A stretch of DNA of 61,859 bases from an uncultured Eubacteriales bacterium (GTDB taxonomy: Bacteria > Bacillota > Clostridia > Oscillospirales > Oscillospiraceae), in assembly GCA_949296115.1 (NCBI GenBank), contig CASFNR010000007.1, positions 1-61,859 on the forward strand, given 5' to 3'. Positions 1 to 61,859 of this stretch are shown one piece after another. Position 1 is the first letter of the stretch. Every line of letters starts with the position of its first letter. A program made the translations under genes and the position numbers. Under the pieces are notes generated by a model. It searched no databases, was not told where the DNA came from, and saw nothing but the letters and a program-made list of their open reading frames with translations.

Positions 1-1
1 A

Positions 2-364
2 GATAACCGGTCCTTCCTCCAGCGGCTGCTGGGGATTGACGCTCCCAAGGTGGAGTTCTGGGTGGGCAATACCAAACTGGGCGAAGTGAAGGTGGAAGAA
101 GGCAAGACCTCCACTTTTGCCTACGACACCGACAAGGGCGGCCTGAAGCTGGGCAAAAACACGGTGACCGCCAAGTTCACCGGCTCCGGGAACCTTCAGG
201 GCTGTGAGGAGACGCTGGTCATCAACCTCCAGACCACCTCCGCCAGCGCCCCCACCGGGGACACCAGCAACATTCAGCTGTGGACGGCGGCCCTGGCCGT
301 CAGCGTCCTGGCCCTGGTCGGCCTGGGCGTGGGCACGGTGCTCTGCCGGAAGAAGCGGAAATAA
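2..364 (+). CDS. C-terminal end of a surface-anchored protein (5' truncated by window)
   Basis: The reading frame is open from the first bases of the window, so only the last ~120 residues are present. A beta-rich extracellular segment is followed by a short Thr/Ser-rich linker, a PTGD motif, a hydrophobic span of about 20 residues and a C-terminal CRKKRK tail. This is the layout of a Gram-positive cell-wall sorting signal, although the motif reads APTGD rather than a canonical LPXTG. A class B sortase is encoded at 13979-14785 and could act on it, which is inference. A perfect hairpin follows at 375-413. A GTG at position 50 is in frame but is internal, because the frame continues upstream without a stop. 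Function beyond surface display cannot be read. Confidence 0.75.
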   Translation, partial: DNRSFLQRLLGIDAPKVEFWVGNTKLGEVKVEEGKTSTFAYDTDKGGLKLGKNTVTAKFTGSGNLQGCEETLVINLQTTSASAPTGDTSNIQLWTAALAVSVLALVGLGVGTVLCRKKRK

Positions 365-374
365 CCCAACATAA

Positions 375-413
375 GCAAGGCCCCCGGCGGTTTCAATCCG
401 CCGGGGGCCTTGC
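375..413 (+). terminator. Terminator hairpin after the surface protein
   Basis: A perfect inverted repeat of 16 bases (GCAAGGCCCCCGGCGG and its complement) encloses a 7-base loop, 11 bases after the stop codon. There is no long T run behind it, so termination strength is uncertain. The stretch 414-657 that follows holds no gene I can support, only the palindromic repeat at 552-598. Confidence 0.7.
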
Positions 414-551
414 TGCGCGTAAAAGTAATTGACGGGAATACTTCGAGCCGCTGTGCCCTTCTTTTTGATTGTATGACGGCAAAATCCCAATCATGACTTT
501 CTGAATTCTGACGTGTATGGTTGGCCTGGGATTCCTTCCGGAATCAGGAAC

Positions 552-598
552 CGCCCCACTTGTTATCCGGCATGCGATCCTGTCTGACAAATGGGGTG
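552..598. repeat. Palindromic intergenic repeat, copy 1
   Basis: An imperfect ~47-bp palindrome whose arms begin CCCCACTTGTTA and end ACAAATGGGG. A related palindrome lies at 11115-11161, in intergenic DNA flanking the cohesin/dockerin cluster on its other side. The two copies share the arm pattern CCCCNYTTGTTA...CAGTATG/GATCCTGTC...ACAARYGGGGTGCAG but differ at several positions. Such elements are often terminators or REP-like repeats; function here is unknown. Confidence 0.6.
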
Positions 599-657
599 CA
601 GCATATTTCAGTGACTTTTGCTATCCCCGTCTTGTTCCCGGCCGGCCTGCGGCAGCA

Positions 658-1203
658 TCATTTATTGGGGTAGTTCTGATCAAAGGCATCCCGGGCATCC
701 TTCACATCGTCCTTTGTCGGCGTATAATCCTTAATCGCAGACTTGAATTCCTTTTCGGAGATACCGCCAAGGTCGGCGCCTACCTTGCCTTTTTTGGCAA
801 ATCCAAGCAGCATCTCCATGAACATCATTCCGGCCAGATAAATGCAGCCAAAGGTCGCCGCAGCGCCGGCCAGGGAGCCGATTCCGGGAATCGCAGCGGT
901 CACCAGCTCTACCGCAAAAACACCGACCAGGTTGGCCGCAATGTTGGACAGCGCCGCACTGGCCAGGACCTTCAGAATGCTATCTCTGATGGGAATCGTC
1001 AGACACTTGCAGATCTTGATGTACATTGCCCACACTGCGCCGACGCAGGAGATAATCATGGCAGGCAGTCCCAGGATGGGAAACATTCCGCCAACCGCCG
1101 TCGCACAGGCGGCTGCCATGGCGCAGTTGAAAATGATTTTTTCCGCCTCATCGGCACATTGATAATAGCACTTCAGACCTTTTGCAACTTCGTTCAGTCT
1201 CAT
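658..1203 (-). CDS. Small hydrophobic glycine-rich membrane protein (unknown function)
   Basis: This 181-residue protein has an N-terminal amphipathic segment, three to four hydrophobic Gly/Ala-rich spans (about residues 25-60, 75-105 and 110-135) and a charged tail. The Gly-rich spans recall DUF697/YcjF-type membrane domains, but I do not recognise the family with confidence. It is a paralogue of the frameshifted gene just upstream (1232-1823): both share an alternating Ala/Gly hydrophobic core and a similar segment of the form G-x-D-x-x-x-(I/M)-(S/T)-x-(K/R)-E near the C-terminus. An AGGAGG ribosome binding site lies 8 bases before the ATG, and the two genes are 28 bases apart, so they are probably co-transcribed. 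Confidence 0.6.
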   Translation of the reverse strand: MRLNEVAKGLKCYYQCADEAEKIIFNCAMAAACATAVGGMFPILGLPAMIISCVGAVWAMYIKICKCLTIPIRDSILKVLASAALSNIAANLVGVFAVELVTAAIPGIGSLAGAAATFGCIYLAGMMFMEMLLGFAKKGKVGADLGGISEKEFKSAIKDYTPTKDDVKDARDAFDQNYPNK

Positions 1204-1231
1204 AATTTGTATCCTCCTTTGTTTGATTTGC

Positions 1232-1823
1232 TTAGTTTGTGATTTCTACCGTTTCGTTTCCGGTAATCGTCCCATTCTTCCGTCCTTCTTTGTACTTGCG
1301 GCTTTCGTTTCTCAGCAACGACTCAATGTTTTCGCCTTTCATGACATCGTCCATCTTGATCTCGATCTCCCTGGGGGTCATTTCAGAAGGATCTGTACCA
1401 GCCCCCATAAGACCATTGAGAAGCTTCAGGTACCACCATGACCACAGAGTAGTCCAGGGCGGCCATGATCAGGGAGGAGGCCGCATTGCCAATGCCGGTC
1501 AGAGAGAGCACCGTGGCCAGGGCAACGCTGCCAACGACGGAAACAGCGCCCTGCATGAGGTTGCTCAGTACGGCAGAGGCCAGAGATTTCATGGCCACTT
1601 TGGAGAATTTCAGGCCCAGACGGTAATTGATGCGGAAATACATGGTCCAGATGAAGCCCGCCATTGCGGCCAGTGCGGCCCCGCTGCCGACCCCGGGAAG
1701 CCAGGCTACTCCGATGCCGGAGGCAGCGGCGCCCAGCGCATGGGTCTTGATAATTTCCGCCAGATCCTGGGACATGGTTTTGTCCTGCTGATCAACGCAG
1801 CCGGGATTCAGCCTGGGCGTCAT
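1232..1823 (-). pseudogene. Frameshifted paralogue of the hydrophobic membrane protein
   Basis: The first frame (MTPRL or the internal MSQDL start) runs to 1383, but the paralogous C-terminus continues in another frame from about 1436 to a stop at 1232. That tail starts YLKLLNGLMGAGTDPSEM and ends VEITN. Removing one G from GTGGTAC near 1436 restores one protein that aligns with its neighbour at 658-1203. The start is also doubtful: the frame is open upstream to about 1880 without a start codon, and neither candidate ATG has a good ribosome binding site. This suggests 5' truncation as well. A sequencing error could explain the frameshift but not the missing start region. Confidence 0.6.
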
Positions 1824-1855
1824 CGCCTTGGCCAGTTTACCGGCTTCGCTTTCCA

Positions 1856-2077
1856 GTGCTGCGCCACACCTTCACCGATGAAAAGATGGCGAAGCATCTG
1901 TGGGAAACCAAGCTGTTCCTGATTCCCATGGCCTCTTACTGCAAGAAGTATTACCCTCAGTATGCCAATGCGTTCAGCATCCTCAAAAGCAGCATCACCA
2001 CCTTGAATGACAGCATGGACGCCATGCTGGAGCGGGTTGCCCCGGAGTCAGTGAAAACAGAGGATGGATTCACATGA
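1856..2077 (+). pseudogene. 3' remnant of a plus-strand gene, unknown family
   Basis: About 70 residues (FTDEKMAKHLWETKLF...) have normal-looking amino-acid composition and end 65 bases before a strong terminator. There is no plausible promoter, ribosome binding site or 5' half: upstream the frame runs into the opposite-strand gene at 1823. It therefore looks like the tail of a gene cut at roughly 1824-1880. I do not recognise the family, and a spurious reading frame is the alternative. Confidence 0.4.
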
Positions 2078-2142
2078 CTTGCCATCTCCTTTGATTTTCC
2101 GCAGGGCTTTGCGCCTGCGGGAAACAACCCGAATGAAACCGC

Positions 2143-2185
2143 GCCCCGGCGCAGGAACATCCATGTCCTGCGCCGGGGCTTTATC
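2143..2185 (+). terminator. Intrinsic terminator of the gene remnant
   Basis: A perfect 14-bp stem (GCCCCGGCGCAGGA and its complement, 2143-2156 with 2166-2179) is followed by TTTATCATCAATTT. It lies downstream of the remnant at 1856-2077 and upstream of the cohesin gene promoter. Confidence 0.75.
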
Positions 2186-2218
2186 ATCAATTTCGCCGAA
2201 AAACGCGTGATAAAAGAA

Positions 2219-2246
2219 TTGCATTTATCCTTGGATATGCTATAAT
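2219..2246 (+). promoter_or_regulatory. Sigma-A type promoter of the cohesin/dockerin cluster
   Basis: TTGCAT (2219-2224) and TATAAT (2241-2246) are separated by 16 bases, about 95 bases before the start codon at 2341. Confidence 0.65.
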
Positions 2247-2340
2247 TTTCAATAGATTGCAGAATGGATGAACCTGTATATTTTACCGTTAAGCCGATGG
2301 GGCCGCTGGCGGCGGAACTCATCCAGAAAGGAAAGAGGGC

Positions 2341-3324
2341 ATGAAACAGATTTTATTGTTGTTCCTTGCTTTTGCGCTGCTGTGTCCGCTGAATACCGGC
2401 TATGCGGCGCAGGACCCTACCATCACCGTATCCCAGGGCGAAGCCGTCCCCGGTGGTCAGGTTTCGCTTGCCGTATCCCTGTCGGAAAATCCGGGAATTG
2501 TAGGGATGACATTGAATTTTGACTACGACCGGCAGCGGTTGGAACTGCTCCAGATTACGCCGGAGGGCCTGGATGGGACCTGGTATACGGCAGAGGCGGC
2601 AACTTGGGCCAGTTCCTCGGGAGACAGCGCTTATAACGGAAGCTTTCTCACCCTGACCTTCCGGGTGCGGGAGGACGCCCAGCCCGGTTTTGCGCCGGTG
2701 TCGGTGAAGCTGGAATCCGGAGACATCTGCAACAATGCCCTGGAGCCGGTGGACTTTGCAGTGGTTTCCGGGGGAGTGGAGATCGCAGCCCACGGACTGA
2801 CGGGCACCATCGCATCATGGAACAGTCTCTGCGATGCGGCAGCGGCGTTATATGCTCCGGAGAAACCAGATGGGGAGATTGAACAGGACATTCGGGGCGG
2901 AGGAAAAGATGCGCTGTATGCCGCTGACACGGCGGCGGCAGAGGGCAGGCAGCAGTTCTCCTTCCGGAACCTGAAGGCCGGAAGCTACAAGCTGGCAATC
3001 TGCAAGCCCGGCGGGTATGTGGTCAAAATCCTGCCCGTAGAGATTGAGGGAACAGTTGATCTGGGCGTTATCAAGCTGTGGCTGTACGGGGACGTAGTTT
3101 ATGACGGCGTCATTCAGGAAAGCGACGCCCAGCAGCTGCAGCGCTACATTGTGGGAGAACCGTCGGTGTTTGGCAGCGGGAGTCCGGAGGACGAGGCGGA
3201 TCGCCTGAAGGCGGCAAATGTAGGGATTTTCTCTGATGGAGATGAGGAACTGGAGAGCGGCGATGTGCTGCAGATTCGGCGCTATATCGCCGGACTGCCT
3301 TCCGTCTTTTCCCTGATTCCCTGA
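2341..3324 (+). CDS. Secreted cohesin protein with C-terminal dockerin-like region
   Basis: The 327-residue product starts with a signal peptide (about residues 1-22). A cohesin-type beta-sandwich follows (about 26-150, with the DYDRQRLELLQI strand and G-S-F-L-T-L-T-F motif typical of PF00963). Next come a carboxypeptidase-regulatory/prealbumin-like domain (about 152-245) and a C-terminal duplicated helix-loop module (GDVVYDG...QQLQRYIVG and ...SGDVLQIRRYIAG). The last resembles a type I dockerin, but its calcium loops are imperfect: the Asn at loop position 3 is missing in the first and an insertion disturbs the second. Cohesins bind dockerins in scaffold complexes, so this could be an adaptor joining the dockerin protein at 3376-10354 to the anchored cohesin at 10424. 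It is first in the likely operon. Confidence 0.75.
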   Translation: MKQILLLFLAFALLCPLNTGYAAQDPTITVSQGEAVPGGQVSLAVSLSENPGIVGMTLNFDYDRQRLELLQITPEGLDGTWYTAEAATWASSSGDSAYNGSFLTLTFRVREDAQPGFAPVSVKLESGDICNNALEPVDFAVVSGGVEIAAHGLTGTIASWNSLCDAAAALYAPEKPDGEIEQDIRGGGKDALYAADTAAAEGRQQFSFRNLKAGSYKLAICKPGGYVVKILPVEIEGTVDLGVIKLWLYGDVVYDGVIQESDAQQLQRYIVGEPSVFGSGSPEDEADRLKAANVGIFSDGDEELESGDVLQIRRYIAGLPSVFSLIP

Positions 3325-3375
3325 CGGCAGAAAGAATGGAACCCAGAGACGAGTAGAAAATGAGGAGGAAGCCAG

Positions 3376-6300
3376 ATGGCAAAACGGATCATATCCCTGG
3401 TATTGTGCATGGCAATGGTGATTTCACTCCTGCCCGGTGTTGCCGGGGCAGCGGAAATCACGGACCCGACAGTGGTGGAAGTTTCAACGGAAGAATCCAC
3501 AGCGGCGGAAACCACCGTGGTGGAACCAACGGTGACGGAAACTGCGGCGGCGCAGCCAACGGTGACGGAAACCACGGCAGGGACGGAAGCACCCACAGAA
3601 GCGCCCACGGTCGTGACGGAGGCGCCTACCGTGCCGGAAACTGCGGCAGAACCCACGGAAGCAGCGCCTGCGGTGGTGGAAACCACGGCAGAAACGGTTC
3701 CGGAGCCGGAAGCTCCGGCGGTTTACACCCCGGAGGATGGGCAGCTGGCAGCGATCCTGAGCCGGGATGACGGCATGTGGCTGTTCCCACTGGATAAGGA
3801 ATTCTACGGAAATATTTCCGACTGGAACGGCTGCCGGGGAGAGAATCCCTGCCTGTTCTGCGGCGAAGTACATAACGGCTGCGGGGATGCAAATCACGGC
3901 CAGGCCTGGTATGGGGCCTGGGGGCTGGACATTTCCGTGCCGGAGGGCACGCCGGTGTATGCCCCTGCCAACGGCACCATCTGGTGGACGGACCGGGCGT
4001 GGGACAGTCTGGGTTATACGGCGATTCTGGAGCATCCGGCGGAGGAAGGCTGGGCTTACTATACGGTTCTGAGCCATCTTGAGGGGGTAGATCTGCCCTC
4101 CGGCACGGCTGTGGCCGTGGGAGAATCCATTGCCCGCACCGGCAGCAGCGGTGCGGAAGACGAGGCAGCCCATCTGGTGTATGCTCTGTTCATGGCCCCG
4201 GCGGGGCTGGGGGCCCGGATTGCTGCTGACCCGGAGCGGGAACTGGAGGAAATCCAGGCGGCGGGCTGGCTGGAAGAGAGCCAGGGCACCGGCATGATCA
4301 ACAACAACCCCGCCGTCTGGAGCCAGGCCCAGCCGGAGACGGAGGACGGGGCTGTGCTGGAGGCATTTTCCCGGCATACCGGCACCGTGGGCTACACTTT
4401 TGACGTGGAATCCGTGACCGCCGGGGAAACAACAGAACCGGAGCAGCCGGAGGAAAACCAGGCGGCAGCCAACGAAGACACCCAGGAAGAAACGACGGCC
4501 CCCACGGAGGAGACCGTCCCGGCAGAGAGCCAGGGGGACGCCGCCGGAACAGAACCCGGCCCGGTTACATACGGCACGATTGTTGCCTCCGGCACCTGCG
4601 GCGAAAATCTCACCTGGACCCTGGACGATGCGGGGGTACTGACCATCTCCGGCAGTGGGGCTATGGCAGACTATCCTTATGAGGCAAGTGTTCCTTGGTA
4701 TCCTGAACGGGCGAGAATTACGCAGGTTTCTTTGCCCGAGGGACTGAGCAACATTGGCACCTATACATTCTATGAATGCAGCAGTCTTGCCAGTATCACG
4801 ATACCGGATAGTGTAACCAGTATTGGCGATTCTGCATTCTTTGACTGCGGCAGTCTTACCAGAATCACCATACCGGAAAGTGTGACCAATATTGGGGAAA
4901 GCGCGTTCTCTTGGTGCAGCAGTCTCACCAGTATTACCATACCAGACGGTGTGACCAGTATCAACTTTGGTACATTCTCTGGATGCAGCAATCTTACCAG
5001 TATCACGATCCCGGATGGCGTAACCAGTATCGGTGGTTCTGCATTCAGTAGATGCAGCAGTCTTACCAGTATCATCATCCCAGATGGTGTAACCAGCATT
5101 GGCAATTATGCGTTCTATAGATGCAGCAGTCTTACCAGCATCACCATACCAGACGGTGTGACCAGTATTGACACGTACGCATTCGAAGGATGCAGCAGTC
5201 TTACCAGTATCACGATCCCGGATAGTGTGACCAGCATCGGCGATCGGATATTCTATGGATGCAGCAATCTTACCAGCATTGCGATCCCGGATGGTGTGAG
5301 CAATATTGGCAATTATGTTTTCTATGGATGCAACAGTCTTGCCAGTATCACCATACCGGGTGGCGTGACCAACATTGGCAATTATGCATTCTATGGCTGT
5401 AGCAGTCTTACCAGTATCACGATCCCGGATAGTGTAACCAGTATTGGTCATTGTGCATTTGAGGGTTGCAGCAGCCTTACCAATATCACGATACCGGATG
5501 GTGTAACCAGTGTCGGTTATCAGACATTTTCTGGGTGCATCAGTCTTGCCAGTATCACGATCCCGGATGGTGTGACCAGTATCGGCAGTCATGCATTCTC
5601 TTGGTGCCGCAATCTTACCAGTATCACAATTCCGGGTGGCGTGACCAGTATCAGCTATCGGACGTTCTATGAGTGCAGCAGTCTTACCAGCATTGCGATT
5701 CCGGATGGTGTGAGAACGATCCAAAGCAATGCCTTTATGTATTGTAGCAACCTAGCCATTGTTATCTTGCCGGGCAGCCTAACCAACATCGACAATTCCG
5801 TGTTCGTGAGCTGCGATCGTCTGGCGGACATTTACTACCGTGGAACGGAACAAATGTGGTCACAAATTGAAATAGGCACGAATAACGACGCATGGTTGGA
5901 CAAAGTCCGCTTTTCCCCGGAAGCCGCAGACGTCGAAGACATTCCGCTTTCTGCGCTCTCTTTGGTTGTATATGCCAATGAGAATGAGGCGGATAAGGAG
6001 ACGGAGAAGTTTGTGCTCTGCCCGAACGTGACGGTCCGTACAGACGCTCAGAGCGTTCTTACAGACGACAAGGGGCAGGCCACGATCTCTGCTCAGAGTG
6101 GTCTGGTTACATTTGAAAAAGAGGGCTATGTTTCCCGCTCCCTGACCCTGGAACAGCTGAAGGAAAACAGCAGTGTGTACTTACAGAAGGAGTCAAAGTA
6201 TCCGGTCATCAATGCCCTGTGGATGGGGGAAACGGATCTTCTCCGGGAAGAGGTGGAGCTGGATCCCCTGGGAGAGGAGAGCATCACCATTACGCCGGAG

Positions 6301-9300
6301 GTATATTGGGGCGAAGGAGAAATGAAGAGTCTGGTCCTGTACCAGAATGGCAATTCCATTCCCCTGACCGAAGGAGAGAATACCGTGATCCCCGCCAAAT
6401 CCCTGGATATTACGGAGAAGATTTATCTGGTTGCCACCAATACCGAAGGGGTTTCCAGCCGAAAAGCAGTAAAGATTGCAAACGGCGAAGACCCCGGCCT
6501 GAATTTCTCCTTCAAACTGGGGGATAGTCTGTCTTTCACATTGCCGGACAGCCTGGGCCCCTTGGGCGATATGAAGTTCAGTTTGGGTTTGAGTCAGATG
6601 GTTCCGGTGGAGGTCTCCGTGGAGGATGGAAAGGTCTTTGCCGCCATCGGTTTCCGACAGGCCGGGGAAACAGAGGAAAAAGAGGGCAAGACCGTTTGGA
6701 CAAAGAAAACCTGCCAAGGCGTAAAAGATTTGCTGGAGAAAGTTTCCGATGCAGAAGATGCAATCAGCCGGTACCAACGGATCAGAGACGCCATGCAGGC
6801 TTTTGGCGGAAGTCTGGCCACGGTCGATGGCAGCTTCGGTGCGGAGGCCGGCATCTCCATTATGGGCTTTGCGGAAGGGTATCTGGATGCCAATCACCAA
6901 TTTGTGCTGACTTCCAGCGGCGGCATTATCGTTTTGGATGGTGCAGTCAACGGGAGCAAGCCATTTGTTCTGGGACCGGTGCCCATGTTCTTCGAGTTTG
7001 AATTAAGCGCTGAGGTGGAAGCACAATTCAATCTGTTCCTGAATCAAAAGATCAAGGAGTTTACACCGAAGATTGAGCTGAAGGGCGATCTGGCGCTCAG
7101 CGGCGGCGTTGGCGTCGGTCTCGCCAAGGTGCTGAGTGTATCCGGCGGGCTGAAAGGTTCCCTTCCCTCAAAGCTGAACCTGGATGAGGGAAAAATCCAG
7201 TATTTCCAGCTCCGGGCAGTGCTGGACTGGTATGCCAAGCTGAAAGTCCTCTTCGCCTCCTTCAGCATCGGCCCCGGGCAGGGGGCTGCGCTGCTGACGG
7301 CGGCAGATGGCTACAATCCCATGTTCGACGCCTCCCAGTACACCATGGATGACCTGAGTTATCTGAGCCGGGGCTCCAGCTTTATGGGCAGAAGCATGGC
7401 GGGAATCAGTACTTACGCAGTGAACAACAACGCCCCCTTCGTGTCCAACGCCTATGAAGGGGCAGACCCCCAGGCGGTCAGCTTCTCCGACGGCAGCCGG
7501 CTGGCGGTGTGGATCGGCTACAACAGCGCCTACGCCGGGGCGGACGCCCTGAACCTGTACTTCTCCTATTATGACCGGAACCACCGACGCCTACCCCGAC
7601 CTGCTGGTTGTGAATGACACCGCCTACCTGGTGTGGCAGGACGCCAACGGCAGCATTCCCGACGGGTCCGGGCTGGATGCCGCTGCCGGCATGATGGGCA
7701 TCACCGGAGCGGTCTTTGACCGGGAAAGCCGGCACTTCACCAGCAGCGCCGTCACAAGCGGCGGGGTGCTGGATATGAACCCCGTGCTCTGCGGCGGCAG
7801 CGATCAGGTGTATGTGGTGTGGCAGCGCAGCGGCTCCAACAACTGGTTCGGCCAGGACACCAGCAACAGCATCCTCTGCAGCCAGTATTCCGGCGGCAGC
7901 TGGGGCACCCCGTCTACCCTGTACTCCGGCCTGGGCCCCATTCTGAGCCTGGATGCGGAATACAGCGGCGGTCTCAGCGTGGCCTACAGCGTGGACGGCG
8001 ACTGCAACCTGAGCACGGACACGGATGTGGAAGTGTATTGGAACGGAACCGCCCAGACCGCCAACGACTGGCTGGACAACGGCGTATGCCTGTCCGGCGG
8101 AGACCTGTACTGGTACAGCGGCGGCACGCTGGTGAAGAACGGGGAAAACGCCATGGCCGAGGGGACGGTATTTGCCAGCGACCGGTTCCAGATTCTCAAC
8201 GAGAACGGCGTCCGGGCGGTGGTGTATGTCACGGAGGACGGTCTGGCGTCGGTGCTGAATGCAGCCTATTATGACTATGGCAGCGGCAGCTGGGGCAGCC
8301 CCATCACCCTGTACCAGGGAGGAACCAGCATCCGTGCCTTCAGCGCCTCGGTGACGGCGGACGGACAGATCAGCGTGCTGATGCAGAGCCAGGCGGTGGT
8401 CGGAGACTATGCCTCCGGCGACCCCTACGGCGAAACCAGCATCATCTGGTACAACGCACCCATGGGCAGCAATCTGCGGGTGGATGAGGTGTGGTTTGAC
8501 AACGCCAACTATGTCCAGGACAAGTATATGCCCATCACCGTGACGGTGAGCAATACCGGGGAGCTGGCGGTAAACAATCTGCTGGTAGAACTGCTGGATG
8601 AAAGCGGGACTGTACTGCATACCGAGTCCTTCTCCCAGACCATTCTCTCGGGGCAGAGCGCAGAACTGACGGTGAATTATAAAATAGTCGAAATTGTGCA
8701 GGGCCGGAAGATTACCCTGAAGGTGACAGCGCCGGAAGTGGCGGAAACCAACACCGAGGACAATACGGCGCAGATGGTGCTGGGGTGGAATGACCTGAAG
8801 GTGGAAAATGTCCGCTGGGGCACCACCACCGAAGGTACGATTGTGATTCACGCCAGCATCGTCAACCAGGGCTACGAAGCCCAGAGCAATGTGAAAGCAG
8901 AGCTGCGGGAAGAAAGCCCCAGCGGCAATGTAGTGGCGGAAACGGTGGTGACGGAGCTGGCTCCCTTCAGTCTGGAGAATGTGAGCTTTACTCTGCCGCA
9001 GGCAGACGGAAAGGTTTACTATGTCTGCGTGGAGCACCGGGAAACAGACCAGAACTACGGCAATGACAACAGCTATGTGCGCATCTCGGAGGAGCTTCCC
9101 ACAGAGGGGGTCTGCGGAGAGAATGTGCGCTGGAGCATGGACCCGGAGCGCGGGGTGCTGACCATTCAGGGCAGCGGAGCCATGGAGGACTTCACCCAGG
9201 AGGGCGAAGCACCCTGGTCCGGTTACGGAGCTGACATCCGCACCGTGATTGTGGAAGAGGGCGTAACGTCGGTTGGCACGCTGGCGTTTGCCGGCAGCAG

Positions 9301-10354
9301 CGGACTGGAGACGGTCACCCTCTGCGCCAGCGTCAGCCAGGTGGGCGCCCAGGCGTTTGCAGGGTGCGATCGGCTGACCACGGTGGAATTTGAGCATGGA
9401 ACGGGAGATCCGATCCATATTGCCCAGACGGCATTCAGCTCCGACAGCGAGAAGGTGCTGGAAGTATGTGTGCCGGATCCCGACGCTGTGAACCCGGAGA
9501 TTGCAGGCTATGACTGGGGACAGGAAAACCTGACGGTAAGTTTCGCTCCCCTTTCCTGCCGGCACGAACCGGTAACTGACCCGGCGGTTCCGGCGACCTG
9601 CACCAGAACGGGACTGACGGAGGGCTCCCACTGCAGTCTCTGCCAGGCGGTTCTGGTGGAACAGCGGGTAACGCCTTCCCTGGGACACACGGCGGTCAGC
9701 GATCCGGCGGTTTCTGCAACCTGCACCGAGAACGGCAAGACCGCAGGCAGCCATTGCTCGGTATGCGGAGAAATCCTGGTGGCCCAGGAGGTTATCCCGG
9801 CTGCGGGACACCGCTTTGGCCCCTGGGAAGTGATTCAGGCGCCCAGCCTTACGGCAGACGGCGTGGAGCAGAGAGTGTGCCAGAATGCCGGGTGTGGAGA
9901 AGTTGAAACGAGACCGGTGAAGGCAGTGATTTACACCGTAACCTACGACGCCAATGGCGGCAGCGGTGCGCCGGAAGCCCAGCGGAAGTTGGAAGGGGAC
10001 ACGCTGACGCTTACCCAGCAGGTGCCGTCCTATCCGGGGTACACGTTCCTGGGGTGGGCGTCCCAGCGGCTGGCGCTGACTGCGGAGTATAAGCCCGGAG
10101 ATGTTTACCAGGCGGATGAGGATATAACGCTGTACGCAGTGTGGAAAGCCAATGGCAGCCACATGCCCGGTGATGTCAACGGCGATGGGCGGGTCAGCAC
10201 GGCGGACTTTGTGACGCTGATGCGGCTGCTGGCAGGAGAGGAGCTGTATTTTGTGCCGAACTCCACAGACATCAACGGGGACAGCCGGGTGAACACCCTG
10301 GACTTCATTACCCTGATGAAATATCTGGCCGGGGAAACTGTAGAAATCCACTAA
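3376..10354 (+). pseudogene. Giant secreted LRR/CARDB/dockerin protein, interrupted by a one-base frameshift
   Basis: The gene reads as 3376-7617 plus 7571-10354 in a second frame. Removing one C from GACCGGA near 7576 joins them into about 2325 residues (YFSYYD-GTTDAYPDLLVV). Order of parts: signal peptide (1-25); Thr/Glu-rich linker to ~130; M23-like domain (~134-305) whose zinc histidines are replaced (A-W-G-L-D and H-L-V-Y instead of HxGxD and HLH); second linker; BspA-type leucine-rich repeats (~405-820); beta-sandwich region; propeller-like region spanning the frameshift; two CARDB-like domains; another LRR unit; two CxxC repeats; an InlB/Flg_new repeat; and a canonical type I dockerin (GDVNGDGRVSTADF and TDINGDSRVNTLDF) at the C-terminus. 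It probably serves as a surface adhesion cargo docked on a neighbouring cohesin. The ribosome binding site is GAGGAGG. The frameshift may be real or a sequencing error. Confidence 0.75.
4762..5796 (+). repeat. Fifteen tandem 69-bp units encoding 23-residue leucine-rich repeats
   Basis: Each unit encodes a variant of (A/T)F-x-x-C-S-S-L-T-S-I-T-I-P-D-G-V-T-S-I-G, the BspA/LRR_5 consensus. The DNA is strongly conserved between units, so unit number can change by recombination. A degenerate further unit follows to about 5870. Confidence 0.9.
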
Positions 10355-10368
10355 AGAAAAGGAAAAGA

Positions 10369-10396
10369 GACCTGGCAGGCGGCCGCCTGCCAGGTC
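10369..10396. terminator. Perfect 28-bp palindrome between dockerin and anchored-cohesin genes
   Basis: GACCTGGCAGGCGG and its exact complement are directly adjacent, 15 bases after the dockerin gene stop and 27 bases before the next start. There is no T run. It could be an RNA-processing or stabilising hairpin, a weak terminator, or a protein binding site. Confidence 0.5.
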
Positions 10397-10423
10397 CCGG
10401 AATGAGACAAGGATTATAACAAC

Positions 10424-11110
10424 ATGACGAAAAGATGTTTTTCAGGGGTGATATGGGCGCTGGCCTGGATCCTTGCCCTGTCCCCTGCCGGTTATGCAGC
10501 CGGATTGTATGCGGAAGAGGCAGCGCTGCAGGTTGGTGATACGGTTACCGTTCATTATGCGGCGGATTCACCGGTTGAGAGGGTAGGCGCCATTACCCTG
10601 TACTTGAGTTATGATGCCTCCGTACTCCAGACCGAGTCCATTCAGACGCAGACAGATTCGCTGTTAGCCGGTGACGGAGACATATCATGCATGGCAGCGG
10701 ACGATGCGGAAAGCGGGACCATCACCGGATCCTGGACAGAAACAGACTGTGCCATGACATTGAAGGAGGGGACGGAGCTGATGTCCGTGACCTTCCGTGT
10801 AACAGGGCCCATTCAGGAAAGCCAGATCAGCAGCCGGATCATTCTCAAGGGAATGGCCGCCGATGACAGCTTTGGAAATGATGATCTGGGTGCTCAGGAG
10901 CGCTCGGTTCTGGTCTTGACTGGAGCTGGAATCGTGCAGGAGACAGACGCCGGGAGCGTGGAAGGTGATCAGACGTCTGTTTCCGGGGCACTGGCGGAAA
11001 AGGAAGCATCTGCCAGTTGGTTCCTGCCGGTGGTGGTACTGATGCTGGCAGGAATAGCCGGGGCGGCCGCATGGTTTATGGTAAAAAGGAAAAACAGCGA
11101 TAATGTTTGA
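10424..11110 (+). CDS. Membrane-anchored cohesin protein
   Basis: The 228-residue product has a signal peptide (about 1-25), one cohesin-like domain (about 27-165, with the pattern VGDTVTVHYAADSP...YLSYDASVL and LMSVTFRVTG), a short Ser/Glu linker, one transmembrane span (about 203-223) and a short basic cytoplasmic tail (VKRKNSDN). A cohesin fixed to the membrane would present a docking site at the cell surface, most simply for the dockerin of the giant protein encoded just upstream. This pairing is inferred from neighbourhood and domain logic. The ribosome binding site (AAGGA) is weak and distant, and no promoter of its own is obvious, which fits co-transcription from 2219. Confidence 0.75.
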   Translation: MTKRCFSGVIWALAWILALSPAGYAAGLYAEEAALQVGDTVTVHYAADSPVERVGAITLYLSYDASVLQTESIQTQTDSLLAGDGDISCMAADDAESGTITGSWTETDCAMTLKEGTELMSVTFRVTGPIQESQISSRIILKGMAADDSFGNDDLGAQERSVLVLTGAGIVQETDAGSVEGDQTSVSGALAEKEASASWFLPVVVLMLAGIAGAAAWFMVKRKNSDNV

Positions 11111-11114
11111 ATTA

Positions 11115-11161
11115 CACCCCGTTTGTTAGACAGTATGGCATACTGAATAACAAGCGGGGTG
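11115..11161. repeat. Palindromic intergenic repeat, copy 2
   Basis: An imperfect palindrome with arms CACCCCGTTTGTTA and TAACAAGCGGGGTG, centred on CAGTATGGCATACTG, begins 4 bases after the anchored-cohesin stop codon. It is related to the palindrome at 552-598 and shares the adjoining GGGGTGCAG. From its position it may act as a terminator. Confidence 0.6.
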
Positions 11162-11246
11162 CAGTTTGTTCCTGGGACGGAGATTTTGACGATCGTTGGG
11201 GTAGAAACTTGGATATTATTGGGAATGCGCCCATAAAAGGGGCGCA

Positions 11247-11756
11247 TCAATGGTGAGAACGGCTGTTACCGCAGAAACCATCGAAAAAGTAACCTAAAGT
11301 GTTTACCAGTTTCCCTTCGTCAGACAATTTCCTTATTTCACCTGGGTACATCCATCTGCAATCTGAAACTTCGTCTGTTGCTGCGTTTTCAAGCTGCAAT
11401 TCCCCGTCGTATTCAAACAGCCAGACGTCCACAATGTCCTGAAAGGATTCTCTAAAATTGGAAAAAACAAGTTGTCCTTTTGAACGGTCAAGTATTATTC
11501 CCACTTCCTCCGCGACTTCTCGGACTGCACCATCAAGGCTTTCCTCATCCTTCAGTACAGAACCGCCGACGCACTCCCACATCAAAGGAAAAGTGGGCCG
11601 GTTCGCTGCCCGTTGGGATATTAAATATGCTCCCTGTTTGTTCCTGATCCACACATGAACCACAAGATGATAATATCCTTCCGGAATTTTCTGCCCTCTG
11701 ATGTGTGTTCTTCCTGTTTTTTCCCGATGCTCATCATATAAATCCCAAAGCTCCAT
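11247..11756 (-). CDS. NUDIX hydrolase
   Basis: This 169-residue protein carries a complete Nudix box, G65-x5-E71-x7-R79-E80-x2-E83-E84-x-G86-I87, the Mg2+-binding pyrophosphatase motif. The N-terminal WDLYDEHREKTG...HLVVHVWI resembles the isopentenyl-diphosphate-isomerase-like NUDIX subgroup of unknown substrate. I chose the ATG at 11756 because GGGAGG sits 5 bases upstream. An in-frame ATG at 11774 has no good ribosome binding site. It is the last gene of a minus-strand run GNAT-rlmD-NUDIX. The substrate cannot be predicted. Confidence 0.85.
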   Translation of the reverse strand: MELWDLYDEHREKTGRTHIRGQKIPEGYYHLVVHVWIRNKQGAYLISQRAANRPTFPLMWECVGGSVLKDEESLDGAVREVAEEVGIILDRSKGQLVFSNFRESFQDIVDVWLFEYDGELQLENAATDEVSDCRWMYPGEIRKLSDEGKLVNTLGYFFDGFCGNSRSHH

Positions 11757-11782
11757 CTTAACCTCCCACGACATTGGCTTTC

Positions 11783-13132
11783 TTATTTCCGTGTCATCAG
11801 TACAATGCTCTCCACATGGGCGCAGCGGGGGAACAGGTCCGCCGCCTGGGCGGATTGCAGCCGGTAGCCCCGCTGCTTCAACAGCCCCACGTCCCGGGCC
11901 AGGGTGGCAGGGTCGCAGGAGACATACACAATCCGTTTCGGAGCCATCCGGGCCATGGCCTCAATGGCGTCGGCGTTCAGCCCCTTCCGGGGCGGGTCCA
12001 CCACCACCACATCCGGCCGCACCCCCTGCTTTTCCAGCGCCAGGGCAGCGGCTCCGGCATCGCCGCAGAAAAATTCCGCATTGGTGATGCCGTTCCGGGC
12101 GGCGTTCTCCCGGGCATCCTCCACCGCCTGGGGAATCACCTCCACTCCGATGACCTTCCCGGCGGACCGGGCCATGGCCAGGGTGATGGTGCCCACGCCG
12201 CAGTACAGGTCCAGCACCGTGTCGGTTTTGGTGATGGCCGCCTGGGCAATGGCCGCCTCGTACAGCCGCTGGGTCTGATGGTGGTTCACCTGATAAAAGG
12301 ACCGGGGGGACAGCCGGAAGGTCAGGCCGCAGAGGGTATCCTCAATCCACCCCGGGCCGTACAGGGTGTAAAATTTGTCCCCCAGCACGGCGTTGCCCTT
12401 CCGGGTGTTCTCCGACAGCACCAGGGTGGCAAACCCGGGAATGGCCTTCAGCCGGGCAATCAGGGCCTCGGGCTTTGGAATGGCGGAGCCGTTCACCACC
12501 AGACACACCAGAATCTGACCGCTCACCGCCCCCCGGCGGACGTAGATGTGCCGCAGCAGCCCGGTGTGGGCGGCTTCGTCGTAGACGGAAACACGATTTT
12601 GGTTTACATAATCAACGACTGTGCCCTTCACAGCGTCGGTCTGCTCCGGGAGAATCCGGCACCGTGGGTTTTCCACCACTTGATGGGTTCCCGCCCGGAA
12701 AAAGCCGGCGTAGGCCTTGCCCTTCTTTTGGGCAACCGGGTACTGGGCCTTGTTCCGGTAGCCCAGGCAGGTGGGGGCCGCCAGAATGGGCAGAGTGTCC
12801 AGGGATTCCCCCGCCAGCCGGTTCAGGCAGTCCGTCACCCGCTGAGCCTTCAGCCGGGTTTCTTCCTCATAGTCCATGTGCCAGAAGTCGCAGCCGCCGC
12901 AGAGCTTGGCCACCGGGCACTCCCGGCTGCGGCGGTGGGGGGATTTTTCCAGCAGCTCCACGATTTTTCCGGCAGCCCAGGTTTTCTGGGCCTTTTCAAT
13001 CCGCAGCCGGACCCGCTCTCCCACAATGGCGTTGGGGACAAAAACGGCGCAGCCCTCAATGTGGGCCACGCCCTGGCCCTCGGCGGTGTAGTCGGTGATG
13101 GTGGCTTCGTAAATCTGGTTCTTGATGAGCAT
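11783..13132 (-). CDS. rlmD: 23S rRNA (uracil-C5) methyltransferase, RlmD/RlmCD type
   Basis: This SAM-dependent enzyme methylates a uracil in 23S rRNA. The 449-residue length is usual. A TRAM RNA-binding domain (1-60) is followed by the four cysteines of a [4Fe-4S] site (C72, C78, C81, C158). The Rossmann methyltransferase domain has DLYCGVGTITL (308-318), and the nucleophile Cys is C406 in SCDPATLARD. An RNA m5U enzyme of the TrmA/RumA family is certain; the exact uridine (747, 1939 or both) is not decided by sequence. The start has GGAGG 7 bases upstream, 18 bases after the GNAT stop, so the two are co-transcribed. Confidence 0.9.
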   Translation of the reverse strand: MLIKNQIYEATITDYTAEGQGVAHIEGCAVFVPNAIVGERVRLRIEKAQKTWAAGKIVELLEKSPHRRSRECPVAKLCGGCDFWHMDYEEETRLKAQRVTDCLNRLAGESLDTLPILAAPTCLGYRNKAQYPVAQKKGKAYAGFFRAGTHQVVENPRCRILPEQTDAVKGTVVDYVNQNRVSVYDEAAHTGLLRHIYVRRGAVSGQILVCLVVNGSAIPKPEALIARLKAIPGFATLVLSENTRKGNAVLGDKFYTLYGPGWIEDTLCGLTFRLSPRSFYQVNHHQTQRLYEAAIAQAAITKTDTVLDLYCGVGTITLAMARSAGKVIGVEVIPQAVEDARENAARNGITNAEFFCGDAGAAALALEKQGVRPDVVVVDPPRKGLNADAIEAMARMAPKRIVYVSCDPATLARDVGLLKQRGYRLQSAQAADLFPRCAHVESIVLMTRK

Positions 13133-13150
13133 TGGGGTTCCTCCGGAAAC

Positions 13151-13618
13151 TTACAGGATGTACTCCATTCCGATTTTCTGGGGCTTCAGGCCGCACTTTT
13201 CGTAGAATTTCTGGGCGGTTTCGTTGCCGTACCACACGTTCAGGGTGACGGCATCGCAGCCCAGGGCCCGGGCGTAGTCGCACACATGGCGGTACAGCGC
13301 CCCGGCAATGCCCTGGCCCCGGTGGGCTTCATCCACGCACAGGTCGTCGATGTAGACCACCTTCCGGTCCCGGAGCACCGGGTCGCCCTGGGTGGTCTGG
13401 CGGATGCAGAAGGCATAGCCTGCCACCTGGTTGTCCTGCCAGGCGATGAAGATGGGCCGGCTTTCGTCGGTGAGCAGCGCCTCCAGGGCGGCTTCGTCAT
13501 ATTTCTGGGCGCCGGAGCGGAACAGGTCCGGGCGAATCTGGTGGTGCACTTCTCCCACCTGCCGCAGCAGCTCCAGCATGCCCGGAATATCAGAAACCTG
13601 CGCAAAACGAATTTCCAT
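13151..13618 (-). CDS. GNAT family N-acetyltransferase
   Basis: The 155-residue product is a single GNAT domain. It contains the acetyl-CoA pyrophosphate-binding loop HRGQGIAGALY and the C-terminal VWYGNETAQKFYEKCGL signature of small-molecule or protein N-acetyltransferases. The substrate is unknown. The ATG at 13618 is preferred because AAGGA lies 8 bases upstream; an in-frame ATG at 13636 lacks one. It begins a minus-strand operon with rlmD and the NUDIX gene. The upstream intergenic region holds the hairpin-rich repeat at 13732-13930. Confidence 0.85.
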   Translation of the reverse strand: MEIRFAQVSDIPGMLELLRQVGEVHHQIRPDLFRSGAQKYDEAALEALLTDESRPIFIAWQDNQVAGYAFCIRQTTQGDPVLRDRKVVYIDDLCVDEAHRGQGIAGALYRHVCDYARALGCDAVTLNVWYGNETAQKFYEKCGLKPQKIGMEYIL

Positions 13619-13701
13619 TACAACCATCCTTCCCACCGGAAACGGCTCCGGCTTACGTCAATATCCCCGATTATAGCACAAAAAACCTTGGGGGTAAAGA
13701 A

Positions 13702-13731
13702 AAACGCCCGGAATATTTCCGGGCGTTTTGG
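13702..13731. terminator. Terminator hairpin, left flank of repeat element (direct repeat with 13931-13960)
   Basis: Contains the near-palindrome CGCCCGGAATATTTCCGGGCG followed by TTTT on the plus strand. The full 30 bases are identical to 13931-13960, and the pair brackets the element 13732-13930. Confidence 0.75.
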
Positions 13732-13930
13732 TATGTCAAAAAGTCTCACAGAGTTTGCCGCCAGCGGCGGCAAATAGAGTCTAAATTGTTTTCTGCCGGG
13801 GCGTGTACCTGGCAGAAAACACTTCTCAGGCTGCAAGTGTGGAATTTGTCCCCCTGCGGAGGACAAATTATGCGCGCAGCAGACTGCAAAACCTTGTCGG
13901 AAAGCCCCGAAGGGGTTTTTCGACAATCTG
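13732..13930 (+). repeat. Hairpin-rich MITE-like element, copy 1
   Basis: This 199-bp non-coding element has terminal inverted repeats TGTCAAAAAG and, at the other end, the complement of TGTCGAAAAA. Internal hairpins are TTTGCCGCC-AGC-GGCGGCAAA, GTTTTCTGCC...GGCAGAAAAC, AATTTGTCC...GGACAAATT and CCCCGAAGGGG. A second copy lies inverted at 35645-35892, with long blocks nearly identical, for example around ATTATGCGCGCAGCAGACTG. Both copies are bracketed by duplicated terminators. No protein is encoded that I can support, so mobilisation would need an enzyme in trans. Confidence 0.75.
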
Positions 13931-13960
13931 AAACGCCCGGAATATTTCCGGGCGTTTTGG
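13931..13960 (-). terminator. srtB terminator, right flank of repeat element
   Basis: Thirty bases identical to 13702-13731. Its position, 18 bases after the srtB stop on the minus strand, makes it the natural srtB terminator. Confidence 0.75.
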
Positions 13961-13978
13961 ATGGCACAGTGTGTTTTG

Positions 13979-14785
13979 TCAGCTGATGCGCACGGCGCAG
14001 ACCACCAGACGGCCATTGTCCAGGGTGTACTCGCAGGTGGACAGGGCAATCAGCTTGTCGCCGTATTTCGGGGTGATGCCGGTGTCGTAGAAGGCCAGAT
14101 CCTTGCAGGTGGCCACGAAGTCGTTGAATTCTTCCTCGTTGGCGGCATCCACGAACTGGTGGTAGGAGAAGCCCTCTCCGATGTTGGCGGAGGTCTTGAA
14201 CACAGCGAAGATCTTATATGTATGATACTCATACAGGGTGTTGAAATAGATCAGGCTGTTGTTCTCCCAGGCGGTTTTGCTGGTATAGGCGCTCAGGGCG
14301 GCGAACATGCTGCCGTCGGCCATGCAGTGACCGAAGAGGGTGATGTTGTCGCTGGGCTCATTCACGTCCGCAGCCTCCCAGGCGTAGATGGAGCCCCGGG
14401 TGCTGCTGTTCTTGTCGAAGTCCTTGTACAGGTAGAAGTTGGGGTCATCGGGGGTCTGCATGACCGGGTAGTTGATCTTGGTGCCGGAAATCTGAATCCA
14501 GCCCACGGTATCTGGGTTCTGATTGTAGATTTCCTGATAGCCCGTGAGCATCACCGGCTCCGTGGGCTCGGTTTCCTCGGTGGGAGCGGTGGTTTCCGCC
14601 GTGGTAGCCTGGGTGGTAGCCTGGGTAGAAGCGGTGGTGTTTCCTTCCGCAGCAATGCTGGCCAGCTGGTTGAACCGGTCCTCCTGCTGCTTTCCCTCCA
14701 CAACATAACGCACAACAAAGAATCCGCTGACGGCTATGGCAATTACCAGAACGGCAATAATGGCAAAAAACAGTGGCTTTTTCAT
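13979..14785 (-). CDS. srtB: Class B sortase
   Basis: A membrane-anchored cysteine transpeptidase that links surface proteins to peptidoglycan. The 268 residues comprise an N-terminal signal-anchor (5-26), a Thr/Glu-rich extracellular stalk (48-78) and the sortase barrel. Catalytic residues are visible: H153 in FGHCM, C251 in LSTCEYT and R259 in NGRLVV. The class B assignment rests on the GWIQISGTKINYPVMQ entry strand and the long insert before the TC motif. Neighbouring candidate substrates are the PHP-domain protein ending in NPKTGD (17007-19865) and the partial protein at 2-364. It has its own strong promoter (14808-14836) and terminator. Confidence 0.9.
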   Translation of the reverse strand: MKKPLFFAIIAVLVIAIAVSGFFVVRYVVEGKQQEDRFNQLASIAAEGNTTASTQATTQATTAETTAPTEETEPTEPVMLTGYQEIYNQNPDTVGWIQISGTKINYPVMQTPDDPNFYLYKDFDKNSSTRGSIYAWEAADVNEPSDNITLFGHCMADGSMFAALSAYTSKTAWENNSLIYFNTLYEYHTYKIFAVFKTSANIGEGFSYHQFVDAANEEEFNDFVATCKDLAFYDTGITPKYGDKLIALSTCEYTLDNGRLVVCAVRIS

Positions 14786-14807
14786 AAATTAAATCCCTCC
14801 TTAGCAT

Positions 14808-14836
14808 ATTATAGTGGAAGTGCCAAACCCTGTCAA
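14808..14836 (-). promoter_or_regulatory. Consensus sigma-A promoter of srtB
   Basis: On the minus strand TTGACA (14831-14836) and TATAAT (14808-14813) have a 17-base spacer, 23 bases upstream of the start codon. AAGGAGGG lies between. This is a perfect consensus, so srtB is probably constitutive. Confidence 0.85.
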
Positions 14837-14865
14837 GGCCGGCAATCTTTAAGAAATGTTTAGCC

Positions 14866-16416
14866 TTACCATTCCATGTAATACATGTTCAGGGCGTCCC
14901 GCATGGCGTAATAGTTGGGCAGCCGCCGCCAGCCGCTGGACACGGTGGCGTTGCCGCTGGCCACCACATGGGTGTTGGGCAGGGCCTGGGTCATCTGCCA
15001 GGCGCTGCCGCCGCCCCGGAAAATCATCCACAGATTCTTCAGCCAGGTCATCTGGCCGATGGGGGTGACGTCGGCGCCGGTGTTGCCGATGTTCAGGTCC
15101 TCCAGGGCGGTGCAGCCCACCAGGGGGCTGAAGTCCCGCACCGGGCTCCAGTCCAGCTCCAGGAAAACCAGATTCTTGCAGGTGCTCAGGGGGGTGATGT
15201 CCTGGACCTCGGTGTGGGCCAGGATCAGATATTTCAGATTGGGCATGTACTCCACGAAGCTCACGTCTTTCACACCCATGTGTCCCACGTCCACCGCAAT
15301 GATGTCCTCGCAGTAGCGCAGATTCACGGTGGAGTCATCCCGGATATAGCCCACGCCGTCCCGGCTGGGCATAAAGGAGGTGGTGTCGGTACGGGTGGGA
15401 AGCTTTTCTCCGCAGCGGACAATCCAGACAACCTTATACTGGTCCCGCATCTGCTCCCGGAATTCGGCAATCTCGTCGTTGTCAATGCCGCACTCGCCCA
15501 GGAACACCCGCTGGCTGCCGGGGAAGTAGGCCATGCCGGCCTCTACCTGCTCCAGGCTTTCAATTTCTGCATCGGAAAGATCAACCTCTTCCACACCCAG
15601 CGATACGACTTTTCCGCAGATTTCCTGCTCCCAGGTAACCTCTGCCTGGGACAGGGACTCCTGCAGGGCGATGAGATTTTCTGCGCTGGCCTCCGGCAGC
15701 ACCAGATGAACGCTTTCCAGCTCCGGCAGCAGGGAGAGCAGGTTCAGCTCGTCGTCGTCAGTACCGGAAATGGTCAGGGCGGTTTCGTCATCGGCAACCA
15801 CTTTGCCGCCCAGGGAAATGCGGAAGTTCAGCCCGTTTTCGTGGCAGTATTGCTGAAGCTGGGCCATTCCCTCCATCTGCTGCCCGCCCCGGACGATGAC
15901 GGTGGTCAGCTTGGGCAGGTATTTCAGCAGGGGAATCTGGTCGGAGGAAATGCTGTCCAGGTAAACCTCCTTGGCGCCCTGGCGGCAGACCGTATCCCCC
16001 AGGGTGACGGTATAGCGGACCGCTACCTCCGGGTGTTCATCCTGAAAGGCAGTCAGCTGGTCATAATCGGTGCAGCCGTCGGCGTTGACGGTTTCCAGCT
16101 CGGTAAAGTAATCCAGCGCCGCCGCATCCTCGCTGCTCAGCGCGGACAGGGTAATTTCGGTGGTGTCATCGGGGTAATAGCTGCCCTGGAAGGGAATGTC
16201 CCAGCGAATTTCGCAGTTGGGGAACCGTTCCCGCAGCTTGTCGTAATGAGAGATGCTGATTTGCTGTCCCCGCAGATCCAGGCTTTCGGACTGGCGGTCA
16301 TACAGCCGAAAATCCACCAGCTGGAAATGCAGTATAATCCAGACCAGCCCGGCTGCCACTGCCAGCAGCACCGTGGCCATGACCAGCCCCACCGCAACTT
16401 TCTTTTTTGTGCTCAA
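14866..16416 (-). CDS. Membrane-anchored extracytoplasmic leucine-rich repeat protein
   Basis: The 516-residue product has a short basic N-terminus (STKKK) and one hydrophobic signal-anchor (about 7-29). Irregular leucine-rich repeats follow, recognisable late in the protein as LKYLILAHTEVQDITPL, LVFLELDWSPVRDFSPL and LEDLNIGNTGADVTPI. No catalytic motif or sorting signal was seen. It probably mediates binding at the cell surface; the partner is unknown. I chose TTG at 16416 because AGGAGG is 10 bases upstream, whereas the in-frame ATG at 16446 lies before that site. It sits just upstream of srtB but has its own promoter at 16593-16621. Confidence 0.7.
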   Translation of the reverse strand: MSTKKKVAVGLVMATVLLAVAAGLVWIILHFQLVDFRLYDRQSESLDLRGQQISISHYDKLRERFPNCEIRWDIPFQGSYYPDDTTEITLSALSSEDAAALDYFTELETVNADGCTDYDQLTAFQDEHPEVAVRYTVTLGDTVCRQGAKEVYLDSISSDQIPLLKYLPKLTTVIVRGGQQMEGMAQLQQYCHENGLNFRISLGGKVVADDETALTISGTDDDELNLLSLLPELESVHLVLPEASAENLIALQESLSQAEVTWEQEICGKVVSLGVEEVDLSDAEIESLEQVEAGMAYFPGSQRVFLGECGIDNDEIAEFREQMRDQYKVVWIVRCGEKLPTRTDTTSFMPSRDGVGYIRDDSTVNLRYCEDIIAVDVGHMGVKDVSFVEYMPNLKYLILAHTEVQDITPLSTCKNLVFLELDWSPVRDFSPLVGCTALEDLNIGNTGADVTPIGQMTWLKNLWMIFRGGGSAWQMTQALPNTHVVASGNATVSSGWRRLPNYYAMRDALNMYYMEW

Positions 16417-16592
16417 TGGTAAAACGCCTCCTGTGGTTGGAAACAAAAGAATTCAATGGGATAACGGCTCTATTATGGGCGCAAAATGGCAATAAGTCAA
16501 GGGAAACATGACAAAAACAGGAAAAGAGTGGGGGAAAAACCGCCCTTTCAATGGAAAATGGGACGGTCCCAACAGACTGCCCCAACACTACC

Positions 16593-16621
16593 ATTCTATC
16601 ACAGGAGCTTGGGACAGTCAA
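16593..16621 (-). promoter_or_regulatory. Promoter of the LRR surface protein
   Basis: On the minus strand TTGACT (16616-16621) and TAGAAT (16593-16598) are separated by 17 bases, about 177 bases before the TTG start, leaving a long 5' leader. Confidence 0.65.
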
Positions 16622-16696
16622 CTATAAAATCAAAGAAAATGGTGTATTCTATGTTTTGCACGGATAAAACGGAACTTTTTTGGATGAATTTCCATC

Positions 16697-16725
16697 TTGC
16701 AAACCGATGCAGCCCACGCTATTAT
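16697..16725 (+). promoter_or_regulatory. Promoter of an orphan transcription unit
   Basis: TTGCAA (16697-16702) and TATTAT (16720-16725) with a 17-base spacer point to the right into a stretch without a recognisable gene, which ends in a strong hairpin at 16944-16990. Confidence 0.6.
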
Positions 16726-16731
16726 ATAGGT

Positions 16732-16995
16732 ACAGAGAGGTGATACCGATGTTCTAGTTCACCCCAGATTCCCATGAAAAACGGAATCGAAAGACGTGCT
16801 TTCCAACCCCCTTCCGATAACATAAATTTCTAGGAAACGATAATAAAGGAATTGAGACGGAAGCAATACAAACTGAAGCGAAAGCAGCGTCTAATCTGTA
16901 GAAAGCGAGGTTACCCAATGATTGACCCCATCTGTTCCGCGAGATAACCCCCGACAGTTACAGTGATTTCGGTAACAGGTCGGGGGTTATTTCTT
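16732..16995 (+). ncRNA. Candidate ~260-nt orphan RNA with mini-ORFs
   Basis: This is the predicted transcript between the promoter at 16697 and the hairpin at 16944-16990. Near its 5' end a full Shine-Dalgarno (AGAGGTGAT) precedes ATG-TTC-TAG at 16749, a two-codon reading frame. Near its 3' end GAGGTTACCC precedes ATG at 16918, encoding MIDPICSAR. It could be a small regulatory RNA, a leader-type peptide unit, or a decayed gene. No known RNA family was recognised, and the unit is convergent with the PHP-domain gene. Confidence 0.4.
16944..16995 (+). terminator. Terminator hairpin with internal stem
   Basis: ATAACCCCCGAC pairs with GTCGGGGGTTAT, with an inner GTTAC/GTAAC stem, followed on the plus strand by TTCTTT. 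It ends the orphan unit and may also end the PHP-domain gene from the other strand. Confidence 0.75.
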
Positions 16996-17006
16996 TGCCT
17001 CGAGGA

Positions 17007-19865
17007 TCAGTCGGCACAGAAGAGATGTGTGAAAAAATCCCCGGTTTTGGGGTTGGTGGAGTCCGGCAGGGGAGGCACCAGCACCACTTCGTCGCAGTTG
17101 CGGACCCGCAGCACCGTTTCTCCCGCCTCAGTCCGGTGACACAGGCCGATGGCACGGACCACCTGCCCCACTTTCACCTGCTGGGCCAGATTGTTCACCC
17201 CGAGAGAGCCAGAGAGAATATACGGCTCAATCACCACCGCCGCCTGATCGCCCCGGATGTCCTGGATCACAAACCGGATGACCCCCGCTCCGTCGGGGGT
17301 GTAATCTGCGGATACCACCGTGCCCTCCAACTGCACCAGCGCATCGCCATGGACGTCATAGTTCATGGCTGTTTTTATGGACAGGGTGTCTGGGGTGTAG
17401 CGGTAGAAGGGATCGGTCAGAAACACGCAGTCAGCCAGCTCCAGGGTGGGGTTTCCGCCTGCCGCCGAGACCACTCCGGTGATTTCCACGGGACAGCCCA
17501 CCTGGATGCCTGCGGGAATGGCTCCGGTGACGGTGATGGCCCCGGTGTCATCCTGGATGTACAGGGTATCCGGGAAGGTATTTCCCGGATGGGAGGATCC
17601 GGCGGTGACGTAGCCCCGGACCTGGACGCAGGTTCCGGGAGCGGCCTGACGGGCCTGTTCAATGGAACTGAGGGACAGAAGCTGCTGCTCCGGCTGACAG
17701 GTCAGTTCCAGCTCCGCCTGAAAACTGCGGCTCTGGCCGGCGGCTGTTCCCGAGACCCTGACCTGAAGGGAAACCGTTCCCGGCTCCTGCCAGGAAAAGG
17801 GAATCTGACAGATCAGGGTATCCGACACCGTGCCGGGATTTTCTGCTTCATACACCGGCGTTCCGTTGGCGGTCAGCTCCAGACTGTCCAGAACCAGCGG
17901 CGCCCACTCCCGGTTGTAAAGGGTCAGGGACAGCATGGCTTCCCCGCCGACGGTCAGCAGATCGGTATCGGCGGTGAAGGAAGTGACGCCCATGTCCTCG
18001 TAATTTTCAATCCACACCGGGGCGGTGATGGCCAGGTCCCCGTCGGGCTGGGTAATCCGCAGGTAGTAATAGTGGTATCCCGCCGGCAATGTCTGGGTCA
18101 GGAGCGCCCCATCTGCGCCGGCGGACAGTTCCGCCACCGGCGTGCCGCCGTCGGCAATGACCTGAACCCGCCCGGCGGGTCCGTCGGTGGGGTCTGACAG
18201 CTGAACTTCCAGGGTCAGGCTGTCGCTGGGAGAGAGAAAAGAACCCATGGCCTGCCCGTTGACCCGGAACGTGACAGCCAGGTCAGAATCCTCCGTGGCG
18301 TATACCCGCCGGTTCCGGATGGCATCATACAGCCCCTGCGGGGTGAGCGCATCGGCCAGCACGCCGGTACGGCAGGGGGGTTCTCCGGCCTGGGTTCCCG
18401 GCAGACTGGCGGCGCTGACCGTGGGAGCGGGATGCCAGCCCTGATCCAGCGCCTGAACATAGGCCGCTTCTCCGGTAATCGTGCCGGTCCAGCCCACCTC
18501 CAGCAGGGGAATCAGCTGATCCCAGAGGGGGGAATAGTCCGAGAAGTTTCCAAAGGCGCCGTATCCTGGGTCGGGATGATTGAACTGACTCAGGGAGTCG
18601 GGGACACGGGTCAGCTCCGTGCAGTAATCTGCAAAGCTGGGGATGGGGTCCCCGGTTACCGCTTCCCAGCCCGGGGTGTTGAAGGTGGAGATGTGCCCCA
18701 CCGATTGGATGGAGGGCCAGGTGATTTCATAGCCGTACAGTCCCACAAACCGATCATTGGTGACAGCGGCTGCGGCGGCCTGGCCTTCCGCCCACCTGGC
18801 GCTGAGGGAAGCGCCGTCGGCTGAAATGTCCCCGGCATCGGCATTGTCAAAGGCGCCGCTGTGGTCGGTAACGGCAAAAAAATCCAGCCCCGGAACCTGG
18901 GCAGCAGAAGAAAAGACTTCGGAAACGCTGCCGCCGCCATCGGTCAGACCGGAGTGGGCGTGGAGCAGGCCGAAATAGACCCCTTGACTGGCAGACGGCG
19001 TCTGCGGAACTTCCGCCGGGGGCGTATCGCTTGAGGATGTCAGGCTTACCGTATCGATGAAGAAGCACTGGTTCATCAGCACACCCCAGACATCAGCCGT
19101 AACGGCGTTGGAGACGGGCAGCACGCCGGAATAGGAGAAAGAGATGCTCTGCGCGCCCTGGGTCAGGATGGAACCTTCCAGGGTGACCTGCTGCAGGGAA
19201 ATCCGGAGATTTTCCGGCGCATCCGCCAAAGTGGCGGGGACGGCGGGGAGCGGGGCAGTTCCCACCGGTTCCCAGCTCACCGCCGAAAAGCTGCCGCTGG
19301 GATAACCCAAAACCTGAATCACATCCCCCAGGGACAGGGGGACTACGTCGGAGAAGCATACCCGGATGCCGCCGGTGTCATCCTGGAGCACAATCTGGGA
19401 TCCGCCTGCAAAGACCACGGTTCCCTCCACAACCACGGCGGAGTCTCCGGCGTCCAGCGCCAGTACCTGCTCCACGGTCAGTACCTGGGACAAGGTGGAA
19501 TTGTCCTGCAGCGGCTGACTGTGGGGCATGGTGGAGTCAAGGGGCGCAGTGGTTTCTTCTGCAGGCGGGGTGGATGCGATGGTTTCTTCTGCAGGCAGCG
19601 TGGGTGCGGTGGTTTCTTCTGCAGGCGGGGTGGGCGCGGTGGTTTCCTCCGCAGACAAGGAAGGCGCGGTGGTTTCCTGCGCAGGCGGAGCAGATGCCGT
19701 GGCTTCCGCAGCCGTTTGGTCCGGGGAGACCGGACTCTGGCCGGTTTCCGTGGGACAGTCCCCTCCGGCAAAGTCCTGGGCCCAGGCCAGTGGGGAGAGA
19801 ACAAGAATCAAAGTGAGGATCAGCGTGGCTGCGGCAGTGTGTGATGCCAGTTTTCTCTTATTCAT
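17007..19865 (-). CDS. Secreted PHP-domain (CehA/McbA-like) protein with NPKTGD motif
   Basis: The 952-residue product has a signal peptide (1-29), a linker with repeats of the type PAEETTAPT (about 60-108), an OB-fold-like domain (about 125-285), a PHP metal-dependent phosphoesterase domain (about 296-520; H302-A-H304...D309 and T333-D334-H335, later FNHPDPG), CARDB-like beta domains, and a second OB-fold-like domain (about 735-930). It ends NPKTGD starting at N938. NPKTG fits class B sortase signals, but the stop follows only nine residues later, so the usual hydrophobic span and basic tail are missing. The substrate is unknown; related proteins are predicted extracellular phosphoesterases. 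The ribosome binding site is AGGAGG. Confidence 0.75.
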   Translation of the reverse strand: MNKRKLASHTAAATLILTLILVLSPLAWAQDFAGGDCPTETGQSPVSPDQTAAEATASAPPAQETTAPSLSAEETTAPTPPAEETTAPTLPAEETIASTPPAEETTAPLDSTMPHSQPLQDNSTLSQVLTVEQVLALDAGDSAVVVEGTVVFAGGSQIVLQDDTGGIRVCFSDVVPLSLGDVIQVLGYPSGSFSAVSWEPVGTAPLPAVPATLADAPENLRISLQQVTLEGSILTQGAQSISFSYSGVLPVSNAVTADVWGVLMNQCFFIDTVSLTSSSDTPPAEVPQTPSASQGVYFGLLHAHSGLTDGGGSVSEVFSSAAQVPGLDFFAVTDHSGAFDNADAGDISADGASLSARWAEGQAAAAAVTNDRFVGLYGYEITWPSIQSVGHISTFNTPGWEAVTGDPIPSFADYCTELTRVPDSLSQFNHPDPGYGAFGNFSDYSPLWDQLIPLLEVGWTGTITGEAAYVQALDQGWHPAPTVSAASLPGTQAGEPPCRTGVLADALTPQGLYDAIRNRRVYATEDSDLAVTFRVNGQAMGSFLSPSDSLTLEVQLSDPTDGPAGRVQVIADGGTPVAELSAGADGALLTQTLPAGYHYYYLRITQPDGDLAITAPVWIENYEDMGVTSFTADTDLLTVGGEAMLSLTLYNREWAPLVLDSLELTANGTPVYEAENPGTVSDTLICQIPFSWQEPGTVSLQVRVSGTAAGQSRSFQAELELTCQPEQQLLSLSSIEQARQAAPGTCVQVRGYVTAGSSHPGNTFPDTLYIQDDTGAITVTGAIPAGIQVGCPVEITGVVSAAGGNPTLELADCVFLTDPFYRYTPDTLSIKTAMNYDVHGDALVQLEGTVVSADYTPDGAGVIRFVIQDIRGDQAAVVIEPYILSGSLGVNNLAQQVKVGQVVRAIGLCHRTEAGETVLRVRNCDEVVLVPPLPDSTNPKTGDFFTHLFCAD

Positions 19866-20009
19866 CTGTGAAACCTCCTGTTTTTCACATTTTTCGACAG
19901 AAATGGTAGCATGAAAAAAATTTCCAATTCTACCAATTTTGAAATGAATGTTATGCCGAAACCTGGAAGCGTCGAAAGGTTTTCACCCGGGCAATCGGGG
20001 GGGGAACGG

Positions 20010-20053
20010 AAAAAAGCGGGCGGAAAACCCCACTTTTGGAGTTTTCCGCCCGT
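20010..20053 (-). terminator. Intrinsic terminator of the small Cys/Asn-rich gene
   Basis: The stem GGGCGGAAAAC/GTTTTCCGCCC is followed on the minus strand by a run of six T, 33 bases after the stop codon at 20086. The remaining bases up to the PHP gene start (19866-20009) hold nothing I can name. Confidence 0.8.
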
Positions 20054-20085
20054 TGTTCATTTGTTAGCCTTTGGACTTAAGCCGC

Positions 20086-20304
20086 TCAGCAGCAGCCGCA
20101 GCCGTTGTCGTTGTTGAAGCAGCCGTTGCCGCAGCCATTGCCACAGCCGTTGTTGGTGCTGCCGCAGCCATTGCCGCAGTAGCAGAACAGCAGGAGCAGA
20201 ATCACAATCCACCACCAGTTGTTGCCGATGCAGCCGCACAGCCCGTTGTTATTACCGCACATAAGAATACCCCCGAAATTTGGTTTCTGAGCTTCACCGC
20301 TCAT
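20086..20304 (-). CDS. Tiny Cys/Asn/Gly-rich protein with a hydrophobic core
   Basis: This 72-residue protein has an N-terminal Cys/Asn/Gly stretch, one hydrophobic span (NNWWWIVILLLLFCYC) and a tail of CGNGCG/CFNNDNGCGCC repeats with about a dozen cysteines. The composition recalls small spore-coat or YjcZ-like proteins of Firmicutes, but I do not recognise the family. GGAGG lies 11 bases upstream, with a two-codon ATG-GAA-TGA frame overlapping the start. Its own terminator follows, which supports a real expressed gene. Cys-rich metal binding or disulfide cross-linking are possible roles. Confidence 0.6.
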   Translation of the reverse strand: MSGEAQKPNFGGILMCGNNNGLCGCIGNNWWWIVILLLLFCYCGNGCGSTNNGCGNGCGNGCFNNDNGCGCC

Positions 20305-20364
20305 TCCATGGTATTCCTCCGGCGGGAAAATGTGCGCCGGATTTCCGGCGGCTGCGAGGGAATG

Positions 20365-21057
20365 TTACAGTGTCCGCAGGGCATCCACCAGGGCCGTCTT
20401 GCCGGCGGTCTTTTCGTCCTTCTGCTTGATGACCCGGGCGGGGCAGCCCGCCACCACGGTGTTGGGGGCCACATCGGACACCACCACGGCGCCTGCTGCC
20501 ACCACGGCGTCATGGCCGATGCGGCAGCCCTCGATGACCACGGCGTTGGCGCCGATGAGCACGTTGTCCTCCACAATCACCGGCGTGGCGGAGGCAGGCT
20601 CCACGACCCCGGCCAGCACGGCGCCGGCGCCCACATGGCAGTGCTTGCCCACCGTGGCCCGTCCGCCCAGGACGGCGCCCATGTCGATCATGGTGCCCTC
20701 GCCGATGACGGCGCCGATGTTGATGACTGCCCCCATCATAATCACCGCATTGGCCCCGATCTCCACCTGCTCCCGGATGATGGCGCCCGGCTCAATCCGG
20801 GCGGGGATGTTCTTCAGGTCCAGCAGGGGAATGGCGGAGTTGCGGCAGTCGTTCTCGATTTCCACATGGTCGAAGGTGTTGGCCTCCAGCACCGGGCCCA
20901 CGTCCTTCCAGTCCCCAAAGACGATCTTGCAGCCCGGGGCGGCGGGGAACACCCGGCAGTTGGGGAAGTCCACAGGCTCCTTCTCCCAGACGTAGATCTT
21001 CACCGGGGTTTTCTTCTCGGACGTGCGGATATACTCAATAATCTGTTGTGCATCCAT
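20365..21057 (-). CDS. dapH: Tetrahydrodipicolinate N-acetyltransferase
   Basis: Acetyl-CoA dependent step of lysine/meso-diaminopimelate synthesis by the acetylase route, in the cytoplasm. The 230 residues match the family. An N-terminal alpha/beta region ([23 protein letters not shown]) precedes a left-handed beta-helix of hexapeptide repeats (about 85-215, [20 protein letters not shown], then [20 protein letters not shown]). The ATG at 21057 follows GAGGAG and is preferred over more upstream in-frame ATGs. It is divergent from dapL-patA, which encode later steps of the same pathway. Promoters lie back to back at 21088-21153. Confidence 0.93.
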
Positions 21058-21087
21058 AGTCAAAACGCTCCTCTGCATTGATAATTC

Positions 21088-21116
21088 ATCATACCATCTT
21101 TTCCGAGGAAACACAA
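21088..21116 (-). promoter_or_regulatory. dapH promoter
   Basis: Minus-strand TTGTGT (21111-21116) and TATGAT (21088-21093) with a 17-base spacer, 31 bases before the dapH start. Confidence 0.7.
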
Positions 21117-21124
21117 GTGGGAAA

Positions 21125-21153
21125 TTGACAGGGAAGGGGATTTGCCGTATAAT
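21125..21153 (+). promoter_or_regulatory. dapL-patA-ansA promoter
   Basis: Perfect TTGACA (21125-21130) and TATAAT (21148-21153) with a 17-base spacer; AGGAGGAGG follows just before the dapL start. No lysine riboswitch is possible in the ~25-base leader. Confidence 0.9.
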
Positions 21154-21184
21154 ATAGGGTACCTTTCAGCAGGAGGAGGATTCC

Positions 21185-22273
21185 ATGGACATCCGTACCC
21201 ACCGCCGCCGGCTTCACCGGATTCCGGAGCTGGATAAGGCCCTGCCCCAGACTTTGGCTTACCTGGAAGAAGCCCTGACCGGGCTGAACTGCCGGGTGTT
21301 TTCCCCCATGGCGGGGGCGCTGTGCGCCTGGTTTGATTTCGGGCGGGAAAGAGCCATTGCCTTCCGGGCGGATATGGACGCCCTGCCTATTTCGGAGCAG
21401 TCCGGGGCGGAATATGCCTCGGAGCATCCGGGCCGGATGCACGCCTGCGGCCATGACGGGCACATGGCCATTCTTCTGGAACTGGCCCGGCGGCTCAGCG
21501 GGAAGAAGGACCTTCCCCACAATGTGCTGCTGGTGTTTCAGCCGGCGGAGGAGACCACCGGCGGGGCCAGGGACCTGTGCGAAACGGGCGTCTTTGAACA
21601 GTACCGGGTGGAGGCCGTTTTCGGGCTGCACCTGTGGCCGGGGCTGGCCCCCGGGGTGATTGCCAGCCGGGCCGGGGAGCTGATGGCCCGCTCCTGTGAG
21701 CTGAATGTGGATATTTACGGCAAGTCCGCCCACATCGCCAGAGCGGCGGAGGGCATCGATGCCCTGGCGGCGGGGGCGGAGTTTTACCGGCGGGCCATGG
21801 AGCTGGAGGCCGGACTGCCCCAGGGGATTTTCCGGCTGCTGAAATTCGGGAAATTCCAGAGCGGCACCGTCCGCAACGCCCTGTCCGCCCATACCCATCT
21901 GGAGGGAAGTCTCCGGGCCTTTCAGGACGACATTTTTGAGGGCCTTCGCAGTGGGCTGGAGGAAATCGGAGGGGAAGTTGAAAGCAAATTCGGCTGCCGG
22001 GTGGAGATTGCCACCAACGACGGCTACCCGGCGGTGATGAACCCGGCGGATCTGGCCCGGCGGGTGGCGGCTGCCGCCCCCTTTGCCCCGCTGGAAGCCC
22101 CCAGCATGACGGCGGAGGACTTTTCCTGGTATCAGCGGCGGCTGGAGGGGATGTTCTTCTTCCTGGGCATCGGGGACACCCCGGCCCTGCACGCAAGCAG
22201 CTTTGACTTTGACGACGCCCTGTTGGAGCGGGGCGCAGACTACTTTGAACGATTGGCGGAGAAGTTTGTATGA
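21185..22273 (+). CDS. dapL: N-acetyldiaminopimelate deacetylase-type M20 peptidase
   Basis: This 362-residue M20D amidohydrolase would remove the acetyl group from N-acetyl-LL-diaminopimelate. Metal ligands are visible as C88 and H90 in MHACGHDGHMA, E122/E123 in QPAEETTGGA and H149 in GLHLWP. Other M20D members hydrolyse hippurate or IAA-amino acids, so the assignment leans on context: dapH is divergent next door and the aminotransferase gene overlaps by four bases (ATGA). Strong consensus promoter and AGGAGGAGG ribosome binding site. Confidence 0.85.
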   Translation: MDIRTHRRRLHRIPELDKALPQTLAYLEEALTGLNCRVFSPMAGALCAWFDFGRERAIAFRADMDALPISEQSGAEYASEHPGRMHACGHDGHMAILLELARRLSGKKDLPHNVLLVFQPAEETTGGARDLCETGVFEQYRVEAVFGLHLWPGLAPGVIASRAGELMARSCELNVDIYGKSAHIARAAEGIDALAAGAEFYRRAMELEAGLPQGIFRLLKFGKFQSGTVRNALSAHTHLEGSLRAFQDDIFEGLRSGLEEIGGEVESKFGCRVEIATNDGYPAVMNPADLARRVAAAAPFAPLEAPSMTAEDFSWYQRRLEGMFFFLGIGDTPALHASSFDFDDALLERGADYFERLAEKFV

Positions 22274-23421
22274 TTCCACTGAATCAAAACCTGTCCACCC
22301 TGGAGCGCAGTGCCATCCGGGTGTATACCAACCTGGCAAGTCAGACGCCGGGGTGCGTGATGCTGACAATCGGAGAGCCGGACTTTGACACCCCCCGGCC
22401 CATCAAGGAGGCGGCCTGGGCCGCCCTGAACCGGGGCCAGACCCACTACGCCCCCAACCAGGGCACTGCCGCCCTGCGGCGGGCGGTGGCGGCGGCGGAA
22501 ACCGCCCGGGGGCATCGGGTAACGGAAAATCAGGTGCTGATCACCATCGGCGCCTGCCAGGCCCTGTTCACCGCCCTGCTGGGCATCCTGAATCCCGGGG
22601 AGGAAGTGATTGTCCCCACCCCGGGCTTCGGGCTGTATCAGACCATTACCACCATTGCCGGGGGAAGGACCGTTCCCCTGGACGTGTCGAAAACCGACTT
22701 CCAGATTACCCGGGAAGCCCTGGAGGCCGCCATCACGCCCCGGACCAAGGCCATCGTCCTCAACTCTCCCTGCAACCCCACCGGGGTGATTTTCAGCCGG
22801 GAGAGCCTGGACGCCGTGAAGGCGGCGGTGCTGGGCAGGCCCATCTTCGTCATCTGCGACAATGTGTACAACCAGCTGTGCTATGCCCCGGACTGCCCGG
22901 ATCTGAGCCTGGATGAGGAACTGGCGGAGCAGATGATTTTCTGCCAGAGCTTCTCCAAGCCCTATGCCATGACCGGCTGGCGGGTGGGATACCTGACCTG
23001 CCCGGATTATGTGATGGACCGGCTGCTGCTGCTCAGCGCAGCGGAGATCGCGGCGGTGCCCACCTTTGTCCAGGAGGCGGCGCTGGCGGCCCTGGATACC
23101 GACCCTGCTCCCATGGTGCAGGCCTATGACCGCCGGCGGCGGTATGTGTGCGCCCGGCTCAGAGAGATGGGCCTGTCCTTCCCGGAGCCGGAGGGGGCTT
23201 TCTATGTCTTTCCCCGGATTGCCGGGTTCGGCATGACCGCGGCGGAATTCTGCACCCGGATGATCCGGGAGGCCAAAGTGGCGGCGGTGCCGGGCAGCTG
23301 CTTCGGGGCGGAAGGGTACATCCGCCTGTCCTACTGCTGCGGGGAGGACACCCTGAAAACCGGCCTGGACCGGATGGAAGCATTCCTGCGCACTTTGAAC
23401 CGGGAGGAAATCCATGGATAA
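22270..23421 (+). CDS. patA: N-acetyl-LL-diaminopimelate aminotransferase-type class I/II aminotransferase
   Basis: This PLP enzyme of fold type I has 383 residues. The Schiff-base lysine is K230 in SFSKPYAMTGWRVGY. PLP contacts include N169 in NSPCNPTG and D197/Y200 in CDNVYNQ. It overlaps dapL by four bases, implying translational coupling, and fits the transamination step between DapH and DapL. Substrate specificity in this subfamily is hard to read from sequence, so the name rests on the operon. Confidence 0.82.
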   Translation: MIPLNQNLSTLERSAIRVYTNLASQTPGCVMLTIGEPDFDTPRPIKEAAWAALNRGQTHYAPNQGTAALRRAVAAAETARGHRVTENQVLITIGACQALFTALLGILNPGEEVIVPTPGFGLYQTITTIAGGRTVPLDVSKTDFQITREALEAAITPRTKAIVLNSPCNPTGVIFSRESLDAVKAAVLGRPIFVICDNVYNQLCYAPDCPDLSLDEELAEQMIFCQSFSKPYAMTGWRVGYLTCPDYVMDRLLLLSAAEIAAVPTFVQEAALAALDTDPAPMVQAYDRRRRYVCARLREMGLSFPEPEGAFYVFPRIAGFGMTAAEFCTRMIREAKVAAVPGSCFGAEGYIRLSYCCGEDTLKTGLDRMEAFLRTLNREEIHG

Positions 23422-24406
23422 AAAGAACATTCTCCTGCTGACCACCGGGGGGACCATCGCCTCCGTTCCCGGCGGGGACGGACTGGTGCCCCAGCGCTCC
23501 CAGGTGATGGAGCGGGAACTGGAGCAGCTGCGTACTTATTATGACATTACCGTCCGGGACGTGATGTGCCTGGACTCATCCAACATCCGGCCGGAGGAGT
23601 GGCAGCTGATTGCCCGGCGGATTTTTGAGGACCGGGCCGGGTTTGACGGCATCGTGGTCTCCCACGGCACCGATACCATGGCCTACACCGCCTCGGCGGT
23701 GACCTACATGCTGCCGGACATCGACCTGCCGGTGGTGTTTACCGGTTCCCAGCTGCCCCTGACGGATATGCTCTCCGACGGGCCGGACAACCTGCGCACC
23801 GCCTTCGCCATGGCGGCGGCGGGACACCCCGGGGTGTTCCTGGCCTTTGACCGGAAGGTGATGCTGGGCTGCCGGGCGGTGAAGGTCCGGGCCTCGGGCT
23901 TCTCCGCCTTTGAGAGCGTCAATGCCCGCTACGCCGCCCGGGTGAGCAACCGGGGCTTGGTGGCGGACGAGCAGGTGCTGGTGCCCCGGAAGGGTCCTGC
24001 CCGGCTGCTGGATGCCATCAGCCAGAACGTGTTCCTGCTGAAGCTGACCCCCGGGCTGAACCCGGCAATTTTCGATATGCTGGGCGCCATGGGCTACAAG
24101 GGCATCGTGATTGAGGCCTTTGGCCTGGGCGGCATGAACGTGCTCCACCGGGGGCTGCGAGGCATCCGCCGGTGCGTGGAGGACGGCGTCAGCGTGGTGG
24201 TGACCACCCAGTGCCTGTACGACAGCGCCGACCTGGCGGTTTACCAGGTGGGCACCAAACTGCTGGAACTGGGGGTCATCCAGGGCCGGGACATGACCAC
24301 CGAGGCTGCCATGACCAAGCTGATGTGGGCCATCGGTCAGGGCATGGAGCCGGAGGAAATCCGGGGGCTGTTTGCCCGGAATCTGGCGGGAGAAATTACG
24401 GTATAA
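23414..24406 (+). CDS. ansA: Type I L-asparaginase
   Basis: Hydrolyses L-asparagine to aspartate and ammonia in the cytoplasm. The 330 residues carry both catalytic triads/signatures: T14 in TTGGTIAS and T86-D87 in SHGTDTMAYT, with a downstream Lys in the RKVMLG region. There is no signal peptide, which fits the cytosolic type I enzyme. The start overlaps patA by eight bases, with GGAGG inside the patA end. Aspartate is the precursor of the lysine/DAP pathway, which could explain its place behind the dap genes (inference). Confidence 0.9.
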   Translation: MDKKNILLLTTGGTIASVPGGDGLVPQRSQVMERELEQLRTYYDITVRDVMCLDSSNIRPEEWQLIARRIFEDRAGFDGIVVSHGTDTMAYTASAVTYMLPDIDLPVVFTGSQLPLTDMLSDGPDNLRTAFAMAAAGHPGVFLAFDRKVMLGCRAVKVRASGFSAFESVNARYAARVSNRGLVADEQVLVPRKGPARLLDAISQNVFLLKLTPGLNPAIFDMLGAMGYKGIVIEAFGLGGMNVLHRGLRGIRRCVEDGVSVVVTTQCLYDSADLAVYQVGTKLLELGVIQGRDMTTEAAMTKLMWAIGQGMEPEEIRGLFARNLAGEITV

Positions 24407-24443
24407 TAGGAAAGAATGAGATAACAGGAAAAAGGAGCGGTTT

Positions 24444-26057
24444 ATGGACCCCATTTATGTCACCGGCCACCGGAACCCGGACACGGATTCCATTGTGGCG
24501 GCCATTGCCTATACGGCGCTGCACAATGCCTGCGGCGACCGGGAGTATCAGGCAGCCTGCCTGGGGCAGGTTTCCGACGAGACCCAGATTGTGCTGGACC
24601 GGTTCGGCTTCGAACCTCCCATGCGGATCAGGAACCTGTATAACCAGGTCCGGGACCTGGACTTTGACGCCCCGCCGGTGCTGAACGCCGGCGTCACCGT
24701 GGGACGGGCCTGGGACGAGCTTCAGGAGTACCCCTCCATCGCCGCAGTGCCTGTGGCCCGGGAGGACGGCACCCTGTTCGGCATCCTGTCCCGGACGGAC
24801 ATCGCCAGTTACAACATGTCCGGCATTTCCTCCGGGGTGCTGGAGGATGTGCCGCTGTTCAACGTGCTGTCCGTGCTGGAGGGCAAGATTCTCAACGAAG
24901 CCGGGGACCTGACCGACACCATCGCCGGTGAGGTGACCATCGCCCTGCCCCAGAGCCGGGAAAATCTGCTGTTCCAGAACAAGCAGAGCATTGTGCTGTG
25001 CGGCAATCAGCCGGATATGATCCGCCGGGCCCTGGAGCGGAACGTGAACTGCCTGGTGCTCTGCCAGGCGGAGCTGCCCGCCCAGTTCCGCAGCTTCCCC
25101 ACGGCAACCTGCATCATCTCCACCCCCTTCGACGCTTACCGGGCGGCCCGGCTGATTTTCCTGTCCACCCCGGTTGGCCGGATCTGCAATACCGAGGGCC
25201 TGGTGTGCTTCCATCTGGACGACCGGGTGGACGACGTCCGGGAAATGGTGCTGAAATACCGCCATCCCAGCTACCCCATCCTGGATGCCCAGGAGAAGGT
25301 GGTGGGCATTCTGACCCGGTACCATCTGCTCCGCCCCCGGCGCAAGCGGGTGGTTCTGGTGGACCACAACGAGGCCTCCCAGTCCGTCCCCGGTTTGGAA
25401 GAGGCGGAAATTCTGGAGATCATCGACCACCACCGGCTGGCAGACATCCAGACCAACAACCCCATCTACGTCCGCAACGAGCCGGTGGGCTCCACCAACA
25501 CCATCATCGCCAGCATGTTCCAGGATCGGGGCCTGATGCCCTCGGCGGCCCTGGCGGGGATGATGGCGGCGGCGATTCTGTCGGATACGGTGATGTTCAA
25601 GTCCCCCACCTGCACCCCCCGGGACATCCGGACGGCGGAGCGGATGGCCCGGATTGCCAACGTGTCCCTGGACAAGCTGGGCAAGGAGATTTTCTCCGCT
25701 TCGGTGGACCACAAGACCCCGGAGGAGATTCTCTTCACCGACTACAAGGAGTTCCACATTGCGGGACATTCCCTGGCGGTGGCCCAGCTGACCTGCGTGG
25801 ACAGCGGCCTGGTGCTGGAGCGGCAGGAGGACCTGCTGCGGCTGATGGAGAGCCACGCCAAGAAGAAGGAGCTGGATCTGGTGGTGCTGATGCTCACCGA
25901 TGTGCTGCTGGAGGGGACCCAGATCCTCTATGTGGGCGATGATGAAACCATCCGGCAGGCATTCAACGTCACCCCCAAGAACCACACCGCCTTCCTGCCC
26001 AAGGTCATGAGCCGGAAAAAGCAGATTATTCCCATGCTTTCCGACCTGTGGGGGTAA
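24444..26057 (+). CDS. ppaC: Manganese-dependent (family II) inorganic pyrophosphatase with CBS-DRTGG insert
   Basis: Hydrolyses pyrophosphate. The 537-residue length matches nucleotide-regulated family II enzymes rather than the ~310-residue basic form. DHH-domain metal ligands: H9, D13 and D15 in TGHRNPDTDS, then VLVDHNE and IIDHHRLAD after the insert. A regulatory insert (about 70-305) contains two CBS motifs around a DRTGG-like segment, known in the family to bind adenine nucleotides. The C-terminal DHHA2 domain ends with the substrate-binding SRKKQ motif. AAGGAG lies 7 bases upstream; the gene follows ansA by 37 bases. Confidence 0.93.
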   Translation: MDPIYVTGHRNPDTDSIVAAIAYTALHNACGDREYQAACLGQVSDETQIVLDRFGFEPPMRIRNLYNQVRDLDFDAPPVLNAGVTVGRAWDELQEYPSIAAVPVAREDGTLFGILSRTDIASYNMSGISSGVLEDVPLFNVLSVLEGKILNEAGDLTDTIAGEVTIALPQSRENLLFQNKQSIVLCGNQPDMIRRALERNVNCLVLCQAELPAQFRSFPTATCIISTPFDAYRAARLIFLSTPVGRICNTEGLVCFHLDDRVDDVREMVLKYRHPSYPILDAQEKVVGILTRYHLLRPRRKRVVLVDHNEASQSVPGLEEAEILEIIDHHRLADIQTNNPIYVRNEPVGSTNTIIASMFQDRGLMPSAALAGMMAAAILSDTVMFKSPTCTPRDIRTAERMARIANVSLDKLGKEIFSASVDHKTPEEILFTDYKEFHIAGHSLAVAQLTCVDSGLVLERQEDLLRLMESHAKKKELDLVVLMLTDVLLEGTQILYVGDDETIRQAFNVTPKNHTAFLPKVMSRKKQIIPMLSDLWG

Positions 26058-26076
26058 GAAAAACCCGGTTTTCCCT

Positions 26077-26105
26077 TTTACATTCGGAAAAAACTGTGGT
26101 ATAAT
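26077..26105 (+). promoter_or_regulatory. holB-ricT promoter
   Basis: TTTACA (26077-26082) and TATAAT (26100-26105) with a 17-base spacer, 38 bases before the holB start. Confidence 0.8.
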
Positions 26106-26143
26106 CCCCCAAATGAGAACCCGTTCCCCGGAAGGAGGCCACT

Positions 26144-27097
26144 ATGGGCTTTGAGACGCTGCTGGGCAATGACCGGCTGAAACAGAACCTGGCCCAAAGT
26201 CTGGCCAGGGGACATATTTCCCATTTTTACCTGATTTCCGGACCGGAAGGTTCCGGTAAACGAACCCTGGCCCGGCTGTTGGGGGCGGCTATTCTGTGCC
26301 GGGAGCAGGGCGCTCCCTGCCTGAAGTGCCGCATCTGCCGGAAGGTGCTGGAGGGCAGCCACCCGGACTTCATCACCGTGGATGACCCGGAGAAGAAAAC
26401 CGTCACCGTGGACCTGATTCGCCAGGCCCGGGCGGATATGTATGTTCAGCCCAATGAATCCGACCATAAAATTTACCTCTTTCCCCGGGCCCAGGATATG
26501 GGCATTCCGGGACAGAACGCCCTGCTGAAGGTGCTGGAGGAGCCCCCCGCCTACGGGGTGTTCCTGCTGCTCACCGACAACCCGGACAAACTGCTGCCCA
26601 CGGTGCGCTCTCGGTGTACGGAGCTGAAGCTTCAGGCCCTGCCCCGGGAACGGCTCCTTGCCCAGCTGGAACGGGACTTCCCCCAGGCCCAGCCGGAGGA
26701 CCGGGAGGCGGCGGCAGTCCGCAGCGGCGGCTTCCTGGGCCAGGCCCGGGCGCTGCTGGAGGAAGGGGCGGCCCTGCCGCCGGAGACGGAAGCCTTCCTG
26801 AAGGCCTTTGCCGCCGCCGACCCCCTGGAGCTGATCCGGGTGCTGGTACCCCTGGAAAAGAGCAAGCGGGAAACCCTTGCCCCGCTGCTGGAGCAATGGC
26901 TGGCCCTGGTGGAGAGTGCCCTGGTCTGCCGGGCCGGGATGCCTGCCCCCACCCGTCAGGCCCGGGAACTGGCCCAGGGGTGTACGGCCCAGCGGCTGTA
27001 TCAGGCGGCGGAGCGGCTGAAACAGGGACGGCTCTATCTGGACAGCAATGTGTCCCCCGGCGCAGTATGCGGCTACCTGGAATGGGCCCTGCGCTGA
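26144..27097 (+). CDS. holB: DNA polymerase III subunit delta'
   Basis: Clamp-loader subunit of the replicative polymerase. This 317-residue AAA+ protein has a Walker A-like GPEGSGKRT (33-41), four zinc-binding cysteines (C52, C59, C62, C65) and the sensor region QNALLKVLEEPP. The tail is the collar domain. It is followed 60 bases on by ricT, the same order as in Bacillus and many Clostridia (holB-yaaT), which supports both names. Confidence 0.93.
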   Translation: MGFETLLGNDRLKQNLAQSLARGHISHFYLISGPEGSGKRTLARLLGAAILCREQGAPCLKCRICRKVLEGSHPDFITVDDPEKKTVTVDLIRQARADMYVQPNESDHKIYLFPRAQDMGIPGQNALLKVLEEPPAYGVFLLLTDNPDKLLPTVRSRCTELKLQALPRERLLAQLERDFPQAQPEDREAAAVRSGGFLGQARALLEEGAALPPETEAFLKAFAAADPLELIRVLVPLEKSKRETLAPLLEQWLALVESALVCRAGMPAPTRQARELAQGCTAQRLYQAAERLKQGRLYLDSNVSPGAVCGYLEWALR

Positions 27098-27157
27098 AGA
27101 TGGACAATGGAAACGAACATAGCGGCTTGCGCCGATGAGAATAGAAGGAGACACGCC

Positions 27158-28351
27158 ATGGAAGAAACAACAGCCCTGCCCGCACCGGAGGCAGCAGCCC
27201 CGGTGGAAGTGGTGGACATCCAGTTCCGCCCCGGACAGAAGATTTATTATTTTGACCCCGACGGGGCGGTGTACGCTCCCGGGGACCATGTGATTATGGA
27301 CACCGCCCGGGGGGCGGAGTTCGGCATCTGCACCACAGGAAATCACAGAATTCCCCCCAAGGATGTGGTGGCCCCTCTGCGCAAGGTTCTGCGCAAGGCA
27401 ACCCCCCAGGACGAGAAAATTGTGGCGGACAACCGGGCCAAGGAGAAGCGGGCCTATGAGGTGTGCCTGGAAAAGATCGCCGCCCATCAGCTGGATATGC
27501 AGCTGGTAAGCACCGAGGTGGCCTTTGACGGCAGCAAAATTCTGTTCTACTTTACCGCCGACGAGCGGGTGGATTTCCGGGAGCTGGTGAAGAATCTGGC
27601 CTCGGTGTTCCATACCCGCATCGAGCTGCGGCAGATCGGTGTCCGGGACAAGGCCAAGATGGTGGGGGGCCTGGGCATCTGCGGCCGGCCCTTCTGCTGC
27701 GCCAGCTTTCTGGATGATTTCCAGCCGGTGTCCATCAAGATGGCCAAGACCCAGAACCTGAGCCTGAACCCCACCAAAATTTCCGGCACCTGCGGCAGGC
27801 TGATGTGCTGCCTGAAATATGAGCAGGACGCCTACGAGGATCTGCTGCGTACCAGCCCCAAGATGGACTCCCTGGTGGATACTCCCGAGGGCCGGGGCAC
27901 GGTGGTGGAGGTGGACCTGCTGCGCCAGCGGGTGAAGGTACGGATGGAGGAGAATCCGGAGACCATAGCCGTTTTCGCCAACGCCGACATTGCGGTGCTG
28001 CGCAACGGCAAGGCCCGGAAGAATGACCCCCCCATCCCCGCCGACTATGCCCCCATCTCCGGTCAGGGCAAGCGTCCCCAGAAAACCGAGGAGGAGGAGC
28101 AGCCGGTGCTGGCCCCCATTCGCTTCCGCTACAGCACCGAGCAGGTGGTAGAGGAGACGGAGAGCGAAGAACCGGAGAACAAGCCCCGTTCTCCCCGCCG
28201 CCGCCGCAAACCGGCGGAAAATCAGGCCAAGGCCAATCCTCCGACGGAGGGAAACCAGCCGACGCCCGCCCAGGAGGGGGATGGGTCCCGCCCTTCCCGC
28301 CGCCGGCCCAATCGGCGCAGAAAACCCCCGAAACCCAACGCTGAGGGCTGA
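27158..28351 (+). CDS. ricT: Regulatory iron-sulfur-containing complex subunit RicT (YaaT), PSP1 domain
   Basis: In Bacillus this protein is part of the Y-complex (RicAFT), which affects mRNA maturation by RNase Y, sporulation and competence. The PSP1 domain spans about 65-225 and contains the cysteine groups C175, C180, C181 (GICGRPFCC) and C212, C217, C218 (TCGRLMCCLKYE). A long basic, low-complexity C-terminal tail (about 310-397, rich in Arg/Pro, e.g. PRSPRRRRKP) is longer than usual. I chose ATG 27158 because AAGGAG precedes it closely; an in-frame ATG at 27107 has none. Confidence 0.9.
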   Translation: MEETTALPAPEAAAPVEVVDIQFRPGQKIYYFDPDGAVYAPGDHVIMDTARGAEFGICTTGNHRIPPKDVVAPLRKVLRKATPQDEKIVADNRAKEKRAYEVCLEKIAAHQLDMQLVSTEVAFDGSKILFYFTADERVDFRELVKNLASVFHTRIELRQIGVRDKAKMVGGLGICGRPFCCASFLDDFQPVSIKMAKTQNLSLNPTKISGTCGRLMCCLKYEQDAYEDLLRTSPKMDSLVDTPEGRGTVVEVDLLRQRVKVRMEENPETIAVFANADIAVLRNGKARKNDPPIPADYAPISGQGKRPQKTEEEEQPVLAPIRFRYSTEQVVEETESEEPENKPRSPRRRRKPAENQAKANPPTEGNQPTPAQEGDGSRPSRRRPNRRRKPPKPNAEG

Positions 28352-28375
28352 TACCTCGGAAAGAGACGGCGGAAC

Positions 28376-30397
28376 ATGAGCGCACTGACGATAAAGAAGA
28401 AATATACTCTGTCCCCTGGTGTTTTTCTGATGGGGACCACGGTCTACCTGGAGTGGCTGCTTCACTTCTGGGTAACGGAAACTTTTCAGTGGGGGCGGTT
28501 CGCCGCCCTCACTGCTTTCGCCCTGGGCTTCGGGGGACTGCTGGCATTCCTGGTCAGCTGGATTCCCGGCGCCGCCGCCGGAAAACGGACGGCAGTTGCC
28601 GTTTCGGCGGCGTTGGGAGCGGTCTGGCTGCTGGAGTATTTCCTGTCCGACGCCTATCAGGTGTTCATGCCGCCGGTAACGGTTTTCAACGGCGCCGGCG
28701 GGGTGGCCCGGGACTATCTGGGACTGGTGCTGAGCCTTCTGGCCCGGAACATCTGGCGGCTGGCTCTGGTGATGCTGCCGGCGCTGGCCTACGGCCTGCT
28801 GGGCAGGGGAAAAAAGACCGGCCTTCCCGGCCGGGGCCTCTTTGCCGCTGTGGCGGTCGCCGGCTACCTGCTGGGACTGGGTGCGGCTTTTGGCCTGACC
28901 CGGGACTACGGCTGCTTCCAGGGGGCCTATACCTTTGACAGCACGGTGCGCTGCTACGGCCTGCAGATGGGTTTCGTTCTGGAGGCCCGGTACGGCTCGG
29001 GCAGCGTTCAGGAGCCGGAATTTGCCGAGCCCCTGCCGGTTCCCACCACCCAGCCAGCCCGGCTGGAGACTGGGGAAACGGAACCGGAGCAGACCGAGCC
29101 GGTGTACCCGGAGCAGGTGATTGCGGGCCTGGACTTCGGAGAACTGGCCGAGACGGAGAAAAATTCTGCCATCGCCTCCATCCATACATATGTGGACTCC
29201 CTGACCCCGGCCCGGCAGAACGCCTACACCGGCCTGTTTGCCGGGAAGAACCTGATTCTCATCACCGCCGAGGCTCTGACCCGGGAGGTGATTGACCCGG
29301 AGCTGACCCCCACCCTGTATCGCCTGGCTACCCAGGGGGTGCAGTTTACGGATTACTACCAGCCCGGCTGGGGGGCCAGCACCATCTCCGGAGAATTTTC
29401 CAATCTGATCGGTCTGGTGCCCACCAACGGCGGCGGCTGCATGAAGGAAGTCAAGCAGCAGAACTTCTTCCTGACCATGGGCCACCAGCTGCAGAAGCTG
29501 GGCTACTGGAGCGCCGCTTACCACAACAATGACAAGGGCTTCTACGACCGGGACGAAACCCACACCCTGCTGGGCTATGACCGCTTCATCGCCCTTTACG
29601 GCGGGCTGGAGAACGTGCAGGCGGTGTGGCCCGAGAGCGACCTGGAAATGATGGTGGAGACGGTGCCCCAGTATCTGAGCCAGGAGCATTTCAGCGTCTA
29701 TTACATGACCGTCAGCGGCCACAGTGTCTACAGCCGCAGCTCCAACGCCATGGCCACCAAGAATTACGATCAGGTGGCGGACCTGCCCTATTCCGAGCCG
29801 GTGAAGTGCTACCTGGCGGCCAATCTGGAGCTGGAGGCGGCGCTGACCTACCTGGTGGAGCAGCTGGAGGCGGCGGGCATCGCCGACGATACGGTGATTG
29901 TCATCTCCCCGGATCACTTCCCCTACGGATTGGAAGAGAGCAGCACCTGGGGCAACGGCGTCAACCATCTGGCGGAGCTGTACGGGGTGGAGGATTACAA
30001 CCACATTGTCCGGGACCACAGCACCCTGATTCTCTGGAGCGGCTGCCTGGAAGGGCAGAACATCACGGTGGATGAACCCACCTACAGCCTGGACATTTTG
30101 CCCACCCTGCTGAACCTGTTCGGCCTGGAGTACGACTCCCGGCTGCTGGTGGGCCGGGATGTGTTCTCCGAGGAAATGCCCTTGGTGCTCTGGCCGGACT
30201 TCAGCTGGAAGACCCAGCGGGGCAGCTATGACGCCCAGGCGGGAACCTTTGAATCCAGCGACGGCCAGCCGGAGGACCCGGAGTACCTGGACTATATCCG
30301 CACCCTGGTGATGAACAAAATCAGCTATTGCCGGTACGTTCTGGACCGGGATTACTTCAATTATGTGGCGGCGGCCCTGGAGCCGGTAACGCCGTGA
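28376..30397 (+). CDS. LTA synthase/sulfatase family membrane enzyme
   Basis: The 673-residue product has about five N-terminal membrane spans (within residues 12-175), a Pro/Glu/Thr linker and a large extracellular alkaline-phosphatase-superfamily domain. Expected features are present: metal-binding ITAEALTREV, the nucleophile T336 in GWGASTISGEF, and SPDHFPYG near the end. Family members polymerise glycerol-phosphate from phosphatidylglycerol (lipoteichoic acid) or transfer phosphoglycerol to glycans. Which one applies is not decided. It starts 24 bases after ricT and ends with its own terminator, so it may share the holB promoter. Confidence 0.83.
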   Translation: MSALTIKKKYTLSPGVFLMGTTVYLEWLLHFWVTETFQWGRFAALTAFALGFGGLLAFLVSWIPGAAAGKRTAVAVSAALGAVWLLEYFLSDAYQVFMPPVTVFNGAGGVARDYLGLVLSLLARNIWRLALVMLPALAYGLLGRGKKTGLPGRGLFAAVAVAGYLLGLGAAFGLTRDYGCFQGAYTFDSTVRCYGLQMGFVLEARYGSGSVQEPEFAEPLPVPTTQPARLETGETEPEQTEPVYPEQVIAGLDFGELAETEKNSAIASIHTYVDSLTPARQNAYTGLFAGKNLILITAEALTREVIDPELTPTLYRLATQGVQFTDYYQPGWGASTISGEFSNLIGLVPTNGGGCMKEVKQQNFFLTMGHQLQKLGYWSAAYHNNDKGFYDRDETHTLLGYDRFIALYGGLENVQAVWPESDLEMMVETVPQYLSQEHFSVYYMTVSGHSVYSRSSNAMATKNYDQVADLPYSEPVKCYLAANLELEAALTYLVEQLEAAGIADDTVIVISPDHFPYGLEESSTWGNGVNHLAELYGVEDYNHIVRDHSTLILWSGCLEGQNITVDEPTYSLDILPTLLNLFGLEYDSRLLVGRDVFSEEMPLVLWPDFSWKTQRGSYDAQAGTFESSDGQPEDPEYLDYIRTLVMNKISYCRYVLDRDYFNYVAAALEPVTP

Positions 30398-30402
30398 AAA
30401 AG

Positions 30403-30435
30403 AAGGACTGCCCCGCCGGGCAGTCCTTGTTCTTT
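30403..30435 (+). terminator. Intrinsic terminator of the LTA-synthase-like gene
   Basis: AAGGACTGCCC/GGGCAGTCCTT with a CGCC loop (30403-30428) followed by GTTCTTT, 5 bases after the stop. Confidence 0.8.
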
Positions 30436-30469
30436 CTGCCCGGCAGAAATTTACATCCCCGTGGGGGGC

Positions 30470-30498
30470 TTGCGCAAAGGGATTTCTTTCGGTATGAT
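30470..30498 (+). promoter_or_regulatory. Promoter of the nickel/peptide-type ABC operon
   Basis: TTGCGC (30470-30475) and TATGAT (30493-30498) with a 17-base spacer, 56 bases before the binding-protein start. No metal-operator palindrome was recognised. Confidence 0.6.
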
Positions 30499-30554
30499 TG
30501 TATCAAAAGACCCCGGCGGCCTGAACCGCCGGAACTGAAGAAAGGAATTTCCCT

Positions 30555-32162
30555 ATGAAAAAGAGCATTTCCTGCCTGCTGATTCTGGCCCTGGTGCTGA
30601 GCCTTTGGGGCTGCGGCGCTCCGGCCGCTGAAACCGCCGGAACCGCCGCCCCCCGGGACAAGGACAGCGTGGTCATCGCCATCGCCACGGAGATGGACAC
30701 CCTGGACCCCACCAAGGGCTGGGGCCACGGCAACGCCCCCTTGATTCAGAGCACCCTGATCCGCTATGCATCGGATATGAGCTTTGAAAATGACCTGGCC
30801 ACGGACTATTTCCTGGACGAGAGCGGCCTGGTGTGGACCTTCCACATCCGGCAGGACGCCTACTTCACCGACGGGGAGCAGGTCACGGCAGAGGATGTGG
30901 CCTTCACCCTGAACAAGTGTATCGCCGACCTGTCTTCCAGCGACCTGGCCTATGTGGAGAAGGCGGAGGCGGTGGAGGAATTCACCGTGGAAGTAACCCT
31001 GAAGCAGCCGGTGTCCATTTTCCTGAACACCGTTTCCTCCATCGGCATTGTCCCGGAGCACGCCTATGACCCGGAGACCTACGGCGACAATCCGGCGGTG
31101 AGCTCCGGCCCCTATCAGTTTGTGGAGTGGAAGAAGCAGGAGCAGCTGATTCTCAAGGCAAATCCCAATTACTATGACGGCGTGCCCGCCATTGAGAACG
31201 TGACCATCGTCTTTATGGCGGAGGACGCCGCCCTGGCGGCGGTGAAGGCCGGGCAGGTGGACGCCGCCTGTTCCGCCGCTACCCTGGCCAATGTCCAGGT
31301 GCCGGGGTACCATGTGGAGGCGGTGACCTCTGCGGACAACCGGGGCATCACCCTGCCGGTGCTTCCCGACGAAGGCAAGCTTACCCCCGGCGGCTACCCC
31401 TACGGCAACAATGTCACCTGCAATCTGGAAATCCGGCAGGCCATCGCCTATGCCATTGACCGGCAGCTGGTGGCGGATGTGGCCCTGAACGGCTACGGCC
31501 GCCCCGCCTACTCCGAAAACGACGGCATGCCCTGGAACAATCCGGAGGTGGCCATTGAAACAGACGTGGATTACGCAAAGAAGCTGCTGGCGGACGCCGG
31601 CTGGGCGGACACCGACGGGGACGGCATTGTGGAAAAGGACGGCCTGAAAGCCTCCTTCACCGTGCTGTACCCCTCCGGGGACTCGGTACGGCAGGCGGTG
31701 GGCGTGGCCGCCGCCGAGCAGGTCCGGCAGATCGGCATTGAGATGGTGATTGAGGGCACCAGCTGGGACGATCTGGCCCAGCGGATGTTCACCTGCGGCG
31801 TGGTCATGGGCTGGGGTGCCGCCACTCCCTCCGAAACCTACTACCTCTACCGCAGCGAAGGCGCCCTGCTGGACGACTATTACAACCCGGAGGGGTACAT
31901 GAACCCGGTGACCGACGGCTACCTCCAGGCGGCAATGGAAGCGGCCACCCCGGAGGGAGCCTATGAATACTGGAAAATGGTCCAGTGGGACGGGGAAACC
32001 GGCACGGCCATGCAGGGCAGCTGTCCCTGGGTGTGGATTGTGAATCTGGACCACATCTACTTTGTCCGGGACGGCCTGTCCATCGGCGAGCAGCCGGTGC
32101 ATCCCCACGGTCATTCCATCCCCCTGATCCAGAATTTGCAGAACTGGTCCTGGGAGGAATAA
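30555..32162 (+). CDS. Family 5 solute-binding lipoprotein (nickel/peptide ABC importer)
   Basis: The 535-residue lipoprotein has a signal peptide with lipobox ending at C20 (SLWGC). The SBP_bac_5 fold is recognisable from TLDPTKGWG, FTDGEQVTAEDVAF and LEIRQAIAYAIDR. The C-terminal HGHSIPLIQNLQNWSW resembles the ending of nickel- and metallophore-type members, so nickel or a metal chelate is the leading guess; oligopeptide is the alternative. It heads a five-gene operon with two permeases and two ATPases. Two hairpins in the 90-base gap to the first permease may keep this gene's message more abundant. Confidence 0.85.
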   Translation: MKKSISCLLILALVLSLWGCGAPAAETAGTAAPRDKDSVVIAIATEMDTLDPTKGWGHGNAPLIQSTLIRYASDMSFENDLATDYFLDESGLVWTFHIRQDAYFTDGEQVTAEDVAFTLNKCIADLSSSDLAYVEKAEAVEEFTVEVTLKQPVSIFLNTVSSIGIVPEHAYDPETYGDNPAVSSGPYQFVEWKKQEQLILKANPNYYDGVPAIENVTIVFMAEDAALAAVKAGQVDAACSAATLANVQVPGYHVEAVTSADNRGITLPVLPDEGKLTPGGYPYGNNVTCNLEIRQAIAYAIDRQLVADVALNGYGRPAYSENDGMPWNNPEVAIETDVDYAKKLLADAGWADTDGDGIVEKDGLKASFTVLYPSGDSVRQAVGVAAAEQVRQIGIEMVIEGTSWDDLAQRMFTCGVVMGWGAATPSETYYLYRSEGALLDDYYNPEGYMNPVTDGYLQAAMEAATPEGAYEYWKMVQWDGETGTAMQGSCPWVWIVNLDHIYFVRDGLSIGEQPVHPHGHSIPLIQNLQNWSWEE

Positions 32163-32171
32163 GGAACAAGC

Positions 32172-32238
32172 GGGCATATCCGGCGAAAACCGGGTATGCC
32201 CTCCCGCAGTTTTGAAGGGGCTTCCCCCAGGGGAAGCC
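32172..32238 (+). promoter_or_regulatory. Two intercistronic hairpins after the binding-protein gene
   Basis: A 12-bp stem GGGCATATCCGG/CCGGGTATGCCC (32172-32201, loop CGAAAA) and a second stem GGCTTCCC/GGGAAGCC (32219-32238) lie between binding-protein and permease genes. Such structures commonly protect the upstream message or attenuate downstream expression. Confidence 0.55.
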
Positions 32239-32252
32239 AAGGAGAGAAAACA

Positions 32253-33248
32253 ATGAAACAGACAGCGATGCGGCTGGGCCGCATTTTCATCCGCAAGGGG
32301 CTGCGGATTCTTTCTCTGCTGCTGGCGGTGAGCATCATCGCCTTTGCTCTGGTCTGCGCCTCCCCGGTGGACCCGGTGCAGCAGTACATCCTGAAGCTGG
32401 GGACCACCGTGTCCCCGGAGCGCCGGGCGGCGCTGGAGGAATACTGGGGGGTGAACGACCCACCGGTTGAACGTTATGTAAACTGGATTTCCAATCTGCT
32501 GAAAGGGGACTGGGGAGAGTCTGCCATGTACCGCCGCCCGGTGGCGGACATCATCGGGGAGAGGTTTGCCAATTCCCTGGCCCTGATGGCCTGCGCCTGG
32601 GTGCTCTCCGGGTTGCTGGGCTTTTTCCTGGGATGCCTGATGGGGTTGTACCGGGACCGGTGGCCGGATAAAATTCTCCAGAAAATCTGCTACCTGCTGT
32701 CCTCGGTGCCCACCTTCTGGCTGGGGCTGGTGCTGCTGCTGATCTTTGCGGTGACCCTGGGCTGGTTCCCGGTGGGCTTTTCCAGCCCCATCGGGGTGCT
32801 GGAGGCGGATGTGACCATCTGGCAGCGGCTGCACCATCTGGCCCTGCCCGCCATTACCCTGAGCCTGATGTCCTTTTCCAGCATCGCCCTGCACACCCGG
32901 CAGAAGCTGACGGATGTGCTGAGCAGCGAGTATGTGCTCTTTGCCCGGGCAAGGGGAGAGGGAAAGTGGACCATCCTCCGGCGCCACGGCCTGCGCAACA
33001 TCCTGCTGCCTGCCCTGACGCTCCAGTTCGCCTCCTTCGCCGAGCTGTTCGGCGGCTCGGTGCTGGCGGAGAATGTGTTCAGCTATCCGGGCCTGGGCAG
33101 CGCCGTGGCGGCGGCGGGACTGAATTCCGACGTTCCCCTGCTGCTGGGGGTTACCCTGTTCTCCGCCCTGTTTGTCTGCGTGGGCAACATGCTGGCGGAC
33201 CTCCTGTACGGGATTGTGGACCCCCAGATTCGGGAGGTGGAGCAATGA
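32253..33248 (+). CDS. ABC transporter permease, NikB/DppB type
   Basis: This 331-residue inner-membrane permease has about six spans. The N-terminal IIAFALVCASPVDPVQQYI and the conserved ARGEGKWTILRRHGLRNILLP (EAA-like coupling loop) are typical of the DppB/OppB/NikB family. Start ATG 32253 follows AAGGAGAG; an upstream in-frame ATG at 32196 lies within the intercistronic hairpins. Its stop overlaps the next permease start by four bases (ATGA). Confidence 0.9.
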   Translation: MKQTAMRLGRIFIRKGLRILSLLLAVSIIAFALVCASPVDPVQQYILKLGTTVSPERRAALEEYWGVNDPPVERYVNWISNLLKGDWGESAMYRRPVADIIGERFANSLALMACAWVLSGLLGFFLGCLMGLYRDRWPDKILQKICYLLSSVPTFWLGLVLLLIFAVTLGWFPVGFSSPIGVLEADVTIWQRLHHLALPAITLSLMSFSSIALHTRQKLTDVLSSEYVLFARARGEGKWTILRRHGLRNILLPALTLQFASFAELFGGSVLAENVFSYPGLGSAVAAAGLNSDVPLLLGVTLFSALFVCVGNMLADLLYGIVDPQIREVEQ

Positions 33249-34069
33249 GACGGCTCAATCGGCGGACCCGGGTGCTGGCGCTCACCCTGGTCATGGGGCT
33301 GCTGCTGGCGGCTGTGTATCTGGCGGGACTGCTGGTGCCGGAGGAGGCGGTGGCGTCCCATTTCCTGGAGGCCAAGCAGGCCCCCAGCCTGACCCACCTG
33401 TTCGGCACGGACACCCTGGGCCGGGACCTGTTCTGGCGGACCATCAAGGGCCTGTCCGTGAGCCTGACGGTAGGCATTGCCGCCAGCTGCATCAGCGCCG
33501 TGGTGGCGGTGCTGGTGGGCATTGCGGCGGCGGTAGGCTCCAAGCGGGTGGACGGCGTCATCAACTGGATCATCGACCTGGTGATGGGGGTGCCCCACAC
33601 CATTCTGGTGCTGCTGATTTCCTTTGCCCTGGGCCGGGGCTTGACCGGCCTGCTGGTGGGCATTGCCTGCACCCATTGGTGCAGTCTGGCCCGGCTGATC
33701 CGGGGAGAAGTGATGCAGCTGCGGGGCCAGCAGTATGTGGCGGTGTCCCGGCGGCTGGGAAAGAGCAGCGGCTGGATCCTGATTCACCATCTGCTGCCTC
33801 ATCTGGTGCCACAGTTCTTTGTGGGGCTGATTCTGCTGTTCCCCCACGCCATTTTGCATGAAGCGTCGATTTCCTTCCTGGGCTACGGCCTGCCCCCGGA
33901 GCAGCCTGCCATCGGCATTATTCTGGCGGAAAGCATGAACTACCTGTCCGCAGGCATGTGGTGGCCGGCGGTATTCCCAGGGCTGACCCTGGTGGCCATT
34001 GTGCTGCTGATCGACCGGCTGGGGGATAACCTGCGGAAAATTCTGGACCCCTACAGCGCCCAGGAGTAA
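33245..34069 (+). CDS. ABC transporter permease, NikC/DppC type
   Basis: This 274-residue partner permease has about five to six spans. The N-terminal FGTDTLGRDLFWR is the DppC/NikC signature and the coupling loop is YVAVSRRLGKSSGWILIHHLLP. Overlap of the ATGA kind with the first permease indicates translational coupling. It is followed 9 bases later by the first ATPase gene. Confidence 0.9.
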   Translation: MRRLNRRTRVLALTLVMGLLLAAVYLAGLLVPEEAVASHFLEAKQAPSLTHLFGTDTLGRDLFWRTIKGLSVSLTVGIAASCISAVVAVLVGIAAAVGSKRVDGVINWIIDLVMGVPHTILVLLISFALGRGLTGLLVGIACTHWCSLARLIRGEVMQLRGQQYVAVSRRLGKSSGWILIHHLLPHLVPQFFVGLILLFPHAILHEASISFLGYGLPPEQPAIGIILAESMNYLSAGMWWPAVFPGLTLVAIVLLIDRLGDNLRKILDPYSAQE

Positions 34070-34078
34070 GGAGGAACT

Positions 34079-35014
34079 ATGGAAGCAAAGCACGAAAGCC
34101 TTCTGGAAATTCACGATCTGTCCGTGTCCTTCCGGATGTACGACCACGCCCTGGAGCAGCACGATCTGCAGGTGATTTCCGACCTGCACCTGACGGTGCG
34201 GCCTGGGGAGGTGGTGGCCATTGCCGGGTCCTCCGGCTCGGGAAAGAGTCTGCTGGCCTCGGCCATTCTGGGGATTCTCCCCGGCAACGCCACGGTTCAC
34301 GGCCACCTGCACTACAAGGGCCAGCAGCTGACGCCGGAGCGGCAGGCCCAGCTCCGGGGCACGGAGATTGCCCTGGTGCCCCAGTCCATTGCCTACCTGG
34401 ACCCCCTGATGAAGGTGGGCAGGCAGGCCGACGGCCACCGGAAACCCCGGCCCACCGACAAGCGGCGGAAATTGTTTGCCCGGCTCGGCCTGCCGGAACA
34501 AACCGAAAATCTCTATCCCTTCCAGCTCTCCGGGGGCATGGCCCGGCGGGTGCTGGTGTCCACTGCCCTGATTACCGACGCCCAGCTGGTGATTGCCGAC
34601 GAGCCCACCCCGGGGATGAGCCTGGACCAGGCGCTGGAAGCGCTGAAGCTGTTCCGGATGCTGGCGGACAAGGGCAAAGGCGTGATTCTCATCACCCATG
34701 ACATTGACCTGGCCTTTGCCTTTGCCGACCGGGTGGCGGTGTTCTACGCCGGCACCACCGTGGAGACGGCTCCGGCGGCGGACTTCCGGACCGGCCCCGA
34801 AGCCCTGCGCCATCCCTACAGCCAGGCTCTGTGGCGGGCATTGCCTCAGAACGGCTTTGAGCCGGTGCCGGGTTTTCAGCCCTATGCAGGAAATCTGCCC
34901 AAGGGCTGCCTGTATGCCCCCCGGTGTCCCTACAAAACCCCGGAATGTGAGCAGGCAGTGCCCCCGGTGCGGACGGTCCGGGGCGGAGAAGTGAGGTGCT
35001 ACCATGGCGCTTGA
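34079..35014 (+). CDS. ABC transporter ATP-binding protein, DppD/NikD type
   Basis: The 311-residue ATPase has Walker A GSSGSGKS, the signature LSGGMARRVLV and Walker B LVIADEPTPG, plus a C-terminal oligopeptide-type extension (LYAPRCPYKTPECEQAVPPV) found in Opp/Dpp/Nik ATPases. The Cys residues there are typical and may bind an iron-sulfur cluster, as proposed for some DppD proteins. It overlaps the following ATPase gene by eleven bases. Confidence 0.9.
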   Translation: MEAKHESLLEIHDLSVSFRMYDHALEQHDLQVISDLHLTVRPGEVVAIAGSSGSGKSLLASAILGILPGNATVHGHLHYKGQQLTPERQAQLRGTEIALVPQSIAYLDPLMKVGRQADGHRKPRPTDKRRKLFARLGLPEQTENLYPFQLSGGMARRVLVSTALITDAQLVIADEPTPGMSLDQALEALKLFRMLADKGKGVILITHDIDLAFAFADRVAVFYAGTTVETAPAADFRTGPEALRHPYSQALWRALPQNGFEPVPGFQPYAGNLPKGCLYAPRCPYKTPECEQAVPPVRTVRGGEVRCYHGA

Positions 35015-35609
35015 AGCGAAGAATCTGTCCTTCCGGTATGCCCGGAACCTGCCCTGGGTGCTGGAAAACCGAAGCCTGCGGGTGGAGGAAGGGGAGCGGC
35101 TGGGGGTGTTCGCTCCCAGCGGCTACGGCAAAACCACCCTGGCCATGGTGCTGTCCGGGCATCTCCAGCCCACCCGGGGGGAGGTGCTCCTGGATGGAAA
35201 GCCCCTGCCCAAAACCGGTGTCTGCCCGGTGCAGCTAATCTACCAGCACCCGGAGAAGGCCATCAATCCCCGCTGGCGGCTGCGGAAGGTGCTGGAGGAG
35301 AGCGGACAGCTGGACGAAACCATGCTGGGGGCTTTCGGCATTGAGCCGGCCTGGCTGGACCGGTTTCCCCGGGAGCTGTCCGGGGGAGAGCTGCAGCGAT
35401 TCTGCGTGGCCCGGGCCCTGATGAGCGGCTGCCGCTATCTGATCTGCGACGAAATCAGCACCATGCTGGACGTGATTACCCAGGCCCAGATCTGGAATGT
35501 GGTGCTCGCCGAGGCGGAGAAGCGGAACATGGCGGTAATCGCCGTGACCCACAACCGGCACCTGGCCCAGCGAATCTGTACCCGGACGGTGGACTTGAGT
35601 CAGGAATGA
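35004..35609 (+). CDS. ABC transporter ATP-binding protein, NikE/DppF type (short)
   Basis: The 201-residue ATPase has Walker A APSGYGKTT, signature LSGGELQRFCV and Walker B YLICDEISTM. It is shorter than typical DppF (about 320) because the C-terminal extension is absent, as in several nickel-type systems. It is the last gene of the operon; the start lies inside the previous gene behind GGAG. The terminator-flanked repeat element follows 9 bases after the stop. Confidence 0.87.
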   Translation: MALEAKNLSFRYARNLPWVLENRSLRVEEGERLGVFAPSGYGKTTLAMVLSGHLQPTRGEVLLDGKPLPKTGVCPVQLIYQHPEKAINPRWRLRKVLEESGQLDETMLGAFGIEPAWLDRFPRELSGGELQRFCVARALMSGCRYLICDEISTMLDVITQAQIWNVVLAEAEKRNMAVIAVTHNRHLAQRICTRTVDLSQE

Positions 35610-35618
35610 TAGAAAAAA

Positions 35619-35644
35619 TGCCCCGACCGTTTGGCCGGGGCTGC
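35619..35644 (+). terminator. Terminator hairpin, left flank of repeat copy 2
   Basis: GCCCCG...TTTGGCCGGGGC hairpin 9 bases after the ABC operon stop; 24 of 26 bases equal 35893-35918 in direct orientation. Confidence 0.75.
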
Positions 35645-35892
35645 AGACTGTCGAAAAACCCCTCCGGGGCTTTCCGACAGGTTTTTGCAGTCTGCTGCGC
35701 GCATAATTTGTCCCCCGCAGGGGGACAAATTCCACACTTGCAGCCTGAGAAGTATTTTCTACCAGGTACAGAAGGTGAATTGCCCCGCAGGGGCAAGAGA
35801 GGCCACCCTGGGGTGCGCCCCGGTCGAAAATAGATTTTGACTTTATTTGCCGCCACAGGCGGCAAACTCTGTGAGACTTTTTTGACAAGCTG
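35645..35892 (-). repeat. Hairpin-rich MITE-like element, copy 2
   Basis: This 248-bp element is the inverted counterpart of 13732-13930. It starts AGACTGTCGAAAAACCCC and ends GAGACTTTTTTGACAAGC, so the TGTC(G/A)AAAAA terminal inverted repeats are kept. It has the same TTTGCCGCC/GGCGGCAAA and AATTTGTCCCCC/GGGGGACAAATT hairpins, plus an extra ~45-bp GC-rich middle. It lies between convergent genes and encodes no protein I can support. Confidence 0.75.
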
Positions 35893-35918
35893 TGCCCCGG
35901 CCATTTGGCCGGGGCTGC
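35893..35918 (-). terminator. Terminator hairpin, right flank of repeat copy 2
   Basis: GCCCCGGCCATTTGGCCGGGGC hairpin 10 bases after the carboxypeptidase stop on the minus strand; direct repeat of 35619-35644 with two mismatches. Confidence 0.75.
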
Positions 35919-35927
35919 TTTTGTGTG

Positions 35928-37622
35928 TCAGCGTGTGTACCGGGGATCGTAGGATTTCCGCCGCTTTTTGGTCAGGGCACGAACCAGCAGCACCAGCAGC
36001 AGGGTAATCACCACACCAAAGGCACAGGACAGCCCCATCAGCGCAAAGACAACAGGGGTGAACAGCGTGGCGGGTTCCTCCGGTTCCACCACGGCGGGCA
36101 GAGTTGCCTCGGTTGCAACGGTGGTGGGGACGGTTTCCTCCGTGGGGACAGTGGCGGCGGTCTCGGTGGGGACTGCTTCCGTCACGGCCACGGGCTGCTC
36201 CTGGGGGAAGGGGTTGGCGGCGTAATACTGCTGGGCGTATTTCAGCAGCCAGGTGGACTTTTCATACCGCTCCGCATCGTCCTCGGCGCCGAAGATCACC
36301 ACCACCAGATCGTGGGTTTCGCCGTTGCTGTCCGTCACCGGCAGTCCGGTTACCAGGTTGGAACCGGAACGGTTGGTGGTGCCGGTTTTGAAGCCCAGGC
36401 AGTCGGGCAGGTTGTACAGCAGGGAATTGGTGTTGCGGGTGTAGGCGGTGACTCCGTCCTTGGTCTGGCCGAAACTGGGCAGGTCCGCCTCGATCTGCCG
36501 GGTGATGGCGGTGAGGTGATCCCGGTGGTGTTGGAGCAGGTACTGCACCAGCCGGAACATATCCCCGGCGCTCATCTCATTCTGCCGCTTGGTGGTGGTG
36601 GCGTCCTGAGTATAGCTGGGCAGCCCGTGGGGGTTATAGAACACGGCGCTGGTCAGCCCCAGTTCCTGGGCCCGCTGGTTCATCAGCTGGGTGAAGGCTT
36701 CCTCGGAACCGGACACCATCTCCGCCAGGGCGGTGGCGGCCTCATTGGCGGAGATCATCAGCATGGCCTTCAGCAGATCCTCCACCGTTACCTGATCCCC
36801 CTCCTTCAGAGTGCCGTACTTTCCGCTGCGGCGGTAGATGCCGTCCTCGGAATTGGCCAGTCGGTACACTTCCTCAGAGACGGTGTACAGGCTGTCCTCG
36901 GCAAAGGCCCCGGCGTCCAGGGCCTCCTTCACCAGCAGATAGGTCATCAGTTTGGTGGTGCTGGCAATCTGGGTGGGCTGGTCGGCGCTGCTGCCGTAGA
37001 GGATGCAGCCGGTGGCGGCGTCGCCCAGAACAATGGCGTGGAGGTCCTGGAAATAGCCGTCGGCTTCCAGACCCGCCAGGTCATAGACATAGTCCGCAGC
37101 GGTATCGATGGACAGGGTGTTCTCCCCGGTGTAGGTCAGGGCCAGGTTCCAGTACATGCCCAGATCTACCAGCCGCAGGTAGATGTCTGCCGGCCGCTCC
37201 TCGGATTCGGTGTGCAGATATGTAGGCAGGCGCATCTCCTGCTCGCCGATGTACAATTTGTTGTAGCCGGTGCTGGCATAGAAACTGTCTGCCACCTCCA
37301 GATCGTCGGTGGGCTCATTCTCTCCGCCCACGGGAGTGTAATCCCTGCCCATCCGCACGGCAATGTGGGTGCCGGATTCCTCGTCCGGTTCAATGGCGAT
37401 GTCAAAGGCCTTGGCGGTGCCGGACAGGGCGGCGGCCAGGTCCCGCAGGGAAATCAGCAGGTTGTTGCCGTAGGAACTCTGATATGCCTTCACCGTCACC
37501 GGGTCGCCGCCGTCAATGGAGACGGCCAGATTGATCCCGTCCAGCTGGGCGGCTTCCGCCCGGGGCGTCAGGCTGAGCAGCAGGCAGAGACAGAAAAACA
37601 GGCTGAAGATACGTTTGCCCAT
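35928..37622 (-). CDS. D-alanyl-D-alanine carboxypeptidase (S11 family)
   Basis: Trims the terminal D-Ala of peptidoglycan stem peptides outside the membrane. The 564 residues include a signal peptide (1-24), an N-terminal copper-amine-oxidase-like beta region (about 28-185), and the S11 transpeptidase fold with S221-T-T-K224, S291-A-N293 and K412-T-G414. A Thr/Glu linker and a C-terminal membrane span (about 527-550) follow, with a basic tail (KKRRKSYDPRYTR). The membrane anchor at the C-terminus is as in DacA/DacF-type enzymes. Its own promoter lies at 37656-37684. Confidence 0.9.
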   Translation of the reverse strand: MGKRIFSLFFCLCLLLSLTPRAEAAQLDGINLAVSIDGGDPVTVKAYQSSYGNNLLISLRDLAAALSGTAKAFDIAIEPDEESGTHIAVRMGRDYTPVGGENEPTDDLEVADSFYASTGYNKLYIGEQEMRLPTYLHTESEERPADIYLRLVDLGMYWNLALTYTGENTLSIDTAADYVYDLAGLEADGYFQDLHAIVLGDAATGCILYGSSADQPTQIASTTKLMTYLLVKEALDAGAFAEDSLYTVSEEVYRLANSEDGIYRRSGKYGTLKEGDQVTVEDLLKAMLMISANEAATALAEMVSGSEEAFTQLMNQRAQELGLTSAVFYNPHGLPSYTQDATTTKRQNEMSAGDMFRLVQYLLQHHRDHLTAITRQIEADLPSFGQTKDGVTAYTRNTNSLLYNLPDCLGFKTGTTNRSGSNLVTGLPVTDSNGETHDLVVVIFGAEDDAERYEKSTWLLKYAQQYYAANPFPQEQPVAVTEAVPTETAATVPTEETVPTTVATEATLPAVVEPEEPATLFTPVVFALMGLSCAFGVVITLLLVLLVRALTKKRRKSYDPRYTR

Positions 37623-37655
37623 GAAAATTCTCCTTTGCAGTGGGTAATATGCCGT

Positions 37656-37684
37656 ATCATATCACATTTGGCGGGGAAATGCAA
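37656..37684 (-). promoter_or_regulatory. Promoter of the carboxypeptidase gene
   Basis: Minus-strand TTGCAT (37679-37684) and TATGAT (37656-37661) with a 17-base spacer, 33 bases before the start. Confidence 0.7.
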
Positions 37685-37707
37685 TTCGCCAAAATCTGAC
37701 GGGGGAC

Positions 37708-37736
37708 TTCCCATTTTCCGAGGGCTGTGCTATGAT
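37708..37736 (+). promoter_or_regulatory. Likely promoter of the acetylesterase gene
   Basis: TTCCCA (37708-37713, four of six matches) and TATGAT (37731-37736) with a 17-base spacer, 48 bases before the start at 37785. Confidence 0.5.
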
Positions 37737-37784
37737 AAAAACCGACAAAATCCCCGGCAGCACCGGGGAGAAGGAGGGATTGCC

Positions 37785-38501
37785 ATGGAGCCAACCATTT
37801 TTTGGGCGGGAGATTCCACGGTGACGGAGAATAAAATCGAATCCTACCCCCAGACGGGGATTGCCCAGGCCATGGACCGGTATTTGAAGAAAGGAATCCG
37901 GCTGGTGAATCTGGCGGAGAACGGACGCAGCACCAAAAGCTTTCTGGAGGAGGGGAGGTTTCAACCGGTGCTGGAGCAGGCAGGGCCGGGGGATTATGTG
38001 TTTCTTCAGTTCGGTCACAACGATGAGAAAATCCAGGACCCGGCCCGCTATACCCGGCCCTTCGGCGACTACCAGGAGAATCTGCGTTTCATGGCGGCGC
38101 TGGCCCGGCGGCGGGGGGCGGTGCCGGTGCTGATTACCCCCATCGCCCGGCGAAAGTTTGAAAACGGCGTCTTTGTGCCCGGCAGCCACGGGGATTACCC
38201 CCGGGCCATGGGGGAGCTGGCCCGGCGGGAGGGAATCTGCTGCCTGGACATGACCGCCGCCAGCGAAGCGTACCTTTCCCGGCTGGGGGAGGCGGCTTCG
38301 GAAAAGCTGTTCATGAATCTGGCCCCGGGGGAGTCGGACAACCCCCGCTTCGCTACCGGACAGCAGGACAACACCCATCTCACCTACGGGGGAGCTGTCG
38401 TCATGGCGGGACTGCTGGCCCGGCTGATGGGGGAACGGCCGGATCTGTTCCGGCGGATTCTGTGGGAGGAAGCGCCTGTTTCCATTGAACTGAACGGTTG
38501 A
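37785..38501 (+). CDS. SGNH/GDSL hydrolase, rhamnogalacturonan acetylesterase-like (CE12)
   Basis: The 238-residue enzyme has the SGNH blocks GDST with nucleophile S11, NGRST (47-51), GHND with N79, and D195-x-x-H198 in DNTHLTYGG. This pattern is that of rhamnogalacturonan/pectin acetylesterases (RGAE, YesT/YesY). No signal peptide is visible, so it should deacetylate imported oligosaccharides in the cytoplasm. AAGGAGGG lies 7 bases before the ATG; a much longer open frame upstream is only antisense to the carboxypeptidase. It opens the pectin locus and is followed by a strong terminator. Confidence 0.88.
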   Translation: MEPTIFWAGDSTVTENKIESYPQTGIAQAMDRYLKKGIRLVNLAENGRSTKSFLEEGRFQPVLEQAGPGDYVFLQFGHNDEKIQDPARYTRPFGDYQENLRFMAALARRRGAVPVLITPIARRKFENGVFVPGSHGDYPRAMGELARREGICCLDMTAASEAYLSRLGEAASEKLFMNLAPGESDNPRFATGQQDNTHLTYGGAVVMAGLLARLMGERPDLFRRILWEEAPVSIELNG

Positions 38502-38514
38502 ATTGTCTGTACTG

Positions 38515-38551
38515 GCCCCGCTGCCGGCACAAGCCGGCGGCGGGGCTTTTT
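38515..38551 (+). terminator. Intrinsic terminator of the acetylesterase gene
   Basis: GCCCCGCTGCCGGC/GCCGGCGGCGGGGC stem (one mismatch) with ACAA loop followed by TTTTT. Confidence 0.88.
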
Positions 38552-38625
38552 GACTTGCCAGTGGTTTTTTGGTGAGAAAAGAAAAGGTAAAATTTGGATA
38601 TGGTGCACAAAAAAACAGCTGATTA

Positions 38626-38654
38626 TTGACGTAAGACTGAAAACTTTCTATAAT
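38626..38654 (+). promoter_or_regulatory. Promoter of the AraC regulator gene, with GGATAT repeats around it
   Basis: TTGACG (38626-38631) and TATAAT (38649-38654) with a 17-base spacer give a ~150-base leader. GGATAT occurs at 38596, 38671, 38701 and 38722, flanking and following the promoter, and might be a regulator site. Otherwise the gap 38552-38810 is AT-rich and holds no gene. Confidence 0.75.
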
Positions 38655-38810
38655 GGAAACTGCGGGAACTGGATATTTCAGAATCACGCATAGACAAAAC
38701 GGATATAAAAAGCGGGCAATTGGATATATAACACAAAAATAAACCGTTTAATTTATACAAAATAAACAAAGATATACCGGCGAGGCCGGGAGTCACCGGG
38801 AGGCAGATCC

Positions 38811-39602
38811 ATGAATACCATCTTGTTCGTTGGGGAACATCCGAAAACCTTTGACGTGCGCTGGCACAGCCACCAGCATTGGGAGCTGGTTTACTGCACC
38901 AGCGGAGAAGGGGCCTTCCGTTTTGAAAATGGAACGGTTCTGCACTATAGCGAGGGAGATGTGGTGGCAATTCCGCCCCAGGAGATTCACAGCAATTCCA
39001 GCACCGAGGGATTTTCCAACATCCATATCACCATGGAGGAGCCTTCTTTTCCCTATCATTCCACTTTCCGGATTCAGGACGAGGATGGGGGCATCCGTAT
39101 GGCGTTCTCCCAGGCGAAAACCTATTATATGTCCGACGTCAAGCAGCGGGAGATGATTCTTACCGCAATTGGGGACCTGATTGTGGCCTACATTGTGGTG
39201 CAGCGAAGCAATTCCGAATTTTCTGCGCCGGTGGAGCGAATCCGAACCACCATCATCCGCAACTTTTCCCGCAGCGACTTTGCCCTGGACGAGTTCATCC
39301 GGCAGATGCCCTTTCACTATGACTATCTGCGGAAACTGTTCAAAAAAGAGACTGGTCTGTCCCCCTTGGAGTACCTGACTCGGCTGCGGATGCGCAGCGC
39401 AGAAAAGCTGCTGACCGCCATGTGGACCAACGAGTACAGTGTGTCGGAGATTGCCCGGATGTGCGGCTATGACGACGCCCTGTATTTTTCCCGGGTTTTT
39501 AAAAAATACTACGGCTGCGCTCCCTCCAACTTCAACAAGCAGAGCGGCACCATCAGCAAAACCGATCCGGGCCGCCGGGAGCTGGAAGAGAACCAGCCAT
39601 AA
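38811..39602 (+). CDS. AraC family transcriptional regulator
   Basis: The 263-residue protein has an N-terminal cupin sensor domain (about 8-90; HSHQHWELVYC...GDVVAIPPQEIHS) and a C-terminal double helix-turn-helix (about 160-255; FALDEFIRQMPFHYDYLRKLFK and YSVSEIARMCGYDDALYFSRVFK). The cupin probably senses a sugar acid. It sits between the acetylesterase and kduI, transcribed in the same direction as the catabolic genes, so it is the best candidate regulator of the pectin locus. GGGAGG lies 8 bases upstream of the ATG. Confidence 0.9.
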   Translation: MNTILFVGEHPKTFDVRWHSHQHWELVYCTSGEGAFRFENGTVLHYSEGDVVAIPPQEIHSNSSTEGFSNIHITMEEPSFPYHSTFRIQDEDGGIRMAFSQAKTYYMSDVKQREMILTAIGDLIVAYIVVQRSNSEFSAPVERIRTTIIRNFSRSDFALDEFIRQMPFHYDYLRKLFKKETGLSPLEYLTRLRMRSAEKLLTAMWTNEYSVSEIARMCGYDDALYFSRVFKKYYGCAPSNFNKQSGTISKTDPGRRELEENQP

Positions 39603-39662
39603 AATCCTGTTCGTTTTCTGTTCACATATCCGTTTTGTCAATAACTAGGACTGAAAAAAACA

Positions 39663-39691
39663 TGGAGCTGGGCGAAATGTTGTTTTATAAT
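39663..39691 (+). promoter_or_regulatory. Probable activator-dependent kduI promoter
   Basis: A perfect -10 TATAAT (39686-39691) has a poor -35 (TGGAGC, 39663-39668, 17-base spacer), 60 bases after the AraC gene. This form is usual for promoters that need an activator, here plausibly the adjacent AraC protein. Confidence 0.5.
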
Positions 39692-39697
39692 ATTTTT

Positions 39698-39903
39698 GCG
39701 TTGTGGGAAAATCATCGGCTGCGGTCGTCATCCCACGAAAAAGCCGCCTGGACGGCAGCCGGAGAAACGGCTTTTTCCAGGCGGAAACACCGGTGCGGCG
39801 AAGCATCGCCGCCCACCCCGATTCTGATGCTGGCGCCGGCACCCAGTCCGGCGGGCATATATCTGACAGCGCAGTCAAAATACGGTATGGGAGAGTGTAT
39901 AAT
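39698..39903 (+). promoter_or_regulatory. Structured ~200-nt kduI leader, possible attenuator
   Basis: Alternative stems overlap: AAAAAGCCG (39738-39746) with CGGCTTTTT (39768-39776); CCGCCTGG (39744-39751) with CCAGGCGG (39777-39784); and a compact AGCCG/CGGCT hairpin (39757-39772) followed by TTTT. A further hairpin GCGGCGA-AGCA-TCGCCGC follows at 39795-39812. No known riboswitch was recognised. The frame is open through the leader into kduI but shows no protein signature. Confidence 0.4.
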
Positions 39904-40740
39904 ATGAAATTTGACGTTCGTTATGCCAACCACCCGGACGACTCCAAGGGGTATGACACCGCCCAGCTTCGGCGGCATTACCACATCGCCAATGTGTTTG
40001 AGCAGGACGAGATCTGCCTGACTTATTCACATCAGGACCGGATCATCGCCGGCGGCGTCATGCCCGTGGAAAAGGATCTGGTGCTGGAGAGCTGCAAGGA
40101 GCTGGCAGCCCCTTATTTTCTGGCCCGCCGGGAGCTGGGTGTTATCAACGTCGGCGGCGACGGCGTGATGGTGCTTGACGGGGTGGCTTATGACGTGAAG
40201 CACCGGGACGGCATCTATGTGGGCATGGGCACCAAGGAAGTGGTGTTCAAGTCCCTGGACAAGGCGAATCCGGCAAAGTTCTACCTGAACTCCTGCCCGG
40301 CGCACAAGACCTATCCCACCGTTCTGATTCCCATGGACAAGGCCCGCTATAATCACCTGGGCTCCCAGGAGACGGTGAACGAGCGGATCCTGCGTCAGTA
40401 CATCCACCCGGCGGTGTGCGAGAGCTGCCAGCTGAGCATGGGCATGACGGCCCTGCTGCCCGGCAACGTCTGGAACACCATGCCCAGCCACACCCACGAG
40501 CGGCGGATGGAAGTGTATTTCTACTTTGAGGTCGCCCCGGATCAGGCGGTGTTCCACATGATGGGCCAGGGGAAGGAAACCCGGCACATCGTCATGCACA
40601 ACGAGGAGGCCGTGATCTCCCCCAGCTGGTCCATCCATTCCGGCGTGGGCACCGCCAACTATACCTTTATCTGGGGTATGTGCGGCGAGAATCAGGACTT
40701 CGACGATATGGACGGCATTCCCACCAGCGAACTGCTGTAA
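39904..40740 (+). CDS. kduI: 5-dehydro-4-deoxy-D-glucuronate isomerase
   Basis: Converts the 4-deoxy-5-keto-uronate released from unsaturated galacturonides to 2,5-diketo-3-deoxygluconate. The 278-residue cupin has the zinc ligands H196, H198, E203 and H245 (PSHTHERRME, SIHSGVG), at the same positions known for the E. coli enzyme. Start ATG 39904 follows GGGAGA. Its product is the substrate of KduD (53919-54710), and its substrate comes from GH105 (52777-53922). Confidence 0.95.
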   Translation: MKFDVRYANHPDDSKGYDTAQLRRHYHIANVFEQDEICLTYSHQDRIIAGGVMPVEKDLVLESCKELAAPYFLARRELGVINVGGDGVMVLDGVAYDVKHRDGIYVGMGTKEVVFKSLDKANPAKFYLNSCPAHKTYPTVLIPMDKARYNHLGSQETVNERILRQYIHPAVCESCQLSMGMTALLPGNVWNTMPSHTHERRMEVYFYFEVAPDQAVFHMMGQGKETRHIVMHNEEAVISPSWSIHSGVGTANYTFIWGMCGENQDFDDMDGIPTSELL

Positions 40741-40767
40741 AAATCCGAGACCAGGACGGCTTTCCGG

Positions 40768-41634
40768 TCAGTCCCGGTTGATCCAGTCCACCCGTCCCGG
40801 GAGGGCGGGCCGCTCGAAGAACCGGGCGGTCTGGTCCCGGCGGGTTCCGTTCCACCGGTCGAAGCCCGCGGCGGCAATGTGGGGGCCGTATTCACAGTCC
40901 TCAAAGACCGCCAGACCATAGTCCCGCCAGGGACGGGCCAGGTACACGCTGCCGGGAGTGACCCCCGCTTCGCAGGTGAAGCGGCACTGCCGGAAGCGGA
41001 AGCCCTCTTCCTGGCGCAGCGCATGGGAGGGAGCGGCGGCATACCCCACCCCCCGGACGTCTGCCAGAGAGCGGATCTCACAGTGGTCGAACAGCGCTTC
41101 CCCGCATCCAAAGATGAAGTCAATGGTGCCCTCGATGGTGCACTGGCTGTAAATCTGGCGCATCCGGCCGCCCCGGCGCAGGGGGTCCAGCAGAAAGCCC
41201 TCATACCGGCCGATCAGGTCCGAAGGCAGGGGTCCGGCGAACAGGGTGTCCTGGGTGGAGGTAAGCCGGCACCGCTCCATGCGGAAACCGTCGGCGCACA
41301 CCGACAGGGCTACCTCTTGCCCCAATTTCTCCGGGGCGCCGGCGTCGTTGCACACCGCCAGGTCTGTCAGGGTCACGTTGTCGGCGCACACCGCCAGGGT
41401 GTAGGTGCGGAAGGTGTTGCATTCGGCGCCCAGGGCATCCCGTTTCCGGGCGTAATCCCCCCAGACGATGACCGTTGTTCCGGCGCCTGCGCCGGTGACG
41501 GTTAGACCCGGGGTGCGGATGAGCAGCTTCTGCCGGTAAACCCCCGGCGCCAGACGGATGACGGCGCCCTCCGGCGCCCGGTCGAACAGGGCCTGCAGAT
41601 TCTCTCCGGGGGAAACGGAAATTTGTGTGGACAT
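40768..41634 (-). CDS. Pectinesterase (pectin methylesterase), cytoplasmic form
   Basis: Removes methyl esters from galacturonate residues. The 288 residues form a right-handed beta-helix of CE8. Catalytic motifs are visible: Q128-D129 in STQDTLFAG, D172 in GTIDFIFGCGEALF, and YLARPWRDYG with the conserved Arg. There is no signal peptide, so it should act on imported oligomers. AGGAGG lies 9 bases before ATG 41634. It is the only catabolic gene on the minus strand here, divergent from the transporter operon, with its own promoter at 41669-41697. Confidence 0.92.
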   Translation of the reverse strand: MSTQISVSPGENLQALFDRAPEGAVIRLAPGVYRQKLLIRTPGLTVTGAGAGTTVIVWGDYARKRDALGAECNTFRTYTLAVCADNVTLTDLAVCNDAGAPEKLGQEVALSVCADGFRMERCRLTSTQDTLFAGPLPSDLIGRYEGFLLDPLRRGGRMRQIYSQCTIEGTIDFIFGCGEALFDHCEIRSLADVRGVGYAAAPSHALRQEEGFRFRQCRFTCEAGVTPGSVYLARPWRDYGLAVFEDCEYGPHIAAAGFDRWNGTRRDQTARFFERPALPGRVDWINRD

Positions 41635-41668
41635 GGATCGTAACCTCCTGCGGCAGATATTTCCAGGT

Positions 41669-41697
41669 ATCATAGCACACCGCAGGACGGTTTGCAA
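41669..41697 (-). promoter_or_regulatory. Pectinesterase promoter
   Basis: Minus-strand TTGCAA (41692-41697) and TATGAT (41669-41674) with a 17-base spacer. No comparable plus-strand promoter is visible for the transporter operon within the 90-base gap. Confidence 0.65.
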
Positions 41698-41724
41698 CCA
41701 ATCTTTCTTTTTCCAGGTGACAGT

Positions 41725-42294
41725 ATGAAACAACAGATAACCCTCGCCCAATACCGCACCGTGGACCTGCTCATTCTGACAGGGGTGCTTGCCGCGTGCC
41801 AGGCGCTGATTCACATGGCCGTCCGATTCTGGTTTCCGGAGCAGCTGTTCATTGTCTCTCCGGTGGCGGGAATGACGGCACTGGTGATGATGCGCTGGGA
41901 CTGGTACGGCGCCATTCCCGCAGTGGTGGGCGGGCTGCTGTTCACCCGGCTGGAGGGGGGAACCGCCCAGCAGTACCTGATCTACGGACTGGGAAATCTG
42001 GCAGCCCTGGGGGCCATGTTCCTGCTGAAAGCCATGGGAAAGGAAAAGACCCGCCTGGATTCCTTCCGGGCGCTGGTGTTCGCCCTGTGCACCCAGCTGC
42101 TGATGCAGCTCGGACGGGCAGGGCTGGCCCTGGCCCTGGGGTATTCCGGGGAAGCCTGCCTCGGTTTCCTGACGACGGATGCGCTGTCCATCCTGTTCAC
42201 CATGTTCCTGGTGTGGACGGCGCGCCGGGTCGATGGTCTGTTTGAAGACCAGAAACATTATCTGCTCCGGATCCAAGCGGAGCAGAAAAGATGA
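41725..42294 (+). CDS. Multi-span membrane protein at the head of the importer operon (unknown)
   Basis: The 189-residue hydrophobic protein has about five to six membrane spans (LILTGVLAACQALIHMAV, LFIVSPVAGMTALVMM, AIPAVVGGLLF, LGNLAALGAMFLLKAMG, ALVFALCTQLLMQLGRAGL, LSILFTMFLVWTARR). Size and topology resemble small transporter accessory or S-component-like proteins, but I recognise no family. The start ATG 41725 follows AGGTGA. It ends 15 bases before the first permease gene, so it is part of the importer operon. Confidence 0.6.
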   Translation: MKQQITLAQYRTVDLLILTGVLAACQALIHMAVRFWFPEQLFIVSPVAGMTALVMMRWDWYGAIPAVVGGLLFTRLEGGTAQQYLIYGLGNLAALGAMFLLKAMGKEKTRLDSFRALVFALCTQLLMQLGRAGLALALGYSGEACLGFLTTDALSILFTMFLVWTARRVDGLFEDQKHYLLRIQAEQKR

Positions 42295-42309
42295 AAGGAG
42301 AGAGTCACT

Positions 42310-43368
42310 TTGAAAAAAATGTTGGCGGCGGATTTCCTGGTCTACGATGAAGCCACCCACGCCTACCGGACAGATCCGGAGCAGCTGGTGCGCGACGACG
42401 TGGAGAAGCGTTACTGGAGCCATGTGGCCAGGACCGTCATGAAGGACTGGCGGCTGTATCTGATGCTGGTTCCCATGATCCTGGTGTTCCTGTTCTGGAG
42501 ATACTTCCCCATGTACGAGCTGCTGCGCTGCTTCAAGGTCTCGGATCAGGTCAAGCCGGTGTCGGAGCAGTTCTTCTCCGGTTTTTCCTATTTCAAGCGG
42601 CTGCTGTTCAGCGGCGACGGCCTGTCCACGGACTTCTGGCGGGCGCTGCGGAACACCTTCCTGCTGAGCTTCTACGGCCTGGTGTTCGGCTTCCCGGTGC
42701 CCATCATCATCGCCCTGTTCTTCAATGAAATCAAATCCAACATCCTGCGCAGCGTCTATCAGGTGCTGACCTATCTGCCCAAGTTCATGTCCACCGTCGT
42801 TATGACCTCCCTGGTGACCATGCTGGTCAAGCAGGGCTCCCTGACCTCCAGCATGGGCGTGCTGTCCCAGCTGCTGTGCTCTGCGGGACTGCTCAGCGAG
42901 CAGGTGGCCAACGCCGGTCTGCTGAACAACCCCTCCTTCTTCCGGGCCATCTACCAGATCAGCGGCATCTGGGAGACCGCAGGCTATGACAGCATCGTGT
43001 TCTTTGCAGCCATCATCGCCATCTCTCCCACCAGCTACGAGGCGGCCCAGATCGACGGCGCCAACAAGTGGGCCCAGATGAAGTATGTGGTGCTGCCCAG
43101 CATCCTGTCCACCGTGGTCATCATGCTCATCACCCGGATCGGCTCCCTGCTGGTCATCGGCTATGAGAAGGTGCTGCTGCTGTACAACACCAACATCTAC
43201 ATGACTGCCGACGTGGTATCCACTTTTGCCCAGCGTCACGGCCTCGGTTCGTCTTCGGCTCAGGGCCTGGCGTCGGCGGCGGAAATGATGAGCAACGTCA
43301 TCAGCATGCTGCTGGTCATCGGCGCCAACACCATTTCCCGCAAGGCGTCCAATGTATCGCTGTATTAA
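42310..43368 (+). CDS. CUT1-type ABC sugar permease, LplB-like
   Basis: The 352-residue permease has a long N-terminal cytoplasmic region (about 50 residues) and six spans. The coupling loop is YEAAQIDGANKWAQMK before a VVLPSIL segment. LplB/YteP-type permeases import complex pectic or other oligosaccharides. The start codon is TTG at 42310 with AAGGAGAG 9 bases upstream. The partner permease follows 12 bases later. Confidence 0.88.
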   Translation: MKKMLAADFLVYDEATHAYRTDPEQLVRDDVEKRYWSHVARTVMKDWRLYLMLVPMILVFLFWRYFPMYELLRCFKVSDQVKPVSEQFFSGFSYFKRLLFSGDGLSTDFWRALRNTFLLSFYGLVFGFPVPIIIALFFNEIKSNILRSVYQVLTYLPKFMSTVVMTSLVTMLVKQGSLTSSMGVLSQLLCSAGLLSEQVANAGLLNNPSFFRAIYQISGIWETAGYDSIVFFAAIIAISPTSYEAAQIDGANKWAQMKYVVLPSILSTVVIMLITRIGSLLVIGYEKVLLLYNTNIYMTADVVSTFAQRHGLGSSSAQGLASAAEMMSNVISMLLVIGANTISRKASNVSLY

Positions 43369-43380
43369 GGGGGCGAGCGT

Positions 43381-44271
43381 GTGAAGCGAAAACTAGAGAT
43401 TTCCGAAATGATCTTTAAGGTCATCAGCTACACCTGCCTGACGGTATTTGCCCTGTGCTGCCTGTATCCCTTCGTTTACGCCATCTCTGCGGCCATCAGC
43501 GGACAGCATGCGGTGGACTACAGTGAAATCATCCTGTTCCCCAAGGACCTGCAGTTCCAGGCCTTCTCCCAGATGTTCCATGACAACATGTTCTGGAACT
43601 CCTACGCCAACACCCTGTTCCTTACCTTCTACGGCACGGTGTGGTCCCTGCTGGTGGCGATTCTGGGCGCCTACGCCCTGTCCAAGAAGCGGCTGCTGTT
43701 CCGGCGGTTCTTCAACTTCTTCCTGGTGTTCACCATGTGGTTCAGCGCCGGTATTGTGCCCCAGTACCTGAACTACCTGGATACCAAGTCTGTGTTCAAC
43801 GCCATGGGCATCATGGACGACAAGTGGCTGGTGGTTATCGCCATGGGCATGGCTGCCATGAACATCATCCTGCTGCGCAACGCCTTCGAGGGCGTTCCCT
43901 CCGACATCGAGGAAGCGGCGGTGGTGGACGGCGCCACCGAATTCCAGGTGCTTTCCAAGGTCTACATCCCCATGGCCAAATCCACCATCGCCACCGTGGC
44001 CCTGTTCTTCGCCATCTCCCGCTGGAACGGCTACTTCTGGGCACGGCAGATGATTTCCAACTCCAATGAGCATCCCCTGCAGGTGTTCATCCGTCTGAAG
44101 CTGGAGCAGTACACCGACCCGGAGGCCATGGCCGGCTGGAACGAGGTGTATTCCTCCGACTCCGTGATCTATGCCTTGATCGTCTGCTCCATCATTCCCA
44201 TTCTCATCATTTACCCCTTCATCCAGAAGTATTTCGCCAAGGGCGTCAATGTGGGCGGCGTGAAGGAGTAA
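43381..44271 (+). CDS. CUT1-type ABC sugar permease, YtcP/LplC-like
   Basis: The 296-residue permease has six spans; the coupling loop is IEEAAVVDGATEFQVLSK followed by VYIPMAKSTIA. The C-terminal IPILIIYPFIQKYFAKGVNVGGVKE is the typical ending of the LplC/YtcP group. The start is GTG at 43381. Together with the previous gene it should form the heterodimeric channel of a galacturonide importer. Confidence 0.9.
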   Translation: MKRKLEISEMIFKVISYTCLTVFALCCLYPFVYAISAAISGQHAVDYSEIILFPKDLQFQAFSQMFHDNMFWNSYANTLFLTFYGTVWSLLVAILGAYALSKKRLLFRRFFNFFLVFTMWFSAGIVPQYLNYLDTKSVFNAMGIMDDKWLVVIAMGMAAMNIILLRNAFEGVPSDIEEAAVVDGATEFQVLSKVYIPMAKSTIATVALFFAISRWNGYFWARQMISNSNEHPLQVFIRLKLEQYTDPEAMAGWNEVYSSDSVIYALIVCSIIPILIIYPFIQKYFAKGVNVGGVKE

Positions 44272-44335
44272 GAAACCGGTGTGTAATCGCCCCACCGGGC
44301 GGGTTATACAATACTTACTTGAAGAGGAGATTGTT

Positions 44336-46483
44336 ATGAAAAACGTGAAACGACTGCTTTCTCTGTCCGTGGCAATCTGCATGCTGGCCGTGCTGCTGGC
44401 CGGCTGCGGCGGTATGAACGTTCCCACGGAAACCACGGCTGCTGCTGCGCAGACCGGCACCGAGGCCACGGAGGCCGTTGCCGGCGACCTGAGCTTTGCC
44501 CAGGGCACTGTCCTGCGGATGGCCACCGGCTACAACAGCACCAAGACCGGCCTGTTCTTTGATGCGGAGACCGCCGGCAACGGCGTGACCCTGGCCGACG
44601 GCGTGACCTACCAGGCCGGCGACCTGAAGCCCACCTGGGTGGAGGTTCAGAACAAGCTGGGCATGGTATTTGAGGACAAGTACCAGGGCAACAGCGCCAC
44701 CAAGGAATTCGAGTTCTGGAAAGAGCGCCTGAACGAAGTTGACATGGTCAGCGGCACCGCCGTGACCCTGACCGAGTATGGCGAAGCCGGTTCCCTGGTG
44801 AACATCGCCGAGTACCTGGATCTGATGCCCAACTTCAAGGCCTATCTGGAGGCCAACCCCGTTGTCCGGCTGTCCATCACCGGCAACACCTCCACCGGCG
44901 CCATCTACTTCTCCCCCTACTTTGACGGCGTGAACGACATCGAGCGGATGCCTCTGATGCGTGCCGACTGGGTTGTGAAGCTGCTGGACGGCGAAGGCGA
45001 GTTCACCGCCGACAAGTGCGGCAACCTGAGCCCTGCCGCTTATGAACCCTATATGCCCACCTCCGGCAAGGTGGACGTGGACGTGGTCAGCCTGGACGGC
45101 ACCGCCGTTGAGACTGTGACCAAGGACTACGATGCCGCCGGCAACATCGTCGCCACCATGAACGAGGCCCTGGCCGCCGGCACGGTGGACGGCGTTACCG
45201 CTGTCAACATGCTGCGTACCTACATCGACACCGCCTACAACGGCTACTACGGCACCACCCGTTCCAACCTGTTCGTGGGCCAGAACGCTGCCTGGGACGC
45301 TGACGAACTGGTGGCCCTGCTGCGCTGCGTGGTCAGCAATGCCCCCACCCTGAACGGCACCGACAGCATCCAGGGCATCTTCTCCCGTGAGGACAACAAC
45401 AACCAGCGCCGGGTGGATATGTTCCGCTTTGCCGGCACCCTGTTCGGCGTCCGCGGCCTGGAGTCCCGTCAGGATTACCTGTACGTCGGCTCTGACGGCA
45501 AGCTGCATGACGCCCGGATGGAAGAGGACGCCTATGTTGCCATGAAGCGGATGAACGACATGGCCAAGGAAGGCCTGATCTCCAAGTCCTTCATCGATAT
45601 GTCCGAAGAGTCCAGCGCCACCATGCTGGAGAACGACCTGGGCTTCATGAGCTATGACTACAACCAGACCCAGACCGTTTACAATGAGACCAAGCTGCAG
45701 GATGGCGAAAAGTACATGGCTGCCATGGTTCCCGTGGCCCGCTGGTACGACGGCACCGATGAGAACGGCGTCTACATGCGCTTCACCGAGTCCTGGCGTT
45801 CCGTTAAGGTGGATGGCTGGGCCATCTCCGCTGCCGGTGTGGCCGGCAACCAGGACAAGCTGAATGCCTGCCTGGCTCTGATTGATTTCGCTTACTCCGA
45901 CGAAGGCATGATCCTCATGTCCTACGGCCCCGATGCCTTCATCAAGGAAGGCGAGACCTTCAACTTCAACGGCGAAGAGATGCCGGTGATCGCGGACGCC
46001 ACCTACGAAGAACTGTGGGAGAAGGCTTCCGGCAACTACACCAACTACGCCCGTTACTACCTGGGCTCCACCCTGTCCTTCGTGAAGAACCAGGCATTTG
46101 AGTACCAGTGCACCCACGAAGTCGGCCGTGAAGGCGCCGGCTACATTTCCAACGCCATCGCCCTGGGCACCATCAAGCATCCCGAGCTGGCCATCACCGA
46201 GAACCCCTGGTACACCATCGTTCCCACTGTGCTGCCCAACACCACGGTTGAGAACGACATGATCAACAGCTACACGGATCTGCAGACCAAGTTCGGCGAC
46301 GCCAAGGGTGAGAGCAGCGCCTTCGTGAACATCATCACTTCCGGCTTTGCCGAGCAGGGCCTGGGCTCTCCCGAAGAGGCTGCCGCTACCGTGGCCAACA
46401 CCTACGGCTGCACCCAGTACCTGGCTCTGAGACAGCAGGCTTACGACCGTCTGCTGACCTACTACGAGACGCTGGTGGGCTAA
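44336..46483 (+). CDS. Large extracellular solute-binding lipoprotein (oligogalacturonide candidate)
   Basis: The 715-residue lipoprotein has a signal peptide with lipobox LLAGC (C24) and a Thr/Ala linker. It is longer than common family 1 binding proteins (~430) and the LplA/YtcQ group (~500-560), which fits a ligand larger than a disaccharide. It follows its permeases and precedes two hairpins and the small membrane proteins. Ligand inference (pectin-derived oligomers) comes from the locus. ATG 44336 is preceded by GAGGAG. Confidence 0.88.
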   Translation: MKNVKRLLSLSVAICMLAVLLAGCGGMNVPTETTAAAAQTGTEATEAVAGDLSFAQGTVLRMATGYNSTKTGLFFDAETAGNGVTLADGVTYQAGDLKPTWVEVQNKLGMVFEDKYQGNSATKEFEFWKERLNEVDMVSGTAVTLTEYGEAGSLVNIAEYLDLMPNFKAYLEANPVVRLSITGNTSTGAIYFSPYFDGVNDIERMPLMRADWVVKLLDGEGEFTADKCGNLSPAAYEPYMPTSGKVDVDVVSLDGTAVETVTKDYDAAGNIVATMNEALAAGTVDGVTAVNMLRTYIDTAYNGYYGTTRSNLFVGQNAAWDADELVALLRCVVSNAPTLNGTDSIQGIFSREDNNNQRRVDMFRFAGTLFGVRGLESRQDYLYVGSDGKLHDARMEEDAYVAMKRMNDMAKEGLISKSFIDMSEESSATMLENDLGFMSYDYNQTQTVYNETKLQDGEKYMAAMVPVARWYDGTDENGVYMRFTESWRSVKVDGWAISAAGVAGNQDKLNACLALIDFAYSDEGMILMSYGPDAFIKEGETFNFNGEEMPVIADATYEELWEKASGNYTNYARYYLGSTLSFVKNQAFEYQCTHEVGREGAGYISNAIALGTIKHPELAITENPWYTIVPTVLPNTTVENDMINSYTDLQTKFGDAKGESSAFVNIITSGFAEQGLGSPEEAAATVANTYGCTQYLALRQQAYDRLLTYYETLVG

Positions 46484-46512
46484 TCCTGCTGTGCGCTCTG
46501 CTACCTCTTGAC

Positions 46513-46593
46513 GGCTGCCCCTGGGGGCAGCGCCCAGGAAACCGTTTCCAAAAAAGTTGATTCCGTCCTCTGCCGGGGGAAACCCCGGCAGAG
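46513..46593 (+). promoter_or_regulatory. Two strong intercistronic hairpins after the binding-protein gene
   Basis: GCTGCCCC/GGGGCAGC (46513-46530) and an 11-bp stem CTCTGCCGGGG/CCCCGGCAGAG (46568-46593). They probably protect the binding-protein message or reduce expression of the downstream membrane and ATPase genes. Confidence 0.55.
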
Positions 46594-46617
46594 ACAAGGA
46601 TCAACGGGGAGGTCATT

Positions 46618-47211
46618 ATGTATAAAAAACAGTTGCGTTTCCAGAAATTTGTCTGTCTGTTCTGCATCATCGCAGCCGGTATCTCCTTTGTCTACGCCCT
46701 GGGAATCATCACGGATATTTACGACAGCCTGTATCCAACCATGATGAACCCCAATGATCCCACTGAGACCATGGTTCCCGGCTCCATCATTTACTACGAC
46801 ATGCAGAACTTCAATAAGCTCTATGTCAATGCCAGCATCGGCCTGATTCTGCTGGGCTGCCTGCTGTTCCTGACCAACACCAACAGCCGCAGAAAGTATT
46901 ACATCGGTAATTACGTCGCCACCGCCCTGTATGCGCTGGCAAGCCTGGCGCTGGTGGTGTGGTCCCATGTACAGATTTCCGCATTCAAGGTGCAGTACCT
47001 GACCACGGTGGATTTTGAAGCGCTTCAGTCCTTCTCCCAGATGTGGAATACCACCTACACCACCTCCACCTTCTGGCTGGATGTGCATTATGTTGTGGCA
47101 GTGATTTCCGTGCTGGCGGTGGCGGCGCTGGTGGTAAACTGCGTGTGGAAGATTCAGCTGATGCGAGGAGAGAATGAACTCCTTGCCGCCCGGAAGGAGG
47201 CAGTGGGATGA
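46618..47211 (+). CDS. Four-span membrane protein A of the importer locus (unknown)
   Basis: The 197-residue protein has four predicted spans (about 10-30, 68-86, 95-117 and 152-178) and an extracellular loop with the motif YPTMMNPNDPTETMVPGS between spans 1 and 2. I recognise no family. The last span region (LDVHYVVAVISVLAVAALV) resembles that of membrane protein C (LSVHMVLVIISAALVALLP), suggesting that the two are related. It overlaps the next gene by four bases. GGGAGG lies upstream. Confidence 0.65.
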   Translation: MYKKQLRFQKFVCLFCIIAAGISFVYALGIITDIYDSLYPTMMNPNDPTETMVPGSIIYYDMQNFNKLYVNASIGLILLGCLLFLTNTNSRRKYYIGNYVATALYALASLALVVWSHVQISAFKVQYLTTVDFEALQSFSQMWNTTYTTSTFWLDVHYVVAVISVLAVAALVVNCVWKIQLMRGENELLAARKEAVG

Positions 47212-47699
47212 ACCAGGAGGAACTGAGAATCAAGCGTGACCGGATGCGCTACACCAAGGACAAGTTCTCTGCGAATCTGACCCTGGTGGCCATCTTGTTT
47301 GACGCACTGTATTTCGTGAATATCTACCAGTCTGATGTGGGCACCTACTACTACAACTGGGTCATCGGCGTGTCGGTTGTATACAACCTGCTGTTCATGC
47401 TCATGGCGTTCCTTGCGTCGGAGGGCGTGAAGAACCGGGTCGGCGGCTATACCCCCCTGCTGATTTTCATTGGCCTGGTGCAGTTTGCCCGGATTTTTTA
47501 CCTGCCCACCAAGGCCCATGCCGCTTCTCTGGACGTTCAGGGCGTCTCTGTGCAGGTGATGAGCAACTCCCAGTACGGGTATCTGATCGTGTGCCTGGTG
47601 CTTTCCGGCGTGTGCTGCCTGATTGCGGCGGTCACCAGCTATATCAACAATAAGAACCTGGCGGAATATATGCGTTCCATCGAAAATCAAGCCGCATGA
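47208..47699 (+). CDS. Four-span membrane protein B of the importer locus (unknown)
   Basis: The 163-residue protein has a charged N-terminus (MNQEELRIKRDRMRYTKDKF) and four spans (about 24-44, 48-70, 82-102 and 126-148). The overlap with membrane protein A (ATGA) and the 13-base gap to the ATPase gene show it belongs to the same transcription unit. No known motif was recognised. Confidence 0.65.
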   Translation: MNQEELRIKRDRMRYTKDKFSANLTLVAILFDALYFVNIYQSDVGTYYYNWVIGVSVVYNLLFMLMAFLASEGVKNRVGGYTPLLIFIGLVQFARIFYLPTKAHAASLDVQGVSVQVMSNSQYGYLIVCLVLSGVCCLIAAVTSYINNKNLAEYMRSIENQAA

Positions 47700-47712
47700 G
47701 AGGAAGAGAGCT

Positions 47713-48798
47713 ATGGCAGAACTGCGTTTAGAGCATTTGGAGAAGATCTACGACAACAAGGTTCAGGCCGTTTTCGACTTCAATCTCGATGTAAAAGACG
47801 GTGAGCTCATCGTCCTGGTTGGCCCGTCCGGATGCGGGAAGTCCACCACGTTGAGAATGGTCGCAGGCCTGGAGGATATCACCCACGGAAAGATGCTGCT
47901 CAACGGCAAGGATGTGACGGACACCCCCGCAAAGGACCGTGACATCGCAATGGTGTTCCAGAGCTATGCGCTCTACGGACACATGACAGTGTATGAAAAT
48001 ATGGCCTTTTCCCTGACGCTGCGGAAAGAGGACCCCAATGTGATTCACAAGAAGGTTCTGGCGGCGGCGGATGTACTGGGCCTGACGGAGCAGCTGAACA
48101 AGAAGCCGGCCCAGCTGTCCGGCGGCCAGCGGCAGCGGGTGGCCATGGGCCGCTCCATCGTCCGCAATCCCCAGCTGTTCCTGTTTGACGAACCCCTGTC
48201 CAACCTGGACGCCAAACTCAGAAGCGCCACCCGGCGCGAAATCCTGCTGCTGCACAAGCGGCTCAACGCCACCATGCTCTACGTTACCCATGACCAGACC
48301 GAAGCGCTGACTCTGGCGGATCGGATTGTGTGTATGTCCATGGGCCACGTCCAGCAGATCGGCACCCCCCTGGAGCTGTACGACGCTCCTGCGAACCTGT
48401 TTGTTGCAAGCTTTATCGGCCTGCCGCCCATGAACTTCGTGGACGCCAAGGTAGAGCAGAACCGGCTTGTGGCGAAGCATTTCGCTCTGCCTTTGACGGA
48501 TGCGGAGCAGAAAACCCTGCGGCCCTACCTGGGCAAGGAAATTGTCCTGGGCTTCCGCCCGGAGAATACCAGCGTAGGCAATCACTTTGAAATGAAGGTG
48601 CTCTCCAACGAGAACCTGGGTATGAACACCCTGGTCCATGGCCACATCGGCCGGGACGGCTCCGGCGAGAGAATTACCTGTAAACTGAATGGCTGGTGCC
48701 AGTACAAAGCCGGCGACGTGGTTTCCATTTCCATCACCAAGAAGCATTTCTTCGACAAGGAAACCACCCAGGCGATTCGAATGGAGGAGGAAGCATGA
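47713..48798 (+). CDS. CUT1-type ABC ATPase 1 (UgpC/MsmK-like)
   Basis: The 361-residue ATPase has Walker A GPSGCGKST, signature LSGGQRQRVAMGR, Walker B LFLFDEPLSNLDAK and the switch VTHDQTEA. A C-terminal TOBE/MalK-type regulatory domain follows (from about 240, FRPENTS). It is very similar in size and layout to ATPase 2 at 50091. Dedicated ATPases are uncommon in Firmicutes CUT1 loci, which usually share MsmK. Start ATG 47713 follows GGAAGAGAG. It overlaps membrane protein C by four bases. Confidence 0.92.
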   Translation: MAELRLEHLEKIYDNKVQAVFDFNLDVKDGELIVLVGPSGCGKSTTLRMVAGLEDITHGKMLLNGKDVTDTPAKDRDIAMVFQSYALYGHMTVYENMAFSLTLRKEDPNVIHKKVLAAADVLGLTEQLNKKPAQLSGGQRQRVAMGRSIVRNPQLFLFDEPLSNLDAKLRSATRREILLLHKRLNATMLYVTHDQTEALTLADRIVCMSMGHVQQIGTPLELYDAPANLFVASFIGLPPMNFVDAKVEQNRLVAKHFALPLTDAEQKTLRPYLGKEIVLGFRPENTSVGNHFEMKVLSNENLGMNTLVHGHIGRDGSGERITCKLNGWCQYKAGDVVSISITKKHFFDKETTQAIRMEEEA

Positions 48799-49337
48799 GC
48801 GGTATTCGGGAGTTTTTTCGGAAGAAAGTGGTAAGCCTGAAGCGCAATCCTCAGATCATTCCTCTTCTGATGGCGCTGGTTGCCTTTCTGGTATATTCAT
48901 TTAATCTGACGTTAATGTCCAACACCACCGCCAAGATTCAGGGCACTGGAATGGGCCTGGCCCAGTTCGGGATCATGCTGCTGTCCCTGCTGTCTATGGT
49001 TTGCCTGCTCAACGCCTTCCCCCGGCGCAAGAAGGCCAATATCCCCATGGTGGTGCTGCTGTTTATCATGTTTGCCATCATCATTTACTGCGACATTCAC
49101 TATAACAACGCCATCACCGCGGCTCTGACCCGGGCGTCCAGCCCCATCAAGCTGGATGCCTCGACGGCGTACATCGCCCAGGCCTACAATATGCTGTCGG
49201 TGCACATGGTGCTGGTTATCATTTCCGCAGCTCTGGTAGCGCTGCTGCCGGTGTACAGCAAGCTGCTGAAGAAGATCAACGTCTCCGTTGAGGTGGAGGA
49301 CAACGGCTCCATGGCCGAGATCGAACTCAACGATTGA
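48795..49337 (+). CDS. Four-span membrane protein C of the importer locus (unknown)
   Basis: The 180-residue protein has four spans (about 22-42, 56-76, 84-104 and 131-153) and a short charged tail (KKINVSVEVEDNGSMAEIELND). Its start overlaps the ATPase 1 stop (ATGA) behind GGAGGAGG, indicating tight translational coupling to the ATPase. Span 4 resembles that of protein A. No family was recognised. Confidence 0.65.
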   Translation: MSGIREFFRKKVVSLKRNPQIIPLLMALVAFLVYSFNLTLMSNTTAKIQGTGMGLAQFGIMLLSLLSMVCLLNAFPRRKKANIPMVVLLFIMFAIIIYCDIHYNNAITAALTRASSPIKLDASTAYIAQAYNMLSVHMVLVIISAALVALLPVYSKLLKKINVSVEVEDNGSMAEIELND

Positions 49338-49386
49338 GTGCGTCGATTCCCGCTACCCAATTTTCCCGTAAGGACAGGCACAAAGC

Positions 49387-50010
49387 ATGGATAACGAAAA
49401 CAAAGAAAAGATTGCTCGGCGGCAGAAGAATTACTCGCTGAAGAAGGAAGCCATTGAGACCCTGGCCGGGGCAGATTCCCAGGAGCCGGAACAGTTTTCC
49501 CAGGAGGAGCTGGACCGGTACCGGTCAAAGAAAGGACTTCCCATTCCCGATGACATCAAGATCCTGCTGATCAAGGTATGGTTCCCCGGGGCGGTATGCT
49601 TTTTCATCCTGTGGGGACTGGGCCTGTATATCGGCAGCATGCTGGACATGCTGTTTGTACTGGGCGTGGTGCTGGGGATGGTAACGGATCTGCTGACCAA
49701 CAATGTCCTGCGCTTTATTGAAAAGCAGGCGGGAGACAACCGAAGATGGATCATGGTCAACGTCAAGGGCGTGCTGGGTTCAATCCTCAACGTGCTCTAT
49801 GCCATGGTCATCGTGGTGTGCGTCTATCTTCTTTATAACCTGATCAATTACGGGATTTCTCTGGTGACGGGGACGGTAGATGTGGTTGCCCTGGGAGTGG
49901 AACCCATATTGTTCGGAGTGTTCTGCACGGTGTTCGACCTGCTGTTTCTGTATATCAAGAGCCTGCTGATGCGGCTGAGACCCAGCCGGAGCAAAGGCGG
50001 GAAGAAGTGA
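49387..50010 (+). CDS. Membrane protein D of the importer locus (unknown)
   Basis: The 207-residue protein has a charged N-terminal ~55 residues (ENKEKIARRQKNYSLKKEAIETLAG..., likely helical and cytoplasmic) followed by about four spans (60-80, 84-105, 128-150 and 165-190) and a basic tail (RLRPSRSKGGKK). It lies 49 bases after protein C and 80 bases before ATPase 2. No family was recognised; a soluble N-terminus near the ATPases could be a contact surface (inference). Confidence 0.62.
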   Translation: MDNENKEKIARRQKNYSLKKEAIETLAGADSQEPEQFSQEELDRYRSKKGLPIPDDIKILLIKVWFPGAVCFFILWGLGLYIGSMLDMLFVLGVVLGMVTDLLTNNVLRFIEKQAGDNRRWIMVNVKGVLGSILNVLYAMVIVVCVYLLYNLINYGISLVTGTVDVVALGVEPILFGVFCTVFDLLFLYIKSLLMRLRPSRSKGGKK

Positions 50011-50090
50011 GCGGGGCGTCATTCGCCCCGGCTGCGGAGAATCAGAACCCCGGACAGAGAGAATCTACTTGAGTGAAAGGAGTGTCGGAA

Positions 50091-51176
50091 ATGGCTTACC
50101 TGACTTTGAAAGGAATCAATAAAATTTATCCCAACGGGTTTCATGCGGTTCACGACTTTAACCTGGAGATTGAAAAGGGAGAATTTATCGTATTTGTAGG
50201 ATCTTCCGGCTGCGGCAAATCCACCACCCTGCGGATGATCGCAGGCCTGGAGGACATCAGCAGCGGCGAGTTCCTGATTAACGGCGAGTACGCCAATGAC
50301 AAGGGCCCCCGGGAGCGGCAGGTGGCGATGGTGTTCCAGAGCTACGCCCTGTACCCCCAGATGTCCGTTTATGACAACCTGGCCTTCGGCCTGACCCTGC
50401 AGGGCGTGGACGAGGATGTCATTGACCAGAAGGTGCAGAAGGTTGCCAAAATTCTGGGCCTGACAGAGTACCTGGACCGGATGCCCCGGGCGCTGTCCGG
50501 CGGCCAGCGCCAGCGTGTGGCGGTGGGCCGGGCCATCATCCGCAAGGTGGGCATCTTCCTGATGGACGAGCCCCTGTCCAACCTGGACGCCAAGCAGCGG
50601 GTGACCATGCGGGCGGAGATTGCCCAGATTCACCGGGAAACCGGCGCTACCACCATCTATGTTACCCACGATCAGGTGGAGGCCATGACCCTGGCCGACC
50701 GGATTGTCATCATGAAGCAGGGCTACATTCAGCAGGTGGGCACCCCCTATGAGCTGTACTTCCGTCCGTCCAACCTGTTTGTGGCGGGCTTCATCGGCGA
50801 GCCGCCCATGAACTTTGTCCGGGGCACGGTGAAAAACGGCTGCCTGACCATCGGCGGACGGGATTTCGACGTCCGGCAGAAGCTGGGCGCCCGGGCGGCG
50901 GACTATGAGGGGAAGGACCTGTACTTCGGATTCCGCCCCGAGGCCATTGTGCTGGGCACCCGGGAGAACGCCCTGCCGGTGGATGTCACCGTGGAGCTGA
51001 CGGAAATGCTGGGTGACAACACCAACCTGTATGTCAACATCGGGGAAACCAACGCCATCCTGAAGGTCAGCCCCTATGATGCCCCTCAGATGGACGAGGA
51101 CATTACCTTCTCCATTCCCTATGAGAATATCTATCTGTTTGACGCAGAAACCGAAGAAGCCATTTATGTGGATTGA
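50091..51176 (+). CDS. CUT1-type ABC ATPase 2 (UgpC/MsmK-like)
   Basis: The 361-residue ATPase has Walker A GSSGCGKST, signature LSGGQRQRVAVGR, Walker B IFLMDEPLSNLDAK, switch VTHDQVEA and a C-terminal TOBE/MalK domain (FRPEAIVLG). It is the same length as ATPase 1 and clearly homologous but diverged, so the two could pair as a heterodimer or serve different permeases. Start ATG 50091 follows AAAGGAGTG. The GH28 gene starts 62 bases later. Confidence 0.93.
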   Translation: MAYLTLKGINKIYPNGFHAVHDFNLEIEKGEFIVFVGSSGCGKSTTLRMIAGLEDISSGEFLINGEYANDKGPRERQVAMVFQSYALYPQMSVYDNLAFGLTLQGVDEDVIDQKVQKVAKILGLTEYLDRMPRALSGGQRQRVAVGRAIIRKVGIFLMDEPLSNLDAKQRVTMRAEIAQIHRETGATTIYVTHDQVEAMTLADRIVIMKQGYIQQVGTPYELYFRPSNLFVAGFIGEPPMNFVRGTVKNGCLTIGGRDFDVRQKLGARAADYEGKDLYFGFRPEAIVLGTRENALPVDVTVELTEMLGDNTNLYVNIGETNAILKVSPYDAPQMDEDITFSIPYENIYLFDAETEEAIYVD

Positions 51177-51238
51177 GAAGTTGGCCGGGGGCCGTCCCCC
51201 GGCCGGTTTCGGATATCTTGCCTGGAGAGAAAAAGGTT

Positions 51239-52780
51239 ATGAAATTTCAAATTCTCTATGTTTCCTCCGTTTCCGCCTGCTTTGAGCTGGAAAACGACAG
51301 CCCCTACTATGCCCCCCAGTCCTTTGACGTGACCCTCAACGGCCAGACTGTCCTGGAGGGGGTGCAGACCAATGTGTTTTCCCTGTTCGACCTGACGCCG
51401 TCCACGGCCTATACTGTGGCGGTGGGGCAGGACAGCCTGTGCTTCTCCACCCGGGAAGAGTCCGGCTGCCTGAGCGTAAGCAGTTTCGGCGCCCGGGGAG
51501 ACGGCGTCTGTGACGACACCGCCCCCATTCAGTGCGCCATTGATGCCTGCCCCGCCGGGGGCAGAGTCACCGTGCCTGCGGGCACCTATTTTGTCCGGCC
51601 CCTGGTGCTCAAGTCCCACATCACACTGGAACTGAAGGCCGGGGCCGTCTTGCTGGCAGACCCCTGTGAGGAGCACTATCCCATTCTCCCCGGCGAGGCG
51701 GAGGACGCCTGCACCGGTGAGAAGATTCAGATCAGCTCCTGGGAAGGCGCCCCCTTCCCATGCCGGCAGAGTTTCCTCAGCGCCCACCATGCCCGGGACA
51801 TCCGGATTGTGGGCCGGGGCGTGATCGACGGCAATGCCCTGCAGGGCACCTGGTGGGTGGATGTGAAGAAGCGGAAAATCGGCCGCCCCAAGCTGGTGTT
51901 CCTGAACCACTGCGAGGACGTCCAGTTCCATGGCATTCTGGGCCGGAATTCCGCCTGCTGGAACTTCCATCCCTTCTTCAGCCGGAACATCGGCTTCTAT
52001 GACACCGCCGTGGAGGCGCCCAAGGACAGCCCCAACACCGACGGCACCGACCCGGAGTCCTGCGACGATGTGCGCTACATCGGCATGCGCTTCAGCGTGG
52101 GTGACGACGCCATCGCCATCAAGTCCGGCAAGATGTACATGGGAATGAAGTACCAGACTCCCGCCAGCAACCATCTGGTGCGCAACTGCCTGATGGAGTA
52201 TGCCCATGGGGCCATGGTGCTGGGCAGCGAAATGTCCGGCGGCATCCGGGAGCTGACGGTGTCCCAGTGCTATTTCCGGCACACGGACCGGGGGCTGCGG
52301 ATCAAGACCCGCCGGGGTCGGGGCAAGTACGCCGTCATCGACGGGGTAGAGTTCTCCAATATCCGCATGGACAACGTCATGGCGCCCCTGGTAATGAATA
52401 TGTACTATTTCTGCGACCCGGACGGCCATGAGGAGATTGTCTGGAGCAAGGAGCCCCATCCGGTGGACGACACCACCCCCTACCTGGGGTCCTTCCACTT
52501 CCGGGATATGGACTGCACCGACTGCGAATGGGCGGCGGGCTACTTCTACGGCCTGACGGAGCAGCCCATCGGCAGCATTACCATTGAGAACGTGAATTTT
52601 ACCTTCAAACCGGACGCCAGTTCCGGCCATCCGGCCATGATGGACTTTATTGACAAGGAGTGCAAGCGGGGCCTGTACTTCAACCGGGTCCGGAAGGTGA
52701 CGCTGAAGAATGTCACCCTTACCGGCCAGGAAGGGGACCGGCTGATTACCGAGCATGTGGACGAGGTGGTGGAGCTTTGA
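51239..52780 (+). CDS. GH28 polygalacturonase, cytoplasmic
   Basis: The 513-residue enzyme has an N-terminal fibronectin-like beta domain (1-75) and a GH28 right-handed beta-helix. Signature residues: N266-T-D-G, D289/D290 in VGDDAIAIKSG, HGAMVLGSEMSGG in place of the usual GHG block, and RIKTRRGRG (the RIK motif). No signal peptide is visible. GH28 members of this form (exo-poly-alpha-galacturonosidase, PehX-like) release mono- or digalacturonate from oligomer ends. Start ATG 51239 follows GAGAGAAAAAGG. Its stop overlaps the GH105 start. Confidence 0.92.
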   Translation: MKFQILYVSSVSACFELENDSPYYAPQSFDVTLNGQTVLEGVQTNVFSLFDLTPSTAYTVAVGQDSLCFSTREESGCLSVSSFGARGDGVCDDTAPIQCAIDACPAGGRVTVPAGTYFVRPLVLKSHITLELKAGAVLLADPCEEHYPILPGEAEDACTGEKIQISSWEGAPFPCRQSFLSAHHARDIRIVGRGVIDGNALQGTWWVDVKKRKIGRPKLVFLNHCEDVQFHGILGRNSACWNFHPFFSRNIGFYDTAVEAPKDSPNTDGTDPESCDDVRYIGMRFSVGDDAIAIKSGKMYMGMKYQTPASNHLVRNCLMEYAHGAMVLGSEMSGGIRELTVSQCYFRHTDRGLRIKTRRGRGKYAVIDGVEFSNIRMDNVMAPLVMNMYYFCDPDGHEEIVWSKEPHPVDDTTPYLGSFHFRDMDCTDCEWAAGYFYGLTEQPIGSITIENVNFTFKPDASSGHPAMMDFIDKECKRGLYFNRVRKVTLKNVTLTGQEGDRLITEHVDEVVEL

Positions 52781-53922
52781 ATCAGATTGAACGCTATGTG
52801 GAGCGGATTCTGGCGGAGTCTGCCCCGGATAAGCCCCTGTGGAACATCGAAAAACTGAAGCAGGGAAAGATCAACGGCTGGAACTACATCGACGGCTGCA
52901 TGATGATCGCCCTGCTGAACCTGTACCGGATCACCGGCCAGGAGCGCTATTACACCTTCGCCGAGCATTTCCTGGACTACTATGTCTTTGACGACGGCAG
53001 CATCCGGGGCTTCCAGGAGGAGGACTATAACCTGGACAACATCTGCGAGGGCCGGGTGCTGTTCGATGTGTACGCCCTCAGCGGCAAGGAAAAATACCGC
53101 AAAGCCATGGAGACCATCCATGGTCAGCTGCTGCGCCAGCCCCGGACTGCCGAGGGAAATTTCTGGCACAAGGCCATCTATCCCAACCAGGTCTGGCTGG
53201 ACGGCCTGTATATGGCCCAGGTGTTCTACACCCGCTATACCACCCAGTTTGAAAACGGGAAGGCCTACGAGGACATCCGCCGCCAGTTCCGCACCGTCCG
53301 GGAGAAGATGTACGACCCGGAGACCGGACTGTACCGCCATGGCTATGACGCCAGCGGGGCTGCCTTCTGGGCGGAGCCGGACGGCCGGTCCCGGAATCCC
53401 TGGCTGCGGAGCCTGGGCTGGTTCAGCGCCGCCCTGATTGACGTCAGTGCGGAAATTGCCTCGGAGGCGGCGGATTTCCGCCGGGAGATGGGGGACATCG
53501 CCCGGGAGCTGGCAAAGAACCTGCTGCCTTACATTGACCCGGACAGCGGCATGCTCTGGCAGGTGCCCAATCAGGTTGGGCGGGAAGGGAATTATCCCGA
53601 AACCTCCGGCTCCGCCATGGTGGCCTACTTCTACCTGAAGGGCGCCCGGCTGGGGATTCTGGACCCGGCCTACGCCGATACCGGCGCGTCCATTTTCCAG
53701 AGCATCTGCAACCGGTATCTGAAGGAAACCGACGGCAAGCTGAACCTGGGGGGCATCTGCCTGGTGGCAGGGCTTGGCCCGGAGAACAACCGCCGCCGGG
53801 ACGGCAGCTACGAATATTACATTTCCGAACCGGTGGTGGAGAATGACGCCAAGGGACTGGCGCCGTTCCTCATGTGCTACACCGAATTGCTGCAATCGAA
53901 TAAGGAGGTTACATTGAAATGA
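52777..53922 (+). CDS. GH105 unsaturated galacturonyl/rhamnogalacturonyl hydrolase
   Basis: The 381-residue (alpha/alpha)6-barrel enzyme removes the unsaturated uronate left by lyases. Recognisable blocks: WNYIDGCMMIAL, YNLDNICEGRVLFDVY with the catalytic-type Asp, WHKAIYPNQVWLDGLYMAQV, and RSRNPWLRSLGWF. Start TTG at 52777 overlaps the GH28 stop by four bases, with GGTGGAG just upstream; the length then matches YteR/YesR-type enzymes. There is no signal peptide. It feeds KduI. It overlaps kduD by four bases. Confidence 0.92.
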   Translation: MNQIERYVERILAESAPDKPLWNIEKLKQGKINGWNYIDGCMMIALLNLYRITGQERYYTFAEHFLDYYVFDDGSIRGFQEEDYNLDNICEGRVLFDVYALSGKEKYRKAMETIHGQLLRQPRTAEGNFWHKAIYPNQVWLDGLYMAQVFYTRYTTQFENGKAYEDIRRQFRTVREKMYDPETGLYRHGYDASGAAFWAEPDGRSRNPWLRSLGWFSAALIDVSAEIASEAADFRREMGDIARELAKNLLPYIDPDSGMLWQVPNQVGREGNYPETSGSAMVAYFYLKGARLGILDPAYADTGASIFQSICNRYLKETDGKLNLGGICLVAGLGPENNRRRDGSYEYYISEPVVENDAKGLAPFLMCYTELLQSNKEVTLK

Positions 53923-54710
53923 ATCAGTTTGACTTGACCGGCAAGGTGGCCCTGGTCACCGGCGGCGCCCATTCCATCGGGCTTGCCCTGGGCGTGGGTC
54001 TGGCGAAGGCCGGCGCCACGGTTTGCTTCAACAGCTCCAGCCAGGCCAGCTGCGAGCGGGGCGTGAAGGCTTATGCGGAAGCTGGGGTTCAGGCCCGGGG
54101 CTATGTGGCGGACGTCACCGACGAGGCTGCGGTGCAGGCCATGATCGCTCAGATTGAGGCGGACGTGGGCACTGTGGACATCCTGGTGAACAACGCCGGC
54201 GTCATCAAGCGCATTCCCATGACCGATATGTCCGTGGAGGACTTCAGCAAGGTCATTGATGTGGACCTGATCGCCCCCTTCATCTGCAGCAAGGCAGTGA
54301 TTCCCGGCATGATCAAAAAGGGCCACGGCAAGATCATCAACATCTGCTCCATGATGAGCGAGCTGGGCCGGGAGACGGTGAGCGCCTACGCCGCTGCCAA
54401 GGGCGGCCTGAAGATGCTGACCAAGAACATCTGCTCCGAGTACGGCGGCGCCAACATCCAGTGCAACGGCATCGGACCCGGCTACATCGCCACCCAGCAG
54501 ACCGCCCCCCTGCGGGAGCCCCAGAGCGACGGCAGCCGTCACCCCTTCGACCAGTTCATCATCAGCAAGACCCCGGCGGGCCGCTGGGGCACCACAGAGG
54601 ATCTGGTGGGACCCACCGTGTTCCTGGCTTCCGATGCCTCCAACTTCGTCAACGGACACATCCTGTACGTAGACGGCGGCATTCTGGCATACATCGGCAA
54701 ACAGCCCTAA
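53919..54710 (+). CDS. kduD: 2-dehydro-3-deoxy-D-gluconate 5-dehydrogenase-type SDR
   Basis: The 263-residue short-chain dehydrogenase has the cofactor-binding TGGAHSIG (14-21), NNAG (91-94) and catalytic S144, Y157 and K161. KduD reduces 2,5-diketo-3-deoxygluconate from KduI to 2-keto-3-deoxygluconate. Gluconate 5-dehydrogenase is a close relative, so the choice relies on the flanking GH105 and kduI genes. AAGGAGG is located in the end of the GH105 gene. Confidence 0.88.
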   Translation: MNQFDLTGKVALVTGGAHSIGLALGVGLAKAGATVCFNSSSQASCERGVKAYAEAGVQARGYVADVTDEAAVQAMIAQIEADVGTVDILVNNAGVIKRIPMTDMSVEDFSKVIDVDLIAPFICSKAVIPGMIKKGHGKIINICSMMSELGRETVSAYAAAKGGLKMLTKNICSEYGGANIQCNGIGPGYIATQQTAPLREPQSDGSRHPFDQFIISKTPAGRWGTTEDLVGPTVFLASDASNFVNGHILYVDGGILAYIGKQP

Positions 54711-54732
54711 TCATTCAGGAGGATGGATTATC

Positions 54733-56223
54733 ATGGAAAAGCTCAATTATGAGGTGCTGAAGAAGTCCGGTTATCAGGGCTACATTCTGGAAAAAGCACC
54801 GGAAAAGATTTTGCAGTTCGGTGAAGGCAACTTCCTGCGGGCCTTCGTGAACTACTGGTTCGACGTGGCCAATGAAAAGGCCGGCTTCAACGGCAAGGCT
54901 GTTCTGGTGCAGCCCATCGCCCCGGGCCTGGCCAAGCTCATCAACGAGCAGGAGGGCCTGTACACCCTGTACCTCCGGGGCCGGGAGAACGGCGAGAAGG
55001 TGGACCGCAAGCGGGTCATCTCCTCTGTCAGCCGCTGCCTGAACCCCTATGAGAAGGCGGACTATGACGCCATGATGGAAGTGGCGGTTTCCGACGATCT
55101 GGAGTACATCGTCTCCAATACCACCGAGGCGGGCATTGTCTACGACCCCGCCTGCCAGAAGGACGACTGCCCCCCCGCTTCCTTCCCCGCCAAGCTGACC
55201 CAGGTGCTCTACAAGCGCTGGCAGGCCGGCAAGAAGCCGGTGGTCATCCTCTCCTGCGAGCTGATTGACAACAACGGCAAGGAGCTGGAGAAGTGCGTGG
55301 GCCAGTACATCGACCAGTGGCAGCTGGAGGCCGACTTCAAGGCCTGGTGCGCCCAGTGTACCTTCTGCTCCACTCTGGTGGACCGGATTGTCCCCGGCCG
55401 GATCAAGGACCCGGCGGAGGTGAAGCGTCTGGAGGAGGAAAACGGTTACGAGGACCCCTTGACCGACGTGGGCGAGGTGTTCGGCGTGTGGAACATCGAA
55501 GGCCCCGCCTGGCTGGGTGAGCAGCTGCCCTTCCAGAAGGCCGGCGTCAACTGCATCGTGGTGCCCGACGTCACCCCCTACAAAAAGCGGAAGGTTCGCA
55601 TCCTCAACGGCGCCCACACCGGCTTCGTCCTGGGCGCTTACCTGGCGGGCTTCGACATTGTCCGGGACTGCATGAACGATGCGGACGTCCGGGGATTTAT
55701 GAACAAGATGCTCCATGAGGAAGTCATCCCCACCCTGCCCCTGGACAAAGAGGACCTGGAGAACTTTGCCAGCGCTGTGGAGGACCGGTTCAACAACCCC
55801 TTCGTGGACCACGAGCTGATGAGCATCTCCCTGAATTCCACCTCCAAGTGGAAGGCCCGGAATATGCCCAGCTTCCTGGAGTACTACGAAAAAGAGGGCA
55901 AGCTGCCGGTGTGCCTGACCATGAGCCTGGCTGCCTACATCGCCTTCTATTCCAATGACATCCAGGAGCTGACGGACAAGGGCCTGGTCTGCCGCCGGCC
56001 CAAGGGCAACACCTACACCATCAGCGATGACCGCTGGGCCCTGGAGTTCTACTGGGAGCACCGGAACGACTCCGCCGAGGCGCTGGTCAAAGCGGTACTG
56101 AGCAACCAGCAGATGTGGGACCAGGATCTGACCCAGATTCCCGGCCTGGAGGCTGCCGTTGTGGCTGACCTGAACACCATCCGCACCCAGGGCGCCAAAG
56201 CTGCGTACGCTTCCTGTCTGTAA
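54733..56223 (+). CDS. uxaB: Tagaturonate reductase (altronate oxidoreductase)
   Basis: The 496-residue member of the mannitol dehydrogenase family has an N-terminal Rossmann fold (KILQFGEGNFLRAFVNYWFD) and a C-terminal helical domain (VRILNGAHTGFVLGAYLAG, the conserved K/N-containing catalytic region). It reduces tagaturonate to altronate with NADH. Fructuronate reductase UxuB is related, but the long length and neighbouring uxaA/uxaC favour UxaB. AGGAGG lies upstream; it follows kduD by 22 bases. Confidence 0.93.
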   Translation: MEKLNYEVLKKSGYQGYILEKAPEKILQFGEGNFLRAFVNYWFDVANEKAGFNGKAVLVQPIAPGLAKLINEQEGLYTLYLRGRENGEKVDRKRVISSVSRCLNPYEKADYDAMMEVAVSDDLEYIVSNTTEAGIVYDPACQKDDCPPASFPAKLTQVLYKRWQAGKKPVVILSCELIDNNGKELEKCVGQYIDQWQLEADFKAWCAQCTFCSTLVDRIVPGRIKDPAEVKRLEEENGYEDPLTDVGEVFGVWNIEGPAWLGEQLPFQKAGVNCIVVPDVTPYKKRKVRILNGAHTGFVLGAYLAGFDIVRDCMNDADVRGFMNKMLHEEVIPTLPLDKEDLENFASAVEDRFNNPFVDHELMSISLNSTSKWKARNMPSFLEYYEKEGKLPVCLTMSLAAYIAFYSNDIQELTDKGLVCRRPKGNTYTISDDRWALEFYWEHRNDSAEALVKAVLSNQQMWDQDLTQIPGLEAAVVADLNTIRTQGAKAAYASCL

Positions 56224-56229
56224 TTTTTC

Positions 56230-56262
56230 CACGGGTCTGCTCGGTCACCGGACAGACCCGTG
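56230..56262 (+). promoter_or_regulatory. Intercistronic hairpin between uxaB and uxaA
   Basis: A perfect 10-bp stem CACGGGTCTG/CAGACCCGTG with a 13-base loop and no T run; likely an RNA-processing or stability element rather than an operon terminator. Confidence 0.5.
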
Positions 56263-56292
56263 ACCATTTGTCAAGACAAAGGAGAGAGTCCC

Positions 56293-57765
56293 ATGCCTGA
56301 TTTGATTCACATTCATCCCAAGGACAATGTGGCGGTGGCCCTGAAGCCTATCCCGGCCGGTACGGTCTGGGAGGGGGTAACCGCCCGGATGGACATTCCC
56401 CAGGGACATAAAATGGCCCTGTGCCCCATTGCCGAGAACGACCAGGTGGTGAAGTACGGCTTCGCCATCGGCCATGCCACCCAGGCCATCGGGCCGGGGG
56501 AGTGGGTTCATACCCACAACATGAAAACCAACCTGTCCGGAGAGCTGGCGTACACCTACAACCCCAAGCTGGCCTTCCCCACGCCCCAGACCCCCGGCAC
56601 CTTCCAGGGCTACCGCCGGAAGGACGGCAAGGTTGGCATCCGCAACGAAATCTGGATTATTCCCTCGGTGGGCTGCGTCAATGACGTGGCCAAAGCCCTG
56701 GTCAGCGAGAACCAGGACCTGGTTGCCGGGACCATTGAGGGGCTGTATACCTTCACCCATCCATTCGGCTGCTCCCAGACCGGCGCCGACCATGCCCAGA
56801 CCCGAAAACTGCTGGCCTCTCTGGTCCGGCATCCCAACGCCGGTGCCGTGCTGGTGCTGAGCCTGGGCTGCGAGAACCTGACCCTGGAGCAGTTCCAGGC
56901 GGAGCTGGGAGAATATGATCCCCAGCGGGTCCGCTTCCTGGTCTGCCAGCAGGTGGAGGACGAGCTGGCCGCCGGGCGGCAGGTGCTGGAAGAGCTGGCG
57001 GCCTACGCCGGTCAGTTCCACCGGGAGGAAATCCCCGCCTCGGAGCTGGTCATCGGCATGAAGTGCGGCGGCTCCGACGGCCTGTCCGGCATCACCGCCA
57101 ATCCCACCGTGGGCCGGTTCAGCGATATGCTGGTGGCCCAGGGCGGCTCCACGGTACTCACCGAGGTGCCGGAGATGTTCGGCGCCGAGGGCTTCCTCAT
57201 GGACCGGTGCGTCGATGAAACCGTGTTCCACAAGGCCGTGGACATGATCAACGGCTTCAAGAATTACTTCCTGCGGCACAACGAGGTGGTCTACGAGAAC
57301 CCCAGCCCCGGCAACAAGGCCGGCGGCATCACCACCCTGGAGGACAAGTCCTGCGGCTGCGTCCAGAAGGGCGGCTCCGCCCCCATTATGGACGTCATCG
57401 GCTACGGCGACCAGGTGACCACCAAGGGCCTGAATATGCTCTACGGACCGGGCAACGACCTGGTGTCCTCCACCGCCCTGACGGCGGCGGGCGCCCACAT
57501 GGTTCTGTTCACCACCGGCCGGGGCACGCCCTTCGGCGCACCGGCCCCCACCATGAAAATTTCTACCAACACCCCCCTGGCAACCAAGAAATCCGGCTGG
57601 ATTGACTTCAATGCCGGCGTGGTGGCCGACGGCACCCGCACCCTGGACCAGGCGGCCCAGGACCTGATGGCGCTGGTGCTGGAAGTGGCCTCCGGCAAAA
57701 AGACCAAAACCGAAGAAAAAGGCTTCCGGGAAATTTCCATTTTCAAAGACGGTGTGGTTTTGTAA
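56293..57765 (+). CDS. uxaA: Altronate dehydratase
   Basis: Dehydrates altronate to 2-keto-3-deoxygluconate. The 490 residues contain the N-terminal SAF domain (DNVAVALKPIPAGT, about 8-90) and the large UxaA catalytic domain with conserved GCVNDVAK, HPFGCSQTG, GLSGITANP and cysteine-containing DKSCGCVQKGG motifs that fit an Fe-dependent dehydratase. ATG 56293 follows AAGGAGAG; an in-frame ATG at 56260 lies inside the hairpin region. Confidence 0.95.
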   Translation: MPDLIHIHPKDNVAVALKPIPAGTVWEGVTARMDIPQGHKMALCPIAENDQVVKYGFAIGHATQAIGPGEWVHTHNMKTNLSGELAYTYNPKLAFPTPQTPGTFQGYRRKDGKVGIRNEIWIIPSVGCVNDVAKALVSENQDLVAGTIEGLYTFTHPFGCSQTGADHAQTRKLLASLVRHPNAGAVLVLSLGCENLTLEQFQAELGEYDPQRVRFLVCQQVEDELAAGRQVLEELAAYAGQFHREEIPASELVIGMKCGGSDGLSGITANPTVGRFSDMLVAQGGSTVLTEVPEMFGAEGFLMDRCVDETVFHKAVDMINGFKNYFLRHNEVVYENPSPGNKAGGITTLEDKSCGCVQKGGSAPIMDVIGYGDQVTTKGLNMLYGPGNDLVSSTALTAAGAHMVLFTTGRGTPFGAPAPTMKISTNTPLATKKSGWIDFNAGVVADGTRTLDQAAQDLMALVLEVASGKKTKTEEKGFREISIFKDGVVL

Positions 57766-57780
57766 AAAGGAGCGCAATCC

Positions 57781-59199
57781 ATGGCACAATCTGTATCCAA
57801 GCAGGATGAAGCCTTTCGTACCTATGCCCTGACCCAGTCGCCCCTGCGGGTGGTGCTCACAACCTGTACCCCGCTGGCCTTGTTTCAGCTGCTGCAAAGT
57901 CTGTTCAAAATTCTGGACACCCTGATGGCGTCCCACATCAGCACCGATGCGGTATCCGCCGTGGCGGCCCTGAGCCAGATTTCCCTGATGGTCACGGCCC
58001 TGGGCACCGGCCTTGCGGTGGGCGGTAGCATCAAGATTTCCGAGGCCTACGGCCGGGGGGACTACCCGGCGGTGCAGCAGCGGGTGGCCAACACCTATGC
58101 CATGTCCGTGCTGGTGAGCCTGGTGGTGGCGGTGGTGCTGATTCCCTTTGCCCGGCCCTTCCTGGGGCTGCTGCAAACCCCGGAGGACCTGATTGATACC
58201 GGCGTGGGATACTTCCGGGTGGAAATTCTGACACTGGTCATCCAATTCTTCAATACGGTCTACCTTGCCATTGCCCGGAGCCGGGGCCACGCCAAGAAAA
58301 TTCTCATGCTGAACACCCTGGTCATTGTGGTGAAGCTGAGCCTGTCTGCCTTCTTTGTCTATGGGCTGCAGAGCGGTGTGACCATGGTAGCGGTGGCTAC
58401 CCTGATCAGCCAGGCGCTGATGTTCCTCTATGCCCTGTGGACCATGAGCCGGGACGAGGGGGCATTCCGGTTTACCCTGTCGAAAGTGGACCTGCATTAC
58501 CGGGTGATTCGCCCCATCCTGAACCTGGCTTATCCGGTGTCGGCGGAGAAGGTGTTCTTCGCCGCGGGCAAGGTGATCGTCAACTCCATGTCCGGCCGCT
58601 ATGGCAGCCTGACCGTGGGGGCCCTGGGCATCTCCAACAACATCGGCGGCCTGACCACAGGCTTTCACACCGGCTTCACCGACGGTGCCGCCCCCTTGAT
58701 CAGCCAGAACCGGGGAGCGGAGAAGTACCGGCGGACCCTGCGAATTTACTTCTGGGTGATGGTTATCGACGTGGCCATCGGCGCGGTGGGACTGGCGCTG
58801 GTTTCCTGGGGGCTGCCCTGGCTGGCCCGGCTGTTTGCCCAGTCCCAGAATGCCTTTGACCAGGAGTTCTGCGACATGATCGTGGCCATTCATCGCTGGG
58901 AGATGATGGGCTACATCACCCTGGGCATCCACTCTGCCACGGCAGCGCTGCTGCTGGGCTACGGTTACTCCGGTCTGACCATGATTCTGAATGTGGCCCG
59001 GGTATTCGTCTATCGGGTGCCGGTACTGTGGGCCTTGCAGCAGTTCACATCCATGGGCAGCGAGGCTGTGGGCGTGACCATGATGGTCAGCAATGTCTGC
59101 ACCGGCCTGACCGCCATCATTTTTGCCATCCCGGTGGTGGGACGGATTCGGAAACTGGCACAAACTGAACCAAATGCGGAGCAAACTCCGCAGAAATAG
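57781..59199 (+). CDS. MATE family exporter inside the uronate operon
   Basis: The 472-residue protein has twelve predicted spans and a polysaccharide/multidrug MATE layout (two MatE halves beginning near residues 20 and 240). It starts 15 bases after uxaA behind AAGGAG and ends 13 bases before uxaC, so it is embedded in the operon. MATE proteins export cations or small organic compounds in exchange for Na+ or H+; the substrate cannot be read. Relief of toxic uronate intermediates, or uptake/export of a uronate, is an inference from position. Confidence 0.85.
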   Translation: MAQSVSKQDEAFRTYALTQSPLRVVLTTCTPLALFQLLQSLFKILDTLMASHISTDAVSAVAALSQISLMVTALGTGLAVGGSIKISEAYGRGDYPAVQQRVANTYAMSVLVSLVVAVVLIPFARPFLGLLQTPEDLIDTGVGYFRVEILTLVIQFFNTVYLAIARSRGHAKKILMLNTLVIVVKLSLSAFFVYGLQSGVTMVAVATLISQALMFLYALWTMSRDEGAFRFTLSKVDLHYRVIRPILNLAYPVSAEKVFFAAGKVIVNSMSGRYGSLTVGALGISNNIGGLTTGFHTGFTDGAAPLISQNRGAEKYRRTLRIYFWVMVIDVAIGAVGLALVSWGLPWLARLFAQSQNAFDQEFCDMIVAIHRWEMMGYITLGIHSATAALLLGYGYSGLTMILNVARVFVYRVPVLWALQQFTSMGSEAVGVTMMVSNVCTGLTAIIFAIPVVGRIRKLAQTEPNAEQTPQK

Positions 59200-59212
59200 G
59201 AGGAATAAGACA

Positions 59213-60628
59213 ATGGTTCCCTTTATGAACGAAGATTTTCTGCTGAAAACGGAGACCGCCAAAAAGCTGTATCACGAGCACGCAGAGAAAATGCCCATCA
59301 TTGACTACCACTGCCATATCAACCCCATGGAGATCTACGAGGACAAGCGCTACGACTCCATCACCGAGGTCTGGCTGGGAGGCGACCACTACAAGTGGCG
59401 GGCCATGCGTTCCTGCGGCGTGCCGGAATATTACATCACCGGGGACGCCACCCCGGCGGAGAAGTTCCAGAAGTGGGGCGAGACCATGCCCAACCTCATT
59501 GGCAACCCCCTCTACCACTGGACCCACCTGGAGTTGCAGCGCTACTTCGGCATCACCGAGCCCCTGACCGGCGACAACGCCATGGAGATCTACGAGAAGT
59601 GCAACAAGATCCTGGCCCAGCCGGATATGTCTGTCCGGGGCATCATCCGCAAGTCCGGGGTGAAGCTGATCTGCACCACCGACGACCCGGTGGACAGCCT
59701 GAAGGCCCATGAGCTGCTGGCTGCCGACCCCACTGCGCCCGCTGTGGTGCTGCCCGCCTTCCGTCCCGACAAGGCCATGCGGGCGGACAAGGAGACCTTC
59801 CCCGCCTACGTTGCCCAGCTGGAGCAGGTGGTGGGCTATTCCATCAACACCATGGCGGATATGCGCCGGGCTCTGCTGGACCGGATTGCCTACTTTGCCG
59901 ACCATGGCTGTCGGGTGTCCGACCATGCCCTGGACTACTGCTTCTGCGTGGAGGCCACCGAGGCGGAGCTGGACGACATTCTGGCCCGGGCCAAGGCGGG
60001 CAAGGGCATCACCTGGGACGAGCAGCTGGCCTACCACACCGCCCTGTTGATTACCGTGGGTGCAGAGTACAACAAGCGGGACTGGGTCTGCCAGCTCCAC
60101 TTCGGCTGCCTGCGGGACAACTCCCGGAAGATGTTCCGCAAGCTGGGGCCGGACACCGGATTTGACTCCATGAACGACGCCCCCAACGCCGTGGGCCTGG
60201 CCAAGCTGCTGGGCACCCTGGAGGATGCCGGCGCCCTGGGCAAGACCATTCTCTACTCCCTGAACCCGGCGGACAACGGCATCATCGGCACCATTATGGG
60301 CGGCTTCCAGACCGACAGCGGCATCCCCGGCAAGATTCAGCAGGGCTCCGCCTGGTGGTTCAATGACCACAAGCCCGGCATGGAGGCCCAGATGACCAGC
60401 CTGATGAGCCTGGGCGCCATGGGCAGCTTCAACGGCATGCTCACCGACTCCCGCTCCTTCCTGAGCTACACCCGGCATGAGTATTTCCGCCGGATTCTGT
60501 GCAACCTTTTCGGTCAGATGGTGGAGGACGGGGAGTATCCCGCCGACATGAAGCGCCTGGGCCAGATGGTGGAGAACATCAGTTACAACAATACCCTGCA
60601 CTACTTCCGCTTTGACGAGGTGCTGTAA
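59213..60628 (+). CDS. uxaC: Uronate isomerase
   Basis: Converts galacturonate to tagaturonate (and glucuronate to fructuronate). The 471-residue amidohydrolase-superfamily protein has the N-terminal metal motif DYHCHINP, typical WLGGDHYKWRAMRS and LICTTDDPVDSL blocks, and the C-terminal TDSRSFLSYTRHEYFRR. ATG 59213 follows AGGAGGAATA; the in-frame ATG at 59123 is inside the MATE gene. It is the last gene of the locus and is followed by a strong terminator. Confidence 0.95.
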   Translation: MVPFMNEDFLLKTETAKKLYHEHAEKMPIIDYHCHINPMEIYEDKRYDSITEVWLGGDHYKWRAMRSCGVPEYYITGDATPAEKFQKWGETMPNLIGNPLYHWTHLELQRYFGITEPLTGDNAMEIYEKCNKILAQPDMSVRGIIRKSGVKLICTTDDPVDSLKAHELLAADPTAPAVVLPAFRPDKAMRADKETFPAYVAQLEQVVGYSINTMADMRRALLDRIAYFADHGCRVSDHALDYCFCVEATEAELDDILARAKAGKGITWDEQLAYHTALLITVGAEYNKRDWVCQLHFGCLRDNSRKMFRKLGPDTGFDSMNDAPNAVGLAKLLGTLEDAGALGKTILYSLNPADNGIIGTIMGGFQTDSGIPGKIQQGSAWWFNDHKPGMEAQMTSLMSLGAMGSFNGMLTDSRSFLSYTRHEYFRRILCNLFGQMVEDGEYPADMKRLGQMVENISYNNTLHYFRFDEVL

Positions 60629-60651
60629 TACTGCTGTCCCCTGACAAAAAT

Positions 60652-60693
60652 ACGCCCCTCATTTCCGACTGGAAATGAGGGGCGTTCTTTTTT
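60652..60693 (+). terminator. Terminator of the uronate operon
   Basis: A perfect 15-bp stem ACGCCCCTCATTTCC/GGAAATGAGGGGCGT with a GACT loop followed by TCTTTTTT. Confidence 0.93.
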
Positions 60694-60727
60694 GGAAAGG
60701 TTTTTCCCCGGGCTGTCAGATAACTGC

Positions 60728-60763
60728 AAAAAAACAACCCCCGGAAGCCTTGCTTCCGGGGGT
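60728..60763 (-). terminator. Terminator of the rpsF-ssb-rpsR operon
   Basis: Stem ACCCCCGGAAGC/GCTTCCGGGGGT followed on the minus strand by TGTTTTTTT, 7 bases after the rpsR stop. Confidence 0.9.
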
Positions 60764-60770
60764 GTGATGA

Positions 60771-61007
60771 TCAATCCGCAACGTAGGGCAGCAGAGCGAT
60801 CTGACGGGCCCGCTTGATGGCGGTGGTCAGGTCCCGCTGATGAGCGGCGCAGGTACCGGTGGTACGGCGGGGCAGAATCTTGCCGCGCTCGGACAGGTAA
60901 CGGCGGAGCTTGGCGGTGTCCTTGTAATCGATGCTGGTCACCTTATCCACGCAGAATGCGCAAACCTTCTTGCGCTTGCGCGGACGCATACGCTGTTCGT
61001 TAGCCAT
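60771..61007 (-). CDS. rpsR: 30S ribosomal protein S18
   Basis: The 78-residue ribosomal protein has the S18 core ([41 protein letters not shown]). The N-terminal KKVCAFC pair plus the Cys in TGTCAAH suggest a zinc-binding (C+) version, although only three cysteines are evident. It is last in the conserved rpsF-ssb-rpsR operon; ribosome binding site GGAGGG. Confidence 0.97.
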
Positions 61008-61051
61008 GGATATTCCCTCCTTGTAAGCGTTGTAGAAAAAGTTCAGAGAAA

Positions 61052-61555
61052 TCAGAAGGGCAGCTGAGCGTCGTCATCTTCCAGCATGGCGAAATCCGAA
61101 GCCGGAGCCGCCGCAGGCGCACTGTAACCGCCGTAATTGGGGGTGGGTGCGTTGTTGTAGCTGGGGGCGGAGTAGGAATTCCCGCCGTAGTTGCCGCTGT
61201 TTCCGCTGTAAGCGGAGTTGCTGTCGCTGCTGCGCTTGCTCTCGCCGAAGTAGACGTTGTCTGCCACGACTTCTGCGCTGCGGCGCTTGCCGCCATCCTT
61301 ATCGGTCCAGTTGCGAATCTGGAGCCGTCCCGACACCACGATCATGGAGCCCTTGGTGAAATACTTGGAGACGAATTCTCCCGTCTGCCGCCAGGCCACG
61401 CAGTCGATGAAGTCGGTTTCCCGCTCGCCGCCGTCTCTGCCGCCGAAGTCACGGTCAACAGCCACGGTAAAGCTGGCAACGGCGATTCCGCTGCCGGTGC
61501 GGCGCAGTTCGGGGTCACGGGTCAAACGACCCATGATAACAATGTGGTTGAGCAT
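61052..61555 (-). CDS. ssb: Single-stranded DNA-binding protein
   Basis: The 167-residue protein has an N-terminal OB-fold (1-105; [41 protein letters not shown]), a flexible Gly/Asn/Ser/Tyr linker and the acidic C-terminal tip DDDAQLPF that recruits repair and replication proteins. It lies between rpsF and rpsR, three bases after rpsF, the usual Firmicutes order. Confidence 0.97.
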
Positions 61556-61558
61556 GAA

Positions 61559-61855
61559 TTACGCCTCCACAGCAGTGGTCAGGCAGCGCATAACGCCTTC
61601 GCTGATCTTCATCACACGCTCCAGTTCCGCAGGGAACTCAGGCTTGCACTCCATGTTCATCAGAACATAGTAGCCTTCGGCCATGTCGTTGATGGGATAG
61701 GCCAGACGGCGCTTGCCCCACTCATCAATGTTGGTGAGGGTACCCTCCGCTTCCACCATCGCCTTGAACTTTTCCACAAGTGCTGCAGTGCCCTCCTCGC
61801 CCAGGGTGGGGTCGATGATGTAGAGCACCTCATACTTACCGGTGATCTTAGCCAT
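61559..61855 (-). CDS. rpsF: 30S ribosomal protein S6
   Basis: The 98-residue protein is complete, starting four bases from the window edge. The S6 fold is recognised by KYEVLYIIDPTLGEE, IDEWGKRRLAYPINDMAEGYYVLM and ISEGVMRCL. It starts the rpsF-ssb-rpsR operon; its promoter is outside the window. Confidence 0.97.
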   Translation of the reverse strand: MAKITGKYEVLYIIDPTLGEEGTAALVEKFKAMVEAEGTLTNIDEWGKRRLAYPINDMAEGYYVLMNMECKPEFPAELERVMKISEGVMRCLTTAVEA

Positions 61856-61859
61856 GTTG

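What the first reader, a model, noticed from the sequence alone, without database searches (positions are those of the whole stretch)
41725..51176. Pectin-oligomer ABC importer with two tandem ATPases and five extra small membrane proteins
Seen: the order is membrane protein, permease, permease, binding protein, membrane proteins A and B, ATPase 1, membrane proteins C and D, ATPase 2, with four-base overlaps binding A-B and ATPase 1-C. Both ATPases are 361 residues and homologous. Known: CUT1 importers need two permeases, one binding protein and an ATPase that is usually shared (MsmK). Inference: the A-D proteins are dedicated subunits, perhaps anchoring or gating heteromeric ATPases, or forming a second complex. 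A and C share a similar last span (VH-x-V-x-x-x-I-S), suggesting duplication of an A-B/ATPase and C-D/ATPase block. I know no described system with this composition.
Basis: partly seen in the sequence, partly recalled or inferred. Interest (0 to 1): 0.8.

Follow-up and report, generated by a model that had tools for sequence, protein, structure and literature searches.

The report
Pectin importer with extra membrane subunits
Some gut and rumen bacteria carry a sugar importer for pectin fragments that travels with five unexplained membrane proteins and two of its own energy-supplying proteins, where such importers normally need none of the former and one of the latter.

Summary
The ten genes exist as described, and the arrangement is real biology. 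In 58 of 58 related loci long enough to judge (from the 80 best of 318 hits), the nine genes M0-permease1-permease2-binding protein-A-B-ATPase1-C-D stand in this order on one strand. ATPase2 is linked in 76 of 80; the other four loci end within 3.5 kb downstream of D.

The core is an alginate-importer-like (AlgM1/AlgM2/AlgQ) CUT1 importer beside pectin enzymes. A, B, C and D are four families without a recognised relative. M0 is predicted with high confidence to have the fold of an ECF vitamin-transporter S component. ATPase1 and ATPase2 are two orthologous clades with intact motifs, apart from the five other MsmK-like ATPases in the tree. No second CUT1 permease pair was detected in the loci.

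Best reading: A-D and M0 are dedicated subunits of a polyuronate importer with two dedicated, possibly heterodimeric, ATPases. Assembly and stoichiometry are inferred, not shown. Ten open-access literature searches listed no description. New variant of a known kind.

The parts
41725..42294 (+). M0: six-helix membrane protein with ECF S-component fold; first gene of the module
42310..43368 (+). permease 1, AlgM1-like (start TTG 42310 or ATG 42319)
   Evidence: PF00528; AlgM1 E 1.5e-60
43381..44271 (+). permease 2, AlgM2-like
   Evidence: PF00528; AlgM2 E 1.3e-81
44336..46483 (+). lipoprotein substrate-binding protein, 715 aa, AlgQ1/AlgQ2-like at profile level
   Evidence: profile E 1e-9 to AlgQ1 over part of the length; no Pfam family
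46618..47211 (+). A: four-span membrane protein, N-in/C-in, conserved acidic outer loops
47208..47699 (+). B: four-span membrane protein, overlaps A by 4 bases
47713..48798 (+). ATP1: MalK/UgpC-type ATPase, own orthologous clade
48795..49337 (+). C: four-span membrane protein, overlaps ATP1 by 4 bases
49387..50010 (+). D: about 55-residue N-terminus, largely helical, placed in the cytosol by inference, plus four spans
   Evidence: model pLDDT 88; no clear PDB fold match
50091..51176 (+). ATP2: second MalK/UgpC-type ATPase, separate orthologous clade
51173..52780 (+). GH28 polygalacturonase-type enzyme (ORF; homologs suggest ATG near 51239)
   Evidence: its protein as a query finds homologs in the relatives' loci; two relatives' copies are PF00295
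52780..53922 (+). GH105/GH88-type unsaturated uronyl hydrolase (approximate start)
   Evidence: its protein as a query finds homologs in the relatives' loci; one relative's copy is PF07470
39907..40740 (+). KduI, uronate catabolism neighbour
   Evidence: PF04962
40768..41701 (-). pectinesterase neighbour
   Evidence: PF01095

Best explanation
This is a dedicated importer for pectin-derived galacturonate oligomers. Permeases 1 and 2 form the pore, as AlgM1 and AlgM2 do. The AlgQ-like lipoprotein captures oligogalacturonides outside, and MalK-type ATPases drive transport. A, B, C, D and M0 are dedicated membrane subunits of this importer. A-C, whose outer loops (both in A, the first in B and C) are as conserved as their spans, probably dock the large binding protein or its charged polymer at the pore. 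D, with its long N-terminal helix, probably contacts the ATPase side. M0 uses an S-component fold as a membrane-embedded accessory or binder. ATP1 and ATP2 both serve this one permease pair, either as an ATP1:ATP2 heterodimer or as two alternative homodimers. Shown: gene content, conserved order, co-occurrence, intact ATPase motifs, family relations of the core, predicted folds of D and M0. Inferred: physical assembly, subunit contacts, substrate, and heterodimer.
For: Nine genes in constant order in 58 of 58 complete loci, ATP2 linked in 76 of 80. The same nine genes, with the five accessory proteins at 28-32% identity, in a class-level relative, followed by GH28 and GH88/105. ATP2 orthologs at E<=1e-130 in 10 of 394 genomes, all D-bearing; the remaining D genome has one too. 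ATP1 and ATP2 are two starred clades, with five other MsmK-like ATPases outside both. All motifs intact in 84 of 84 ATP1 and 76 of 76 ATP2. 39 columns are fixed differently in the two clades, one of them a gap in ATP2. No second permease pair in the window (E<=1e-2) or in the 80 loci (E<=1e-3, at most 10 kb either side). Core is AlgM1/AlgM2/AlgQ-like. GH28 downstream in 49 of 61 and GH105 in 54 of 61 loci with room. A second, remote system with A', B' and D' homologs sits beside heparinase/alginate-lyase-like enzymes, again polyuronate by inference.
Against: No physical or functional data. Operon conservation does not show a complex; the genes could make an assembly factor or a parallel membrane device. 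The remote system in G077 has one local ATPase and no M0 hit, so ATP2 and M0 are not universal for A-D-type systems, and its C' is not detectable by sequence. ATP2 may lie about 10 kb from D, which argues against strict co-translation with ATP1. In G213 and G261 D and ATP2 are on different, short contigs, so linkage cannot be judged there. The 80 loci are the best of 318 and were chosen by similarity of D. The module is rare: D in 6 of 150 family genomes and 11 of 394 order genomes. Conservation of the second outer loop of B and C is low (0.55, 0.57). The fold of D matches nothing clearly, so its placement is guesswork.
Confidence: 0.6

Rival explanations
1. ATP1 and ATP2 form separate homodimers. 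ATP1 is built into the importer, and ATP2 powers the same or another pectin-regulon importer under other conditions, as YurJ can complement MsmX in Bacillus subtilis. A-D are still importer subunits.
For: ATP2 is often separated from D by 1-5 kb of other genes and may lie about 10 kb off, beside KduI and UxaB. A second Bacillus ATPase, YurJ, complements MsmX when placed at another locus (abstract of PMC5730181). Both ATPases have complete catalytic motifs.
Against: No second CUT1 permease pair detected in the window or in the 80 loci. ATP2 orthologs at E<=1e-130 occur only in genomes with D in a sample of 394. Four pairs of genomes recur in both clades, as if both are bound to one system.
Confidence: 0.4
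2. A-D and M0 form a second, separate membrane complex in pectin use, for example a sensor, an anchor for surface enzymes, or an ECF-like transporter for another compound that uses a shared ECF module.
For: M0 has an S-component fold. The own genome holds four EcfT/CbiQ-family genes. One of 55 B proteins has a sub-threshold match to the EcfT/CbiQ family (E 0.0046). A-D resemble no known permease subunit.
Against: A-B-ATP1-C-D stands together with the importer in 58 of 58 complete loci, in the window with four-base overlaps A/B and ATP1/C. ATP1 and ATP2 are MalK/UgpC type; ECF ATPase models match ATP2 only below their cut-offs. The remote system keeps A', B' and D' around its importer ATPase without M0.
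Confidence: 0.2
3. A-D are assembly or stability factors needed to build the importer but absent from the working machine.
For: Small four-span proteins without recognised catalytic domains; strict gene linkage.
Against: The related alginate importer is listed as AlgM1M2SS-Q2, without further parts (table passage of PMC8386196). Four unrelated dedicated chaperones would be unusual (inference). Outer loops of A are as conserved as its spans.
Confidence: 0.15

Closest known systems
AlgM1M2SS-AlgQ1/Q2 alginate importer of Sphingomonas sp. A1 (CUT1, type I)
   Same: Both permeases (E 1.5e-60 and 1.3e-81) and, more weakly, the binding protein (profile E 1e-9) are related; both handle polyuronates, here by context.
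   Different: AlgM1M2SS-Q2 has one ATPase twice and no further membrane proteins in the table passage seen (PMC8386196). Here there are two dedicated ATPases and five extra membrane proteins, and the binding protein is about 715 aa.
MsmX-powered pectin importers of Bacillus subtilis
   Same: ABC type I importers for pectin oligomers (abstract of PMC5730181).
   Different: They depend on a multipurpose ATPase; here ATP1 and ATP2 are locus-bound clades distinct from the five other MsmK-like ATPases in the tree.
ECF transporter S components (ThiT, PanT, RibU, FolT, BioY)
   Different: No ECF T gene among the ten module proteins, no sequence-level family match for M0 above cut-off, and the partner here is a CUT1 importer.
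DUF624 / YesL-type small membrane proteins next to Bacillus pectin importers (recalled)
   Same: Small membrane protein beside a pectin ABC importer (recalled, no call).
   Different: No DUF624 match among the families listed for A-D or M0 (the lists for A and B show 25 of 29 and 25 of 32 families).

Membership tests
CUT1 / type I sugar ABC importer (AlgM1M2SS-like) | two different BPD_transp_1 permeases | tested here: met
   PF00528 in both; AlgM1 and AlgM2 nearest solved relatives
CUT1 / type I sugar ABC importer (AlgM1M2SS-like) | MalK-type ATPase with NBD and C-terminal OB/TOBE domain | tested here: met
   PF00005 and PF17912 in both, UgpC model above cut-off in both; motifs intact
CUT1 / type I sugar ABC importer (AlgM1M2SS-like) | extracellular sugar-binding lipoprotein | tested here: met
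   AlgQ1 profile E 1e-9, partial alignment; lipoprotein-like N-terminus (LAGCGG) read from the sequence; sugar binding itself not tested
CUT1 / type I sugar ABC importer (AlgM1M2SS-like) | ATPase acting as a homodimer | not testable with these tools
   two dedicated ATPase genes; no multimer prediction available
ECF S component (for M0) | six-helix S-component fold | tested here: met
ECF S component (for M0) | AxxxA motif in the first span (recalled) | tested here: inconclusive
   A at column 19 in 37 of 49, A at column 23 in 26 of 49
ECF S component (for M0) | ECF T/A/A' module encoded with it | tested here: not met
   none above cut-off among the ten module proteins; EcfT-family genes lie elsewhere in the genome. 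Many S components share a distant module (recalled), so this does not exclude one
DUF624 / YesL (for A-D) | match to PF04854 (accession recalled) | tested here: inconclusive
   absent from the families listed; lists for A and B were cut at 25

The most novel reading that the evidence does not exclude
A ten-protein polyuronate import machine: an AlgM1M2-type pore driven by an obligate ATP1:ATP2 heterodimer of MalK-type ATPases, ringed by four new membrane subunit families and by a subunit borrowed from the ECF S-component fold, so that one complex combines parts of type I and type III ABC importers to move charged polymers.
Probability: 0.28. Interest if true: 0.9.

Novelty: new variant of a known kind. 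Interest (0 to 1): 0.72.

Why it matters
CUT1 importers are a standard route for oligosaccharides into Gram-positive gut bacteria, and their parts list is taken as settled: pore, binding protein, one often shared ATPase. This module adds five invariant membrane proteins and a second dedicated ATPase. It makes testable whether sugar importers can be multi-subunit assemblies with heteromeric motors, and how large charged pectin fragments cross the membrane. It also gives a functional context to four protein families that have none.

Tried and rejected
Duplication of an A-B/ATPase and C-D/ATPase block: rejected. The strongest of the six comparisons is A with D (E 0.007 over 13 columns, probability 5%; 0.01 over 33 columns with broader alignments), a short LG..TD stretch only. 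The alignments are shallow in effective number, so remote kinship is not excluded.

ATP2 as the genome's shared MsmK: rejected by tree and co-occurrence. Further UgpC/MsmK-like ATPases at 44-59% identity to ATP2, ATP1 among them, exist in the same 12 genomes. Only five that are neither ATP1 nor ATP2, from four genomes, were in the tree; those of the own genome were not.

Idea that the N-terminal helix of D goes with the presence of ATP2: dropped. Two remote D proteins lack it, but one of them, in G261, has an ATP2 ortholog.

Weak hits outside importers, judged chance: C-like in G693 (E 4.7e-4; neighbourhood) and D'-like in G132 (E 2.6e-4; neighbourhood). Neither has AlgM-type permeases beside it at the limit used (E 0.01). 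Phylum-level search with a broad D profile found only the own genome (1 of 348). D against the plasmid collection: no match. Promoter and terminator scans were uninformative.
Full report
What is there. The window holds ten genes in one direction from 41725 to 51176: M0 (189 aa), permease 1 (352), permease 2 (296), a binding protein (715), A (197), B (163), ATP1 (361), C (180), D (207), ATP2 (361). A/B and ATP1/C overlap by four bases. Upstream are a GDSL-family esterase, an AraC regulator, KduI and, on the other strand, a pectinesterase. Downstream are GH28- and GH105-type enzymes (assigned through homologs in related loci), a short-chain dehydrogenase and UxaB (named by recall from the sequences), then UxaA and UxaC with a MatE transporter between. 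Pectin is the natural substrate reading, by context.

The core importer. Both permeases carry PF00528. Their best solved relatives are AlgM1 (E 1.5e-60) and AlgM2 (E 1.3e-81) of the Sphingomonas alginate importer. The binding protein matches no Pfam family, but its profile finds AlgQ1 and AlgQ2 (E 1e-9 and 8.9e-9, over part of the length). So the core is a CUT1/type I importer related to one that handles a polyuronate.

Conservation. A scan of a collection of 84,980 species genomes with the D profile matched 422 stretches, of which 318 encode a relative; the best 80 were kept. Of these 80, 58 have more than 8.3 kb upstream of D. All 58 hold M0-perm1-perm2-SBP-A-B-ATP1-C-D in order on one strand. 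ATP2 lies in 76 of 80: within 300 bases after D in 16, further downstream in 58, upstream in 2; in the other four the locus ends within 3.5 kb downstream of D. GH28 follows in 49 and GH105 in 54 of 61 loci with more than 5.5 kb downstream. Record titles name Oscillospiraceae, Lachnospiraceae, Erysipelotrichaceae/Solobacterium, Butyricicoccus, Christensenellaceae and others, and one bin called Spirochaetia. The sample is biased to close relatives of D, and some of its members are close kin of each other.

Abundance. Counting the own genome, D occurs in 6 of 150 family genomes and in 11 of 394 order genomes. C occurs in 5 of 391 class genomes, of which one (G693) looks like chance. A broad D profile was found in 1 of 348 phylum genomes, the own one. 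The module is sporadic.

Remote relatives. G699, of another family of the class, has M0, A, B, C and D at 28-32% identity in the same order, with ATP1 at 68% and the permeases at 55-57%, followed by GH28 and GH88/105. Its ATP2 lies beyond M0, between KduI and UxaB. G077 carries, besides the pectin module, a second system: perm1-perm2-SBP-A'-B'-ATPase-C'-D' with one local ATPase and no M0 hit. Profile models detect A' (E 1.7e-5), B' (6.3e-4) and D' (2.2e-13) but not C', which rests on place and length alone. Its neighbours are DUF4962 and heparinase II/III or alginate-lyase-like proteins, a different polyuronate by inference. In G261 the order after D differs: GH28, then a distant binding-protein relative.

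A to D. Alignments of 47, 55, 55 and 62 sequences show real, conserved proteins. With spans that I set by hydropathy, A, B and C have four spans and charges that place both ends inside. Both outer loops of A (mean conservation 0.74 and 0.69, acidic) are at least about as conserved as its spans (0.56-0.70); in B and C the first outer loop is (0.81, 0.79) and the second is not (0.55, 0.57). D is predicted confidently (pLDDT 88, lower at the N-terminus) as an N-terminal helix plus four spans, without a clear fold match in the PDB. None of the six pairs among the four families is similar with confidence. Pfam, NCBIfam and PDB searches found no family.

The two ATPases. Both have all tested motifs in 84 of 84 and 76 of 76 sequences. 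A tree was built of 59 rows: the window's pair, those of 23 chosen loci where held, and 13 further rows taken, of which eight turned out to be ATP1 or ATP2 copies and five are other MsmK-like ATPases from four genomes. ATP1 and ATP2 form two starred clades (100/100 and 100/99) with those five outside both; the tool flags long branches between the clades. Four pairs of genomes recur in both clades (L009/L093, L010/L107, L011/L012, L044/L048). 39 of 382 alignment columns are at least 93% fixed in each clade to different letters, one of them a gap in ATP2. ATP2 orthologs at E<=1e-130 occur in 10 of 394 order genomes, all of which have D in the earlier search of a sample of the same size and handles; the eleventh D genome, G261, has a copy at E 1.7e-123, 61% identical over its length. 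All 12 genomes searched for this have ATP2 at 66% identity or more. No second CUT1 permease pair was detected in the window or in the 80 loci, at that sensitivity and within at most 10 kb on either side of D. Two ATPases thus go with one permease pair. This fits a heterodimer but does not show it.

How it most likely works. Extracellular pectinases release oligogalacturonides, the AlgQ-like lipoprotein binds them, and the AlgM1/AlgM2-like pore passes them inside, powered by ATP1 and ATP2. GH28 and GH105/88 enzymes and the KduI/Uxa pathway then degrade them. A-D and M0 are dedicated parts. I place A-C on the outer face for docking and D at the ATPases by topology and gene position alone. My own odds: that A-D and M0 act with this importer, about 0.85; that they are physical subunits, about 0.6; that ATP1 and ATP2 form a heterodimer, about 0.4.

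Literature. The listings of ten searches of open-access full texts show no paper that announces this composition in title or start of abstract; subscription papers are not covered, and most listed papers were not opened. Passages were read in PMC7658222, PMC6344614, PMC12710961 and PMC8386196 and the abstract and outline of PMC5730181. The rest were seen only as listings.

Noticed in passing
window 2341-3324, 7571-10354, 10424-11110: Cohesin domains in two proteins and a dockerin plus Listeria-Bacteroides repeat in a third: a small cellulosome-like gene set in the same contig.
   Followed up: no
L014 (G077 contig C4, 4809-15869 of the locus): A second A'-B'-ATPase-C'-D' importer beside heparinase II/III or alginate-lyase-like enzymes, with one local ATPase and no M0 hit.
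   Followed up: partly
L012:10405-11355: The open frame of C is 316 aa with about three extra spans at its N-terminus, a possible fusion or an annotation artefact.
   Followed up: no
L066: A complete module on a contig from a rumen bin labelled Spirochaetia: horizontal transfer or mis-binning.
   Followed up: no
window 30555-35609: An oligopeptide-type importer (family 5 binding protein, two permeases, two ATPases) upstream of the pectin locus.
   Followed up: no
G261 contig C91 (L031): ATP1-C-D followed by GH28 and then a distant binding-protein relative: a different gene order in this lineage.
   Followed up: partly
G077 contig C4, 85913-87004 (L173:11913-13007): An MsmK-like ATPase with no AlgM-type permease hits in the 19 kb fetched around it, a candidate shared ATPase of that genome.
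   Followed up: partly
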